A model generated the notes under the pieces. The model was not told where the DNA came from and made no database searches. It saw only the letters and a program-made list of their open reading frames with translations. Source: Suillus spraguei (lineage: Eukaryota > Basidiomycota > Agaricomycetes > Boletales > Suillaceae). From it: a stretch of 64,000 nt of DNA. The stretch spans positions 113,309-177,308 of the forward strand of contig JABCPU010000113.1 in assembly GCA_016800925.1 (NCBI GenBank), written 5' to 3'. The position numbers were made by a program, and so were the translations under genes. This document shows positions 1 through 64,000 of the stretch, piece by piece (within the stretch, counting starts at the first letter, position 1; each line of letters starts with the position of its first letter).

Positions 1-1579
1 ACAACGTGGCTTACCTCCTCCCCAACCAACGTAACCGAACGGAACCGTCGCCTCCTGGCGGCTAGGATCAAACCTCCACGGATCAGGGTACAGGTCCGGA
101 TTGAGATGAACGTCCGAGAAAGGATATACTACATATGCCCCTGATGGGATAGTCTTTCCGTCAATCGTCACGTCAGGTCCAAGGTTTCGGCGCATGGCAG
201 TATGAGGCTGCGCAATCCTGAGAGTCTCGCGAATGAGAGAATCAAGAACGGGTGTCTCAGATTCCCAAGCCTCCAGTGGAATGGACGAAAGTTGTTGCGA
301 CAAAGAGTGGGAGACATTAGGGGAGACGTAGTTTGCCAGGAGTTGCTCTACTTCGGCGATCACTTCATCCTTGGACTCATGATCACCCAGGTAGGTGATG
401 AGCCACGAAGCTGTTGTTCCGGTCGCTCGTGCACCGGCGACTAGCAGCCCCAAAATGAACTGTCGAAACGTCAGATGCTCAGAATGCCATGCTCAACAGA
501 AAAACTTACGCCGACAATAACCAGTCTTTCGTCTTTTTCGTCGAGGAGCATCTGCAGAGTGTCAGGTTTAGATATTCCACTACGCTCCCGTTCATCAATG
601 GCTCGGACGATAATGTCGTAGATTTTCTTGGTCGCCCACAGCTTCTTAAGCATGCTGGGCCCGGGCAGCCATGGGAGTAAGACAGTCGCGGGGGTTGTTC
701 CGCTATCCAAGGTGTCGTAGAGTTTCTTGAGTCGCGCAACTTGAACAGGATCGTCTGCTAACTCTTCGCAAGAGAGCGATCGTACAGTAATTTGGAATAA
801 AAGCTGTAGTGTACATGGTCAGGAGTTGGACGAGCCTAATAAATCACCAAAACCGACTTCATAAATTTTTTCAAATGGGTCAAATGTTCCTGATGGTCCC
901 CACGTTTCCATTACCCTCCGGCAATCCTCCAAGATGGGGGCAATGACTAAGTATAAAGTGAGGATGAGATATGCTGAATGAATGGATAGATACGACGTAC
1001 GGCCGCTAAGGTGTTCATTTCGCTGAACGGAGGACAGACGCTTGTGAATTTGCGCGATGCGCTTGGTCTGAAGGTTGGAAGTCACCCCTTTGAGAACCGG
1101 AATCTAAATAGCGTCAGGATTGGCGCACATGTTATCGATAATAGAGAGCAATACTAACAGCTCCGGAAAGCACTTTGAAGCCTTCAGTGAGGTCGAAGTG
1201 CTTATTGACGAAGAATGATTTCCGGGCTGACTCTCCGGAAACAACAATGACTGTCTCCTACAGTCATTGTAGTGAGTGATCGCCTTGGAAGATTTGCTAC
1301 TATAACACTTACTTGGAGCATGTTGAATTGAAAGAGAGACTGGCCAGTTTTACGGAAACCGTCGTTCAGAAACTCGAAGCGTCGGCGGAAGAATGGGGTA
1401 ATGGCAAGGAGATGAGAACCAGGAAGGAATACTGGGGCGCCGTCAACGGTACCATCTTTTTGAGAACCAAGACCAAAAAAAAGAAGAATAAAGAGCACAA
1501 GTAAAGCGAGGGCCACTTGGACCTTGAGACTAGAAAAAAGAAATGCGTCGGCAGCGGATTGTAGGCCGACCGTGTACAT
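1..1579 (-). CDS. Cytochrome P450 monooxygenase, 3' part outside window
   Basis: This is a haem-thiolate monooxygenase, presumably anchored in the ER membrane; its substrate cannot be inferred. Translation starts at the ATG at 1577-1579 and is followed by a hydrophobic N-terminal anchor (VALALLVLFILLFFG). The first intron runs from 1312 to about 1258, joining ..FNMLQ to ETVIVVSGESARKSFF. Later exons read IPVLKGVTSNLQ, DCRRVMETWGPSG and LLPWLPGPSMLKKLW. They also show an I-helix AGARATGTTASW, a K-helix-like segment (LIRETLR, ExxR) and the PERF-like PDLYPDPWRFDP. The last visible exon ends at 15 with VPFGYVGWGGG and a GTAAGC donor, so the cysteine haem ligand lies beyond the left edge. The family is certain. 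The subfamily is not assigned; it looks like one of the large basidiomycete-specific clans. Confidence 0.9.
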
Positions 1580-2391
1580 GATACAAGCTGTCGGACGCGA
1601 ATGATAATATTTGAGGACGGCAGCGAAAACTTGTGTGATGGCGCGGCTTTATATGCCACCTCAAGTTTCATTCCGTCCACATGCGAGGACGCCAAACATG
1701 CTGTCTAGCCATGCATGTACTACATGAGTGCCCAGCGATCGAGATCTTGGAATTTGAACTGAATTTGAACCGGGTGAGAATTGACTTCGGTTCCGAAATC
1801 CAAGATGGCGGTAAATACGTAATCATCTCGCGGTCATGTATGTACTAGTCTGCTGCGCTCCGTCGGAGACGATGATGACGCTCTGCAGGTACCCTAACGT
1901 ACGTCCTATCCATTATAGTGCATTTCCTTAACTTTCATTGACCGTTAGATAGACTGCATCCGGCCCTGCATCGCAGCATTCTTCAATACCTAAAAAACAA
2001 ACCTCGGCCAAAGCCTCGAGGTCTTGGTGTGGCAAGGCATCTTTGCATATACTCATCCTGTGGACCAGTACCTCGATCCCCGTTCACAACGTCTATCGTC
2101 TAAGGCACACGTCACCTTCGTAAACACACGTCCCGAGGACTCCCGCAAGATGCAGCGCGCGCAATCAAGACCATTCAACCTGTCAATTACAATAAGGATG
2201 ACCAAACTTCCATTAGGCTTACGGATACACCCTGCAACGTGGATTTTGTCTCCGCGCTAATGACTCCGCCGGAGCGGTGAGCGTGGTGTATAGGCGAAGA
2301 CGGCCCTTGAGGCATGTTCCAGTAAATTATTTTCCCAGGCAGCATACAGCATAATACCCACTGCGCAGCGAACGCAATACCATTCAACATG
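1580..2391. other. Intergenic, P450 upstream region and PAQR 3' flank
   Basis: No supported gene. The short open frames here (for example plus 2024-2260) show no domain, no splice logic and no recognisable composition. The part next to 1579 should hold the P450 promoter, but no clear TATA element was identified. Confidence 0.5.
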
Positions 2392-3724
2392 TCACAATTT
2401 CCATCCGTCCAAACCAGAATGCCAATGATCGAAGGCAGTCAAAACACACATCCAGTGAGCCAGAGCGGCCAGGACCACACAGAAGTGAAATATTTGATGT
2501 GATGCGAAGAGTAAATCGAATTTCCCTGGAGCCAGACGTTCTGGTATTCGATTAGCGCTGCGCGGGATGAATTGTAACGTCAGGCATATGTATGGAGGCC
2601 GGGAAATGAGGCCCTACGCACTAAATCAACGCGCCCGTAATGTATAGACCGCCTGATGCGAGTAGCCAACCAAAGCCCATCTCGGAAAGTAGCTTGGATG
2701 CTCCATGCGATACCAATAAGTGAGTTACTGGGACCACAGCGGACAATCCGAGACCAATGAAAACACCGGTACGTGCACCTCGATGTGTTGGTTTTGCATA
2801 TTCAGGGTTGAGAACGATATATGCTGCTCCTTAACAACGTGTGTTGGTAAATGACTTGCTAATGGAGACAACACCGACCTGCGCCAACTAGTGCAATGGA
2901 ACATAGATAACAGGTTTGCAAGGCTGGTTCACGGTAGAATCCGTAGTAAATGCACGGTACAAAAGATCCAACGGTGAGGACTGTGGAAAGATTCATCAAA
3001 ATGAGATAGAGGCGGCGATACCTTTACTTACTGACGATCCCCGAGTAATCCAGTGCATGACACTGCATCGACACCTGTGATCAATTTCGAATCATGAGTC
3101 AGATCGTGCGGTCACAATTTGAGAAGGACTGACCTGTGCCGAGTGGCAGGTGGCAGTATGGAACATGGCACTCGCAGTGAGGCAGAACACTGCAGAGAGT
3201 AGAAATGCAGCACAGACAAAAATATCCAGCCAAGTGGTAGTGCTATACGCTAAGATATACTGCCCATAGAATGTTACCAGGATCCACAGAAAAATCACAG
3301 CACCAGCCAGGTGGCTGAGGATGTTCACTAGAAAATACCATGGATCATGTCCACTTGAGAGAACAAGAAACTTACCAGTCTCGTTATGAGGATCTACTCA
3401 GGACAAAATAAATCAATGGTATATAGACGTTAGGCGACTCGAATTTCCTCACAGCTGTAGATAGATGCAATGCAACCTGACCAGCAGTTCTGCACTCTAG
3501 TAGCACAGTAGTCAATCAACCACCCGTGCTACAGCAAGTCGGAGACTTGCATACGTCAATACCCGGTCTTACCGTCTGTAACCCGTTAAAATGTACTCAT
3601 TATCTCTCTGCCATTCTGGTGTTTCGTGCCAGGAAAGCGTCATCCGTTGCTTGTCAAGACCAGTTTGCAAAATGTGGTGCCCAGGTTCATTCTGATTGCG
3701 CTTGCGTGCCTTGAGCTCGGACAT
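2392..3724 (-). CDS. PAQR / adiponectin-receptor-like (Izh, hemolysin III superfamily) membrane protein
   Basis: This is a seven-helix membrane protein of the progestin and adipoQ receptor family. Fungal Izh members act in zinc, sterol and ceramide homeostasis. From the ATG at 3722-3724 the spliced reading gives [10 protein letters not shown].., [36 protein letters not shown], then [15 protein letters not shown]. The last segment spans an 18-bp micro-exon. The family motifs follow: SAMFHT (the SxxxH metal-site region) and, near the C terminus, SHQIFHF (HxxxH), which together form the predicted zinc site. Hydrophobic segments alternate through [19 protein letters not shown] and the downstream exons. 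The stop is TGA at 2392-2394, after ..[11 protein letters not shown]. Every exon junction used has GT-AG borders. The family call is firm; the physiological ligand is unknown. Confidence 0.9.
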
Positions 3725-4765
3725 AGGGTAAAAAATATCCCCAGGTATCGAAATTGAGAGAACGATAGGTGTAGGCTTTCCGTTGGTATATAGAAGTTGC
3801 AAGACACAAATAGTCTGGCTCAGATTCAGCACTCCACTGTGGGCGTGAAGTTTCAAGTCGAAGCCTGCGTGACAGGCACAGGATGACCCAATTTACAGTT
3901 GCCAGTCACAATAATTTGATGCACGTGAAGTACAAAGAATAGCACACTCATCCCACACACACGACGTGCAAGGTGCCGCCTCGTAAGTTTGAACAATGTG
4001 CCTGTGAACTGATATCACTGATGCATAGAAACCAAGGTTGTCATTGATGTGAGTACAGTTTCGATCTTGACTCGGATGAGCGCCAATCTACAAGTTGTAG
4101 CGCTCATTGTTGAACTTCAACTTGAACACCCTCAGTGATCGTCAGTCTTCGTCAGTTATTATCACTAATTCCATTACCATGGGGCATTTTTTTCTTCGAA
4201 GACTCAATATGATTATGATGGCCGCCTCAGCTTCTGTTAAGTTCCGAGTCTTGGCGGTTCTTCAGAGAGTACCAAATTCACCATATTTGGCAACAATTTT
4301 CCACAGCCATTTACAGCGGCTGGGCGAGATGAATTTATCGTGCATCCCAGGTGTCATGTTGCCCTGGCCAGCACCCTGCAACACCCCGTACTAAGGTCGC
4401 AGAAACTTTGTTACTGTCGGCTCTTGTTTTTCGCTGCTCTTTGACACATCTTGGGTCCGAACACGAAACCTCTTGGTCACAGGCACGTTACCGAAGGGTT
4501 GTTCTGAACAAACAGCTGCTCTCAACCACGAGCGGAATACCTTAGTAACCCAACTTAAAGTGGACTGAACACTCAATTGTCACCTACAAAAACGTGCTTG
4601 CTCACCAAAACAGTTGAATTTAAATTTTCTGGTATCGGGTTTGAATATACTACAAGTTGCTAATGTCATTACACGATAAAAAACGAGCGTGTGTAGGTCC
4701 AACACACGGTAAGAATCGAAGTAAACAGCCAAGATGGCGAGTATGGTATTCCACACAGTAAACAG
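3725..4765. other. Intergenic, no gene seen
   Basis: About 1 kb between the PAQR start codon and the FYV10 stop codon. Open frames of 60-95 codons occur on both strands but show no domains or plausible exon structure. The PAQR promoter must lie in the left part. Nothing else was recognised. Confidence 0.5.
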
Positions 4766-6325
4766 CTAAGAGATGAATACTTTCTTGAGCGCACTGAACT
4801 CGCATTTTTGGTCGGTCACTTGGCAAGTGACCATGCCATTGTGCTTCGCTGCCATATCTTCCAGTGCCTAACGGTAAAATATGAGCATTATTTTGTCACA
4901 TGAAGAAGTCGGTGATAGGTTGGTTGCCAAGAGCAAAGGACATACCTCTCTCGAGTAAACTTGACCATTGGGGAACACCATGGGCATGTTGTCCTCATCC
5001 ATGATCTTGCCGCTAATTCGACAAACAATAGTAGAGTTAGCGTGGTGGCTGAATGGAACTTCTTGAGCCAGAGTATTTATGCTAGGGTCGCACACCGGGC
5101 AGTCGACATTGTGGGATGACCTGTCGTTGCAGGAAGGCAGCTTCAGTGAAGCCAGACCAGAATAGAGAGCAAGATTGAGAAGGGGTTCAGTGGGTAAAGA
5201 GTTCAGATTGTAGATGGCAAGCCGAAAGGCTTGAATAAGATCAACCCAACGGGAATCATCATATAGTCTCTGTGAGGTCAAATGAGATCCAAATGCAGAT
5301 GGAACAACGTTATCTTACACGGTACGGACCACACATCGTAGAAGGTCTTATTGCAAGTAGAGTGGCAGCTTGCATAATCTGTGGGAGATGTGTTTCTTGC
5401 CATGACACGAGATGCTTTTTCGAATAAGCCATGGCCTCCTGCTTCTTCTGATCACGCGCCAACTCGATGTATTCTTGTAAACGTAGTTCAAATTCGAGTG
5501 TGTTCTGCGGAAGAATCGATATACTTCTATAAACATCGCATTGTTGCAGCATTTAGTCTCACCTTAATTTTCCGCAACGCCGTCTTGTTCTCGCTACACC
5601 ATGCCAGTGCTTCGGTGCAACTGTGGTTGGAAAGTGCCAATTCGATTCTTCGTATGTCCGTGAACAGATCGATGTCCACAAGGGTCTAGTGCAAGTAGTA
5701 GACGCCATGCGTTGATGTGAACACTTTGCGGGACTACAAACCTCTATGTTCCTTTCGTGCGCCAGTGTTCGTGCTGTGTTTTCCCGTCCGGTCCGGAGGG
5801 CCCAGTCGACAAGCCATCTGTCAAGCCGTGTGTCTGCCCACCGTGAAAAATCGAGGCTGCTGGTAGTTTGCAGGGTCTCTACTGCCATGAGATGCTGTAG
5901 CCTCTCCCGAGTGACATCAAGGGTGGGCTTTCCAGCGGTGTCCTGTAGTTCAGAAAGCTGTGTGTAATCCCCATTGATGTAAAATGAAACCTGAGCTATA
6001 AAATTACTTCTCGTACCTTACGTTTGAGGTTCTCAACCCGACCTATCATCCCATCTACGCTCTTAGCGGCGTCCTCGAGGTTGACCTCGCAGCTCTTAAA
6101 TCGTTTCAGCAAGTCGTTCGAAACGGTCTGTACATTTCCGAGCTCGCGCTCTATGTTCCGTTGTGTTGCACGAAAAACCTTCCGATAGTTTTCATAAGGG
6201 ACCTGGCGAAGTGTGTGACTGCAGTGAGGTCATTGAGAATTAGCAGGCGTAATTGAACTGCGCACCCGTGCAAACGGCTGCTCAAATAGCAACACCCCGT
6301 CTGAATTGAGCTTTGTTGAGCTCAT
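4766..6325 (-). CDS. FYV10: Fyv10/Gid9 (MAEA) subunit of the GID/CTLH E3 ubiquitin ligase
   Basis: Fyv10 pairs with Gid2 to form the catalytic module of the GID/CTLH ubiquitin ligase, which in yeast degrades gluconeogenic enzymes. Start is the ATG at 6323-6325 (MSSTKLNSDGVLLFEQPF). Domains in order are an N-terminal coiled coil (LGNVQTVSNDLLKRF), a LisH motif (LDRWLVDWALRTGRENTAR), a CTLH region (EALAWCSENKTALRKIKNT, FELRLQEYIELARDQKK) and a C-terminal degenerate RING (CPVCDPSINTLAQ, VPFSHHANSTIVCRISGK, MVFPNGQVYSRE). The last exon begins ALEDMAAKHNGMVTCQ and ends KKVFIS with a TAG at 4766. Several short GT-AG introns are needed, including one after VYSRE. The architecture matches the family over its full length, so the gene looks intact. 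Confidence 0.93.
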
Positions 6326-7181
6326 ATTAACGGTATAAGAACCTGTCAAGCTCAGTTGTCGGGAGTTGGCGTTGGTGGGGAATCGGGACTATGTAAATGA
6401 TCGCAGTACCTGCAATCGAGTATTATTACTCACACGTGACCTGGAAGGCTCCGGACTACTTAGCTAGTAAGTAATTCAAATATACCGCTACTCGGTACTT
6501 AAGGTCATATTGTGTGTGGGTAGGGGGGAGTTAAATCTTGTATTTAGTGGTGAGTTACTTGGAGGGGCGAGGACGGCCAGTCATAAATTGGCTTTGAATA
6601 ATTCAGCGGTAGTCAAAACAAGCGGGGCTTTCACAGCACCTTTGTATGTGCAAACCACCGTCCTGGCACAGCTGTAGACCTCTGGGCAATGAGGCACCTG
6701 GCGAACGTGTGACGGACGCTCCAAGAGAGCAGCAGCATACAGAGACACGGCTGAGGCCCAACACTTATTACTCAATTGTATACACGACCCCCTGTCACAA
6801 TGGGATCTGGGCGGCTCAAGCCTCCGCAAAATAGCAATTCTACCTTCGCATTAAGAGAGGGGGAGCATGGGGATGCCATCGAGGCTCTCGCTATGGGAAA
6901 TATACGACATACATACATTTCCGCGCTACCCCATGCTCAAAAAATCGGCGGAAAATTTTCTTTGTACATGTTGCGTCAATCACCGCCATCAAGGCCCCAG
7001 TAACCAACCCCCTTTATTTTATTGCCTGGCCTTAATACTTCCCATCCTGTAACATGCATGTGCTATATTACGGATAGTTACAATATACTGCTATAGGATT
7101 ATCCTGCATGTATCTTCTACCGTACACAAGAGCCCGGCGGACGACAAACAAACTATCAAACAAAATGCGTAATGATCAATC
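6326..7181. other. Intergenic between FYV10 start and PIG-S stop
   Basis: About 0.86 kb with no gene recognised. Open frames at 6581-7052 overlap on both strands and lack domains. The FYV10 promoter should lie to the left and the PIG-S terminator region to the right. Confidence 0.5.
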
Positions 7182-9011
7182 TCACCGCCTTGTGTCATCC
7201 TGTGGGCCCCGTCTCCATGCCATAAAATCCCGAATTAAGGCCACCACAAGAGGAACAGATATAGATGCGAATAGTGGCGTATATACTGCATACTTGTGCT
7301 CGGCCGGAAAGTACAGCAATGCCAGCATCCCAGGATTAAAGAAAGCGCGTGATGCCATAGATAATGCCTTACTGGACCATCGCAGAGCAAGCGCCGGCGA
7401 GGCCACGGCGGTGCGATAGGCCTGCATTGTTTGAGCACAGTCTTCATTAATATGACATTAGATGCAGAACACACCTCATGGAGCGATGCAAGGGCATCTA
7501 GGACATCATCTCGTACCACTTGCCCAACAGGCATGTTGTTGATCTGATCCACGAGCTTCACAATGCTAAGCAATGTGTCCTGACTGCCTTGCACGTTCTG
7601 CAATGCACGACGCCGGAGCAGAGCATCTAACTGCCAGTCGGATAGAACGGAACTTTCTTCCATGCTCAAGCCGAGGGGAACGGGTGGCACGCCTAAAAGG
7701 GCAGCCAGCTGGGTGGCAAAGTTGCGGAAAACTGGTTTTAGATTGTCATGTGAAAGATGCAACGAGGAACTGAGTTCATTGTTGAGGATAAAGATGCTGC
7801 CCCATTGAGGTAAAAGGAAGGAGCTCTGATTTGTTGGACGACCTACCGATAAGTCAGAAACGACCAGAAGTGAGTATACACGACACTTGCCTTCACTGTC
7901 AATAATGTTCATGGGTGAGTGGGTCTCAGAGGGAGCGAATAGAACAAAGTGGAGGACAGGATCATTCGAGACGCTGGATGCTACGATAACTGGTCAGGTG
8001 TTGACACCGTTGATCACAACACAGCACTGACCAAGTGTCCATTCAGCAGAGTTGATAAACACCGTCAGGTCTTCTTGAGTAAGCCCCGAGACTTTAGTGT
8101 CACCAAAGGTTAGGCGTTTCGGCTCAAATGCTAATGGAGCATAATACTGGACTTGACTTTCGACTGTAAAATTGTGCAAAATAGAGAGTCGAGATATCAG
8201 CGGGAATATGAATTCTGATAAAGCGTCTTTAGAGTTGGTCTCGAAATACGGGGAACATACAGATTACCTGTGAGCGCAGCTTCCACATCCCATGTCTCAA
8301 CAAATCGATTGGAGGTTGCATCTTCGTTTAACAGCGTAAAAGCGAGACGATAGTGATCTGAGTATTGCACGACACGCTGCGAATGTGAAGTGCTTGACTC
8401 TGGGGGAGCGATGAGGTCGGACAATATAGAGCTTAATCTCGTTGCTAATGTAAGAGCAGTCGAATTCATTTCAAAATATCGTGCTCTTATTGACACACCT
8501 GACTGTGCATCGGCCTTGCTCACCCGTAAGTGTCTTGAATGGGCAATTGAGGTCTGTTCACCAAGAGCAACTGTATATAGGCTAGATGCTACTACAGTAA
8601 CAAGTCAAATTGTCCTGTCCACTAATACAATTTTCGTGAGTGCACACACCTTCATCATTTTTGTCTTGTAGGCGTAGGTCAACGCCTCTCCACCTTCCAG
8701 GTTCATTTGTCACAGAATTACGAAGTACTGTTTGGACTTGAGAGTTTAGGCTGGGATTTTGTTGGCTAATAGACGCATCAAAGTGAACAGCGACAGGAAA
8801 GACGATGTTGCTCTGAACTTGTGATTGTACTTGACTGGTTGGAAGTGTAAGTCTCTCAATACTCGTCAAATGCCACCAGAATGGGAAAGCCAGAATAATA
8901 ACGATCCAATAAGAGGCCAGGACTGCTCTACGGATCCAGTCTCTTTCGAAGCTGAGTTTTTTGAGGATCCTTGAAGCCAGAGCCAGTGCTTGCGAAAGCA
9001 CCAGAGTTCAT
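7182..9011 (-). CDS. GPI17: PIG-S / Gpi17, GPI transamidase subunit, with apparent 1-nt shift near the N terminus
   Basis: This ER membrane subunit of the GPI transamidase complex helps transfer preassembled GPI anchors to proteins. Recognisable blocks in order are LSFERDWIRRAVLASYW with the first membrane helix (WIVIILAFPFWWHLTS), YFEMNSTALTLATRL, LHNFTVESQVQYYAPLAF, LTQEDLTVFINSAEWTLGQ, WQLDALLRRRALQNVQGS, LVDQINNMPVGQVVRDD and a C-terminal helix before MAWRRGPQDD. The stop is at 7182. Multiple short introns interrupt it. The only upstream ATG in a sensible context (9009-9011) reads MNSGAFASTGSGFKDPQK, then shifts frame at a six-T run (8957-8962). Five Ts would restore continuity with KLSFERDW. 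This could be a sequencing error, a real frameshift or a misread exon. The gene is divergent from SNT1, with 288 bp between start codons. Confidence 0.88.
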
Positions 9012-9299
9012 CCTAGTAGTGCAGCACCAACAACAATATCGACCCGCAGATGGGGGGTCGGAGTTTCAATTCCTTCTTGCTAGAGATCACTCATTCTGCC
9101 TCAAGCGTTTACTTTGACTGAGCGTCTTCGTTCCTAGTTGCATACAAGTTTAAACATTCATGTTCGATAACTGACCTTCACTTGCTTTCAGATAGTTTTA
9201 CAAATATTCATATCACCACGACGCGCTAGGCTAATTTTCAACCCAACTTCTACCTGTGGCAAGTGTTGCAGTATCTTGGAGGTTCCAGCGCTTTCAAGC
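9012..9299. promoter_or_regulatory. Shared divergent promoter region PIG-S / SNT1
   Basis: Only 288 bp separate the start codons of the divergently transcribed PIG-S and SNT1-like genes, so both promoters must share or abut this stretch. No TATA box or defined operator was identified. Confidence 0.45.
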
Positions 9300-12200
9300 A
9301 TGACTTCTGCAAGCTACGAAACTTCTACTTTTGCTAATCCTTCGCCCGTACATGACATACGGCGCTCTCTAGGCGGCAGTTTCTCGTCTGTATACGACGT
9401 AAGTTCTCGTGAGAGTCGTACTTTCTCGGGTCGTTCAAATACCCTCTTTATTAGTCACCCTATCCTACTGCACGTCGAAGATCTCCATCTCCTGGTCCAT
9501 CTTCGAGGAGATACGGCCCGTATGATAGTTATATCCCCCGTGGGGGACCTGGCTATCGTAGTGATGATCATCCAAACATTTACAGGCCAAATACATGGAG
9601 ACAAGAACGCTACAGCAGCCGTAGTCCATCCCCAGATCGTTACGACCGGTCTCGTTCTATGGAATTGCGCCTCTGGGATGCCAGTTCCCGCTGGCAGTCT
9701 TGGCAAGATCGAAGACCCTCTCCGAGCCCACCACCTCTACGGGAAAAACTTCGCAGAGATACTATGGCAGAGCGCATGTTCGAGCCATCAGACTCCTGGA
9801 AGCAATCACACGTTGACCGATCCGGCCGATACGAAGTGTTTGTCCGTCTGTGTGTCACTTGGTATTTTCTCTTATCATCGTATGTAGGTTGGAGTCGCCA
9901 AGTCCAAGGTTTCCAGATTATCGTGCCCGTCCTGCACGAGATTACTCTCCCCAGAAGTCACCAACGTATCCTCCTGTTCATGGTGATACTTATCGTCCTT
10001 ATTCTAGTGGCCAAAGCTACCGGGAACCGCATATATTTGTTCGGCCAGATACATACCGTCCGCAATATGATGATGGTACTCGGCGGTCACCGCGCTCAGT
10101 TGATAAATCAAACACAGATGCTTTCTATCCGCGTCGACCATCTAGTCATTATGATCACGATGACTCACGGTCTTCGACCTCCATTGCTAGCACACCGCCT
10201 CGCCATACCTTAAACTCTCCTCCCCCGGACCCACATATCACCGATTGTGATGTCCGCAGGCATTCACCATCTTGCGGGCGCGCGTCACCCGCCCACTCTG
10301 TAGCACGATCTAGAGCGTCCTCGATATCTTCCGAACCCCCACTTAAAAGATTAAAGTCGAGATCTTCATCCCGATCATCTGCTTCTTCTCGACCTGATAA
10401 ATCTGCTATCTCCGCGCGTAATGGGCTTATCGTGTCACCGAAACCAAATCGAGAGAGCATAATTCAACAAGCATCTATGCATGTGTTGTCGCGAGATCCT
10501 GATCGACTTGGTTCTTCATCAGATATTCTTGCTGGAAAGGGTTCTACGCACCCTGAGCCTCTACTCCATGAGTTGCCGCACGTGGACGCCAAACCGGTCC
10601 ATCCTGTGATGAACGGTGAGCTCAATGGTCCGCCTTTGGCATCGAACTTCCCGCGTTCTCCACCAAACTTGTTGTCAGGAGAAGGTACGTCTATCCGTTT
10701 TGCTTGTCGATAACCCTGAAGACATACCAATTTTAGATATTGAGATGTCTCCTCCTGGGCTTATATCTTCTCATGCTCTCCCTAGCGACGTGGAGTTCGC
10801 TTTCTTGGGGAATCCAGTTGGTAAAGGGACTGAAATACAATCCAACCAAACCTCCCCTCTTTTTGATGAAGTTCAAACCCAGTCCATTAGTCCGGCTACG
10901 CCCAGTCCTGCTTTGAAATCTGTGGGGGCAGCTGTCGATGATTCACCAGCGTATGCGACCGCGACTCCTTCACCAGAATCAAAGATGCCGGAGAAAGATA
11001 TTGATATCAGCTCCCCGCAAACATTAACAGGAGACACACCCTTGCTGAAATCTGTTCCACAAGTCATTGCCACCGAATCGGTCGGCAGTCCATCTGGTGT
11101 CGAGGCTGGAGAGCAGCTTTTGACTCCTGCACTTGACGTAGAACAGCCCGCAACGTGGTTTTATGGTCGTCCGTCTTTTGCAGACTCGACCGCAAAGGCC
11201 CTTCGTTTTGTTGTCCTAACGAGGCTTCAATGTGATCGTCAGACGCGCGATGAGCGCGTTGTTCCGGTTCTTAGGGCCAATCGGGCGATCCGCGAGCCTT
11301 CTCTGCCTTCACCCATTGACGCGCAAGACAAACTGTTTCAGGAATTTGCAGCTGATCTGCCTCGTCAGGAAAGAATGGCTTTACATTCTCAGTCTATTAG
11401 ATCGTCTTTATCAGGACACTTCCTGGAGCGAGAAACAGCCCTTCGGGAAAAACAGCAAAAGCTAAGAGAAGAATATCTTGAGCTACATCAGCAATGGATA
11501 GCGCAATGTGCGCGGCTCGATAACGTGTCAAAAGGCGGTATACCTGAGGAATCTATGCCAGCTTCTGCAGGTGGCAGGTCCACCAGACGATCAGCTGCCG
11601 TTCTGGGTGATGCTGTTCGCTCTGATCTTGAGATGGAGCAGATCATCGCGAATCTTGGGATGGAGGAGCTGACGGATCCAAGTTACTTGGCGATCAAGAA
11701 CGTCGCAAAGATACCAGATATGGTTTCTGTCATTGATGGCCGTGGACCATACTCTTACGACGATACGAACAATCTTTTGGACAACCCTGCAGAGTTTTAC
11801 AGCTCGTCCTCGGCTCTCGACCTCTGGACAGAAGAGGAACGCATTGTTTTCAAGGAAAGATACGCTGCTCATCCGAAGCAATTTGGGCTTATTGCTCAAC
11901 ATCTGCCCAACAAGACTGCCGCCCAGTGTGTTACATACTACTACCTGCACAAGCCGCACGTCGACTTCCGCAAAGCTATTGCACAGTATGGTGCAGGTCG
12001 ACGCCGGAGGAACGGCAGGGGGGCTAACAAGCAGAAAGGCAACGCGCTGCTTGCAGATATTCGTCGCCATGATGATGAAGTATTGGCTGCCCACCCCACC
12101 TCTTCGGCTGTACCCAGCAAGCGCAGGAGGGCTGCTATGCTGCGATCCAATGTTGAACCTAGAAGAAACCAGTCCCGTAGGGGTACCGTCCAGCCCGACC

Positions 12201-12591
12201 AGACTCCCACGTCTTCTGGGACAACGCCAGATCCCGAAGCTGATGAGCAGAAGCGCCGGCGGCGTTCCACTGCAGTTGCGCGTTCATCGGGTCTTGCTCA
12301 AGAAGAAGTTGAGCCTATTGTACGTCCAGGTCATGCTACTGGTTACTGGCAGTTTTATTGATATATTTGCTTTAACGCCGCGTTCAGGAACCAGACGCTG
12401 AGGCTCCACCTCCAAAGCAAACCAGAAGACCCCGGAAACCAAGAGCACGCGCAGTTCCCACACCGTCAGAGGAAGCTACCCCTGCTCCAGAACTCCTGGA
12501 TTATTCCAAGTCATCGTCGATACCAATATCATGGTCTAATGAGGACGAAAGTCAGACCTCTCCCGCACAGCCTCTGAAATCGGCTTGCTGA
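9300..12591 (+). CDS. SNT1: SANT/Myb-domain corepressor, Snt1/NCoR-like (Set3 complex type)
   Basis: This is a nuclear chromatin protein resembling Snt1, the scaffold of the Set3 histone deacetylase complex. The model has five exons: 9300-9398, 9455-9837, 9888-10684, 10737-12319 and 12388-12591. All borders are GT-AG and the product is about 1021 residues. The N-terminal third is Ser/Arg/Pro/Tyr-rich and looks disordered (RRRSPSPGPSSRRYGPYDS). The centre holds a conserved block with FYGRPSFADSTAKALRFVV, a coiled-coil stretch (LREKQQKLREEYLELHQQW) and LTDPSYLAIKNVAKIPDM. The SANT domain follows at roughly residues 787-835 (LWTEEERIVFKERYAAHPKQ, IAQHLPNKTAAQCVTYYYLH). Basic clusters (KRRRAA, KRRRRS) suggest nuclear localisation. 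A second SANT repeat, found in many Snt1/NCoR proteins, is not seen, so the 3' end could be longer if a further intron exists. Confidence 0.85.
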
Positions 12592-12974
12592 TCTCAGTTC
12601 AGGTTTGTTCCTTGAGCTTCTGTCTCAACATGGTGATGATGTGCACCGTGTCACTGCCTCCACACCTCGCAAGGTCTGTGGTGATCTAGTAGCAGGCTAT
12701 GGCACCGCTTAGCTTGTCTGTATAGACTTCAGTGCAAGTTACCAGTTGTTATGGGAGTCAGATGGATGAACTGGCATCTGTTTCTCCTGGGGATTCGGCG
12801 CTTTAACCATGTGATTCAAGTAGTTATACTGCAGTCCTTTCACGCGACTTTCAGGTGTCATTTCTGATTCATATATCCGTAGCTTGTATCTCACCCACAT
12901 ATAGTAGTTGTAGTAGTTCGCTAATTGTATACTCAATGGGTGCATAGTGTACGAAGGTACACAGGTCGTCGATT
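12592..12974. other. Convergent intergenic spacer SNT1 / parvulin
   Basis: About 380 bp between two convergent stop codons; it should contain both 3' UTRs. No gene was recognised. Confidence 0.5.
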
Positions 12975-13603
12975 TTATCGGCGGCCCTCTACCATAATGA
13001 TGTGGTATCCGAAATTTGTTTTGACTAAAGACGACAAAATGGGTTTGTCGACAGTAGACGGGGTAAGGGCAAATGCAACATCTTGGAATGCACCCTTTAT
13101 GACAGAAGTAAATTTCGTTTATCCAAGTCAGTCGATGTGACTGAAATCACTTACAACCATAGACCCCCGCACCATCCAGCCAAGACTACCACCAGCTGGG
13201 ACGAGAATGTAACATTCCACCACTTGAAATCTAGCGAGAAAACTCACCTTTAGCTTTGTCCTCTGAGTATTCCTGCGCTACCTTATCGAAGCGCTGCCCC
13301 TCCTGCAAACTACCCATCAGAACTAGTACACCTTCATATATGACATACGTCACAACCTGAATCTTCTGCAATGCCTCAGTTGCCTTGGAGTGTTTCTCGC
13401 ATAGAATATGACGGACGTTAATAGCAGTTGCGGCCTTCAGACCACTCTTTCCCTAGACACGAGTAGAGGTGCGGTTTTTATCAGAAGCAACTGCTGTGGC
13501 TTACTTTTCCCTCGGATTGATCACCTTTGTCGGCGTTCTTGGGGTTTCCACCTTTCTTTTCGGCAGGCTTTTTCTCAGCTGACCCTGACTGTTTCTTGCC
13601 CAT
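12975..13603 (-). CDS. PIN4: Par14/PIN4-type parvulin peptidyl-prolyl cis-trans isomerase
   Basis: A small rotamase of the parvulin family, Par14 subgroup, which binds nucleic acids and acts in ribosome biogenesis and chromatin. The start ATG at 13601-13603 gives a lysine-rich N-terminal tail ([20 protein letters not shown]). The parvulin domain follows: [61 protein letters not shown] and the C-terminal strand [14 protein letters not shown]. The stop TAA is at 12975-12977. Four introns of about 50-65 bp fit GT-AG borders. The spliced length of about 137 residues matches Par14 (131 in human), with the lysine-rich extension in place of a WW domain. This is an orthodox, apparently intact gene. 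Confidence 0.9.
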
Positions 13604-15210
13604 GGTATGGAAGCGATGAAGTTTGGCCTAGCCTGATGATGTACTGTGAATAGATGAAACGTGCTTACTAAAAATAGAAAGACTTATTTGTACTACAGGA
13701 AAGCCAAAGAATTGAACAAAGTCGTAAACGTGGTTCTACGAGTCCTTGGTCGAGTGGAAAAATCAGAAAATGACCCAGACGATAGCGCTCAGGTAGCCCC
13801 GCTGGTATTGGACATGCTGCCGAGGTCTCCTTAATTTTTATCTCTCATCCCTTTTAAGTTCTGACCGTTACTGCAAGATGCAGCCACGCTTCTTCGTCAC
13901 TTGTTGCTCTATTGTCCACTGCATTTATCTCATCCCTACAAAATAACATCTCTGTTTCCACGAGGCTCTCGATCGTCCTCTCCCATGGTAATGGTTATTT
14001 ATATACTGTATTCTACATAAGTATCGCCCTATAGTCACTGTGCTAAATGAGGTACAACTCGAGGATAATAAACAGCCAGAAACAACCTACAATGAGAATA
14101 GCAAGGCCAGGTCAGCATCACACGACACTCTGAGCCTCGCACGTTTCCTCCAACTTTTATGTGCCACTCTGGCTGATCATTAACCATTGCATTGCCCACT
14201 TCCCTTCCTCTCACCTGAATTTCATCCAGCCCCGAACCTGGTATCCCTACCCCCGCCTTCTCCTATCACTCATTCCCCTCAGCATTCGTTTCGTGTTCTT
14301 CACGTTCTATCTACAGTCATCAAATGGGAAAAAAATTGAGGTACCTTCCTGCCGCAGAGCCGCAGGTATTTACGTGTCCACCACTGGCAATGTTAACTCG
14401 AGGAGATTCTGGAGATCAGCCATTTAAGTGCTATCATTCGACGAATATATGGGGCGATATGTGTTCAAGAGCGACATGGCACTCTGTGGATGGTCGATGA
14501 CGCTGTCGCAAAACAGCGTTTGATCATCAGTGTCAAAGCTTTCTATGGTAATATTTGGAAGAGGGTGTCATGGATTGTCTGAAGGGGCCTAGGTACTCTG
14601 ATCAACCATGCCATGATGTAGGCCGGAAAGAAGGTGCCGCTCGAACAGAGAATTGTTGTGATTCATATTGGTGTGTGGCTTCATGTCATATTGAGAACGG
14701 ATCTGTTTGTTGTTACATTCTGTATCATTACTTACTGTACGCCCACACAGCAGCTCGACAGTGAGCCCCTGAATTTCATATGCTCTAATTCATCCAGATG
14801 AATTACGGGCAAATTCACATCGCCACTTCAAACGCAGTACACTCCTCGCAACCATTCTTGTTAGACGGAAATTATGTTATTCTCACCGATGCACTGACAC
14901 ACTGAAAATGATTGCGGCAGACGATGTTCGCACCTGTCTATTACCATCAAGCGGACTGACGGACTGACCTCTAAGGCTCTAGGCACAGTATCTGTTAGTT
15001 GTGATACATTGAACTGTAATCGTCTTCCATGCAATCAACTCGCAGAACTCCATGTAGATCTGATCTCTGATCTATGACTTACTGTCGGCGGATGCATGTT
15101 TTATTCTACCCTCGGCGCAATACATCAGAAGCTACGTGAATGAATAGTCTGAAAGTTATCATCGTCACGCCTGATTCGTACTGGCCTCGTGTTTGCCTGG
15201 CGTCCGGCTC
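13604..15210. other. Intergenic, 1.6 kb, no gene seen
   Basis: Upstream of the parvulin and of the first GTPase. Short open frames such as plus 14161-14427 are C/T-rich translations without domains. No TE termini or long repeats were recognised. Confidence 0.5.
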
Positions 15211-15462
15211 GACAAGTATAAGACACGCACACCCACCCTGCTTGCCCCTTGTCGAATCATTTTATCTTCTCTTCCCGTCAAATTTGCCATCATCTGAACA
15301 CCACATTCATATTTTTGTAATCCATACAGAGGTGAGCGAAACTTGAAGTCGTGCAACCCACAATTTGTTAATTAGTCCAAGTCACATCAGACACACGGAA
15401 AATACGTTGCCACACCCTCCTCAGCAGCATCGAATTGTCTTCTCCAAGTTCCTCTGCACTAC
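15205..15462 (+). promoter_or_regulatory. Core promoter and 5' UTR of GTPase gene 1 (conserved in three copies)
   Basis: A TATA-like GACAAGTATAAGAC sits with GTATAAG starting at 15216, 247 bp upstream of the ATG. The same block recurs before GTPase 2 (GTATAAG at 17491, 254 bp upstream) and before the pseudogene (about 19314, 250 bp upstream), followed in each by a CACCC/CTTGCCCC motif. A GTGAGC donor-like site near 15333, with a matching GTAAGT in copy 2, suggests a 5' UTR intron. Confidence 0.65.
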
Positions 15463-16494
15463 ATGGATGCGGCTTTCATAATCCCAATCATAGTGGCTGT
15501 ATGTGCAGCCATCCAGCTGATAGATTCTGCGAACAAGACGGAAGAGAACGCTAGAATGCCACTAGTCGCCGCACCCTTACGGAAGAGAGCGGAAGAAGCA
15601 GAAGAAGCCAGGCGTGCCGCGGAGAAAGCAGCAGAACGTGCGCAGAAGCGCCTTGAAGAACAGGAATGGATAGCTGCAGAAGATGGTCGCAGAGAAGAGG
15701 AAGCGAGGCTCGCTGTTGAGCGTAAATGGTTCAAAGGCATTCGCCCCGAGTGTCACCCTTCGGGCGAAGATATCAGTCGGATGAAAACCCAGTATCATTA
15801 CAGCCCAGGATTCGTTCATGTCGCAGTTGTTGGCTCTGCTGGAGCTGGCAAATCGTCCTTCATTAATGCTGTCCGTGGATTGTCCACATATGACTCTATG
15901 GCCGCTCCGACGGGAATCGTCGAGACTATTGGTACCTTCGTGAGATACCCAGATCCGCATCCAAATTCGCGGATGATTTGGTATGACATTCCCGGAGCAG
16001 GCACTCCAAAAGTGTCTGACTGGCAGTACTTCAATTACATGGGCCTCTACATCTTCGACTGCATCATCGTGCTCACAGGCAATCGTGTCTTGGAATCTGA
16101 CTTTGCTATCCTCCACGCCTGCGAGCAGTTCAAGAATATTGAGGCGTTCATTGTTCGCTCCAAGTCAGACCAGTACATCAACAACATGGTGTGCGAGAAG
16201 ATGCCGCGAGGTTTCGACCTTTGTGGTCCCGACATGAACGCCGAAACACGTTCTCTTTTCCTGCAAACGAAATCTGAAGAACGGCAGAGATTCATCGACG
16301 AAACGTGCAAGAATATGCGAACGCACCTTGAGAGGGAGAACCTCCCTCCTAAGAAGGTCTACATCGTTTGCGCGGACGCCATTCTTGCAGTGGTGAACAA
16401 CTCACGCTCTCCGAAGGCAATTGATGAGGCAGACCTTCTGAGTGATGTCAGAGAATTTGTGTGGAAGCGTCTGAAGTCGGGGTGTGTGTGTTAA
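15463..16494 (+). CDS. IRG-like (p47 / IIGP-type) GTPase 1
   Basis: A single-exon, 343-residue P-loop GTPase resembling immunity-related GTPases. A hydrophobic N-terminal segment (AAFIIPIIVAVCAAIQLI, residues 3-20) could bind membrane. It is followed by an Ala/Glu/Arg coiled coil (about 41-88). The G domain shows the G1 P-loop GSAGAGKS (124-131), a switch threonine in APTG (about 149), G3 DIPGAGTP (175-182) and G4-like RSKSD (232-236). The C terminus is KSGCVC; a cysteine-rich tail could be lipidated, but that is speculative. This is the first of three tandem copies; copy 2 is about 75-80% identical by eye. Vertebrate IRGs act on pathogen vacuoles. The role in fungi is unknown, and the defence idea is only inference. 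Confidence 0.85.
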   Translation: MDAAFIIPIIVAVCAAIQLIDSANKTEENARMPLVAAPLRKRAEEAEEARRAAEKAAERAQKRLEEQEWIAAEDGRREEEARLAVERKWFKGIRPECHPSGEDISRMKTQYHYSPGFVHVAVVGSAGAGKSSFINAVRGLSTYDSMAAPTGIVETIGTFVRYPDPHPNSRMIWYDIPGAGTPKVSDWQYFNYMGLYIFDCIIVLTGNRVLESDFAILHACEQFKNIEAFIVRSKSDQYINNMVCEKMPRGFDLCGPDMNAETRSLFLQTKSEERQRFIDETCKNMRTHLERENLPPKKVYIVCADAILAVVNNSRSPKAIDEADLLSDVREFVWKRLKSGCVC

Positions 16495-17480
16495 AAGTAA
16501 ATCAGGTAATCTTGCTCGAGAGTCGTTTTTGCCCTATAGATGGGCCTGTCCCGGAGCCTGACTCATCTCTTGTACAAGGTTTGCATTGGCACCACAATGT
16601 TCTTTTGTTCGATAGTTTCTGTGTATGTATTTCGTGTTGTTCTCGGATACTGTCACTGTCGGCAAGTGTATCAGGAACGGTCATGGCCTGTAAACATGCT
16701 GAAGGAGCAAGATATGTCACCACGTGGAGAGGGAATACGTGTTTTTCTATCTATCTATCTTACCAAATTATGATACTCTAGCATAACCCTGTGATATTTT
16801 CAGATAGAATTGAGATCGGTAGTTGCCGCTTCTGAGTGAAACACACTGTTCTATATGATAGCCCTGCACCCTACTACAGCATGCACACACGACATTAGAT
16901 GGTCGTCCGCAGAATGGCATCGCCTAGCCTCCAGTAGCCCTAACCGCCTCGAATCACCAGCATCAATCGCGGACCTCGATAATACCCCTACCCGGTCACA
17001 GGTTTAAGGACCTTCTTACCCTCTGACTCGTCAGCATCAAGGACTATGATATTTCCGAGCAATAGCAAGGTTCTCATGAGGATAGAATACATCGTTATTT
17101 GCAATTTCCAAACTAGACAACTTGAGTCTGCAATGCCGCACGTTCAACTACAGGCGACGTGGTTTTGAGTGGGTAAATGGAGGTAGACTGGTCACAGAGA
17201 CTGGGTTGGGTTCAGTTCGCCTATCGAGAGCTTGCCTATATAGAGATTAAGGCGGTCAGGGGCGTATATTCCACAATGTCAAGTTAAGGTCAGATTGCAT
17301 GCATACAATCCCTCCTTACTAGCTGAATCGAGCTGTATGACTTTGCGCAGAGATCTGATCTACGACTTCTTGTCAACATTCCATTCCACCCTTGGCGTAA
17401 CACATCAGAAGCTACGTGGATATCTTTTCAATAATATGGAAGTTACCGAAGTTGTTCGCAGTACCGACCTCGTGTCCAGT
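16495..17480. other. Spacer between GTPase 1 and 2
   Basis: About 1 kb holding the 3' UTR of GTPase 1 and the upstream region of GTPase 2. It includes a CTAT microsatellite-like stretch near 16745-16760. No gene was recognised. Confidence 0.45.
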
Positions 17481-17744
17481 GTCTGGACAAGTATAAGACC
17501 TGCACACCCACCCTGCTTGCCCCCTGTCAAGTTGTCTCCTGTTTTCTTGCCTACAAAGTCGTCATCAGCTGCACGCCGCATTCACATCCAAGTTGCTGTA
17601 ATCTATATATAGGTAAGTGAAGCTTGAAGTTCCGCAGTTCACAATTGGCTAATCTTATTCTAAGTCGCATTGGACGCGCATAGAAAACACGTTACCACGA
17701 CACCCTTCGCAGCAGCGTAAAGTCCCCAATTTTCTCTGCACTGC
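17481..17744 (+). promoter_or_regulatory. Core promoter and 5' UTR of GTPase gene 2
   Basis: GGACAAGTATAAGACCTGCA at 17485-17504 with the downstream CCCACCCTGCTTGCCCC block, parallel to GTPase 1. A GGTAAGTGAAGC donor-like site lies near 17611 and a matching CTAAG acceptor near 17663. Confidence 0.65.
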
Positions 17745-18818
17745 ATGGCTTTCCTCCTCGGGACCCCACTCGCGGTTCCAGCCATGGTGTGTGCAGCGTC
17801 CGCGGTGGTGTCCGCGGCGTCTGCAGTTGCAGCCTACTGGCCAGCTCGCTCCGCAAGAGCCAAACAACTAGAGGCAGAAGAAGCAGCAAAGAAGATGGAA
17901 ACCTTACTGCAAATGGCAATCCTTGTAGCCTTGTCTAAGACGAGCGACGCTGAAGACAGTGCTGAAAGGGCGCAGAACCATCTGGAAGAACTGCTACGGG
18001 CGTCTGCAGAAGCTACTCGCAGAGCAGAGGAGGCGAGGCTCGCTGTTGAACGTAAATGGTTCGAAGGCGTTCGCCCCGAGTGTCGCCCTTCGGATGAAGA
18101 TATCAGTCGGATGAAAGCCCAGTATCATTACAACCCAGGATTCATTCACATCGCAGTTGTTGGCTCTGCTGGAGCTGGCAAGTCGTCCTTCATTAATGCC
18201 GTCCGTGGCTTGTCCAGAACTGATCCGGTGGCCGCTCCTACGGGAATCGTCGAGACCACTAATACCGTCACGAGATATGCGGATCCACACCAAGATTCTC
18301 GGATGGTTTGGTACGATGTTCCCGGATCAGGCACTCCAAAAGTGCCTGACTGGCAGTACTTCAATGACATGGGCCTCTACATCTTCGACTGCATCATCGT
18401 GCTCACAGACAATCGTGTCTTGGATTCTGACCTCGCCGTCCTTCGCGCCTGTAAGCAATTCAAGAACATCGAGGCGTTCATTGTTCGCTCCAAGTCAGAC
18501 CAGCACATCAACAACATGGTGTGCGAGAGGATGCCGCAAGGTTTTGACCCCAGTGATCCTGACATGAACGCCGAAACACGTGCTCTTTTCCTGCTAACGA
18601 AATTAGAAGAACGGCAGAGGTTCATCGACGAAACGTCCCAGAATGTGCAGATGCACCTTGAGAGAGAGAGCCTCCTTCCTAAGAAGGTCTACGTCATTTG
18701 CATGGACGCCATGCTCGCAACAGTGCACAAGATGCGCTCTACAAAAGCAATTGACGAAGCAGACCTTCTGAATGATGTCAGAGGATTTGTGTTGGGGCGC
18801 CTACAGAACGGGTGTTAA
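17745..18818 (+). CDS. IRG-like GTPase 2 (tandem paralogue)
   Basis: A single-exon, 357-residue paralogue of GTPase 1. The N terminus is a long small-residue hydrophobic segment (VPAMVCAASAVVSAASAVAA) followed by a charged coiled coil (about 36-102). The nucleotide-binding motifs are G1 GSAGAGKS (140-147), APTG (about 164-167), G3 DVPGSGTP (191-198) and G4-like RSKSD (248-252). From residue about 95 to the end it aligns without gaps to GTPase 1, while the N-terminal 90 residues diverge in sequence and length. This suggests relaxed or diversifying change in the membrane/coiled-coil part. The 3' flank after the TAA resembles that of the downstream pseudogene. The family is well supported; the function is unknown. 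Confidence 0.85.
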   Translation: MAFLLGTPLAVPAMVCAASAVVSAASAVAAYWPARSARAKQLEAEEAAKKMETLLQMAILVALSKTSDAEDSAERAQNHLEELLRASAEATRRAEEARLAVERKWFEGVRPECRPSDEDISRMKAQYHYNPGFIHIAVVGSAGAGKSSFINAVRGLSRTDPVAAPTGIVETTNTVTRYADPHQDSRMVWYDVPGSGTPKVPDWQYFNDMGLYIFDCIIVLTDNRVLDSDLAVLRACKQFKNIEAFIVRSKSDQHINNMVCERMPQGFDPSDPDMNAETRALFLLTKLEERQRFIDETSQNVQMHLERESLLPKKVYVICMDAMLATVHKMRSTKAIDEADLLNDVRGFVLGRLQNGC

Positions 18819-19300
18819 AGTAAGTCAGATACTCGCTTGATTTTTGGTCAGACTGTTTAGTGCAAATTTTAACATGATGCTAAGCCTGTCCACAGACCCC
18901 ACCACAACGCATTAGCGCCGCTTTTTTTTTTTGTCTTGTTCGCTACTTTTTCTCGTGGTTCAGTGTATGCCCGCGTGAGCTTTATTCAGTATCGGATTGT
19001 AGTCGATCTAGATTCGCTCGTCTTTGTCTCAGTTAGTCGGAATCGGCACAAATGTGGCCAAAGAGTTACTGGGGTTCTGCAATAAACCGTTTGTAATTCC
19101 TCAACCACATCGTATTTTCTTCTACGGATTTGCACCGGTATAGATTCGTAGTTGCTCTATATGATTTTAAGGATTTTGTGGTGGAGTGTCGGATGAAGGC
19201 CGAGAAAATCCAGGGTCTGACTAGTGATGTGCAATGGCATAGCTGTTCAACAATGTTGAAGCTACCGAAGTTGTTCCACTTTATTTGTACTGACCTCGTG
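18819..19300. other. Spacer between GTPase 2 and the pseudogene
   Basis: About 480 bp including a T10 run near 18924. The first part is homologous to the 3' flank of the third copy. No gene was recognised. Confidence 0.45.
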
Positions 19301-19563
19301 TCTGTCTGGACAAGTATAAGACCTGCACGCACTACTTGCCCCTCGTTAAATTATTTTCCGTCGTCCCGTTCGCAGAGTCGTCATCAGCCGCACGCCGCAT
19401 TCACAACCAAGTTGTTGTAATCCATACGTAGGCGAGCCAAGCTTGAAGTTGTACAGTTCACAATTGGTTAATCTTATTCCAGGTCGCATCAGATGCACAC
19501 AGAAAACACCTTACCACGACACCCTTTTCAACAGTGTAAAGCCCCCAAGTTTCTCCGTGCTGT

Positions 19564-20434
19564 ATGCCTTTCTTCCTCCCATTCACGGTTCCAGTCGTGA
19601 CGTCTGCAGTGTCTGCGGTGGTATCCACTGCGTCTACAGTTGCGGCCTACTGGCCAGTTCGTTCCGCAAGAGCCAAGCAACTAGAAGCAGAAGAGGATGC
19701 AAGGAAGACGGAAACCTTAGCGAATATGGCGATCCTCTGAACTATGTCTAAGGTGTCATTACAGCCCAGAATCCATTCATATTGCAGCTGTTGGCTCTGC
19801 TGGAGCTGGCAAGTCGTCCTTCATTATTGCCGTCCGTGGCTTGTCCAGAACTGGTCCGGTGGCTGCTCCTACGGGAATCGTCGAAACCACTAATACCATC
19901 GCGAGATATGCGGATCCACACAAATATTTGGTACGATGTTCCCGGATCAGGCACTCCAAAAGTGCTTGACTGGCAGTACTTCAATGACATGGGCCTCTAC
20001 ATCTTCGACTGCATCATCATGCTCATAAACGATCGCTGTGTCTTGGATTCCGACCTCGCCATCCTCCGCGCCTGTAGGCAGTTTAAGAACATTGAGACGT
20101 TCATTGTTCGCTCCAAGTCAAACTAGCACATCTGCAATATGGTATGCGAGAAGATGCCGCCAGGTTTTGACTTTTGTGATCCCGACATGAATGGCGAAAC
20201 ACGTTCTCTTTTCCTGAAAGCAAAATTAGAAGAACGGCAGAGGTTCATCGATGAAACGTCTCAGAATGTCTTGAGAGAGAGAAACTCCCTCAGAATAAGG
20301 TGTACATCGTTTGCGCGGACGCCATGCTTGCAACAGTGCACAACTTGAAGCCCTCCACAAAGGAAATCGACGAGGCAAGCCTTCTGCAAGATGTCAATGG
20401 ATTTGTGTTGGGGCGTCTAAAGAACAGGTGTTGA
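19564..20434 (+). pseudogene. IRG-like GTPase 3, decayed tandem copy
   Basis: The third tandem copy retains the ATG at the position equivalent to copy 2, the hydrophobic N terminus, the P-loop region (around 19796-19820) and the matching C-terminal stop at 20432-20434. It is disabled in at least four ways. There is a TGA shortly after the coiled-coil start (about 19738) and a deletion of roughly 190 bp relative to copy 2 just before the G domain. A second small deletion lies before the G3 motif (near 19922). An in-frame TAG replaces the codon after the G4 motif (about 20124). A shared upstream TATA block shows that the duplicated unit included the promoter. Confidence 0.85.
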
Positions 20435-21121
20435 AAGTCAGATGCTCGATCGATTTTCGATCAGATTGCTTAGTGCAAAATTTACCATGAAGCCAACCCT
20501 GTCTGCCCCACCACAATATCAATGCACTAGCGCCATGGTGGTGTCCGGTATATTTATTTTTGGACCGATATCACTGTACCTCTCCCCCACAATATTGCGT
20601 TCCCAGAATTCATTTTGCTACCGTATATATAATTTTCCTGTCAGTCAATTGAAGCGGCGTGGCTAGGACAAACATGATGCGAGGCTGATCGAAGTCGAAT
20701 CTGAAATATTTGAAAGCTCAAGGTCATGCCATAGTAAGTCTGTTCCAAATACAGGTCAAAGAGTTAACTACAATAATCACAATTGTACGTGGATCTCCAT
20801 GCATTGAAAGTTAGCCACGCACGAGCGGCACGAACGCTGATAACGTTTCCCACTATCGGGAGGGGGTACCGACCAGCAAGAAATATCTTCAAACACAACT
20901 TAAAACAACTGCAGCTATGGCAATGACGCACTTACATGAAGTCGAGGACTGCGTGGTTGAGCTTGATTAAGAATCAAGTTCAAGTCAGACGTCTCAATAT
21001 GCACAATTAGTGTCAGTCGTTCAAATTTGTTTACCTGTGTTTATTACCACCACTACATAGCCACAGGCGCGTCGCTTCAGCAGTATATACTACACACCAA
21101 AATTCCAATCTCAAGCCCTCC
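20435..21121. other. Intergenic, GTPase pseudogene to RFA3
   Basis: About 690 bp. The first 80 bp match the 3' flank of GTPase 2. The remainder holds the RFA3 upstream region and no recognised gene. Confidence 0.45.
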
Positions 21122-21657
21122 ATGAACGAACATATATCAATGCGCGTCAACTCCGCCCGTCTTTTCGGATTAAAGGGCAGGACAGTTCGTCTCCCCTGCA
21201 AAGTACTCCGAGTCAGCTAATTTTCAGTCACGTCTTTCTCGTAGTACGCGTCTGACCCCCTCCCTTACCTTGATCCAGCTTTCAGATGATATTGCCATCG
21301 TCGAAGCGAGTGATGGTGGCCAGGTAGAGATCCAAAGGAAGGTCAGAGCTCGTTGTACTCCTGACTTTTCACAACTCTCACTGTTGACGGTAGAATGTGG
21401 AAGTGACTGCCACCTATGTTGAGGTTATCGGGAGTGTGGTGGATGCATCTACAATAAAAGCCATGGCGACACTCCCATTGGATTCAGAAGGCGAGCTAGG
21501 TATGGCTCTCAGTATATTGTATGGCCTTGCTCGTTCTCATTCCAATATTATAGACATGCAACTGGTCAACGACGTGATTGAACTCACATTTGAATCGAGG
21601 TTCGATAAACTCTTCCCTCGGTATAAAGAAACAGAGCCTGGCATGCCTACATTTTGA
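21122..21657 (+). CDS. RFA3: Replication protein A 14-kDa subunit (Rfa3/Ssb3)
   Basis: The smallest subunit of the heterotrimeric single-strand DNA-binding protein RPA, needed for trimer assembly in replication and repair. Four exons are read: MNEHISMRVNSARLFGLKGR.. ending VLR, then LSDDIAIVEASDGGQVEIQ, then NVEVTATYVEVIGSVVDAS ending EGEL, then DMQLVNDVIELTFESRFDK to ..EPGMPTF. The three introns have GT-AG borders and lengths of about 55-70 bp. The product is a single OB fold of about 113 residues, as expected for Rfa3. The gene converges on CUE3 with 93 bp between stop codons. The call rests on the conserved ASDGG and LVNDVIE regions and the size. Confidence 0.88.
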
Positions 21658-21750
21658 TTATCTACCAGTACATACAAACTTCCTATTGTTGTATTTTACC
21701 GCATATCGCATCACAAACTGAGAAAAACATGCATCTATCGCCCCTGTGCA

Positions 21751-24018
21751 TCATGATGGACCGGCTTTGGCCATCTTCTTGTCATGTCCCCTTTTCCGGT
21801 TGTGGTTTCCTCTGCTAGCTTTGTTCTTGTCTTTTGATGCTCGCTCTCTCGGATCACCACCGTCTCCAGACCCTTTACCGCGCCCCCTTCCTCTCCCTGC
21901 CCCGCGCGCACCCCTGCCTCTTCCATGATCTCCACCGCGGGATGATGATCCAGAACCACTCGCGTTTCCAGCAGTTGACAGATCTACTATTCTATTCCCA
22001 GAAAACTCGTGTTTCTGTAGGACCTCGTCCTTGTTTGGCTGAATAGGAGCATCAGTACCGACCGGCTACATAGACAATGATAGCATACATTTCGTTCTAG
22101 CATAATTCTCCATCCCTCGATTTGCTCATCGGACCAGCCTAGATGTTAACTCAGCAACGCGGCTAATGAGAACAACAAAGGACTTGCCGGTCTGTGCTTT
22201 GAGCTCACTGCGTGCTTTTGACCTCCGCGTATTAGCATCTCTAGCAAACAGCTCCGGATCACGGATATACGCAAGCTCCAGAACTGTCTCTGGAGTGACT
22301 TTCGATGACGGTACCCCATCCTCGTCGCCATCGTCTTCGCCTTCGCTGCTAGCTTCTCCATCGCCGACAACCTTCACCTCGCCTGCAAAGTCAAGATCAT
22401 GATCAACTTCGGCAGCCTTGCCACCATCTTCATCTTCCTCTCCGTTATACATGGCCTCTGCACGTCGCAGAATATCGGCTTTCATCAGCTCAATGGCTAC
22501 TCTGTCCTTTTGCATTGATGCCTCGTCCTGGCTACAGAGCAGTAAGTAACAGGATATACAAAGGAATACCGTTCCGTACTTTTTCTTCCCTATACGTATC
22601 TTGGAAACGTCCAATATCTCGTCATCGAACACGTTCTTTCTCTCAATGGGTTCATTGGGCACAGTACGAGCACCTATTTTCACACCGACATCCTCCGAAA
22701 CAGTGGGCTCTCTAAGTGCGGTGCTCTCCAAGAGTGCTTCAATGACCTTCTCTGCACTCTCGAACACAGATTGCGTGAGGAGCTCCCGAATATACTCAGG
22801 CGACTGGTTCGGGAAAATGTCCATGACCTGCAGGATCTCCACGTCGAGATCATGTTGCTCAGGTTCAGGGCGAACTACTTTGGCTTTGCCCTTGCTTGAA
22901 GACTGCCCCGCTTTGCCCTTTCCAGAAGCTGAGGCTCCGGGCGGGATGCCAGATGACTTGATGATCAGCTTGAGTGCCCCAGGATCTTTGGTCCCAGCAG
23001 CAGAAGATTCGATCTCGAAGGAACGAAGGGTAGATTCGAGGAGATCAACTCGAGCATCTTCACGAGCAGCACGGCGTAGAGCAGAAGAAAGAGTGCTAGA
23101 CAAGTTATACGAGTGTTGATAGTCGGCCATCAACGATCGGTTGAGGAAAGGAGCAGCATTACTAGGAGTACCGCCCGCTTGTACTACTGACGAGGGTGGG
23201 AGGTTCAATAATGCAAATATAATGCTGAACGCCTGTTCTGACTCTGCTGCCAACGCTGCACCGGAAGCGGCTGAGAGGTCTTGGAGCATGACGGTAATAA
23301 CGATGTGGAAGCTGTCTATGAGGTCGACCTTGGTTTCGAGCCAAATGCGCTCCCACTCATCCAGCTCGCGGGTACCGATATCAGTACGCATTCCACCGTA
23401 CGAACGTGCTAGTGAAGCGAGTCCTTCTTCGTATGCTTGTGCGAGTCCTGTCATGAAATCCTGGTCCTTCGCAAATGGACGCACGAGCTCGGGGGGACAA
23501 CCAGAGAGCAGACTGACAAAGCAGCGTGCGGTTTTGCGGAGGCCGTATAAACCCGCAGAGCGGGACGGTTCAAGAAGGGTAGTCAGTACAGGGACCATAT
23601 CTGAAGTGAATACGGTAGCAAGGCTTGGTGTGCTGGCAAGAGCTGCAGAGAAAAGGGCACGGACGCGGGTTGGGTAAGGGAAGTATGCGATAGCGATATC
23701 CAGGAGTGTCTTCACATCGAAGCAAGATGGTACGATAGCTAGTTTCTCCGCAAGGAACAGGACGCGTGCGTGTACATGGTTATCTGTGAACGGTGGCACA
23801 TCCCATACCAAAGTTTGCAGCGTTTGATGGGCAATATCATTGACGTAGCTGGATAGAAAACTACGGGTGGCAGGGGTGTCTCGTCTTGCGGGAGGTAGTG
23901 CAAGGATTTCACCAAGAGCGTTTGATACGTTGCTATGGAAAGTTGCCAGCTGCGAGGCTGATAACGACTTTCTGGCGCTTGCAGGAGGATATGTTGGGAG
24001 TGGTGCAACAGTCGGCAT
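21751..24018 (-). CDS. CUE3: CUE-domain protein Cue3/ASCC2-like (RQC-trigger complex)
   Basis: Cue3/Rqt3 binds ubiquitin and acts with Slh1 on collided ribosomes (the RQT/ASC-1 complex). The ATG at 24016-24018 gives MPTVAPLPTYPPASARKSLS. An alpha-helical ASCC2-like region follows (FLSSYVNDIAHQTL, LFLAEKLAIVPSCF, YGGMRTDIGTRELDEWERIW), then the CUE domain (LQVMDIFPNQSPEYIRELL, FESAEKVIEALLEST). An acidic segment comes next, and the tail is rich in Gly/Arg and Lys. Introns are read at 22528-22569, one probable GC-AG intron starting after ..LKAQTG (about 22190), and one after ..WRIMLERN. The last exon ends KMAKAGPS with TGA at 21751-21753. This copy is intact. Its 5' region (23291-24018) is duplicated at 41908-51980. 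Confidence 0.88.
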
Positions 24019-26649
24019 TTTTTTGGACCTAGGCCGCTATGGATCTAATATCTGTCCAGTGTCAGTTTATTGCAATCAGAAATACGAGCATCAACGTGTA
24101 ATGGACGTCGGATACTGCGCGCGATGATCCCAATGGCAGTACTCTGCAACCGGTGATTTAACGCTGATGCGGGTGCAGTACTCGAGCAGATGGCAATCAT
24201 GGAAGACTCAGTACTCATGTACATGTATTTATTTTCTCATCTCTGGCCTGTAGCTCTATCATCCGTCTGATATACCCGTAATTGTTACATGGAAGCACTC
24301 AATATCAATCCTCAATCAAAAGTGTAATGTTAAAAGTAAGAGTCAATGATATGATGATGATGAGTAACGTCCCACATGATTTTTCTTACATTTTATCATG
24401 CGATCAGCTATCAAGAAAGAAAGAGAAGACAACACTACCTCTCCGAAGTTCTATCGGATACATGATTACTCGTCGTATTTCTCAGAGTACAACACCCAGG
24501 AAGTGCCAAGCTCGTCGCGCTTCTCAGAGTATAGTGCCCAGGGGGTATCGAGCTCCTCTCGGGACTAATTTAGCTGTGTGGCATATTAGTCTCATGAACT
24601 AAAGAAAAATCATAATTGCTCACAAGAACGTTCCGTCAATATGCCAGGTGTAGGGTATGCCGCAGAGAAAGTGATAAGAGAGGTAAGTAAGTGTCATGAA
24701 AACAATCGAGAGCTTCATGGTTAGAATATGTGAGCGTCGAACCCCAGAAAATCACAAGGGGTTATATGCCTTCTTGCAGGGTCCTTCGAATCGCTGGATC
24801 TTGCTAGAAAACGGAAGGACAAATATTTGTGTCCTCGAATAGTATAGTCAAAGACAACACCGTGCTGTCAGTGTCGCGACCACTAATGAGTGGGAAATTG
24901 TTAACAGCGAGTCACTGACACTTGCGGAAAAACTGGGGTCATGCCAGTATGATTATAACTCGGTCACAACTTGAAGGCTTGTAATCAGGTCCATGTTCAA
25001 GGGTCAACAACAACATCGATTTCTCTCTCTTTCTAAGGGACGAAGTTAGGCCAAGTCTAGATGGTAGCGACGAACTTCAGAGCGGTTACTCAGGCTGCAA
25101 TGATATTACCCCTTATAAGCCCTTATGACAAGTCAAATCGAAGCTAAGGTCAAAAGCGGATTGGCCCACCTGTATCTGCCAGTGGGAGCAGAAGCACCAG
25201 TAGTACGAAAGCGGGTTGGTACCGTCCCAGTCCTGTTGAGGTGAGGACTAAATATTGAAATATTGACGTCCTCTGCTCTACCAATCGCGTTGCTCCTCCA
25301 TCAGCGTAAGCTCACCGTAAGCATCAAACTTCTTTTTTGACAAGCGAAGCTGGGAATATCTGAGTCGGTAGCTCTGAATCACGCGACCCGCGCGAACTGT
25401 GAAACTCGCAAGTAGACGAGAATACTGTAGTGGTATCTGTAGAAGGGTCAAACAAAATGGTGGGTTGAGCTTGGGACAACAGCCTGGTTTAAGAATGAGA
25501 AAGCTGGCTTCATGGGCCTCTCCAGAATTAAGGTTCGATGTACACGCAGCTGACGCAACTTCCCACGCAGTAGAACTTCCGGAGATTAATAAGACACGGG
25601 AAAAGTCGTGCATCGCTTGGCATCCAGGACAACCTGAACTCAGGAGGCCGGATTGGAATGCTACAACGACGGAGAAAGGTTTCTTACCGAGTGATGTCGT
25701 TGAATGCCATCCACAAGGATTTGGATCGTAAGTACCTTGCCGATGTCTGCCAAGCATCACCTAGGCAGCGTACCAGACACGTCATCCTCCAGAACGAGAT
25801 AGCCCCAAGCTAGCCACCTCAAGAACTTGCAACCAGAAATGCGTAAGTACTACGTACATAGGAGCACGCACGATGAAAAAAATCTTTGGAGATTTAATGC
25901 AGAGACAAAAAAAGAATGAGCCATAAATATCGCTTACTGCTACCAGTCTGTTCACACCTGGACAATATGTGCATCACAAAAAATTCTTGATAATAAACAT
26001 ACGAACAAGAAACTGTAGTTGTTACATACATAAACGAAAAAACATGATTAAAAAAAAAAAGCACACCAGAGTCAAGTGATCGTGCGTGTAATTCTGTTGA
26101 AAATAATATCAATAATTACTTGACTGAGTTGTCGACGAGCCGGAACAGTTTTATCTCAAACAAGTATATTGACCTAGAATTATTTGAGCGTCTCTCATGA
26201 GCATTTTTCGTTAATTTGAGCGAGTCTTAGCCAACCGCCCAGCTGGCAGAGGCTGAGCCAAACCCATTTCCCAGGCTAGACACTAACACTGGTTTCCAGG
26301 CATGGCAGCAAGTCTCAAGAGTGGCCGTTTTTGGGTACTTCATATCGTAACAAGCGGGACCCTTTTGTTTGTCCAGTTCCATAAGGATTCTCAGTATCCA
26401 GTATATTCATTCATTTGGGTGGGTACAGCTAGAAACGCGTCAATTTGTGACTAGATATGCCAGCAGGCCCCGCTAGGTAAGTGGGAACAGCAGGTAGTCG
26501 GGGAAGCAAACCATCTCTTGCCACATTGTATCGGGAAGTCAAATGCTTCAAGTTGCATTCGCAGTGATGACTCGGATCGCAAGCCGTCACGTTCGCTAGC
26601 ACATATATAATGGGCCACCAAGTATGATATAACTTTCCAGTATACTATC
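24019..26649. other. CUE3 / protease spacer in U1
   Basis: 2.6 kb without a supported gene. Positions 24480-24560 contain an imperfect 45-bp direct repeat (TTCTCAGAGTA units). Positions 24946-26330 are absent from U2. A 160-codon minus frame at 25278-25760 lies in that U1-only part but shows no domain. Runs of A occur near 25880-25920 and 26050. Confidence 0.5.
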
Positions 26650-28101
26650 ATGATGTTCCCCGCTGGATGCTTGTGGACACTCCTGACTTTGTCAATCTCA
26701 ATCATGGGTTCGCCCGTTGAAGTTCGCAATTCCCGCATTACCCTCCCCATGACCACCAGGCTACATTTCTCCAATGATACCAACCCGGTGCAGCGTGATG
26801 ATATTGATGTTCCTTTGGAGAACGTTCATATGGTCTCCTGGGCATCTATTGGCGTTGGCGGTAACCCCACATTCTGTAAGTTCAACACTGAGAAAATATG
26901 AATATGCGGTTGCTAATGTATTATTAAAGACCGCTTGGTTGTCAACACCGGGAGCGCGATCACATGGATTGGCGCCGTGGTCGACACTGTGTCCCGCCCA
27001 ACCGGTACCGCCACCAACACTGAGCTTCAAATGGAGATAATCTACTTTGATACTACTTCGCCGGTATGACATACAACAATATTATAAGTTGAAAATACCT
27101 ACGATAATCTATAGGAATACTATTAACCGATACCCTCTGGATCACTACCCCTAATGCCAGGTACACCATCGACGAGATGCCCATTGGTGTTACCGTTCCT
27201 TCAACGTGGGGCATGCCTTATGACGGCATGCTTGGCATCGGGCCTCAAATCTTGTCACGCGGGACCATTATAATGCACCCGGACAGAACGTTTCGCACTG
27301 TCACTGAACGCCTGTTTGCGCAAGGCAGCATTTCTCTGCCCCTTGTTGGTCTCTTTTTCAAGCCCTCCACTGAGGTACTCGATGATGATAATGGAATGCT
27401 CGTCTTTGGTGATGAAAACCCTGACATTAACATCGGCATCATCAGATACACGTAAGCTACCTCAGCTCCTGGATCAATCCAGACTGATAGTAATGATTTT
27501 GTTTCAGTCGTCTCAGCCGCAAGTTGTCTGTATCGGACTATTGGGGTATCGATCAGGCCATCAGATATGGCAACGAGGTGATCTTACCATTTACCGCTGG
27601 TATCGTGGATTCTGGCACCACTTTTATTTGGATTGCCCCCGGTGTGTATTTAGAGTCAGCGAGTAATAATGATCTAATCAACGTTTGATAGATGCCTACG
27701 ACAGGTACCAGACTGCAACCGGCGCTAATTTAGATCCGAATGGAATGCTCTCTATTACCCTTGAGCAGTACCATGCCTTGCAGCCCTTGGCATTTCATAT
27801 TGACGGAGTACGTCAATTTTGGCAGCCCTCACACCCCTTGTTCACTCACCATTTTGCATGGCAGGAAATCTACAATCTGTCCCGTAACGGCCAAATATGG
27901 CCTCGTTGGCTCAACCACAGGATTGACGGTGCTCCCAATGGTATATATCTCGTCATTAAAAGCCTTAACAGACCTGCTGGCACTGGGATTAACTTTCGTC
28001 TTGGCTACGTATTCCTCCAGCGCTTCTACAGTGTGTACGATGACCACAACTTCCGTATTGGTTTTGCCACAACCCCGTACACTGATGCCGACACGAACTA
28101 A
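26650..28101 (+). pseudogene. Pepsin-like (A1) aspartic protease, polyporopepsin type, U1 copy with 1-nt deletion
   Basis: Secreted A1 peptidase family. The start MMFPAGCLWTLLTLSISIMG looks like a signal peptide, followed by a propeptide. Exons read on through ENVHMVSWASIGVGGNPTF, LVVNTGSAITWIGAV, MPYDGMLGIGPQ, GMLVFGDENPDINIG, TAGIVDSGTTFIWIAP and FLQRFYSVYDDHNFRIGFAT, with the stop at 28099-28101. The second active-site motif DSGTT is intact. The first reads NTGS instead of the expected DTGS, and the GAC to AAC change lies in a CpG. At about 27051, U1 reads GATACTACTTC where U2 reads GATACCTACTTC. The 1-nt loss shifts the frame before the following GTATGA donor. The gene is therefore probably inactive. 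Five introns fit GT-AG. Confidence 0.8.
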
Positions 28102-28496
28102 TATGGAATTGCCAAAGTATACAAAGCATCATTTTTCAGACGCAAAGCAGCATACAGATCACCTGATGTTCCTACATACCTGATCTACTTAGATGACAGT
28201 GGGGCCTGATGCAGATGCGGCGTGTCTAAGTTGATATGTTTCTGGCTTCAGATGAATAAAATAATAGTCAATAAAGGATCCGGTAAAACCGCTCGGATCT
28301 CTGCCATATTCCAGGACCCTTTACTGTAGGGGACTGAAAGCTTTAAAACCTTGATCGCAACCGGCTTTTTATTCTCATTTTATTTTTGTGGTCATCCATT
28401 TGTTTCCTTTACTCGCTCCTATCCTTGACCACATCAGTGAATTGATGAGTCCTCGATATTGTAGCCGTGGGAAGTATAGCACGATGTCATTCTGCT
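28102..28496. other. 3' flank of the protease copy in U1
   Basis: About 400 bp, collinear with 60789-61160 in U2. No gene was recognised. Confidence 0.5.
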
Positions 28497-28666
28497 GCTA
28501 TCACAGCCCATAACGCTATATTAATACATCTTAAATGGACAACAATCCATAAGTACAGATATATACTTTTCTATAACTATCCATTGTCCAACAGGATGTA
28601 TCCTTGAGGAGGATCATTTATAGAAGCTTTGGGCACTTGCCGGCTTACAAATCACTGCCCAAGTGA

Positions 28667-29473
28667 CCGCATTTTCAGCCCCACAGCGTGGGAATTACCC
28701 CACAACACCCAAAACATCGACCACTTTTGGAATTTCCACAATATCAATTATTCCCACACCCTCCCCACCTCACTGCAGCTTCACCATTACACCACTCCAT
28801 TCATATATAAGTAGTAGTTTAGAATATATATGTGTAGTACAATATAATAGACCGCTTTTTTGCTCATTTGTGTGCCTGCTCCTCCTCCAGGGACCATTTA
28901 ACATATAATAAGATACATAATACTTTCGAATTTTTCCCCCTGTGGTATGGAAGTGTCCCAGGTGATTCAGAACATGTTTAGGAGTACATATGAAGAGATT
29001 CCAATCTTTATTTTACCTCCTAGAGCCTTCTGCATCAATAGATATAGATATATATGAGAAAATACAAAATATGCGCTCATTTTATTATTTCCAGGTGGAT
29101 GGACTTCAAACAATTATCCCTGGCATCCATTCAACAGTAAGAACAATCTATCAGGAGCCCAGGACGACAGGAAAAGACTTTGTTGTGTTGTATATCTCCC
29201 TTCTCCTGGTGGTTCACCTCCTGTGAAATTTTTTCCTGCAGCACCGGACCTCAAGTATGGTTGGGAGTCTATTCCTATTCATATTTGGAGTATATATATC
29301 ATATAGCTAGCCAATTATACCAACAGGATACTTCTACAGGAGCAAATACATAGAAAATCACATTTTTGGCATTTTCGATGTTTTTCAGTATCTTATGCTT
29401 GCACATATGATCCAACCTGTTCATATATAATAAGCATAGCATATATACTTGCTTTTTACGACAAAGATCAGCT
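28667..29473 (+). repeat. Left arm of foldback element
   Basis: The inverted partner of 30096-30906. It starts CCGCATTTTCAGCCCCACAG and ends AAGATCAGCT. Only scattered substitutions separate the arms. Confidence 0.85.
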
Positions 29474-30095
29474 ACATATATGGTGGGAGTTTGGGATCTG
29501 ATGTAAAGGGTGTATTTTTACTGATAAGAAGCCTCCATGGTAATCAAGGGTATATTCAGTAATCAGAGGCCTGGGGTGCCTCCTATATATGGCCTTGAAG
29601 ATAGCCTTGAAATTTCAGAAAGATCCGTGAAGTATTGAGTGAATGAGAAGCAAAATGACATGTGTGAAAAGTGACAATATACATCTTTTCACACAAAGAC
29701 ATATTTATATATAATACAGGTCGAAGATTTCATTAAAATATGTAGGATACATAGTAGACTATCTCAGGAACCTATGCTACATACTGCCCTGAGAGTAGAG
29801 GGTAGGTGGAAAGAATGTAGTGTAAATATGAGTTCGACCCAGTATTAAAGTCCTACCACAGCATTTTCGACGTTTTGAGCATTTGAACTTTCCCACACTC
29901 AATTTCTTATCTACTTCACTTCCACAACTCTCAATTCTGGGTGGATCTTTCTGTAAATTGGGGTCTGTGATATTTAATATATTTAAAATACGCTCTAGGT
30001 GTCTGATCACTAAGGATTGATAATTTGAATATATGGGCCTCTAATCAGTAGAAATAGAAAGCATACACACTATCTCAAATCTCCAGCATATTTTG

Positions 30096-30906
30096 AGCTG
30101 ATATTTGTCATAAAAAGCAAGTATATATGCTATGCTTATTATATATGAACAGGTTGATCCGATCATATGTGCAAGCGTAAGATACTGAAAAACATCGAAA
30201 ATGCCAAAAATGTGATTTTCTATGTATTTGCTCCTGTAGAAGTATCCTGTTGGTATAATTGGCTAGCTATATGATATATATACTCCAAATATGAATAGGA
30301 ATAGACTCCCAACCATACTTGAGGTCCGGTGCTGCAGGAAAAAATTTCACAGGAGGTGAACCACCAGGAGAAGGGAGATATACAACACAACAAAGTCTTT
30401 TCCTGTCGTCCTGGGCTCCTGATAGATTGTTCTTACTGTTGAATGGATGCCAGGGATAATTGTTTGAAGTCCATCCACCTGGAAATAATAAAATGAGCGC
30501 ATATTTTGTATTTTCTCATATATATCTATATCTATTGATGCAGAAGGCTCTAGGAGGTAAAATAAAGATTGGAATCTCTTTATATGTACTCCTAAACATG
30601 TTCTGAATCACCTGGGACACTTCCATACCACAGGGGAAAAAATCGAAAGTATTATGTATCCTATTATATGTTAAATGGTCCCTGGAGGAGGAGCAGGCAC
30701 ACAAATGAGCAAAAAAGCGGTCTATTATATTGTACTACACATATATATTCTAAACTACTACTTATATATGAATGGAGTGGTGTAATGGTGAAGCTGCAGT
30801 GAGGTGGGGAGGGTGTGGGAATAATTGATATTGTGGAAATTCCAAAAGTGGTCGATGTTTTGGGTGTTGTGGGGTAATTCCCACGCTGTGGGGCTTGAAA
30901 ATGCGG
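30096..30906 (-). repeat. Right arm of foldback element
   Basis: The inverted partner of 28667-29473. It starts AGCTGATATTTGTCATAAAA and ends at GAAAATGCGG. Confidence 0.85.
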
Positions 30907-31076
30907 TGGGTAATATTGTGGAAAATCCTGACATGAGGAATTGAGCCAAATTTCTACTTTTAGAAGCCAGAATAACTAATACTAGACTGGTGGATAACTA
31001 TAGTAAAGTATGTATCACAATTTATGGATCATTAACCATATTGATATATCTTTCTGCCATCATGTGGTGGCTATCA

Positions 31077-31461
31077 AATATTAGCTTTTATACTGCAAGC
31101 AATTTGAGTTGCACATACATACCCATGTATACTTGTAAATCCAGCTTAACATGAATGATTTATGACAATGCTAGAACATTCTGCCATTGCAGCCAATCAG
31201 TAGTGGTAGTACACCTGAGCCAATTGTTTTGAGCTTTGACATTTTACCTAATCTCATTTCTTGATTACAATGATATTCAAAGCTTTTTCATGGAAAGAGC
31301 CCCTAGCATTTGTCGACAAATCTAGAATACCATTATGTTTAGCCACAAAGCTATGAAATTCCTCATTTTCAGACAATGAGGGGTGGTGGTAGACTTATTG
31401 TTGTGCATTGCCATTTGGCCCTATTTATTTGTCCTATTACAATGCTATTCAAACCCTTCTC
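31077..31461. other. Ancestral unit sequence between foldback element and hAT-1
   Basis: Collinear with 61168-61558 in U2. No gene was recognised; it is possibly the 3' end of the Plavaka-like element. Confidence 0.45.
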
Positions 31462-32800
31462 ATGAAGGATTAGGGAACTGCATGGGTAAACCCGCGGGTA
31501 TGATCAGTTGGACCCGTACCTGTACCTGCAGATATACCCATACCCATGGTGCGGGTACGGGTTTTCCTGTGAGTATCAACATAATGGACCTGGGGTATTA
31601 CCCGCGAGGGGTATACCTGCAGGTCACTTGACAATGGATAGGACAAAGTAATTAATAGCATGAGATAGTAACAATACCTCAATATTGATTCTATCCCAAC
31701 CCTCATCCATTGCGTCCTCTTTGCCAATGACATCTGGGAGCTTAGAGATGTTGATGACATCCTCAGATTCGATAAGGCCCAATTTGCTCCATAAGCCGAC
31801 ACAAAGCAGCGCACATGTTGACTGCGCTGATAAACGATTTCTGACGTGTGACAGGATGAGATGTCCGCGACTGAAGAGTCATTCGACATCTACAGATGTT
31901 GCTATAGGCAATGTAAGCTTACAAAATATTTAAAAAGGCACACTACATACCAGGGATAGTTAGATAGTCAATGGCCATGCGTGACAGCTGGGGGAATGAT
32001 TTCTTGTGTTCATGCCACCAAGCAATAGGGTTGGTAACACGCTCTACATCTGTACTAAGGTAGCGGTCAAGTTCAGAGCCGGAGTTAGTAGGTTTTGGGG
32101 CTGTCAGTGCTGGGAGGTTGTCAAAAATGTTGTCGCTCTAAAAATTATTTAGTACGAACACTGAACAAGAATCAAATTGAAACATACCATCCATACACCA
32201 CTGTTTGACTCCAAGATGTCATCCTCACACCCCAAATCAGAGCCGTCATGGAGAGACAGGTAGAAACATTCAAATTTTTCATGCACAAGTTGCTCTGCAG
32301 TTTTGATCCAGTCATCTTCCCAATGTGCTGCCTTGAAGTATGATAACTTATGTCGGGGATGTAACGCTAGTATAATAAAACTGTCAGTAAAGAAAAACCT
32401 GCAAACATTGAGTAGAACTTACCCATAGAGATTTGATATGTGCGAGACCTCTCTGTGAGCTGATAGTACCGGTTGAGTGTTTTTTTGGCAAGCTGAACTG
32501 CCTGAACGAATAGAGGGTAAATATTTCTTATTGCGTGAATAGGATGTGAGCATCTTGTCAACATGATCCATTGCTGGTATCACTGTCACAAGGTTAGGTG
32601 TTGCACATGAGAAGTAAAGCGTGGCATCCTTTAGAATCTAAGAAGAGCAAACATAAGCATATGCGCCAAAGTGTCAAACAAGGAGTGCAAACCTTTTAGT
32701 ATATCATACAATTGCTGTAGTATTACCCACCATTATCCTCCAACTCATACTTCCGTAAACCCAAGTCTCGCCATTGTGTAACGGTATCTACGGCTCCCGA

Positions 32801-34212
32801 TGTAACAAACATATTGGCACTGGGCTTAAAACCCCATATTTTTGACACTTGTCTCACGTCTACAGGAGTTACCACTTGTCCATGGCCGTCTTACCCCTTT
32901 AGCAGTACCGGTGGCATCCCACACTTACCACACACCATACCGACTGCTGCACCTCATTCCATGAACCGATGTCCTTCCATGTCCTTGCCACGTCTGTGTC
33001 ACGAATTCCAAATACAAATCATTACTCTTTCCTCAATTTCCTAAAGCATCTAAACCCAGCGTTAAGACAAACACAAACTCCATTGAAATCCCTATAACTG
33101 CTTCTATAACCGAACTTCCTGATGAAGATGAAGAGATCTTTGATGATGCTATCGGATAAGATAAGATAAGATAGTGTCACGTGATCTTAGAACCTTCTAG
33201 AATATGATGTCATAACAATGTCACAATCATCACATCGTACGATTCTCATTTCTATTTTATGATTGGCTAGTAGTTTCAAACTCAGTTTATATCTCAGTTT
33301 CAATATGTGTATATAGTTAGCTAGTTTCGTTGTAGTAGTTCTTTAGTTCAAACCTCTTGTATCTACACTTGTAGCAATCCAAGACGTCCTTGCTCTTCTC
33401 TCTCTCTTTGTGATAACTTTGTTTGAGTCCTAGTCTCTGCCCTTGCGTTAATTCGTTTGTGGGTTGTGACAGTCTGCATAGCTCCATTTGGTGCGTAGTT
33501 TGTTTTCTGTTCGTTATCACTGATTCCACGGCAAGCCTTATTACATGTTGCCTCGTGCCGCAGCGCCTCGCGCTATGTTTACTTACGGCGGTTACTACAC
33601 TCCAGCGTACTGATCTCGCCTAGAGTATTCCAAGTACATATGATTTAGGATATAAGCACCGCGTACCCCGCATGATACAAGTACCTGATTTTACACCATT
33701 GCATGTACTATAGGTCAGGATTACTGTCTAGCTCTGGATCTACCCAGTAGTGGACATAGTCTTTAAAGTTCCTTATCGCTCATTAATACATCACGCTCCT
33801 TCTCCGTTACCGCTGGACTTTCGACTGTTACTTTGATTGAACTTCTCACGCACTGCTACTTTATCGCTGAAAGTACTGCAGACTTCTTTACTTTTTTTTT
33901 GCACCGCTCGCAACCTTACCGCTACCGCTAAGACCACACTCGACATCGCTCGCTCGATGCAACTGTTACTGACTTTATCTTGACCGTGGTAGCACCGCTA
34001 CACATGACACTTGTTCCGGCAGTATCATCGCTGACCTCAATGTTTGTTTCGCAAATAAGTTAGACTCGAACTTGACCATACTAAATAGGCATCCCCCTTT
34101 AGGGTCGAATGCTCTTGTTCTTACAAGTGAAGCAGACTAGACGGAGCACAAGACTAACATACTAGTTTAGGCAGTGGTTTATCTACAGCCCAAGCTAGGT
34201 TGTATCTTTACA
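32801..34212 (-). mobile_element. Element N copy A (in hAT-1), itself carrying a solo LTR
   Basis: In the reverse orientation relative to the family convention (forward is TGTAAAGATACAACC...ATGTTCATTACA). It starts TGTAACAAACATATTGG and ends GTTGTATCTTTACA. The 4-bp flanks are CCGA (32797-32800) and CCAA (34213-34216), consistent with a CCGA duplication decayed at CpG. Removing the nested solo LTR leaves about 932 bp. Confidence 0.8.
32997..33471. mobile_element. Solo LTR (family L3), 475 bp, nested in element N copy A
   Basis: Runs TGTCACGAATTCC...GGGTTGTGACA with a perfect 5-bp target duplication, GTCTG, at 32992-32996 and 33472-33476. The host element reads continuously across the removed segment. 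It contains tandem GATAAG motifs at 33155-33174. Confidence 0.88.
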
Positions 34213-35021
34213 CCAATGTTCAAGTGTGTAGTCCAACATATCAAACATTGAATTCCATTGTGTGGCCACATCTCGTGGTAATCAGGGTTTGGGGTTCCGA
34301 CAAGTCCTTGAGAATGGCATTCCAAGCAGGAAGGATGATAGTAGTCGAATTTATGGTCTTGTATGCAAGCTTGCGCACCTGGAGCAATTGTGTTCAATAG
34401 TGAGTTTTCTTTTGTTGCATGCACTTACTTTGACAAGCGCTAATTTGACTGGTCTAATCTCTTTGTTTAGTGTGGCCCGCTCTTTCTTGTCCAACAACTC
34501 AACCTCGTCAACAAATCCATCATCATTATCTACCTCGTCTGTCATCCCTGTGTCCTCTTCCATATCTGCATCAGTTCTTCCAGTTCCATGTCAGTACTAT
34601 GCCCGAATGCTTCATTGGCCTCTTGTCTCTTCACATCGAATTCCCGGATCAACGATTTGGCCACCAGGTTCACAGTGTGGAGGAAACACCTAGTGTGAGT
34701 GGTTGGTCCACTGAATTCCAGCACCTTACCACTCAGTTCACGAATCATGGTGTCATTGTTGGATGCATTATCACAAGTGACGCTAAGGATCTGTGCAATG
34801 TGGTTTTAATTGCATGTAAGTTTGTTCAATTTTTTTTGGATCAATACCTTTTCTGATATGCCGAAATCTTCTAGCACATTTGCAGATGTCTCCGCAAGCT
34901 CTTCACTGGTGTGGGACTATGAAGCTCTTAGCTTGTGGTACCCGTACCCGTGACCCGTACAGGTTACCCGTACCTGTGGCCCGTACAGGTTACCCATACC
35001 CATGCAGTTCCCTATGAAAGA

Positions 35022-35876
35022 TACCTTTGGCACTGGACAACTTTTTCTGGCCATACAGCTTCCAGCAGCCTCCACTTTCAACAAGCTCCACATGACCACT
35101 AAGTAGATTCATGAGTCCTTAATATTGTAGTTGTGTGAACTATAGAAGAATTAAATACTGCTCCTGTCAAATATAGTCATCAATCCTCCAAGAAATTTGT
35201 GTTGTGAGTACATAGTCATGACTCTGTGTACATTTAGACTACAATAAGCAGTTCATGATGAGATTGTGAGATTGTGACATCACTGTGTGCAAGAAATTGT
35301 AGTGCAGTTGCATACTCTTTGTTCGACATGCTTGTTTTTCCTTTTGGGTTCTAGTAAGTAGGATCTGATATAAGACAAAGGATCAGTTTGATGACCTACA
35401 TAGTAGTATCTGCAAAATGAGAAGCAACTTGCTCAAACTTCAAGTTGGCTTTCTCAACCAGGCATGTACTATAATCATGAAGGTACCGATACTACTAAGG
35501 TTGCAGAAGAAAGTTGGAAGAAAGTGGAGAGATAATTAGCTGGACGTCTGATGGAGAGTCTACTGAGTTTGTTACTTTGTCGAAATATTGATAAATCAAA
35601 GTTTAAAAAGAAAGGAAGTCATCTTCATCTTTGTCCTCATCCTCATCATCAAACTGTTCATGGCCCTCATCACCATCAGCAAGCTCTTCATGGTTTGTGT
35701 CATCAACAGTATTCATGGCATCAGCTGGTGTCATTGACTCAAGACAATCTCTGGTTATCCTTCATAGCATTGCCAGGTGACTGACATCAAATGGGGTATA
35801 CTGCATGAACATATTGTGGTCAGCAAATCTGGCTCAAAGGTTGAGGGTTATATGTCATGAGAAAGGATATCTATAC
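35022..35876. other. Ancestral unit sequence downstream of the Plavaka-like coding part
   Basis: Collinear with 61567-62397 in U2. A minus frame is rich in Asp/Glu (DDTNHEELADGDEGHEQF in U2) and may be an acidic C-terminal tail of the Plavaka-like protein. Otherwise no gene was recognised. Confidence 0.4.
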
Positions 35877-36733
35877 TTACATCTCCATGTAGAGTTCTTC
35901 CCAATCATCTAGTTCCTCCACAGAACATGCCAACAATTTGCCATAGCGAAGGGAGCTTGTACCACATCCTGATGCGAATGTGGGAATTAGGTGAGCTCCT
36001 TGAATTACTTGATTTGGATTGAGAAACCCAAATGCATCAGGGTCTGATTCCTCGACAAAGGTGACCTTGGGAAGATGAGCATACTTCATGCTGGATGTGT
36101 AGGTCTGTGGCAGCGCTAGCCATCTAACCCAGAGAACTTCAAGGTGCTGCTTTGCAGGTTGGCCTCCCACATTCAACCATGTCTCTATGTGATAGATACT
36201 GAGTATGCAAGCATACCAGTATGGATGGTTAGGTGTTGTTTCCCCCAAAATGTTATGAACTGGAGTGGCATCACCAACGTCAGTGAGAAGACACAGCTGG
36301 TCTGTTGGGAAGTTCTACAATGCTCAGACAAGAGCAAGGCCTAGAGAGTACAAGGAGGAGTCCAAGTATGATCAAGGATTCATTCTAAGAGTCGCAACTC
36401 AAAGACAAGGTAGAATAGAGACTAAGACTAAGGAGTGCTTAGACTTAGAGATGATTCAGATGACTAAAGATTGGAGGTCTTTAGTGAAGGAGATTCCAGG
36501 TAAAACCCAGTAAGATTAAAGTAAGGAATCTACTACAAGTACACCATGCTTATATAGGTAAACATATGCGCACAGACCAAGCAACAACAGGAAGAGAAAG
36601 TAACTGCATATCCTAATAAGGAAGGCATGTGTAGTATAAGCATGTTGAGATGCACATATTGGTGCTGGCCTTAAACCCTATCTTTTGGCGCATGTCTCAT
36701 GTCTATAGGAATCTCCACCAGTCCAAAGGCCGT

Positions 36734-37662
36734 TGTTAAGATACAACCTAACCTGGGCTGTAGATAAACTACCTCCTAAGTTAGTATGTGTGGTCTTGTG
36801 CTCCATCTAGTCTGCTTCACTTGTGAAACAAGAGCGTTCGACCCTAAAGGGGGATGCCTGTTAGTATGGTCAAGTTCGAGTCAAACCAATGTGCGAATGT
36901 AGATCGTAGTCAGCGGTAAGTTGCCGGGTCAGCAATGATGCCTGAACTAGCGTGTATGTAGCGGTACTAGCGTTGTTGAAAAAGTCAGTATCAGTAATGT
37001 GAGTGAGCGGTGGTGAGCGATAATATCAGCGTAGTGGTAAGGTTGCGAGTGGTGCAAAGAAACAGTAAAGAAGGCACGGTACTTTCAGCGGTAAAGTAGC
37101 GGTGCATGAGAAGTTCAGTCAAATAGCAATCAAAAGTCCAGCCAGTAACAAAGAGAATGAGCGTAAATTGATTAACAAGCGATAAGGAACTTTAAAGACT
37201 AATCTACTACTGGGTAGATCCAGAGCTAGACAATAATCCTGACCTATAGTACATGCAAAGGGGTAAAATCAGGTTCATATCGTGCGGGTAGCGGTGCTTA
37301 TATCCTAAATGTATGTACTTGGAATGCTCTAGGCAAGATCAGTAGCGCTCAAGTATAGTAACTGCCCTATGTAAACATAGCACGAGGCGCTGCGCACGAG
37401 GCAACATGTAATAAGACTTGCCATGGAATCAGTGATAACGAACATAAACAAACAACACCAAATGGAGCTATGCGGATGGGCAAGGACATGGGAGGACATG
37501 GTACTGGAATGTGGTGTGGCAGTTGGTATGGTGTGCGGTAAGAGTGGGATGCCACGGGAGTGCTAAAGGGGTAAGACGGCCATGGACAAGTGGTAACTCC
37601 TATAGACGTGAGATGAGTGTCAAAAGTAGGGTTTTAAGCCCAGTGCCAATATGTTCATCACA
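36734..37662 (+). mobile_element. Element N copy B (forward, nested in another element N)
   Basis: Runs TGTTAAGATACAACC...ATGTTCATCACA, 929 bp. The flanks are CCGT (36730-36733) and CTGT (37663-37666). Uninterrupted relatives of the host copy read GGCCGTCTTAC at this place, so the original target was CCGT. Confidence 0.85.
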
Positions 37663-37976
37663 CTGTCTTACTCCTTTAGCATTGCCAGCGGCATTCCATG
37701 CTTACCGCACACCGTACCGACTGCACACCACATTCCATGTACCAATGTCCTTCCATGTCCTTGCTGCATCCGCATAGCTCCATTTGGTGCATAGCTTGTT
37801 TTATGTTCATCATTACTGATTCCATGGCAAGCTCTATTACATGTTGCCTTGTGCCGCAGCCGCCTCGTGCTATGTTTACATACAGCGGTTACTCTACTTG
37901 AGCACTACTGATTTTGCCTAATGCATTCCGAGTACATACAATTTAGGATATAAGCACCACGTACCCCACACAATAC

Positions 37977-38451
37977 TGTTACAATCGTACATGCCCCTAT
38001 TCATTTTCTTACCTCATTTACCGTGTATATTACATAACATGACTCTGACTCATATGCTCAACGCATCTGTACCATAGTTGCCTTCCTTCTTTGGATACGC
38101 ACATACATTCTCACACCCTTCTTGGTCTGTGTGCACATATTGGTCTATTTAAGCACAGTGTACTTGTAGTAGATTCCCTACTTTAATCTTACTGGGTTTT
38201 ACCTGGAATCTCCTTCGCTTAAGTCTCCAACTTAAGTCGTCTTGAATCGCCTCTAAGTCTAAGCACTCCTTAGCCTTAGTCTCTATTCTTGCGGATACCT
38301 CTTAGACTTATCTTTGAGGCTGAACCCTTGATCGTACTCGGAACGCGTTCCTTGTACTTTCACCTTGCTCTCTTTTGAGCATTGTAAGAACTCCCAGCAG
38401 ACCGTCTGTGTCTTCTCACTGTCGCTGGTGATGCTACCCCAGTTCGTAACA
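37977..38451 (-). mobile_element. Solo LTR (family L4), 475 bp, nested in element N
   Basis: Runs TGTTACAATCGTACATG...CCCAGTTCGTAACA, the reverse complement of the L4 at 36251. It has a perfect 5-bp duplication, AATAC, at 37972-37976 and 38452-38456. Confidence 0.9.
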
Positions 38452-39011
38452 AATACAGCACCTCATTTTCACCATACTATAGGTCAGGATCAGTGTCTAG
38501 CTCTGGATCTACCCAGTAGTGGACTTAGTCTTTAAAGTTTCCTTACCGCTCATTAATCAACATCGCTTGTTCACCATTACCACTGGCACACCACTAGATC
38601 CTTGACCCCTATTTTGACTGAACTTCATGCTCACTGCTACTCTACCGCTGAGAGTACCACAGACTTCTTTACTGTTTCTTTGCACCACTCACACCTTACC
38701 ACTACCGCTGACCTTATTGCTCGTTATTGCTCACTCGACGCTACATTTACAAGTATTATCTCTGCAACAGTAGCACCACTACATATGATGCTAGTCCTGG
38801 CAGCATCATCGCTGACTGCAGCAACTTACCACTGACTACGACACTATATTTGCACATTGGTTAGACTCGAACTTGACTATACTAACAGGCATCCCCCTTT
38901 AGGGTCGAACACTCTTGTTTAACAAGTGAAGCAGACTAGATGGAGTGCAAGACTCGCATACTAGCTTAGGCTGTGGTTTATCTACAGCCCAGGTTAGGTT
39001 GTATCTTTACA

Positions 39012-39541
39012 ACAATAAACAAGCGATATCGGTTAACGAGTGGTAAAGAACTTTAAAGACTAAGTCCACTACTGGGTAGATCCAGAGCTAGACACTAATC
39101 CTGACCTATAGTACGGTGAAAATGAGGTACAAATGAGGTACTGTCTTGTGTGGGGTACGCGGTGCTTATATCCTATATTGTATGTACTCAGGATGTGTTA
39201 GGCAAAATTAGTAGCACTCAAGTACAGTAACTGCCATATGTAAATGTAGTGCGAGGCGGCTGTGGCACGAGGCAACATGTAATAAGGCTTGCCATGGAAT
39301 CAGTGATCATGAACATAAAACAAACTACACACCAAATGGAGCTATGCAGACAAGGCAAGGACATGGAAGGACATCAGTACGTGGAATGTGGTGTGGCAAT
39401 TGGTATGGTGTGCAGTAAGTGTGAGATGCTGCCGGTAATGCTAAAGGAGTAAGACAGCCTTGGACGAGTAGAAATGCATATAGATGTGAGATGAGTGCTA
39501 AAAGATAGGGTTTCGAGGCTAGCACCAATATGTTTGTTACA
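39012..39541 (+). repeat. Element N fragment, 5'-truncated
   Basis: A forward partial copy corresponding to about the last 530 bp of the family. It begins near the ACAAGCGATATCGG segment and ends ATGTTTGTTACA. It is joined tail-to-head with the preceding reverse copy. Confidence 0.7.
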
Positions 39542-42163
39542 CTGGTTATGAGACAAGTAAACGTAAACAAGTCATGATGTACAAATGAATAGGAAAATGA
39601 ATAGGGGCACATACAATTGTAACACAAAAGTACCCTAACATCTGCGTGCATTTGAGGGTTGATAGTATCATGCTCACGCCTTAGGTTGTATGTAGTGTAA
39701 TTGACCTGCATGGTCTGGACTGAGTAAATTATATTGTTAGGAATAATTACTGAATTATGTTTCTTGTCCATGAAGGTGTGATTGCAATAAGTAACATCCA
39801 GTTTCCAAAGCCTGTAAAGGATGTGATCCTTGAGTTTTGAAACAACATTCTGATAACCATTGTGAGAAGACTGATGTGTGTCCTGATTACAATATCACGC
39901 CTACCTTGACCACCAGATCACCATCATGTTTCCAAAGAAATGAGAATAAACAGACCGGATTACTCTGATTGGTTGCAATGTGGTGATGGTCTCCTGAGGA
40001 TGCTGAAGGGGAGACATCGGCAGGTGATTGGCTATCAGATGAGCTTACGCCTCCCACTTCTGACACACATTGAAGCACATGGCACCTATGCTCATGCTTT
40101 GCTAACTGTGCCTGGGTGTCTAGTTTACTGGTCAGTGGGTAAAAAGCTTTGAGGGCTTTGTGTGCAAGCTCTCCCTAGCAAAATCTAATGTCAGTTGGAT
40201 AGTGGAAGTGTAGCATTGTGATGTATGCACCATTTGAGTAGTGAAAGAGTCTGTTGACCTGAAAAGCTTGATGGTTCTCATGTAATCTCCCATCACATGA
40301 AATTTGTAGGTGCCAAGATTAAGCCTTTTTGCCCTCAAACCATTTGAATCTGGAGAGGTGGTGTTTTTGGGGAGTTGTGCAAGCCTTTGCAGACAAGCTG
40401 CTTTCTCTCTCGGTAGTTCAGTTGTAGTGAAAGTGGCACAGGTGACACATTCACATTTTCACAAATTTTGAGAGAGCTCTCTAAATGTTTCTTTGAGAAA
40501 AGTTAATTTAGAGTCTGAGTACATCCTGAGTTTTGCAAGTGCATGCCACTGTGCAAATTGATCCAGTAGAGACTGCACAGCTGTATTATGTTTACGAGGA
40601 AATAATCCTTCAAAAACTGGAATTGCACACTGAGGATATAAGACACATTAGCAGGCTTAGTGCAGAGAATTTTAGGATATAAAAACTTGTAGGATGTCTT
40701 CAAAGTCATGTGCTGCCAATTGCTCAATTTCAGAGGTGTTGTTTGCGAACCTTTGAATTGTGCCATTGCCAAAGGTCAGAACCTGGCCAAATCTACAGTG
40801 AAGTTAAAAGCAGTTAGCACATAGCAGAGCTTTGTATCAGTTTTTTTATACCTGCTGTCAAAGGTCATGACTAGCTGACTACTGTGGGGAAGGGCATACA
40901 GAAGCCTAACCAGATGGATAAAGAGTGACTTCCAAGTACCCAACTCACACTCATGCATCAAAATGAGTTGAGTCCAAGTGGTCCAAGCTTCTCAACAAAT
41001 CAATTCTATGAGCAGCAGTCTGAACCAATCCAAAATTGTAAAAAGCCATTTGTACTTACCAAGGTAGGTACCCAAGAACCCTCTCCAAGAGTGTCTTCAA
41101 CTTTCGAACCATCTATGGTATTTCCCCACATGTAGATATACTGACAAGCCATGATGACTTTGGCCATAGTATATATGCAGAGATTTTCCATGCGACTTCT
41201 CATGTCCATCAGTAGACCAAGTGAATTAAACTTTTTTTTTGGGCATGAGGCAGCGAGGGCATGTGCAAGTGCCCATATCCTTGATGGTTGCAATTAAAAC
41301 CCTGGAAATTTATGAGTGATCTGACAAGTTTAATAAAAGCAAAGCAGAAATGTACTTCTCAGGATAGTCAGCAGAATATGTGAAGATTCGGGGAAATACT
41401 CTCCATAGCACCCCATCAGCACATTTTAGAACAATACCATGGTAATATGCTTGGAGAAAGTCTTCATCAAGTAAGATTTCCCAGCACCCTTGAAACAACT
41501 CTCTATGGCAGTGGGTTCAAAGAGATGCCATGCCTGTCTTGGATATATGACACAGGCTGCTCAGAATGTCCTTCACATTGTCAGGAAGCTGGTAAATGCA
41601 GCTGTCATCAATACCAGTAGAAAATCATTCTGCAAGCAGGACTTACCAATGGCAAAAGACCCAATAAGTGGCATGCTCCTGATTGAGGTGATGATCATGT
41701 GTACTTGGTCAAATTCCTGAAATACAGGTAAAGGGGCCAAGCTTTCGCAGTTCTAAAATTTGCCAAGTGGGTAGCATCTGAGACAAATGTGAGGCCCGCT
41801 ATGACATGTTCCAAAGAGCAACCAGATTCCTTTGGCGGCGCTGAAGATTGTCCTGAGCATCCAGCCAGGAATCGCAGGTGTGAAGTTTGTCAAATATTTG
41901 TTCTTCAATGGTAATAACAATGTGGAAGCTGTCTATGAGGTCGACCTTGGTTTCGAGCCAAATGCACTCCCACTCATCCAGCTCATGGGTACCGATATCA
42001 GAACACATTCCACCATATGAACGTGCTAGTGAAGCGAGTCCTTCTTCATATGCTTGTGTGAGTCCTGTCATGAAATCCTGGTCCTTCACAAATGGATGCA
42101 CAAGCTCAGGGGGACAACCAGAGAGCAGATTGACAAAGCAGTGTGCAGTTTTGTGGATGCCAT

Positions 42164-43110
42164 TGTAAAGATGCAACCTAACCTGGGCTGTAGATAAATT
42201 ACCTCCTAAGTTAGCATGTGAGTCTTGCGCTCCATCTAGTCTGCTTCACTTGCAAACAAGAGTGTTCACCCTAAAGGGGGATGCCTGTTAGTATGGTCAA
42301 GTTCAAGTCAAACCAATGTGCAAATGTAGCATCATAGTCAGCGGTAAGTTGCATGGTCAGCGATGATGCCACCGGAACTAGCGCCGTATGTAGTGGTGCT
42401 ACCATGGTTGAGATAAAGCCAGTAACAGTAATGTCGAGTGAGCGATGGCAAGCGATGATATCAGCGGTAGTGGTAAGGTTGCGAGCGGTGCAAAGAAACA
42501 GTAAAGAAGACTGCAGTACTTTCAGTGGTAAAGTAGCGGTGCGTGAGAAGTTCAGTCAAAATAGCAATCAAAAGTCCAGCGGTAATGGAGAACGAGTGTG
42601 ATTGATTAACGAGTGATAAGGAAACTTTAAAGACTAAGTCTACTACTGGGTAGATCCAGAGCTAGACAATAATCCTGACCTATAGTACATGCAAAGGGGT
42701 AAATCAGGTACTGTATTGTGCGGGGTACATGGTGCTTATATCCTAAATCATATGTATTTGGAATACTCTAGGCGAGATCAGTAGCGCTCGAGTGTAGTGA
42801 CTGCCGTATGTAAACATAGCATGAGGTGCTGCGGCACAAGGCAACATGTAATAAGACTTGCCATGGAATCAGTGATAATGAACATAAAACAAACAACGCA
42901 CCAAATGGAGCTATGCGGACGCAGCAAGGACATGGAAGGACATTGGTATGTGGAATGTGGTGCAGCAATTGGTACAGTGTGCAGTAAGCGTGGGATGCTG
43001 CCGGTAATGCTAAAGGGGTAAGACGGCCATGGACAAGTGGTAACTCCTATAGACATGAGATGAGTGTCAAAAGATAGTGTTTTAAGCCTAGCACCAATAT
43101 GTTCATTACA
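42164..43110 (+). mobile_element. Element N copy C (in the CUE3 fragment), 947 bp
   Basis: Runs TGTAAAGATGCAACC...ATGTTCATTACA. The flanks are CCAT (42160-42163) and CTGT (43111-43114). The intact CUE3 gene reads GGCCGTATAAACC at this site, giving a direct empty-site proof that the target was CCGT. Confidence 0.93.
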
Positions 43111-43477
43111 CTGTATAAACCCGCAGAGCGGGATGGTTCAAGAAGCATAGTCAGTACAGGGACCATATCTGAAGTGAATACGGTAGCAAGGCTTGGTGTG
43201 CTGGCAAGGGCTGCAGAGAAAAGGGCACGTACGTGGGTTGGGTAAGGGAAGTATGCAATAGCGATATCCAGGAGTGTCTTCACATCAAAGCAAGATGGTA
43301 CAATAGCTAGTTTCTCCGCAAGGAATAGGACGCACACATGTACATGGTTATCTGTGAATGGTGGCACATCCCATACCAAAGTTTGCAGGGTTTGATGGGC
43401 AATATCATTGACATAGCTGGATAGAAATCTATGGGTGGCAGGGGTGTCTCGTCTTGCGGGAGGTAGTGCAAGGATTT

Positions 43478-43749
43478 TGTTAGAAGTGGAAGCTAAGGAC
43501 GAAGTCTCGGCGTCTAAGAAGAACTGCTTTGATATTAACAATACCTAAGGATGAAGTCTAGAGACGAATTAACATAAGAGAAAGTCGGCGTGCATGATAG
43601 ACGAGATACATACCTCAGTGTCTAAGAAGAACTGCTGAGGTATAAACAAACAAGAACATAGAGCTTATAAGGTAGTTTATGTAAAGCATCCATGATGACA
43701 AATGAAAGAGAGAATGAGAAATCTAAGTGTCAATGTTGTACGTCCAACA
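43478..43749 (-). repeat. Copia 3' LTR (left), 272 bp
   Basis: Runs TGTTAGAAGTGGAAGC...GTACGTCCAACA. Differs from the right LTR by a few substitutions and short indels, including extra bases near 43685 and 43725. Confidence 0.92.
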
Positions 43750-43819
43750 CACCCCCTCAATGAGACACTATGAGTTAACTGCACCCCCTTAACAAGATAC
43801 TAAAGCCAGACCAGAGCGG

Positions 43820-44770
43820 TGTAATGAACATATTGGCGCTAGGTTTAAAACCCTATCTTTTGACACCCGTCTCACATCTATAGGAGTTACCACTTGTCCA
43901 TGGCCGTCTTACCCCTTTAGCATTACCGGTGGCATCCCATGCTTACTGCACACCGTACCGACTGCCACACCTCGTTCCATGTACCGATGTCTTTCCATGT
44001 CCTTGCCGGGTCCACATAGCTCCATTTGGTGCGTCATTTGTTTTATGTTCATTATCACTGATTCCACAGCAAGTCTTATTACATGTTGCCTCGTGCTGCA
44101 GCACCTCATGCTATGTTTACATACGGCAGTTACTACACTCGAGTGCTACTGATCTTGCATAGAGTATTCCGAATACATACAATTTAGGATATAAGCACCA
44201 CGTACCCTGCACGATACAGTACCTGATTTTACCCCTTTGCATGTACTATAGGTCAGGATTATTGTCTAGCTTTGGATCTACCCAGTAGTAGACTTAGTCT
44301 TTAAAGTTTCCTTATTGCTCGTTAATAAATCACACTCGTTCTCCATTACGCTGGCATACTGCTGGACTTTTGATTGCTATTTTGACTGAACTTCTCATGC
44401 ACCACTACTTTACTGCTGAAAGTACCACGGTCTTCTTTACTGTTTCTTTGCACCGCTCACGACCTTACCACTACTGCTGATATCATCGCTCACTCGACGC
44501 AACTGTTACTGACTTTATCTCAACCACGGTAGCACTGCTACATATGACGCTAGTTCTGGCAGCATCACCGCTGACCGGGGCAACTTACCGCTGACTACAA
44601 CACTACATTCACACATTGGTTTGACTTGAACTTGAACATACTAACAAGCATCCCCCTTTAGGGTCGAACACTCTTGTTTCACAAGTGAAGCAGACTAGAT
44701 GGAGCACAAGACTCACATGCTAACTTAGGAGGTAGTTTATCTACAGCCCAGGTTAGGTTGTATCTTTACA
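43820..44770 (-). mobile_element. Element N copy E (in copia 3' region), 951 bp
   Basis: Runs TGTAATGAACATATTGG...GTTGTATCTTTACA with flanks GCGG (43816-43819) and GCAG (44771-44774), consistent with a GCGG target decayed to GCAG. Confidence 0.88.
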
Positions 44771-46164
44771 GCAGTGTTGAACAAAAATCAGATGAGGCAG
44801 GATTTTGGTGAAGATGTTGGCAATGTTCTTGTGAGTGGAGAGCCAAATAGGTAGGAAAGTGCCTTCTTCAATGTGGCAGCGGATGAAATGATATTGCAAG
44901 TCTATGTGTTTGGTTCAAATATGGTTTGTGGCCTCTTTTGATAGGGCAATAGCTCCTGCATTGTCGGTGAACAAATGGAGAGGGAGTGCAAGGGAGATGC
45001 CAAGGCAGCTAAAGAATGACTTCAACCACAAACCGTCTTGAACCGCCGTTGTCAAGGCCATGTATTCAGCTTCCATTGATGACAAGGCATGAGTTGTTTG
45101 CTTCTTGGCGGAATGTGAGATCAGACCCCATTGTAGAACCACACATAGCCTGACACCGAGATCCTGTCCTCAGGACAGGATGCCCAATCCAAGTCGTTGA
45201 AACCATGTAGGGCTGGATTAACTCCAGCACCCCCATAATGCATTCTTGTGCTAATGGTACCCGCAAGATATCAAAGGACATGCTTGGCTGCCTGTAATGG
45301 CATGATTCTGGCGATGAGTTGTGTTGCACGAGACGCATAACAGTATGGGCAATGTCAGGGTGAGTGTACATTGCGAGATACAAGAGTTCACCTACAAGCT
45401 TGCAATATTTGGTGGGTAGATCGTCGACATGGGGGTGGACATTGGTTGGTCGTCCGAATGGAAAGTTTGGGTCCATGGGCAGCGTCACAGAGTTGCAGTC
45501 AGACATACCATGTTCCTGCAGTAGGTAGATGATGTAGTCTTCCTGATGCATCCACAGTTCTCGTGTCTGACATGTGCAGATGAACTCAATGCCAAGATAT
45601 TTTGTGACTGGGCCTAGATCAGTTATTCCGAAGTGTTCTGCAATTTGTGCTTTGGTTTGGTCGAGGAAACAACAATTGTTTGCACCCGCAAGGCGTCATC
45701 TATGTGCCATGCAATGACGCAGATAACTCTCACCCCCTTGCCATTGACGTGGTCAAAGATGAATACGTGTAGTCTGCTTCGCACCAAAGAAATCCCAGAC
45801 ATGTGAGAACTGATCAGAGCAGCCCATACCAGTTGTATGCGGCTTGCTTTAAGCCATAGAGAGATGACAGAAGGTGTGCCACCAATCATTGACCATCCGG
45901 CCCCAAACATTCAAAACCCAGTGGCTGATGCATGTAGACATTCTCTTGTAGCTTACCCCACAGAAATGCTTGGCGGGCATTGAAGCAGTCGAGCTCCCAG
46001 TCATTGGCTGCACTGTAGGCTGCAAGAACCTGGATGGATGCTGCCTTCATGACTGGTGCAAACGTCTTCCCAAAGTCCATGCCTGGGATCTGCGAGAATC
46101 CTTGGGCGACAAGTCTGGCCTTAGAAACCTGCCCTCCCTTCAGATCCTCCTTGAACTCCAAGAC

Positions 46165-47498
46165 TGTTACAACCATGCAAAACTGGGGCTACTAAGAAGT
46201 CCTGGTCTTACATGGGATTGTACCAGAGGGATGGAAAGTCAAGGGGCTTGGCCTCAGCTCGTATGCTGTGCCCCTTACCCAAGTATGTGCCCTTAATTTT
46301 GGATGAAGTCCAAGGGGAGTTATAGTGAAGTCCGGACAGAGTCTGGATGAACTCTGTAGGACAGGATAGCTTGATAGAGCTCCGAAGGACTTCCGGATGA
46401 GCGCCGGAACGCGCCAGAACTATATTTCCGGATGGTAGGGAGTAATGGTAAGACTACTGGAACAAGTTCCAAGTAGAATGAATGAAGGATGGACTCCTGG
46501 ACAAAGTCCAGGGCAGGATAGGAGCAAAGCTCCGGAGGGACAGATGATCCATAGGTGTCAGAGGATAGGATAGGATAGATCCGAGGACCAGAGGTCCGAA
46601 GGTCTGGAGCTCAGAGGAGTGGAAGAGTGGAAGAGCGGATGATTGGATGATTGGATGAGCGTAGCTCTATGGATCTTAGGGGAAGTGTTAACTACTAGAG
46701 GGAGTAGGTCCGGATATGGTATAGAAATAGTATAGACTACTCGACAAGGTCCGGAATAGAAAACAGAAACTACCAAAGGTAGAGTCAGAGGTGAAACAGA
46801 TGAGAGACAGGAAACGGACAAGTCCGAAAAGGATATAGGACATGGATCAAGCTCCGGCCTAGGGAATGATCCCATAGGCTGAGTCGGAAGCTTACAAGGG
46901 CCGGAGCCCAAGTGCAAGAACGGAAACGGATTATATAGACATGATAACAGATACAGAGTAATCAAGGAATATACAGAAGTAGGAAAGCAATGATCAGACT
47001 GAGGTCTGCAGGAGTTGTACTACAAGTTTATATACTGTAGGTAGCATGCCGGAAGGCAAGTAAGGATAGTCCGAGGCTATGTTGAGGCATTGCGGAACAC
47101 AAGGCTATGAACTCGGAAATAAGACTTGTACGAAATATCTTATCAAGACGAAGTCAAGATAACCGAAAGCCAGAGGTGCAGAGATAACCGAAAGCCGGAC
47201 ACAGGTATTTAACCTAAAAGGAGTAACGCAGGTGCCGGGAATAGTTTCGGATATGAGCATGGATCGATATGGACATGGATTGGATATGGACACAGATTGG
47301 ATATGGACATGGATGGATATGAACATGGATCGGATGGATGGACTGAGTTGGATATGGATATGGATTAGTTATGCATGGATATGGATTGGAGTGGATGGAT
47401 GGATCAGACATGTGAGCTGGATTGGATGGGTGGACTAGGATGTATGGATTGGGTGTCCGGATGTCCATGGATCAGACCTGAATGTATGGTATATGACA
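46165..47498. mobile_element. Solo LTR-like insertion (family L5), 1334 bp, in copia RT
   Basis: Runs TGTTACAACCATGC...GGTATATGACA with a perfect 5-bp AAGAC duplication at 46160-46164 and 47499-47503. Removing it rejoins the reverse transcriptase frame (..AIGCHWV to LEFKEDLKGG). The interior holds recurring TCCGGA/GGTCCG motifs and a GGATATGGACAT minisatellite. No coding domain was seen. Confidence 0.85.
47255..47470. repeat. GGATATGGACATGGAT-type minisatellite inside L5
   Basis: About 215 bp of degenerate tandem units built from GGATATGGA, CATGGAT and GGATGGAT blocks. Translated frames give repetitive Tyr/Pro/His/Ser or Met/Asp/Trp strings that should not be taken as genes. Confidence 0.85.
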
Positions 47499-47921
47499 AA
47501 GACCCAATGACACCCGATTGCTTGATGGTCCTCTGGTAAGGGAACAAGTTCATAGATGTTCATTTCAGACATTAAATTGATTTCCTTATGCATTGCTGCA
47601 AGCCAGTCATCAGCATCAGGTGCGTATGGCCTCGTCGTACATCACAGGTGGAACTGCCAAGTTGTAACCAGGGGCATGAGGGTTCTGTCGAGTGTCGCTG
47701 CAAATGGATAGGCATGCTACTTCACTGGTGATCAGATTGGCAAGTGTTTGGGGAAAACCTATCTCTTCATGTCAGGTATGATCGTGTCAGGGTCCACTGC
47801 GAGCTGATCAGATGGGCCGTCAACAGGATCGGGAGTGTCGTTACAATGCGCGCTATGGATATATCAGCAGATTGAGCAGGAGGAGGTGGGACTCCCTGAA
47901 TCTTGGCTGCCCAAATCTCAC

Positions 47922-48875
47922 TGTAAAGATACAACCTAACTGGGCTGTAGGTAAACTACCTCCTAAGTTGATTTGTGGTCTTGCGCTCCATCTAGTCTGC
48001 TTCACTTGTCAAACGAGAGTGTTTGACCCTAAGGGGGGATGCCTGTTAGTATAGTCAAGTTCGAGTCAAACCAATGTGCAAATATAGTGTCGTAGTCAGT
48101 GGTAAGTTGCTGCAGTCAGCAATGATGCCGCCAGGACTAGTGTCATATGTAGTGGTGCTACCATTGCAGAGATAATACTTGTAAACGTAGCGTCGAGTGA
48201 GCAATAACGAGCAATAAGGTCAGCAGTAGTGGTAAGGTGCAAGTGGTGCAAAGACACAGTAAAGAAGTCTGCGGTACTCTCAGCGGTAGAGTAGCAGTGA
48301 GCATGAAGTTCAGTCAAAATAGGGGTCAAGGATCTAGTGGTGTGCCAGTGGTAATGGTGAACAAGCGATGTTGATTAATGAGCGGTAAGGAAACTTTAAA
48401 GACTAAGTCCACTACTGGGTAGATCCAGAGCTAGACACTGATCCTGACCTATAGTATGGTAAAAATAAGGTACCAGTCAGTGTGGGGTACGTGGTGCTTA
48501 TATCCTAAATTGTATGTACTCGGAATGCATTAGGCGAAATCAGTAGCGCTCAAGTACAGTAACCGCTGTATGTAAACATGGCACGAGGCAGCTGCGGCAT
48601 GAGGCAACATGTAATAAGGCTTGCTGTGGAATCAGTGATAACAAACATAAAACAAGCTACGCACCAAATGGAGCTATGTGGACATGGCAAGGACATGGAA
48701 GGACATCGGTATGTGGAATGTGGTGCAGCAGTCGGTACGGTGTGTGGTAAGCATGGAATGCTGGTGGCAATGCTAAAAGGAGTAAGACGGCCTTTGGACT
48801 GGTGGAGATTCTTATAGACATGAGATGTGTGCTAAAAGATAGGGTTTCAAGGCCAGCGCTGATATGTTCATTACA
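47922..48875 (+). mobile_element. Element N copy F (in copia, between integrase and RT), 954 bp
   Basis: Runs TGTAAAGATACAACC...ATGTTCATTACA. The flanks are TCAC (47918-47921) and TCGT (48876-48879, followed by G). Both derive from TCGC by CpG transitions, on opposite strands. Confidence 0.8.
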
Positions 48876-51595
48876 TCGTGCTGTCAGGCGAGTCGTGACT
48901 AATCAGAGGCCAGGCAATTCTTAAAACCTTGACCCTTTGTTGTGAGGACAGGAATTCACAAGGAACGATGAACAGCAGGAGGGGCTGTGATGGTGGGAGC
49001 TGATGCGGCAGGAACAGGCATGGGAGGAGATTTGTGAGTAGGGACAGGAGTGTCATCATCATCGTCGTCACTATCCGGGAAGGGACAGTTAGTGAAAGAC
49101 TCATCAAATATGACATCACATGAGTTAAAGAAGGCACCCGTGGTGGTATCCCTGCAATGCCATGCTTTTACACCTGGGGGGTATCCCATGAAGACTGCTT
49201 CATGTGAGCACAGGCCAAGTTTCTCTTGGAGTTCTGACAGGATGCGTGCGAAACATCTGGCACCAAAAATGCGCAAGTGAGTAAGTGTGGGCTGCATCCC
49301 ATTCAACATCTCATAAGGCATTTTTCCTGGTGGGAGGGCATGTGCTTCCAACCTGTTGAACAGATATGCAGCTGTAAGGGCAGCTTCTCCTCATAATGTG
49401 TGAGGAAGCCACGCATGATCAAGCATGGCGTACATGTGTCCTTCAATGGTGCACATGACATATTTGGCCTTCCCATTTTGCTGATGTGCATAGGGTGCTG
49501 AACGTTGTCGTTCGATCCCAGCAGACTTGAGCTCTGCTGTGAATGCATCATTAATGAACTCCCCCCCATTGTCCAAATGAAAGACTTTGACTTGAAGTCT
49601 GAACAAATTCTCCCACTTCGCGCAAATCATCTTCCACATGCCCAATGCCTGATCCTTAGAGGCGAGGAGCTGGAGATTCAGGACATGAGTGTGGTTGTCC
49701 AGAAAGACGACAAAGTAGTGTTTAGAGTGTGGAGTTGCAATGGGAATTGGCCCACAGATGTCCAAATGGATCAGCTCCAGGAATTTGGATGCACATTCAG
49801 TCTCTGAGGAGTGAAATGGGAGATGAGGATGCTTAGCTAGAATGCATGATTCACAGATTGAGAGCAGGGTGCTCGAATCAAATGACACACCTTTTGCCAC
49901 CTTGTCAAGATGTGTTACTGCGTTTTTGCCCAAATAACCAAGGTGAGCATGCCAAAGGTCAAGTGTGAGGGGAGGTTGGACAAAGGCCAAGAGTTCAGGA
50001 ACGATCAGACAAGTGGGTGGTTCAGTGGAAGGGATGAAGTTGAGATCAACAGTGTAAAGCTTTCCTGTAGCAGGAATGGCACCAAGATTAGTGCCCTTGT
50101 ATCCCAATTCACATGTCATGTTCACTTTGAAGTTGATGTCCCACCCCTTCGCATTCATGCAAGACACGAAGAGGAGGTTGAGCATTGTGTTCGCACATGA
50201 AGACAGTTTGAGGGTTGGACGTGGAGACGACATTTCCCCACAGTCATCCATACTATGCACATTCCTCGACAAGTGGTCTCTAAGACACCATGGTTTGCCA
50301 TATGCACAGGCACTGTATCTTCCATTGAGTATGTATTAAAGAAGCGATGGTCTTTTACCAGGTTGACAGTAGTGCCAGAGTCCAGAATGGTGGAGAATGG
50401 CAGAGAAATGGCGCAGGAGACATCATCTGTGAGTTCAGCGATGGAGGCAAAAGACACATTGTCATATAGGCTAGAGAGAGTGGCAGGTGCAACAACAGCT
50501 GCAATGGCAGGAGTGGAGGTGGTTGGTGCAGCTGTGGAAGGCACAGCTGCAACTGCAGCTGCAACATTTGCAGTCTCTTTCTTCTTAGCTTTCATCCATG
50601 GAGCTTGACCCTCCATGCCGCCACCCTTTCCATAGCAATGTGCATGATCATGGTCACCCTTGTTACAGCCAGACATTGTACAGAACATGCCGTCAGGATT
50701 GTGTCTATGCTTATGAAGACCGGTGATCGAATTCATGCTGGATGGGTTCATGTTGGAAGAGGTGGCTAAATTCACGTATTCCAAACCAAGACGACCAGAG
50801 TGAATGGCCTGTGCATGCACATGTCATGCAGCCTCAGCAGTAATGCGAGAAACACAGCTGTCGACCGTGAATGTGGATGGCTTGGTGGGACATGGCAGTC
50901 ATCACCTCGTCATGCATGCACTGTTCAAGCATGGATTTGAACTGTTGCCATATGGCAGTCTGAGGTAGTCCAAGGAGTAAGCTATAGATGGCATCACCAT
51001 CATTGAGAGGTGCTTTAGAATCTTGGAGGCGTTCATGTATCACAGCATGTTGACCGACATAGTTGGTCGCATCTGCAGAGTCTTTCATTCAAATAGCATC
51101 AAGCCATTGGCGAAGCTGATACTGCATGCTCGTATCAGTACGGTTAAAGTGTTTTGTGAGCGTGTTCCATGCATTGCGGGCTGATACAGTGTGTGCGCAT
51201 GATATAAGTGCTGCCACAGGTGAGCTGAGATGGTGGGTGATGAGATCTTTGGCCTTCATATCATTCAGAAGCCATTCACGTATTTCCATCTTTTCTGCAG
51301 ACGTAATATTAGCTGGATCTGTGGAATGGGCACAGATGACGGGGTCCCGAGGATGTCTGTAGGGTCAATGATTGTGTTGACCTGGCACCAAAGGTCCTCG
51401 CATGTGAGTGTGTATTGCATTTTGGTTGACCAGCCAACATAATTTTCCAATCCTAACAGTTCTGGAATATGGTCGTACTTCCCCATAGCAATACCACCAT
51501 GTGAGAAGAGCGAGATAAGATAAGATGCGTGAGCAGCAACAGAGTGCGAGGGAAGTTCAACCTAGTAGCTTCTTCTGCTGGCTCAATAAGAGCCA

Positions 51596-51607
51596 GGGCT
51601 CATAACC
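51596..51607 (-). other. Copia primer-binding site (half initiator tRNA-Met type)
   Basis: The plus strand reads GGGCTCATAACC, the anticodon stem-loop sequence of initiator tRNA-Met with anticodon CAT. The element strand immediately after the 5' LTR is therefore complementary to a cleaved half-tRNA, as described for Drosophila copia. Confidence 0.75.
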
Positions 51608-51866
51608 TGTTAGAAGTGGAAGCTAAGGACGATGTCTCAGCGTCTAAGAAGAATTGCTTTGATATTAACAATACCTAAGGACGAAGTCTAGAGACAAATT
51701 AACGTAAGAGAAAGTCGGCATGCATGATAGACGAGATACATACCTCAGCGTCTAAGAAGAACTGCTGAGGTATAAACAAACGAGAACATAGAGCTTATAA
51801 GGTAGTTTACATAACCATGATGACAAATGAAAGAGAGAATGAGAAGTCGACGTTGTACGTCCAACA
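51608..51866 (-). repeat. Copia 5' LTR (right), 259 bp
   Basis: Runs TGTTAGAAGTGGAAGC...GTACGTCCAACA, paired with 43478-43749. Confidence 0.92.
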
Positions 51867-52652
51867 GATTTCACCAAGAGTGTTTGATACATTGCTATGG
51901 AAAGTTGCCAGCTGTGAGGCTGATAATGACTTTCTGGCGCTTGCAGGAGGATATGTTGGGAGTGGTGCAACAGTCAGCATTTTTTTGACCTAGGGCGCTA
52001 TGGATCTAATATCTGTCCAGTGTCAGTTTATTGCAATCAGAAATACGAGCATCAATGTGTAATGGATGTCGGATACTGCGCGCGATGATCCCAATGGCAG
52101 TACTCTGCAACCGGTGATTTAACACTGATGCGGGTGCAGTACTCGAGCAGATGGCAAGACTCAGTACTCATGTACATGTATTTATTTTCTCATCTCTGGC
52201 CTGTAGCTCTATCATCCGTCTGATATACCCATAATTGTTACATGGAAGCACTCAATATCAATCCTCAATCAAAAGTGTAATGTTAAAAGTAAGAGTCAAT
52301 GATATGATGATGATGAGTAACGTCCCACATGATTTTTCTTACATTTTATCATGCGATCAGCTATCAAGAAAGAAAGAGAAGACAACACTACCTCTCCGAA
52401 GTTCTATCGGATACATGATTACTCATCGTATTTCTCAGAGTACAACACCCAGGAAGTGTCAAGCTCGTCGCGCTTCTCAGAGTATAGTGCCCAGGGGGTA
52501 TCGAGCTCCTCTCGGGACTAATTTAGCTGTGTGGCATATTAGTCTCATGAACTAAAGAAAAATCATAATTGCTCACAAGAACGTTCCGTCAATATGCCAG
52601 GTGTAGGGTATGCCGCAGAGAAAGTGATAAGAGAGGTAGGGCCTGACATGGG

Positions 52653-53878
52653 TCGACCCTGAAGGGGGATGCCTATTAGTATGGTCAAGTTCAAGTCAAA
52701 CTTATGTGCAAAAGAAGCATTGTGGTCAGCGGTAAGTTGCTGCAGTCAGCAATGATGCCGCCAGAACTAGTGTCGTAAGTAGTGGTACTACCATAGTCGA
52801 GATATAGTCAGAAACAGTTGCGTCGTGCGAGCGATGACAAGCGATGATATCAGCAGTAGCGGTAAGGTTGCGAGCAGTGCAAAGAAACAGTGAAGAAGTC
52901 CATGGTACTTTCAGCAGTAAAGTAGCAGTGTGTGAGAAGTTCAGTCAAAATAACAGTCAAAAGTCCAGCGGTAACGGAGAACGAGTGTGATCAATTAACG
53001 AGCAAAAAGGAACTTTAAAGACTATGTCCAAGTGTAGCGCAAGCAGTGAAGCGTGGGAAAGCGGTAAAGAGCGGTGGTGCGTGCAGCAGTAAAACAATTC
53101 TTAAGAGACAGTAACTTTGGTGAAAGACTTTATTCCGTTAGAGACAGTAGTGGTGACAATTCCTAAGTACCGTGTGTACCATAGAGGGAAAAGTAAAAGT
53201 ACCAGAATGTGCAAAGAGTCCTTTTTAACATGTACCGTGAATGGCCGGAATACATAGCGAGAACGGTAGCGAGATAGAGATATTTAGCTAAGAGGCACGC
53301 AGCGAGCAAGCGGTGTCACGGAAGGTAAGGTAAGTCTTGCCGTAGCTTTAGTAACAGCAGAAATGAATATGCTACGCACCAATGGATCTTAGATGGAAAT
53401 GGAATGGACAGGAGGACATCGGTAGCGAGATTCGGTAAGGGGCAAGGATCCACAGAGCGAAAATGGTACCAGCGAAGAGAAAAGGGGTAATGCTCACTAT
53501 AGGGGTTTTCTTGGTAGCCGCTGTAGGCAGTAACAAGAAACTTGTGTAAAACAGCACTTTCATGGTCAGCATGACTTTTTTTGCTACAGCGTGAGGCACT
53601 GCGGCATGAGGCAACATGTAATAAGACTTGCTGTGGAATCAGTGATAGCGAACATAAAACAAACAATGCACCAAATGGAGCTATGCGGACGCGGCAAGGA
53701 CACGGGAGGACATCGGTACGTGGAACGAGGTGCAGTAGTCAGTATGGTGTGCAGTAAATGTGGGATGCTGCTGGTAATGCTAAAGGGTAAGACGGCCATG
53801 GACAAGTGGTAACTCCTATAGACGTGAGACAAGTGTCAAAAGATGGGTTTTAAGCCCAGCGCCAATATGTTCGTTACA
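52653..53878 (+). mobile_element. Element N copy D in hAT-2, 5'-truncated and with foreign or divergent middle
   Basis: Starts at CGACCCTGAAGGGGGATGCC, lacking roughly the first 130 bp of the family, and ends ATGTTCGTTACA followed by CCGG. The block at about 53030-53590 is not collinear with other copies but shares short motifs with them (ACAGGAGGACATCGGT), so it may be a divergent relative or a recombinant. Confidence 0.7.
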
Positions 53879-54068
53879 CCGGGTCATACCCAGGTGCTAC
53901 CCATGGGTAAGTTGAGAAATAAAGTCATACCCATACCCATCCCGGGTCAAGTGGTATGGGTACAGGTCTACCTGTGGGTGGTATCTGTGGGTGCATGGGT
54001 CACCTGCAGGTGTATGATATATCTACTAGTAACAGTGAAATTAGGAAAGTACTACAAACATGCCAGAG

Positions 54069-56974
54069 TTAGTTGCTATTGAGCTCTGTAATATCATCTT
54101 GATCATAGTTACTGCTGGCATCCTGACAAGCTTTACCCTTTCCTTTCTTTCTTTTCATGCTCTCACTAAGTATTTGAGTGGTGATTTTATCATCCAAAAA
54201 TGGGGTCTTGTACCACAAACCAATAGCCATCTGAGCTTTGAAGGCCTGTGAGCTGATGCCATGTTGAAGGTGATTGACCTGCAAACGACCGCAGGACAAG
54301 GCTTGTTCAGCATCCACAGAAGATGCTAATTCATGCCACAGTCAGAAGGCATTATAAGCTAAAAGTGATTCGGATCACATACCTGGAGCAGATAAAAAGT
54401 CCAACGCCATTTGAGACAGACAGGGTCTCGTTGCACGAGCATTCTCCCAATATTTCAGAACACCACCAATACTGATAATTTCAGCTCTGGACACCCGTGG
54501 AGAGTTGAGATAAGATTCGAGCAAGTCCAATGATGGTAAATCACGCAAAGACTCATCGTCAGAGCCATCAATGTCGTATTTAGAGCATTTTCTCTGCAAA
54601 TTTGTTAGCAAGGTGAGCAAGCCAAAAAAATAATTACTGCTGTACATACCGCTGGTGGACGACTCAACAACTGAGTAGACAAAACGTCAGCAGCTGTTGG
54701 TGCATAAGTTTCCGACCAGCGCTGAGTTGCAATGCGCCGTGCTTCAATTCTATCAGCTTCATGCCAATCTGTGTTCTTCATGAACCACTCCAATTTTTTG
54801 TCTGGGCACATTACTAGTACATTGCAATTGATGAGCTTTTACTCGCAGAAAGGAGTGAATGACATACTAATTGCAATACGATAAACCTCATTATCATCTG
54901 TTAATGCATAATATTTGCCAATGACTTCTAGTGCTGCGAGTGCTGCTATTCGAACGATAGCAGATAATTCTAAGTCGCGTGAAACTTCTACCATCATATG
55001 TTCAAGCCGTTCAAGCATAGGAATGACCTCATAAATTAGAGGAACCTCGGCCTGCGAGAAGCGATTGGTTAATTCATCGAAAATCTAAGCAAGGAGCAAG
55101 TCAGTGACAGTATAACTTGAGATAGCATAGTGATACCTCAAACACAGGGATAAGCTGCTTTGCAAGTTTCCACTGTGTCATGGTGAGAGAATACATCTGC
55201 AAGCCATTGGCTTCCTGGCTAGTGAATAGCTTGATTTCCTTCTCGAACGACACATGAGTCCTCAGGCAAGCAAAGTCAGCGTTCCAGCGTGTTGCGACTC
55301 GTCGATCCAAAGTCCTTTTCTGGGATGGATGGCCACCTTCAATTGCCACAATACGTTCGAATGTAGCTTGAAGAGTAGTGCTATCATGCAGTCTTTGGCA
55401 AGACCCGCGACGTGTTGCATATGATGAGAACAATCTAATACAAAAAAATTCACCCACCTTCGGAAATAACCCAAGTGCTTCGTGTTGCTCAGTTGAACTT
55501 ATGAGCAGTCCAATTGCTCTACCAGCTTCAAGAGCATCTCGTTGAACAGTTGAGACCACCTCCTTATCATGGGCATCCTTGGCTTCGTCAGTCTCACTGT
55601 CACCACTTGGCCCCTCCGACTGGTCGTTGGCAAGATGTTCCTCATCAGCTGTTAGCTGCTCAACTTGTACCTCGGGAGTGACCAGTTCAGTCGTGGTTGC
55701 TTTCCGAGTGCGTTGAACTATTGTAACTGTTTTCTTGCGTGCCGGCTGCTGGAAGAAGAAAGAGATAAATGCCTACATTTGATGTTCAGCCTATCAATGA
55801 GTGAAAAGAAACGGACACACGTACTTTTGCTATGAGGTTCACTGTATGTGGGAAACAGCGAGAACGGGACAACTTGCCACGGAACCCATCAATTAAAGTC
55901 ATGAGGTGCTCCGCTGTTGCATCACAATTACTTGCATTGTCCATAGTGAGAGTATGTAACTTTTTCTCTAGTCCAAACCGTCTCAGGCAATCTGCAGTGA
56001 CTTGTGCAAGATATAAGCCAGTATGACTCTGTGTAAGCCTGACCGTAATGTATAAGGACTGTGCCATTGATTTGAGATGAAAGCACTCACCGGATGAACT
56101 CGAGTATAGTACGGTAGATAACTCCCTGTGGCAACCAAACCACAACTAAACCCAAGTAAGCTGCGGCGAAGGGTGAAGTCCATCCATCGATAACAAGGTG
56201 GATGGAGCCAACATGTTTCTATAGAATTCAGGAAACATCTTTTTTTTAAAAGGAGAGGCAGCCATACCAAAAAATATACTTTGACGTGCTTTGATCCTTC
56301 AAGATAGATAACAGACACATCACATGCGACGGTACGAGGATTTGGGATAATAACTCCAGGGTGAAGGAGTCGAACTTCAGCAATGTAGTGTGGATCAGTG
56401 ACAGAGTTAAATGGGCGCTTTGAAACTGCACAGTGCAGAGCAATTAGTGCACGGTGGGCAGCTTGCGTGTAAGATGATACTGAATTTTCGATGGTTTGTT
56501 GTGCGCCAACAGCATTCAGGGAACCAGCCTCAATACCACGTCGTTTCTCACACTCGGTTGCCCCACGCTGAAGGTTTTTCGTTTCCTGTCCATTTTGCAT
56601 ACATTTTCGCTTGTGGTGATGGCTAGTTGGATCAACACAGCAGGTAAATGTGTAAGTGATATAGTCAGGCGTGCCATCACCACGACAGTGGCGCTCCAAT
56701 GAGACTTCATAATGGTCATAAACTTTTGACTTCCATCGTGTGCGTGATTGACCTGAATCAGCTACTGATTAAACCAATGACTGCGGGATGGTAGCCTAAA
56801 CTTACGGATAATCTCGGTGTCCGCTAACTCCCAAACATCAGCATCACTTTTCTCTTTGGAATCCGATTCACGAGACTTGGTGGGGGAGAGGATTGCTGGT
56901 GCTAACGAATCTGCATTAGTCTGAGCTCGTGATCTGGTCTGTTTAGAAGGAGTGTGAGGTTCAGAGGGAGCCAT
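54069..56974 (-). CDS. hAT-family transposase (hAT-2), probably complete
   Basis: DDE transposase of the hAT superfamily. Start ATG is at 56972-56974 (MAPSEPHTPSKQTRSRAQ). Next comes a BED-like zinc-binding region (SRTRWKSKVYDHYEVSLERH, FTCCVDPTSHHHKRK). The catalytic-core motifs are HVGSIHLVIDGWTSPF and LTMDNASNCDATAEHL, with FPHTVNLIAK. TRWNADFACLRTH and YALT-like repeats follow. The C-terminal dimerisation block is SVDAEQALSCGRLQ with AMIGLW-type residues (MAIGLWYKTPFLD), ending at a stop at 54069. Introns are inferred after IIR, after SKHVK, after LEFIR, after NLIAK and at later points, all GT-AG. No unavoidable frameshift was found, though one junction near 55430 is uncertain. Confidence 0.75.
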
Positions 56975-57441
56975 ACCATGCGCAAACTCTTTATCTCTCA
57001 ATCTTTGATCTCTTATATAGCATCGTCGGTCGAAACATATTGAACTCGGATGATTAGCCCGAAGATCTAGCTTATCAGTGTTAGCAAAATTTGGGGTGAC
57101 CGATGCTTGGACTCATAGACTCACAGTTATGAGGCCAAAGATTGAAAGATGCAAGCTTCATAGTACTTGGTCAAAGTTGGTAGGTCATTTGATGTCGGCT
57201 ACAACAGTCCTTGATGTCAATAAACTGTAATGTACCTGATAGACGCAAAGCCTTACCAAATACTACATGACCCACGGGCACCCGCGGGTGCCCAAATTTT
57301 GAGTGTCGATGACCCGTACCCGCCCGGGTACTACACCCAACCCAACCCATAACCTGTAGCACCCGACCCGCACACTATCCGTGGGTGCCACCCGGGCGGG
57401 TACCTGGGCACCCTCTACCCATGTCAGGCCCTAAAGAGAGG

Positions 57442-57662
57442 TAAGTAAGTGTCATGAAAACAATCGAGAGCTTCATGGTTAGAATATGTGAGCGTCGAAC
57501 CTCTGAAAATCACAAGGGCTTATATGCCTTCTTGCAGAGTCCTTCGAATCGCTGGATCTTGCTAGAAAACGGAAGGACAAATACTTGTGTCCTCAAATAG
57601 TATAGTCAAAGACAACACCGTGCTGTCAGTGTCGCGACCACTAATAAATGATGGGAAATTGT
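57442..57662. other. Ancestral unit sequence between hAT-2 and the Tc1/mariner element
   Basis: Collinear with 24689-24903 in U1. No gene was recognised. Confidence 0.5.
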
Positions 57663-57740
57663 TACAGCTGTTTTCATAAATATGCAAAAGTTGAAACTCG
57701 CGCGTCGGAAATGCCCGGCCAGGACCCCGTAAGCACTTGA

Positions 57741-58163
57741 GTGACAAATCCAGCACCAATTCAGAGTGCTTCGCTGAAAGACGATGTCGTCGCCATCACC
57801 CTCCCTCAATTTAGGGCTACATTCATTGTCCATCTTGATACATACACAAAGACTACTACTGAAACTAATGGCAAAGCAAAGTCCAAGGAAGTCAAGTCTA
57901 CAAAAGTCAAGGAACTTGTATTTCAAATCTCTGAGCCCAACTACCTCGAATTTCTGACTATCATCCTCGCAAAACATGACAAGTCACAATACAGGGTTAC
58001 TGAGAGGAAAAAGTATGGGTTCAAGTACCTTGTCGGCAATTCTCGTGGGCAAGTGATATTTGTGTCATCCATGGGGCTTGGTCTTATCTCAGCGGTTTTT
58101 TATAGCCGCGTCGAAGCCATGGATGTTGACAACCAAGAAGATTATGCGGAGATGCGTTCATGA
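57741..58163 (+). other. Captured gene fragment inside the Tc1/mariner element
   Basis: An open frame without a usable ATG. Its composition looks protein-coding (VVAITLPQFRATFIVHLDTY, KVKELVFQISEPNYLEFLTI, YGFKYLVG) and it continues to AMDVDNQEDYAEM after an intron-like segment (GCAAGT near 58049 to TAG near 58105). It runs on the opposite strand to the transposase and replaces its 3' part. I do not recognise the family; it may derive from another repeated basidiomycete gene. Confidence 0.5.
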
Positions 58164-58866
58164 GACTTACCACATGTTCACGCAAGAATCGGACAAAGCG
58201 CTCACTCGTGACTGGTCCTTCGATAATGTCATAGGCAATGATCCCATCAAGAGTCAGGATTGGCAGGATCGAGTAACGTTTGCCTCGCACGAAACATTTC
58301 CTTTGGACACACCTTGGACAAAATGGTCATTACATACCAATAGAAGCAAAGTTTGACGTACCTTGTTCCAATTTTTGATCTCCCATGGCGTCAAATGATT
58401 GTTCTTTCATCTTTTGCAGCCTCGTCTCCGAACATCAACATTTCCGGGTCAGGTGCTATCTCAGCAATACTATTCATGAAAATGGCACGTAGTTCCTCGT
58501 TCCTTTCAAGAGCATATGCCGAAATACACTTGCGATTGACATGCAGTCGACGAAATGTGCGAAAAAGTGTTGGTATGGACACAAACACACCACGGCGAGC
58601 GTGGTTCATGTTGTAGCTCATCAAGATAGATGGTGGTACGATGACGGAGGATGGTTATAATGAATGCGATGTCGTTGACAGTGAGGCTGCGACGCCGGCC
58701 TTGATTGCTGCAGTGGTACTGTGAAACTAAGGGAAAAAGTTGCAAGACTTTGTATACGAGTCTTCTTGGCCCCAAGCAGATGGCATATATGCTTGACAGA
58801 ATGCCCACGTCGACGTAGAATAGAAATTCGAGCTTTCAAGTCTGCTGAAACAGTGCGTGGTGGCAT
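58084..58866 (-). pseudogene. Truncated Tc1/mariner transposase
   Basis: The ATG at 58864-58866 gives MPPRTVSADLKARISILRRR with a helix-turn-helix region (GHSVKHICHLLGAKKT). Frame changes then lead through SIPTLFRTFRRLHVNRKCIS, DPEMLMFGDEAAKDERT (first catalytic Asp region), RGKRYSILPILTLDGIIAYD and RFVRFLREHVV. The remaining DDE motifs are missing because foreign sequence follows. Non-autonomous. Confidence 0.82.
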
Positions 58867-59030
58867 ACTAACTATGACAGTGAGTGTGTTCAGCGCTGAC
58901 AGCGCGCTGTATTGCCTCAAGTGCTTACGGGGTCCTGGCGGGCATTTCGACGCGCGAGTTGCGATTCCGCATGTTTATGAAAACAGCTGTAACAGCCAGT
59001 CACTGACACTTGCGGAAAAAACTGGGGTGG

Positions 59031-59343
59031 GTACTTCATATCGTAACAAGCGGGACCCTTTTGTTTGTCCAGTTCCATAAGGATTCTCAGTATCCAGTAT
59101 ATTCATTCATTTGGGTGGGTACAGCTAGAAACGCGTCAATTTGTGACTAGATATGCCAGCAGGCCCCGCTAGGTAGTGGGAACAGCAGGTAGTCGGGGAA
59201 GCAAACCATCTCTTGCCACATTGTATCGGGAAGTCAAATGCTTCAAGTTGCATTCGCAGTGATGACTCGGATCGCAAGCCGTCACGTTCGCTAGCACATA
59301 TATAATGGGCCACCAAGTATGATATAACTTTCCAGTAACTATC
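59031..59343. other. Protease upstream region in U2
   Basis: Collinear with 26331-26649. A TATATAATGGGCC segment about 45 bp upstream of the start codon is shared by both copies and may be the core promoter. Confidence 0.5.
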
Positions 59344-60788
59344 ATGATGTTCCCCGCTGGATGCTTGTGGACACTCCTGACTTTGTCAATCTCAATCATG
59401 GGTTCGCCCGTTGAAGTTCGCAATTCCCGCATTACCCTCCCCATGACCACCAGGCTACATTTCTCCAATGATACCAACCCGGTGCAGCGTGATGATATTG
59501 ATGTTCCTTTGGAGAACGTTCATATGGTCTCCTGGGCATCTATTGGCGTTGGCGGTAACCCCACATTCTGTAAGTTCAACACTGAGAAAATATGAATATG
59601 CGGTTGCTAATGTATTATTAAAGACCGCTTGGTTGTCAACACCGGGAGCGCGATCACATGGATTGGCGCCGTGGTCGACACTGTGTCCCGCCCAACCGGT
59701 ACCGCCACCAACACTGAGCTTCAAATGGAGATAATCTACTTTGATACCTACTTCGCCGGTATGACATACAACAATATTATAAGTTGAAAATACCTACGAT
59801 AATCTATAGGAATACTATTAACCGATACCCTCTGGATCACTACCCCTAATGCCAGGTACACCATCGACGAGATGCCCATTGGTGTTACCGTTCCTTCAAC
59901 GTGGGGCATGCCTTATGACGGCATGCTTGGCATCGGGCCTCAAATCTTGTCACGCGGGACCATTTAATGCACCCGGACAGAACGTTTCGCACTGTCACTG
60001 AACGCCTGTTTGCGCAAGGCAGCATTTCTCTGCCCCTTGTTGGTCTCTTTTTCAAGCCCTCCACTGAGGTACTCGATGATGATAATGGAATGCTCGTCTT
60101 TGGTGATGAAAACCCTGACATTAACATCGGCATCATCAGATACACGTAAGCTACCTCAGCTCCTGGATCAATCCAGACTGATAGTAATGATTTTGTTTCA
60201 GTCGTCTCAGCCGCAAGTTGTCTGTATCGACTATTGGGGTATCGATCAGGCCATCAGATATGGCAACGAGGTGATCTTACCATTTACCGCTGGTATCGTG
60301 GATTCTGGCACCACTTTTATTTGGATTGCCCCGGTGTGTATTTAGAGTCAGCGAGTAATAATGATCTAATCAACGTTTGATAGATGCCTACGACAGGTAC
60401 CAGACTGCAACCGGCGCTAATTTAGATCCGAATGGAATGCTCTCTATTACCCTTGAGCAGTACCATGCCTTGCAGCCCTTGGCATTCCATATTAACGGAG
60501 TACGTCAATTTCTGGCAGCCCTTACACCCCTTGTTCACCATTTTGCATGCAGCAAATCTACAATCTGTGCCCTAACGCCCAAATATGGCCTCGTTGGCTC
60601 AACCACAGGATTGGGGGTGCTCCCAATGGTATATATCTCGTCATTAAAAGCCTTAACAGACTTACTGGCACTGGGATTGACTTTCGTCTTGGCTACGTAT
60701 TCCTCCAGCGCTTCTACAGTGTGTATGATGACCACAACTTCCGTATTGGTTTTGCCACAACCCGTACACTGATGCCGACACGAACTAA
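59344..60788 (+). pseudogene. Pepsin-like aspartic protease, U2 copy, multiply frameshifted
   Basis: A paralogue of 26650-28101 with the same exon layout and the same NTGS in place of DTGS at the first active site. It keeps the base missing from U1 (GATACCTACTTC). It has separate 1-nt deletions relative to U1: in GGGACCATTTAATG (about 59965, creating TAA), in GTATCGACTATT (about 60229), in ATTGCCCCGG (about 60333) and in ACAACCCGTAC (about 60765). The second active-site motif DSGTT (60301-60315) is still readable. It is clearly inactive. Confidence 0.85.
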
Positions 60789-62397
60789 TATGTAATTGCC
60801 AAAGTATACAAAGCATCATTTTTCAGACGCAAAGCTGCATACGGATCACCTGATCTACTTAGATGACAGTGGGGCCTGATGCAGATGCGGCGTGTCTAAG
60901 TTGATATGTTTCTGGCTTCAGATGAATAAAATAGTAGTCAATAAAGGATCCAGTAAAACTGCTTGGATCTCTGCCATATTCCAGGACCCTTTACTGTAGG
61001 GGACTGAAAGCTTTAGAACCTCGATCATAACCGACTTTTTATTCTCATTTTATTTTTTGTGGTCATCCATTTGTTTCCTTTACTCGCTCTATCCTTGACC
61101 ACATCAGTGACTTGAGTCCTCGATATTGTAGCCGTGGGAAGTATAGCACAATGTAATTCTGCTGCCATCAAATATTAGCTTTTATACTGCGAGCAATTTG
61201 AGTTGCACATACATACCCATGTATACTTGTAAATCCAGCTTAACATGAATGATTTATGACAATGCTAGAACATTCCGCCATTGCAGCCAATCAGTAGTGG
61301 TAGCACACTTGAGCCAATTGTTTTGAGCTTTGACATCTTACCTAATCTCATTTCTTGATTACAATGTTATTCAAGGCTTTTTCATGGAAAGAGCCCCTAG
61401 CATTTGTTGACAAATCTAGAATACCATTATGTTTAGCCACAAAGCTATGACATTACTCATTTTCAGATAATGAGGGGTTGTAGTAGACTTATCCCAAATA
61501 TGTCGTGCATTGCCATTTGGCCCTATTTATTTGTCCTATTACAATGCTATTCAAGCCCTTCTCGTGAAAGATACCTTTGGCACTGGACAACTTTTTCTGG
61601 CCATACAGCTTCCAGCAGCCTCCACTTTCAACAAGCTCCACATGACCACTAAGTAGATTTATGAGTCCTTAATATTGTAGTCATGTGAACTATAGAAGAA
61701 TTAAATACTGCTCCTGTCAAATATAGTCATCAATCCTCTGAGAAATTTGTGTTGTGAGTACATAATCATGACTCTGTGTACATTTAGACTACAATAAGCA
61801 GTTCATGACAAGATTGTGAGATTGTGACATCACTGTGTGCAAGAAATTGTAGCGCAGTTGCATACTCTTTGTTCAACATGCTTGTTTTTCCTTTAGCCTC
61901 TAGAACTGGGTTCTAGTAAGTAGGATCTGATATAAGATATAATCATGAAGGTACCAATACTACTAAGGTTGCAGAAGAAAGTTGGAAGAAAGTGGAGAGA
62001 TAATTAGCTGGATGTCTGATGGAGAGTCTACTGAGTTTGTTACTTTGTCGAAATATTGATAAATCAAAATTTAAAAAGAAAGGAAGTCGTCTTCATCTTT
62101 GTCCTCATCCTCATCCTGCCCATCCCATCCCCTTCATCTTCCAGCTCATCACTAGACTCATCCTCATCATCAAACTGTTCATGGCCCTCATCACCATCAG
62201 CAAGCTCTTCATGGTTTGTGTCATCAACAGTATTCATGGTGTCAGCTGGTGTCATTGACTTAAGACAATCTCTGGTTATCCTTCATAGTATTGCCAGGTG
62301 ACTGACACCAAATGGGGTATACTGCATGAACATATTGTGGTCAGCAAATCTGGCTCAAAGGTTGAGGGTTATATGTCATAAGAAAGGATGTCTATAC
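60789..62397. other. Ancestral unit sequence 3' of the protease pseudogene in U2
   Basis: Collinear with 28102-28500, 31077-31461 and 35022-35876 of U1 with all three U1 insertions missing. An acidic minus frame at 62064-62255 may be the tail of the Plavaka-like protein. No other gene was recognised. Confidence 0.5.
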
Positions 62398-64000
62398 TTA
62401 CATCCCCATGTAGAGTTCTTCCCAATCATCTAGTTCCTCCACAGAACATGCCAACAATTTGCCATAGTGAAGGGAGCTTGTACCATGTCCTGATGCGAAT
62501 GTGGGAATTAGGTGAGCTCCTCGAATTACTTGACTTGGATTGAGAAACCCAAATGCATTAGGGTCTGATTCCTTGACAAAGGTGACCTTGGGAAGATGAG
62601 CATACTTTATGCTGGATTTGTAGGTCTGTGGCAGTGCTAGCATCTAACCCAGAGAACTTCGAGGTGCCGCTTTGCAGGTTGGCCTCCCACATTCAACCAT
62701 GTCTCCATGTGATAGATACCGAGTATGCGAGCATACCAGTATGGATGGTTAGGTGTTATTTCCCCCAAAAGTACCATAACATCTGCATGCATTTGAGGGT
62801 TGATAGTATCATGCTCATGCATTAGGTCATATGTAGTGTAATTGACCTGCATGGTCTGGACTGAGTAAATTATATTGTTAGGAATAATTACTGAATTATG
62901 TTTCTTGTCCATGAAGGTATGATTGCAATAAGTAACATCCAGTTTCCAAAGCCTGTAAAGGATGTGATCCTTGAGTTTTGGAACAAAATTCTGATAACCA
63001 TTGTGAGAAGACTGATGTGTGTCCTGATTACAATATCATGCCTACCTTGACCACCAGATCACCATCGTGTTCCGAAGGAATGAGAATAAACAGACCAGAT
63101 TGCTCTGATTGGTTGCAATGTGGTGATGGTCTCCTGAGGATGCTGAAGGGGGACATCAGCAGGTGATTGGCTATCAGATGAGCTTACGCTCCCACTTCTG
63201 ACACACATTGAAGCACATGGCACCTATGCTCATGCTTTGCTAACTGTGCCTGGGTGTCTAGTTTACTGGTCAGTGGGTAAAAAGCTTTGAGGGCTTTGTG
63301 TGCAAGCTCTCCCTAGTGAAATCTAATGTCAGTTGGATAGTGGAAGTGTAGCATTGTGATGTATGCACCATTTGAGTAGTGAAAGAGTCTGTTAACCTGA
63401 AAAGCTTGATGGTTCTCATGTAATCTCCCATCACATGAAATTTGTAGGTGCCAAGATTCAACTTTTTTGCCCTCAAACCATTTGAATCTGGAGAGGTGGT
63501 GTTTTTGGGGAGTTGTGCAAGCCTTTGCAGACAAGCTGCTTTCTCTCTCGGTAGTTCAGTTGTAGTGAAAGTGGCACAGGTGACACATTCAATTTTCACA
63601 AACTTTTGAGAGAGCTCTCTAAATGTTTCTTTGAGAAAAGTTAATTTAGAGTCTGAGTACATCCTGAGTTTTGCAAGTGCATGCCACTGTGCAAATTGAT
63701 CCAGTAGAGACTGCACAGCTGTATTATGCTACATGAGGAAATAATCCTTCAAAAACTGGAATTGCACACTGAGGATATAAGACACATTAGCAGGCTTAGT
63801 GCAGAGAATTTTAGATATAAAAAACCTGTAGGATGTCTTCAAAGTCATGTGCTGCCAATCACTTCATTTTAGAGGTGTTGTTTGCGAACCTTTGAATTGT
63901 GCCATTGCCAAAGGTCAGAATCTGCAGAATCCCACAGTGAAGTTGAAAGTAGTTAGCAATAGCAGAACTCTGTACCAGTTTGTTATAACCTGCTGTCAAA
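62398..64000 (-). pseudogene. Plavaka-like transposon protein, U2 copy, cut by window edge
   Basis: Minus strand, collinear with 35877-36250 plus 39630-41000 of U1 but uninterrupted where L4 inserted. HADVMVLLGEITPNHPYWYA reads straight through at about 62750. Other blocks are DPNAFGFLNPSQVIRGAHLI, QVNYTTYDLMHEHDTINPQ, LGTYKFHVMGDYMRTIKLFR and WHALAKLRMYSDSKLTFLKE. Frame breaks remain, so it is probably non-functional. The N-terminal part lies beyond 64000. Confidence 0.7.

Follow-up and report, generated by a model that had tools for sequence, protein, structure and literature searches.

N-type LTRs in the window

The window analysed here, a 64-kb stretch of a Suillus genome, contains several copies of element N, an LTR of approximately 950 bp whose sense strand reads 5'-TGTAAYGAACATATTGG...TATCTTTACA-3' and which is mostly present as solo LTRs. 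An earlier note on this DNA wrote the element on the antisense strand and described five copies with both flanks; all five were re-located with their flanks at the positions claimed, and three further partial copies were found. Copy A (32801..34212, sense strand plus) lies between CCGA (32797-32800) and CCAA (34213-34216) and contains a nested 475-bp LTR of a second family, used here as a control (32997..33471, duplication GTCTG; listed as minus and forward, or plus, in the earlier reading, an orientation that is not a sense-strand call). Copy B (36734..37662, sense minus), flanked by CCGT (36730-36733) and CTGT (37663-37666), sits within another, partial N-type LTR (36639..39011, plus), which is split by copy B and by a 488-bp insert (37972-38459), has a degraded 5' sense end and is followed after 39011 by the outer flank ACAA. 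A second partial LTR (39018..39541, minus) has the outer flank CTGG. Copy C (42164..43110, minus) is inserted in CUE3-like sequence between CCAT (42160-42163) and CTGT (43111-43114), copy E (43820..44770, plus) lies between GCGG (43816-43819) and GCAG (44771-44774), and copy F (47922..48875, minus) between TCAC (47918-47921) and TCGT (48876-48879). The third partial LTR, which carries an insert (52655..53878, minus; outer flank CCGG, 53879-53882), lies beyond the interval covered by the earlier note.

The proposal that each of these flank pairs collapses to one NCGN target if CpG transitions are allowed stands, with one correction: in the pair of copy F a further transition separates the last letters. 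The uninterrupted sites agree with what had been read from them. The counterpart of copy C (23487..23602, listed without strand), inside an intact CUE3 gene, shows the empty site CCGT at 91% identity, and CCGT is the commonest of the 80 sister sites of copy B (30, with CTGT at 21 and CCAT at 18). A motif search of the window gave 22 matches, 9 of them chance matches outside the BLAST hits and 13 inside N copies; in all 13 of the latter the flanking 4-mer has CG, TG or CA at its centre (counted by eye).

A 4-bp target duplication centred on CG

Insertion of element N duplicates 4 bp of target with CG at the centre, and this rule holds far beyond the window. Among 40 two-ended copies the 4-bp flanks are equal up to transitions in 34, compared with approximately 9 expected from pairing each flank with that of another copy, and they are identical in 10; flanks of 3 bp or 5 bp agree in 0/40. 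An ancestral CG is needed in 28 of the 34 readable duplications, the remainder being compatible with independent CpG decay, while three of 39 two-ended copies (L073, L074, L085) are unexplained. Genome sites that continue the strict 17-mer of one N end comprise 884 N-Y-R, 9 N-Y-Y and 6 N-R, the last class being slightly undercounted because its 17-mer fixed one letter at which the 17-mers for the other two classes allowed C or T. A centre other than CG, TG or CA occurs in 9/71 downstream and 3/74 upstream flanks, some of which are inner flanks. The target is most often CCGG and seldom begins with T or ends with A; of 39 restored sites, 15 are CCGG or CCGT and one is ACGG. Sister sites exist for 11 of the 39 copies, and in 10 of these most sites read NCGN or a sequence derived from it by transition, the exception being L086, where they are mostly AGGT (66/104, with CCGT at 7).

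After insertion the two duplicated CpGs would decay separately to TG or CA, presumably through methylated cytosine, and such separate decay would produce the mismatched flank pairs that the earlier note had seen. Chance and base composition were rejected as the source of the CG signal by comparison with mispaired flanks, with the window background (YR 25.1%, CG 3.7%, TA 5.8%), with the decay model and with the control family nearby, in which five exact 5-bp duplications (GTCTG, CACTG, CATTG, CCTGC, ATTGG) contain no CG, as had been noted for neighbouring LTRs.

It is improbable that N simply follows the ordinary central YR preference of foamy virus and gammaretroviruses, with CG merely its commonest outcome. 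Retroviruses with 4-bp duplications are described as favouring a central YR and avoiding T and A at the outer positions, as N does, but in these viruses central YR is raised by 63% on average over 22% (PMC4422553), whereas N has YR at nearly every strict end. The duplication pairs also fit an origin entirely from CG, with no excess of TG/TG or CA/CA (3 and 3 seen versus 2.9 and 3.9 expected), and a TA centre is found in only 1/74 upstream and 1/71 downstream flanks, even though the window contains more TA than CG. We give still less credence to the idea that the signal stems from regional delivery of N, for instance to silenced, CpG-methylated repeats through a tethering domain, and not from contact between integrase and dinucleotide. 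At least 5 of 39 copies do lie inside other N-type LTRs (L029, L032, L052, L083, L086), N being a small part of the genome, but copies may also be nested because insertions into neutral DNA survive, and regional targeting alone cannot centre CG exactly in nearly every copy and would be additive at most. The reading we prefer is that element N is very probably the LTR of a retrotransposon family of the Suillus genome, inserted by an integrase that cuts a 4-bp stagger centred on CpG (N-CG-N) and that would itself read the CG step.

LTR architecture and coding content

The copies of element N have the architecture of an LTR retrotransposon. Members with an interior are arranged as LTR, 2 nt, PBS TGGAGCCCACCGCGAG, typically around 3.5 kb, PPT CCTAGGRGA and LTR, the interior probably consisting of a gag-like ORF followed by sequence without detectable pol. 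The PBS is present 2 nt past the LTR at 69 of the 79 N ends that break the target rule (counted by eye); the matching tRNA would end 3' in CTCGCGGTGGGCTCCA and was not found, the 64-kb window containing 0 tRNAs. The PPT junction CCTAGGRGA|TGTA occurs at 57 genomic places and its reversed control at 0. Within 12 kb, PBS and PPT pair in the correct order and orientation 22 times and in the wrong arrangement three times, and the spacing is 3,466-3,540 bp in 9 of the 22 pairs. In the two near-complete copies, L114 and L115, direct terminal repeats flank an interior: the LTR starts of L115, at 92 and 4628 on the reverse strand, share 90% identity across 267 bp, and the LTR ends of L114 share 97% across 136 bp. 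The outer flanks of LTRs whose inner side is known are GCGG (L114, L019), CCGG (L115) and CCAC (L011).

The earlier note had offered two identities for N, a solo LTR with a CpG-directed integrase or a DNA element with Ginger-like ends. The PBS, PPT and paired LTRs support the first and oppose the second; no N-encoded integrase was found in the two near-complete copies. That N is a non-autonomous Ginger1-type DNA transposon, moved by a gypsy-integrase-like transposase, is scarcely credible, for although the two termini match TGTNR and the target is similar to the CCGG/CCGT of Ginger1, the terminal inverted repeat is only around 5 bp (TGTAA/TTACA), against 40-270 bp in Ginger1, and an interior with PBS and PPT lies between LTR pairs. 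A candidate relative with long inverted repeats (L044:48-1453) proved, when read by eye, to be one N-like LTR that had landed head-on at a CCGG within another; L012 contains an uninterrupted sister.

A search for a full-length partner had been suggested, and members with an interior do exist, as the 22 PBS-PPT pairs and L114 and L115 attest. The interior was read in these two copies, both nested and degraded; each contains a gag-like ORF, so labelled from its position and appearance and with no Pfam match, and neither an RT nor an integrase was detected in them by Pfam or tblastn. The family is therefore probably non-autonomous, and N was probably moved in trans by the RT and integrase of another element. 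No integrase for N was identified in the two near-complete copies or among the candidate partners examined, namely the PF24764 genes and a Ty3-type pol at C318. The PF24764 (rva_4) integrase gave 16 matches, many with internal stops, and was rejected as partner because, of 10 excised loci, N lies near only one gene and there as an insertion. In the Ty3-type pol (L099) N is likewise an insertion, in the RNase H stretch (read by motif, with no Pfam match), and no listed N PBS or PPT was within 10 kb of any of the 16 grouped places with a C318-type integrase. An N-related LTR ('X') was observed at the cut end of the C318 integrase (rve match). No interior common to many copies was seen in an initial set of 55 upstream and 51 downstream flanks, two of which were PBS flanks.

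A two-base landing rule and its precedents

A two-base rule is obeyed almost without exception by a whole LTR family, across about two thousand end matches, and such strictness is unusual for LTR retrotransposons. The family is thus a natural experiment on how a weak YR preference of an integrase is narrowed to one dinucleotide, and also on whether landing sites are marked by CpG methylation. Each insertion can be roughly dated from the decay of its duplicated CpGs, and finders that demand identical duplications would miss most N copies. It is conceivable, if on balance unlikely, that the integrase reads the CpG step directly, perhaps when it is methylated, and that N would therefore home to silenced, methylated repeats including its own LTRs, where the landing CpG would then be eroded; N would in that case be a self-sheltering LTR element steered by a two-base epigenetic mark.

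LARD-type non-autonomous elements resemble N in having LTRs, PBS, PPT and an interior without pol, and N differs from LARD and TRIM elements in the gag-like ORF of its interior and in LTRs of approximately 950 bp. TRIM-type elements are described with the same combination of features (PMC3532108). The LTR retrotransposon crapaud of Podospora is likewise fungal and has numerous solo LTRs as well as divergent versions of the LTR 5'-half, but its host is an ascomycete (PMC10787394). Prototype foamy virus, with the consensus VYRB, and other retroviruses with 4-bp duplications share the central YR and the avoidance of outer T and A; their preference is weak (PMC4422553), whereas N is nearly exclusive for CG.

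The earlier statement that no described family has this target was too strong, as ZAM and Ginger1 are precedents; apart from these two, the matches listed included no LTR family described as targeting CG. ZAM, a Drosophila LTR retroelement, has a highly sequence-specific, CG-rich target, but this is longer (CGCGCg), and the element is from an animal and has its own integrase (PMC2527525). Ginger1, reported from four animal species only, shares TGTNR termini, a 4-bp duplication and a CG-centred target (CCGG 75%, CCGT/ACGG 24%) and carries a gypsy-like integrase with an OTU or Ulp1 domain; it is, however, a cut-and-paste DNA element with TIRs of 40-270 bp (PMC2836005), whereas N is an LTR element with PBS and PPT whose target, NCGN, is looser. 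Set beside these two precedents and the central YR preference of retroviruses, what is new in N is that an abundant LTR family of a fungus targets CG nearly exclusively.

Target duplications of element N

Contig C147, from an assembly of 86.2 Mb, contains the window. Element N, a repeat of about 950 bp, is found there as five two-ended copies (A, B, C, E and F), at the positions and with the flanks that the earlier note gave, and as three partial copies (36639–39011, interrupted by copy B among others; 39018–39541; 52655–53878). The N-end motif has 22 matches in the window, nine of which were set aside as lying outside BLAST hits of N; in all 13 within N copies the flanking 4-mer, counted by eye, is centred on CG, TG or CA. 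Across the genome one N end gives 2,021 matches (up to three mismatches) and the other 1,408 (up to two), with none for either reversed control. Complete copies are 73–90% identical to one reference copy and are therefore not young. The members of two pairs of loci (L064/L066 and L101/L102) and of two pairs of contigs with a matched primer-binding site (PBS) and polypurine tract (PPT) (C238/C702 and C357/C858) are almost the same in flanks or length despite coming from separate contigs; this suggests that both haplotypes are present in parts of the assembly, in which case counts for the genome may be too high. At L095 and L096 (C769) N is inserted within an integrase-like gene of family PF24764 (rva_4), which has 16 matches in the Suillus genome, many with stops.

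The proposal that N duplicates 4 bp centred on CG, later decayed to TG or CA, holds genome-wide. Among 40 two-ended copies from the fetched loci and the window, the flanks agree up to transitions at 4 bp in 34, compared with about nine expected if flanks from different copies are matched with each other, and at 3 or 5 bp in none of the 40. CG is needed by 28 of 34 readable duplications (33 agreeing copies of 39, minus the near-duplicate L066, plus L087 and L088). CG, TG or CA stands at the centre of 71 of 74 upstream flanks and of 62 of 71 downstream ones. Outside a strict 17-mer of one N end the sequence continues as N-Y-R at 884 sites, N-Y-Y at 9 and N-R at 6, the last slightly undercounted because its pattern fixed one letter left as C or T in the other two; the window background is 25.1% Y-R and 3.7% CG. 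The centres of the 34 duplications pair as CG/CG (3), CG/CA (11), CG/TG (8), CA/TG (6), TG/TG (3) and CA/CA (3), which fits the 4.6, 8.5, 7.4, 6.8, 2.9 and 3.9 expected from a CG origin with independent decay of each duplicate. Restored targets of the 39 copies are most often CCGG (9), then CCGT (6, a near-duplicate pair included), and few of them begin with T or end in A. The CpG observed/expected ratio is 0.89 in window 1–28000 versus 0.49 in 32797–48879, the low value being in line with CpG decay in repeats.

Eleven of the 39 copies have empty sister sites. Both of those already described read as reported: the intact CUE3 gene has CCGT at the site of copy C (91% identity), and the 80 sister sites of copy B have CCGT in 30, CTGT in 21, CCAT in 18 and others in the rest. 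For duplication GTGG/GTGG (L011) the sister has GCGG (83%), for CCAG/CCAG (L015) one sister has CCGG and another CCAT, for CCGG/CCAG (L044) four sisters give CCGG twice (one at 95%), CTGG once and CCAG once, and for CCGG/CCGG (L021) the sister has CCGA, twice. The 86, 20, 88 and 74 sister sites of L032, L035, L052 and L083 are mostly NCGN or one transition off. The counter-example is L086 (TTGT/CCGT), where 104 sister sites read AGGT in 66, CAGT in 17 and CCGT in only 7; possibly its target belonged to a subfamily that reads CCGT there. A short sequence recurs in the window at 27404–27492 and 60098–60186, and both occurrences match the L021 empty site (CCGA). The window CUE3 protein is 75–84% identical to CUE3 of seven named Suillus species.

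As a control we used an LTR of 475 bp that lies within copy A (window 32997–33471), with 40 further genomic hits, the query excluded, at 96–97% identity, so that its family is younger than N. In five of ten two-ended cases at fetched loci it shows exact 5-bp duplications (GTCTG, CACTG, CATTG, CCTGC, ATTGG), none of them containing CG. Of the other five, four have the inner flank TTAGGTTT in common and the fifth is flanked on one side by purine-rich sequence, the pattern expected for LTRs of complete elements. On several contigs (e.g. C352, C436, C492) two copies lie about 6.07 kb apart, probably as complete, young elements. Elsewhere in the window, ORFs at 49391–50823 (minus strand) resemble by eye Ty1/copia gag-pol with an integrase part, and two similar ORFs (15376–16494 and 17721–18818), apparently a tandem duplication, have the look of P-loop GTPases by motif (GSAGAGKSSFINAVRG).

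Element N as an LTR

Since each LTR of a complete element must have one inward-facing end, we searched for an interior among N ends that break the rule. There are 79 exact ends whose third outside base is a purine; by eye, 69 of them share, with small variations, the outside sequence CTCGCGGTGGGCTCCA-R-T, whose opposite strand is a PBS (...TATCTTTACA-AC-TGGAGCCCACCGCGAG). Because the PBS reads on the other strand, the sense strand of N is opposite to that first written. The other LTR end is preceded in L011 and L114 by a PPT, AAGTTCCTAGGGGA running directly into TGTAAC, and this junction pattern occurs at 57 genomic places (reversed control 0). Within 12 kb, 22 PBS–PPT pairs are in the right order and orientation versus 3 in a wrong one; nine of the 22 are spaced at 3,466–3,540 bp and the others at 1.9–7.3 kb, some with later insertions.

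Two copies are near-complete. L114 retains the last 136 bp of its 5′ LTR (end at 1023), followed by the PBS, a gag-like ORF (1059–1676), the PPT and the 3′ LTR (5521–6469), with outer flank GCGG. L115, on the reverse strand, has outer flank CCGG, the 5′ LTR (92–998), the PBS, a related gag-like ORF and the start of the 3′ LTR at 4628 (90% identical). Six of 39 two-ended copies failed the duplication test, and three of these are explained by an inner flank that is PPT or PBS, their outer flanks being CCAC (L011), CCGC (L114, other strand; GCGG in sense) and GCGG (L019). L073, L074 and L085 are unexplained, the flanks of L085 (CCGG and GCGC) being as after recombination between two copies.

The PBS, the PPT and the paired LTRs support the suggestion of a solo LTR family; the integrase it called for was not found in L114 or L115. 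Pfam gave no reverse transcriptase or integrase in the tested L114 pieces (one sub-threshold match, DUF447_N), nor did tblastn searches of L114 and L115 that used pieces of two gypsy-type pols as queries. Pfam has no match to the gag-like ORF. Among named proteins, its relatives are hypothetical ones from Suillus decipiens and S. spraguei, likewise without convincing Pfam match; apart from one gap, the S. spraguei protein P0126 is the same as a stretch of the L115 ORF. An interior of 3.5 kb leaves little room for both gag and pol. The one Ty3-type integrase family covered (rve match) has 26 genomic matches grouping into 16 places, all of them more than 10 kb from any listed N PBS or PPT. Element N is probably non-autonomous. 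Beside the PPT, L114:4637–5367 (minus strand) holds antisense ORFs (MSSSTFAFDVSAPAAAVPS... and a following piece) without convincing Pfam match.

Related LTR types and known systems

LTR type N2 has its sense 3′ part in common with N and is complete in L044:525–1453 (reverse strand, CCGG on both sides). Type X is similar to N at its sense 5′ end, and by eye 12 of its 13 distinct flanks (14 fetched loci plus L099, minus two repeated flanks) have a CG, TG or CA centre, the exception being L105 (TCCG). In the L115 LTR the 5′ part is X-like and the 3′ part N2-like. LTRs that match N in one half only occur at L044:525–1453, L048:1698–2348, L115 (reverse) 92–998 and L100–L113, as though subfamilies had traded their 5′ and 3′ halves. 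At least five of the 39 copies (L029, L032, L052, L083, L086) are nested inside other N-type LTRs, as a preference for silenced repeats would predict, but also mere survival there.

The simplest account of the target is that the integrase would read the CG step directly. Among the literature matches listed there was no fungal LTR family with a CG-centred 4-bp target rule; such targets are already known for Ginger1 DNA transposons (PMC2836005). According to PMC4422553, bent target DNA in the retroviral intasome favours a 4-bp staggered cut around a central pyrimidine-purine step; foamy virus has the consensus VYRB, and T and A are avoided at the outer positions by viruses with 4-bp duplications. 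The N target follows this outline, with the central step restricted to CG. A precedent for direct readout of a CG-rich target is ZAM, whose integrase binds CGCGCg directly, cleavage needing a second binding site (PMC2527525). The LTR variation of N, N2 and X resembles that of crapaud in Podospora (PMC10787394).
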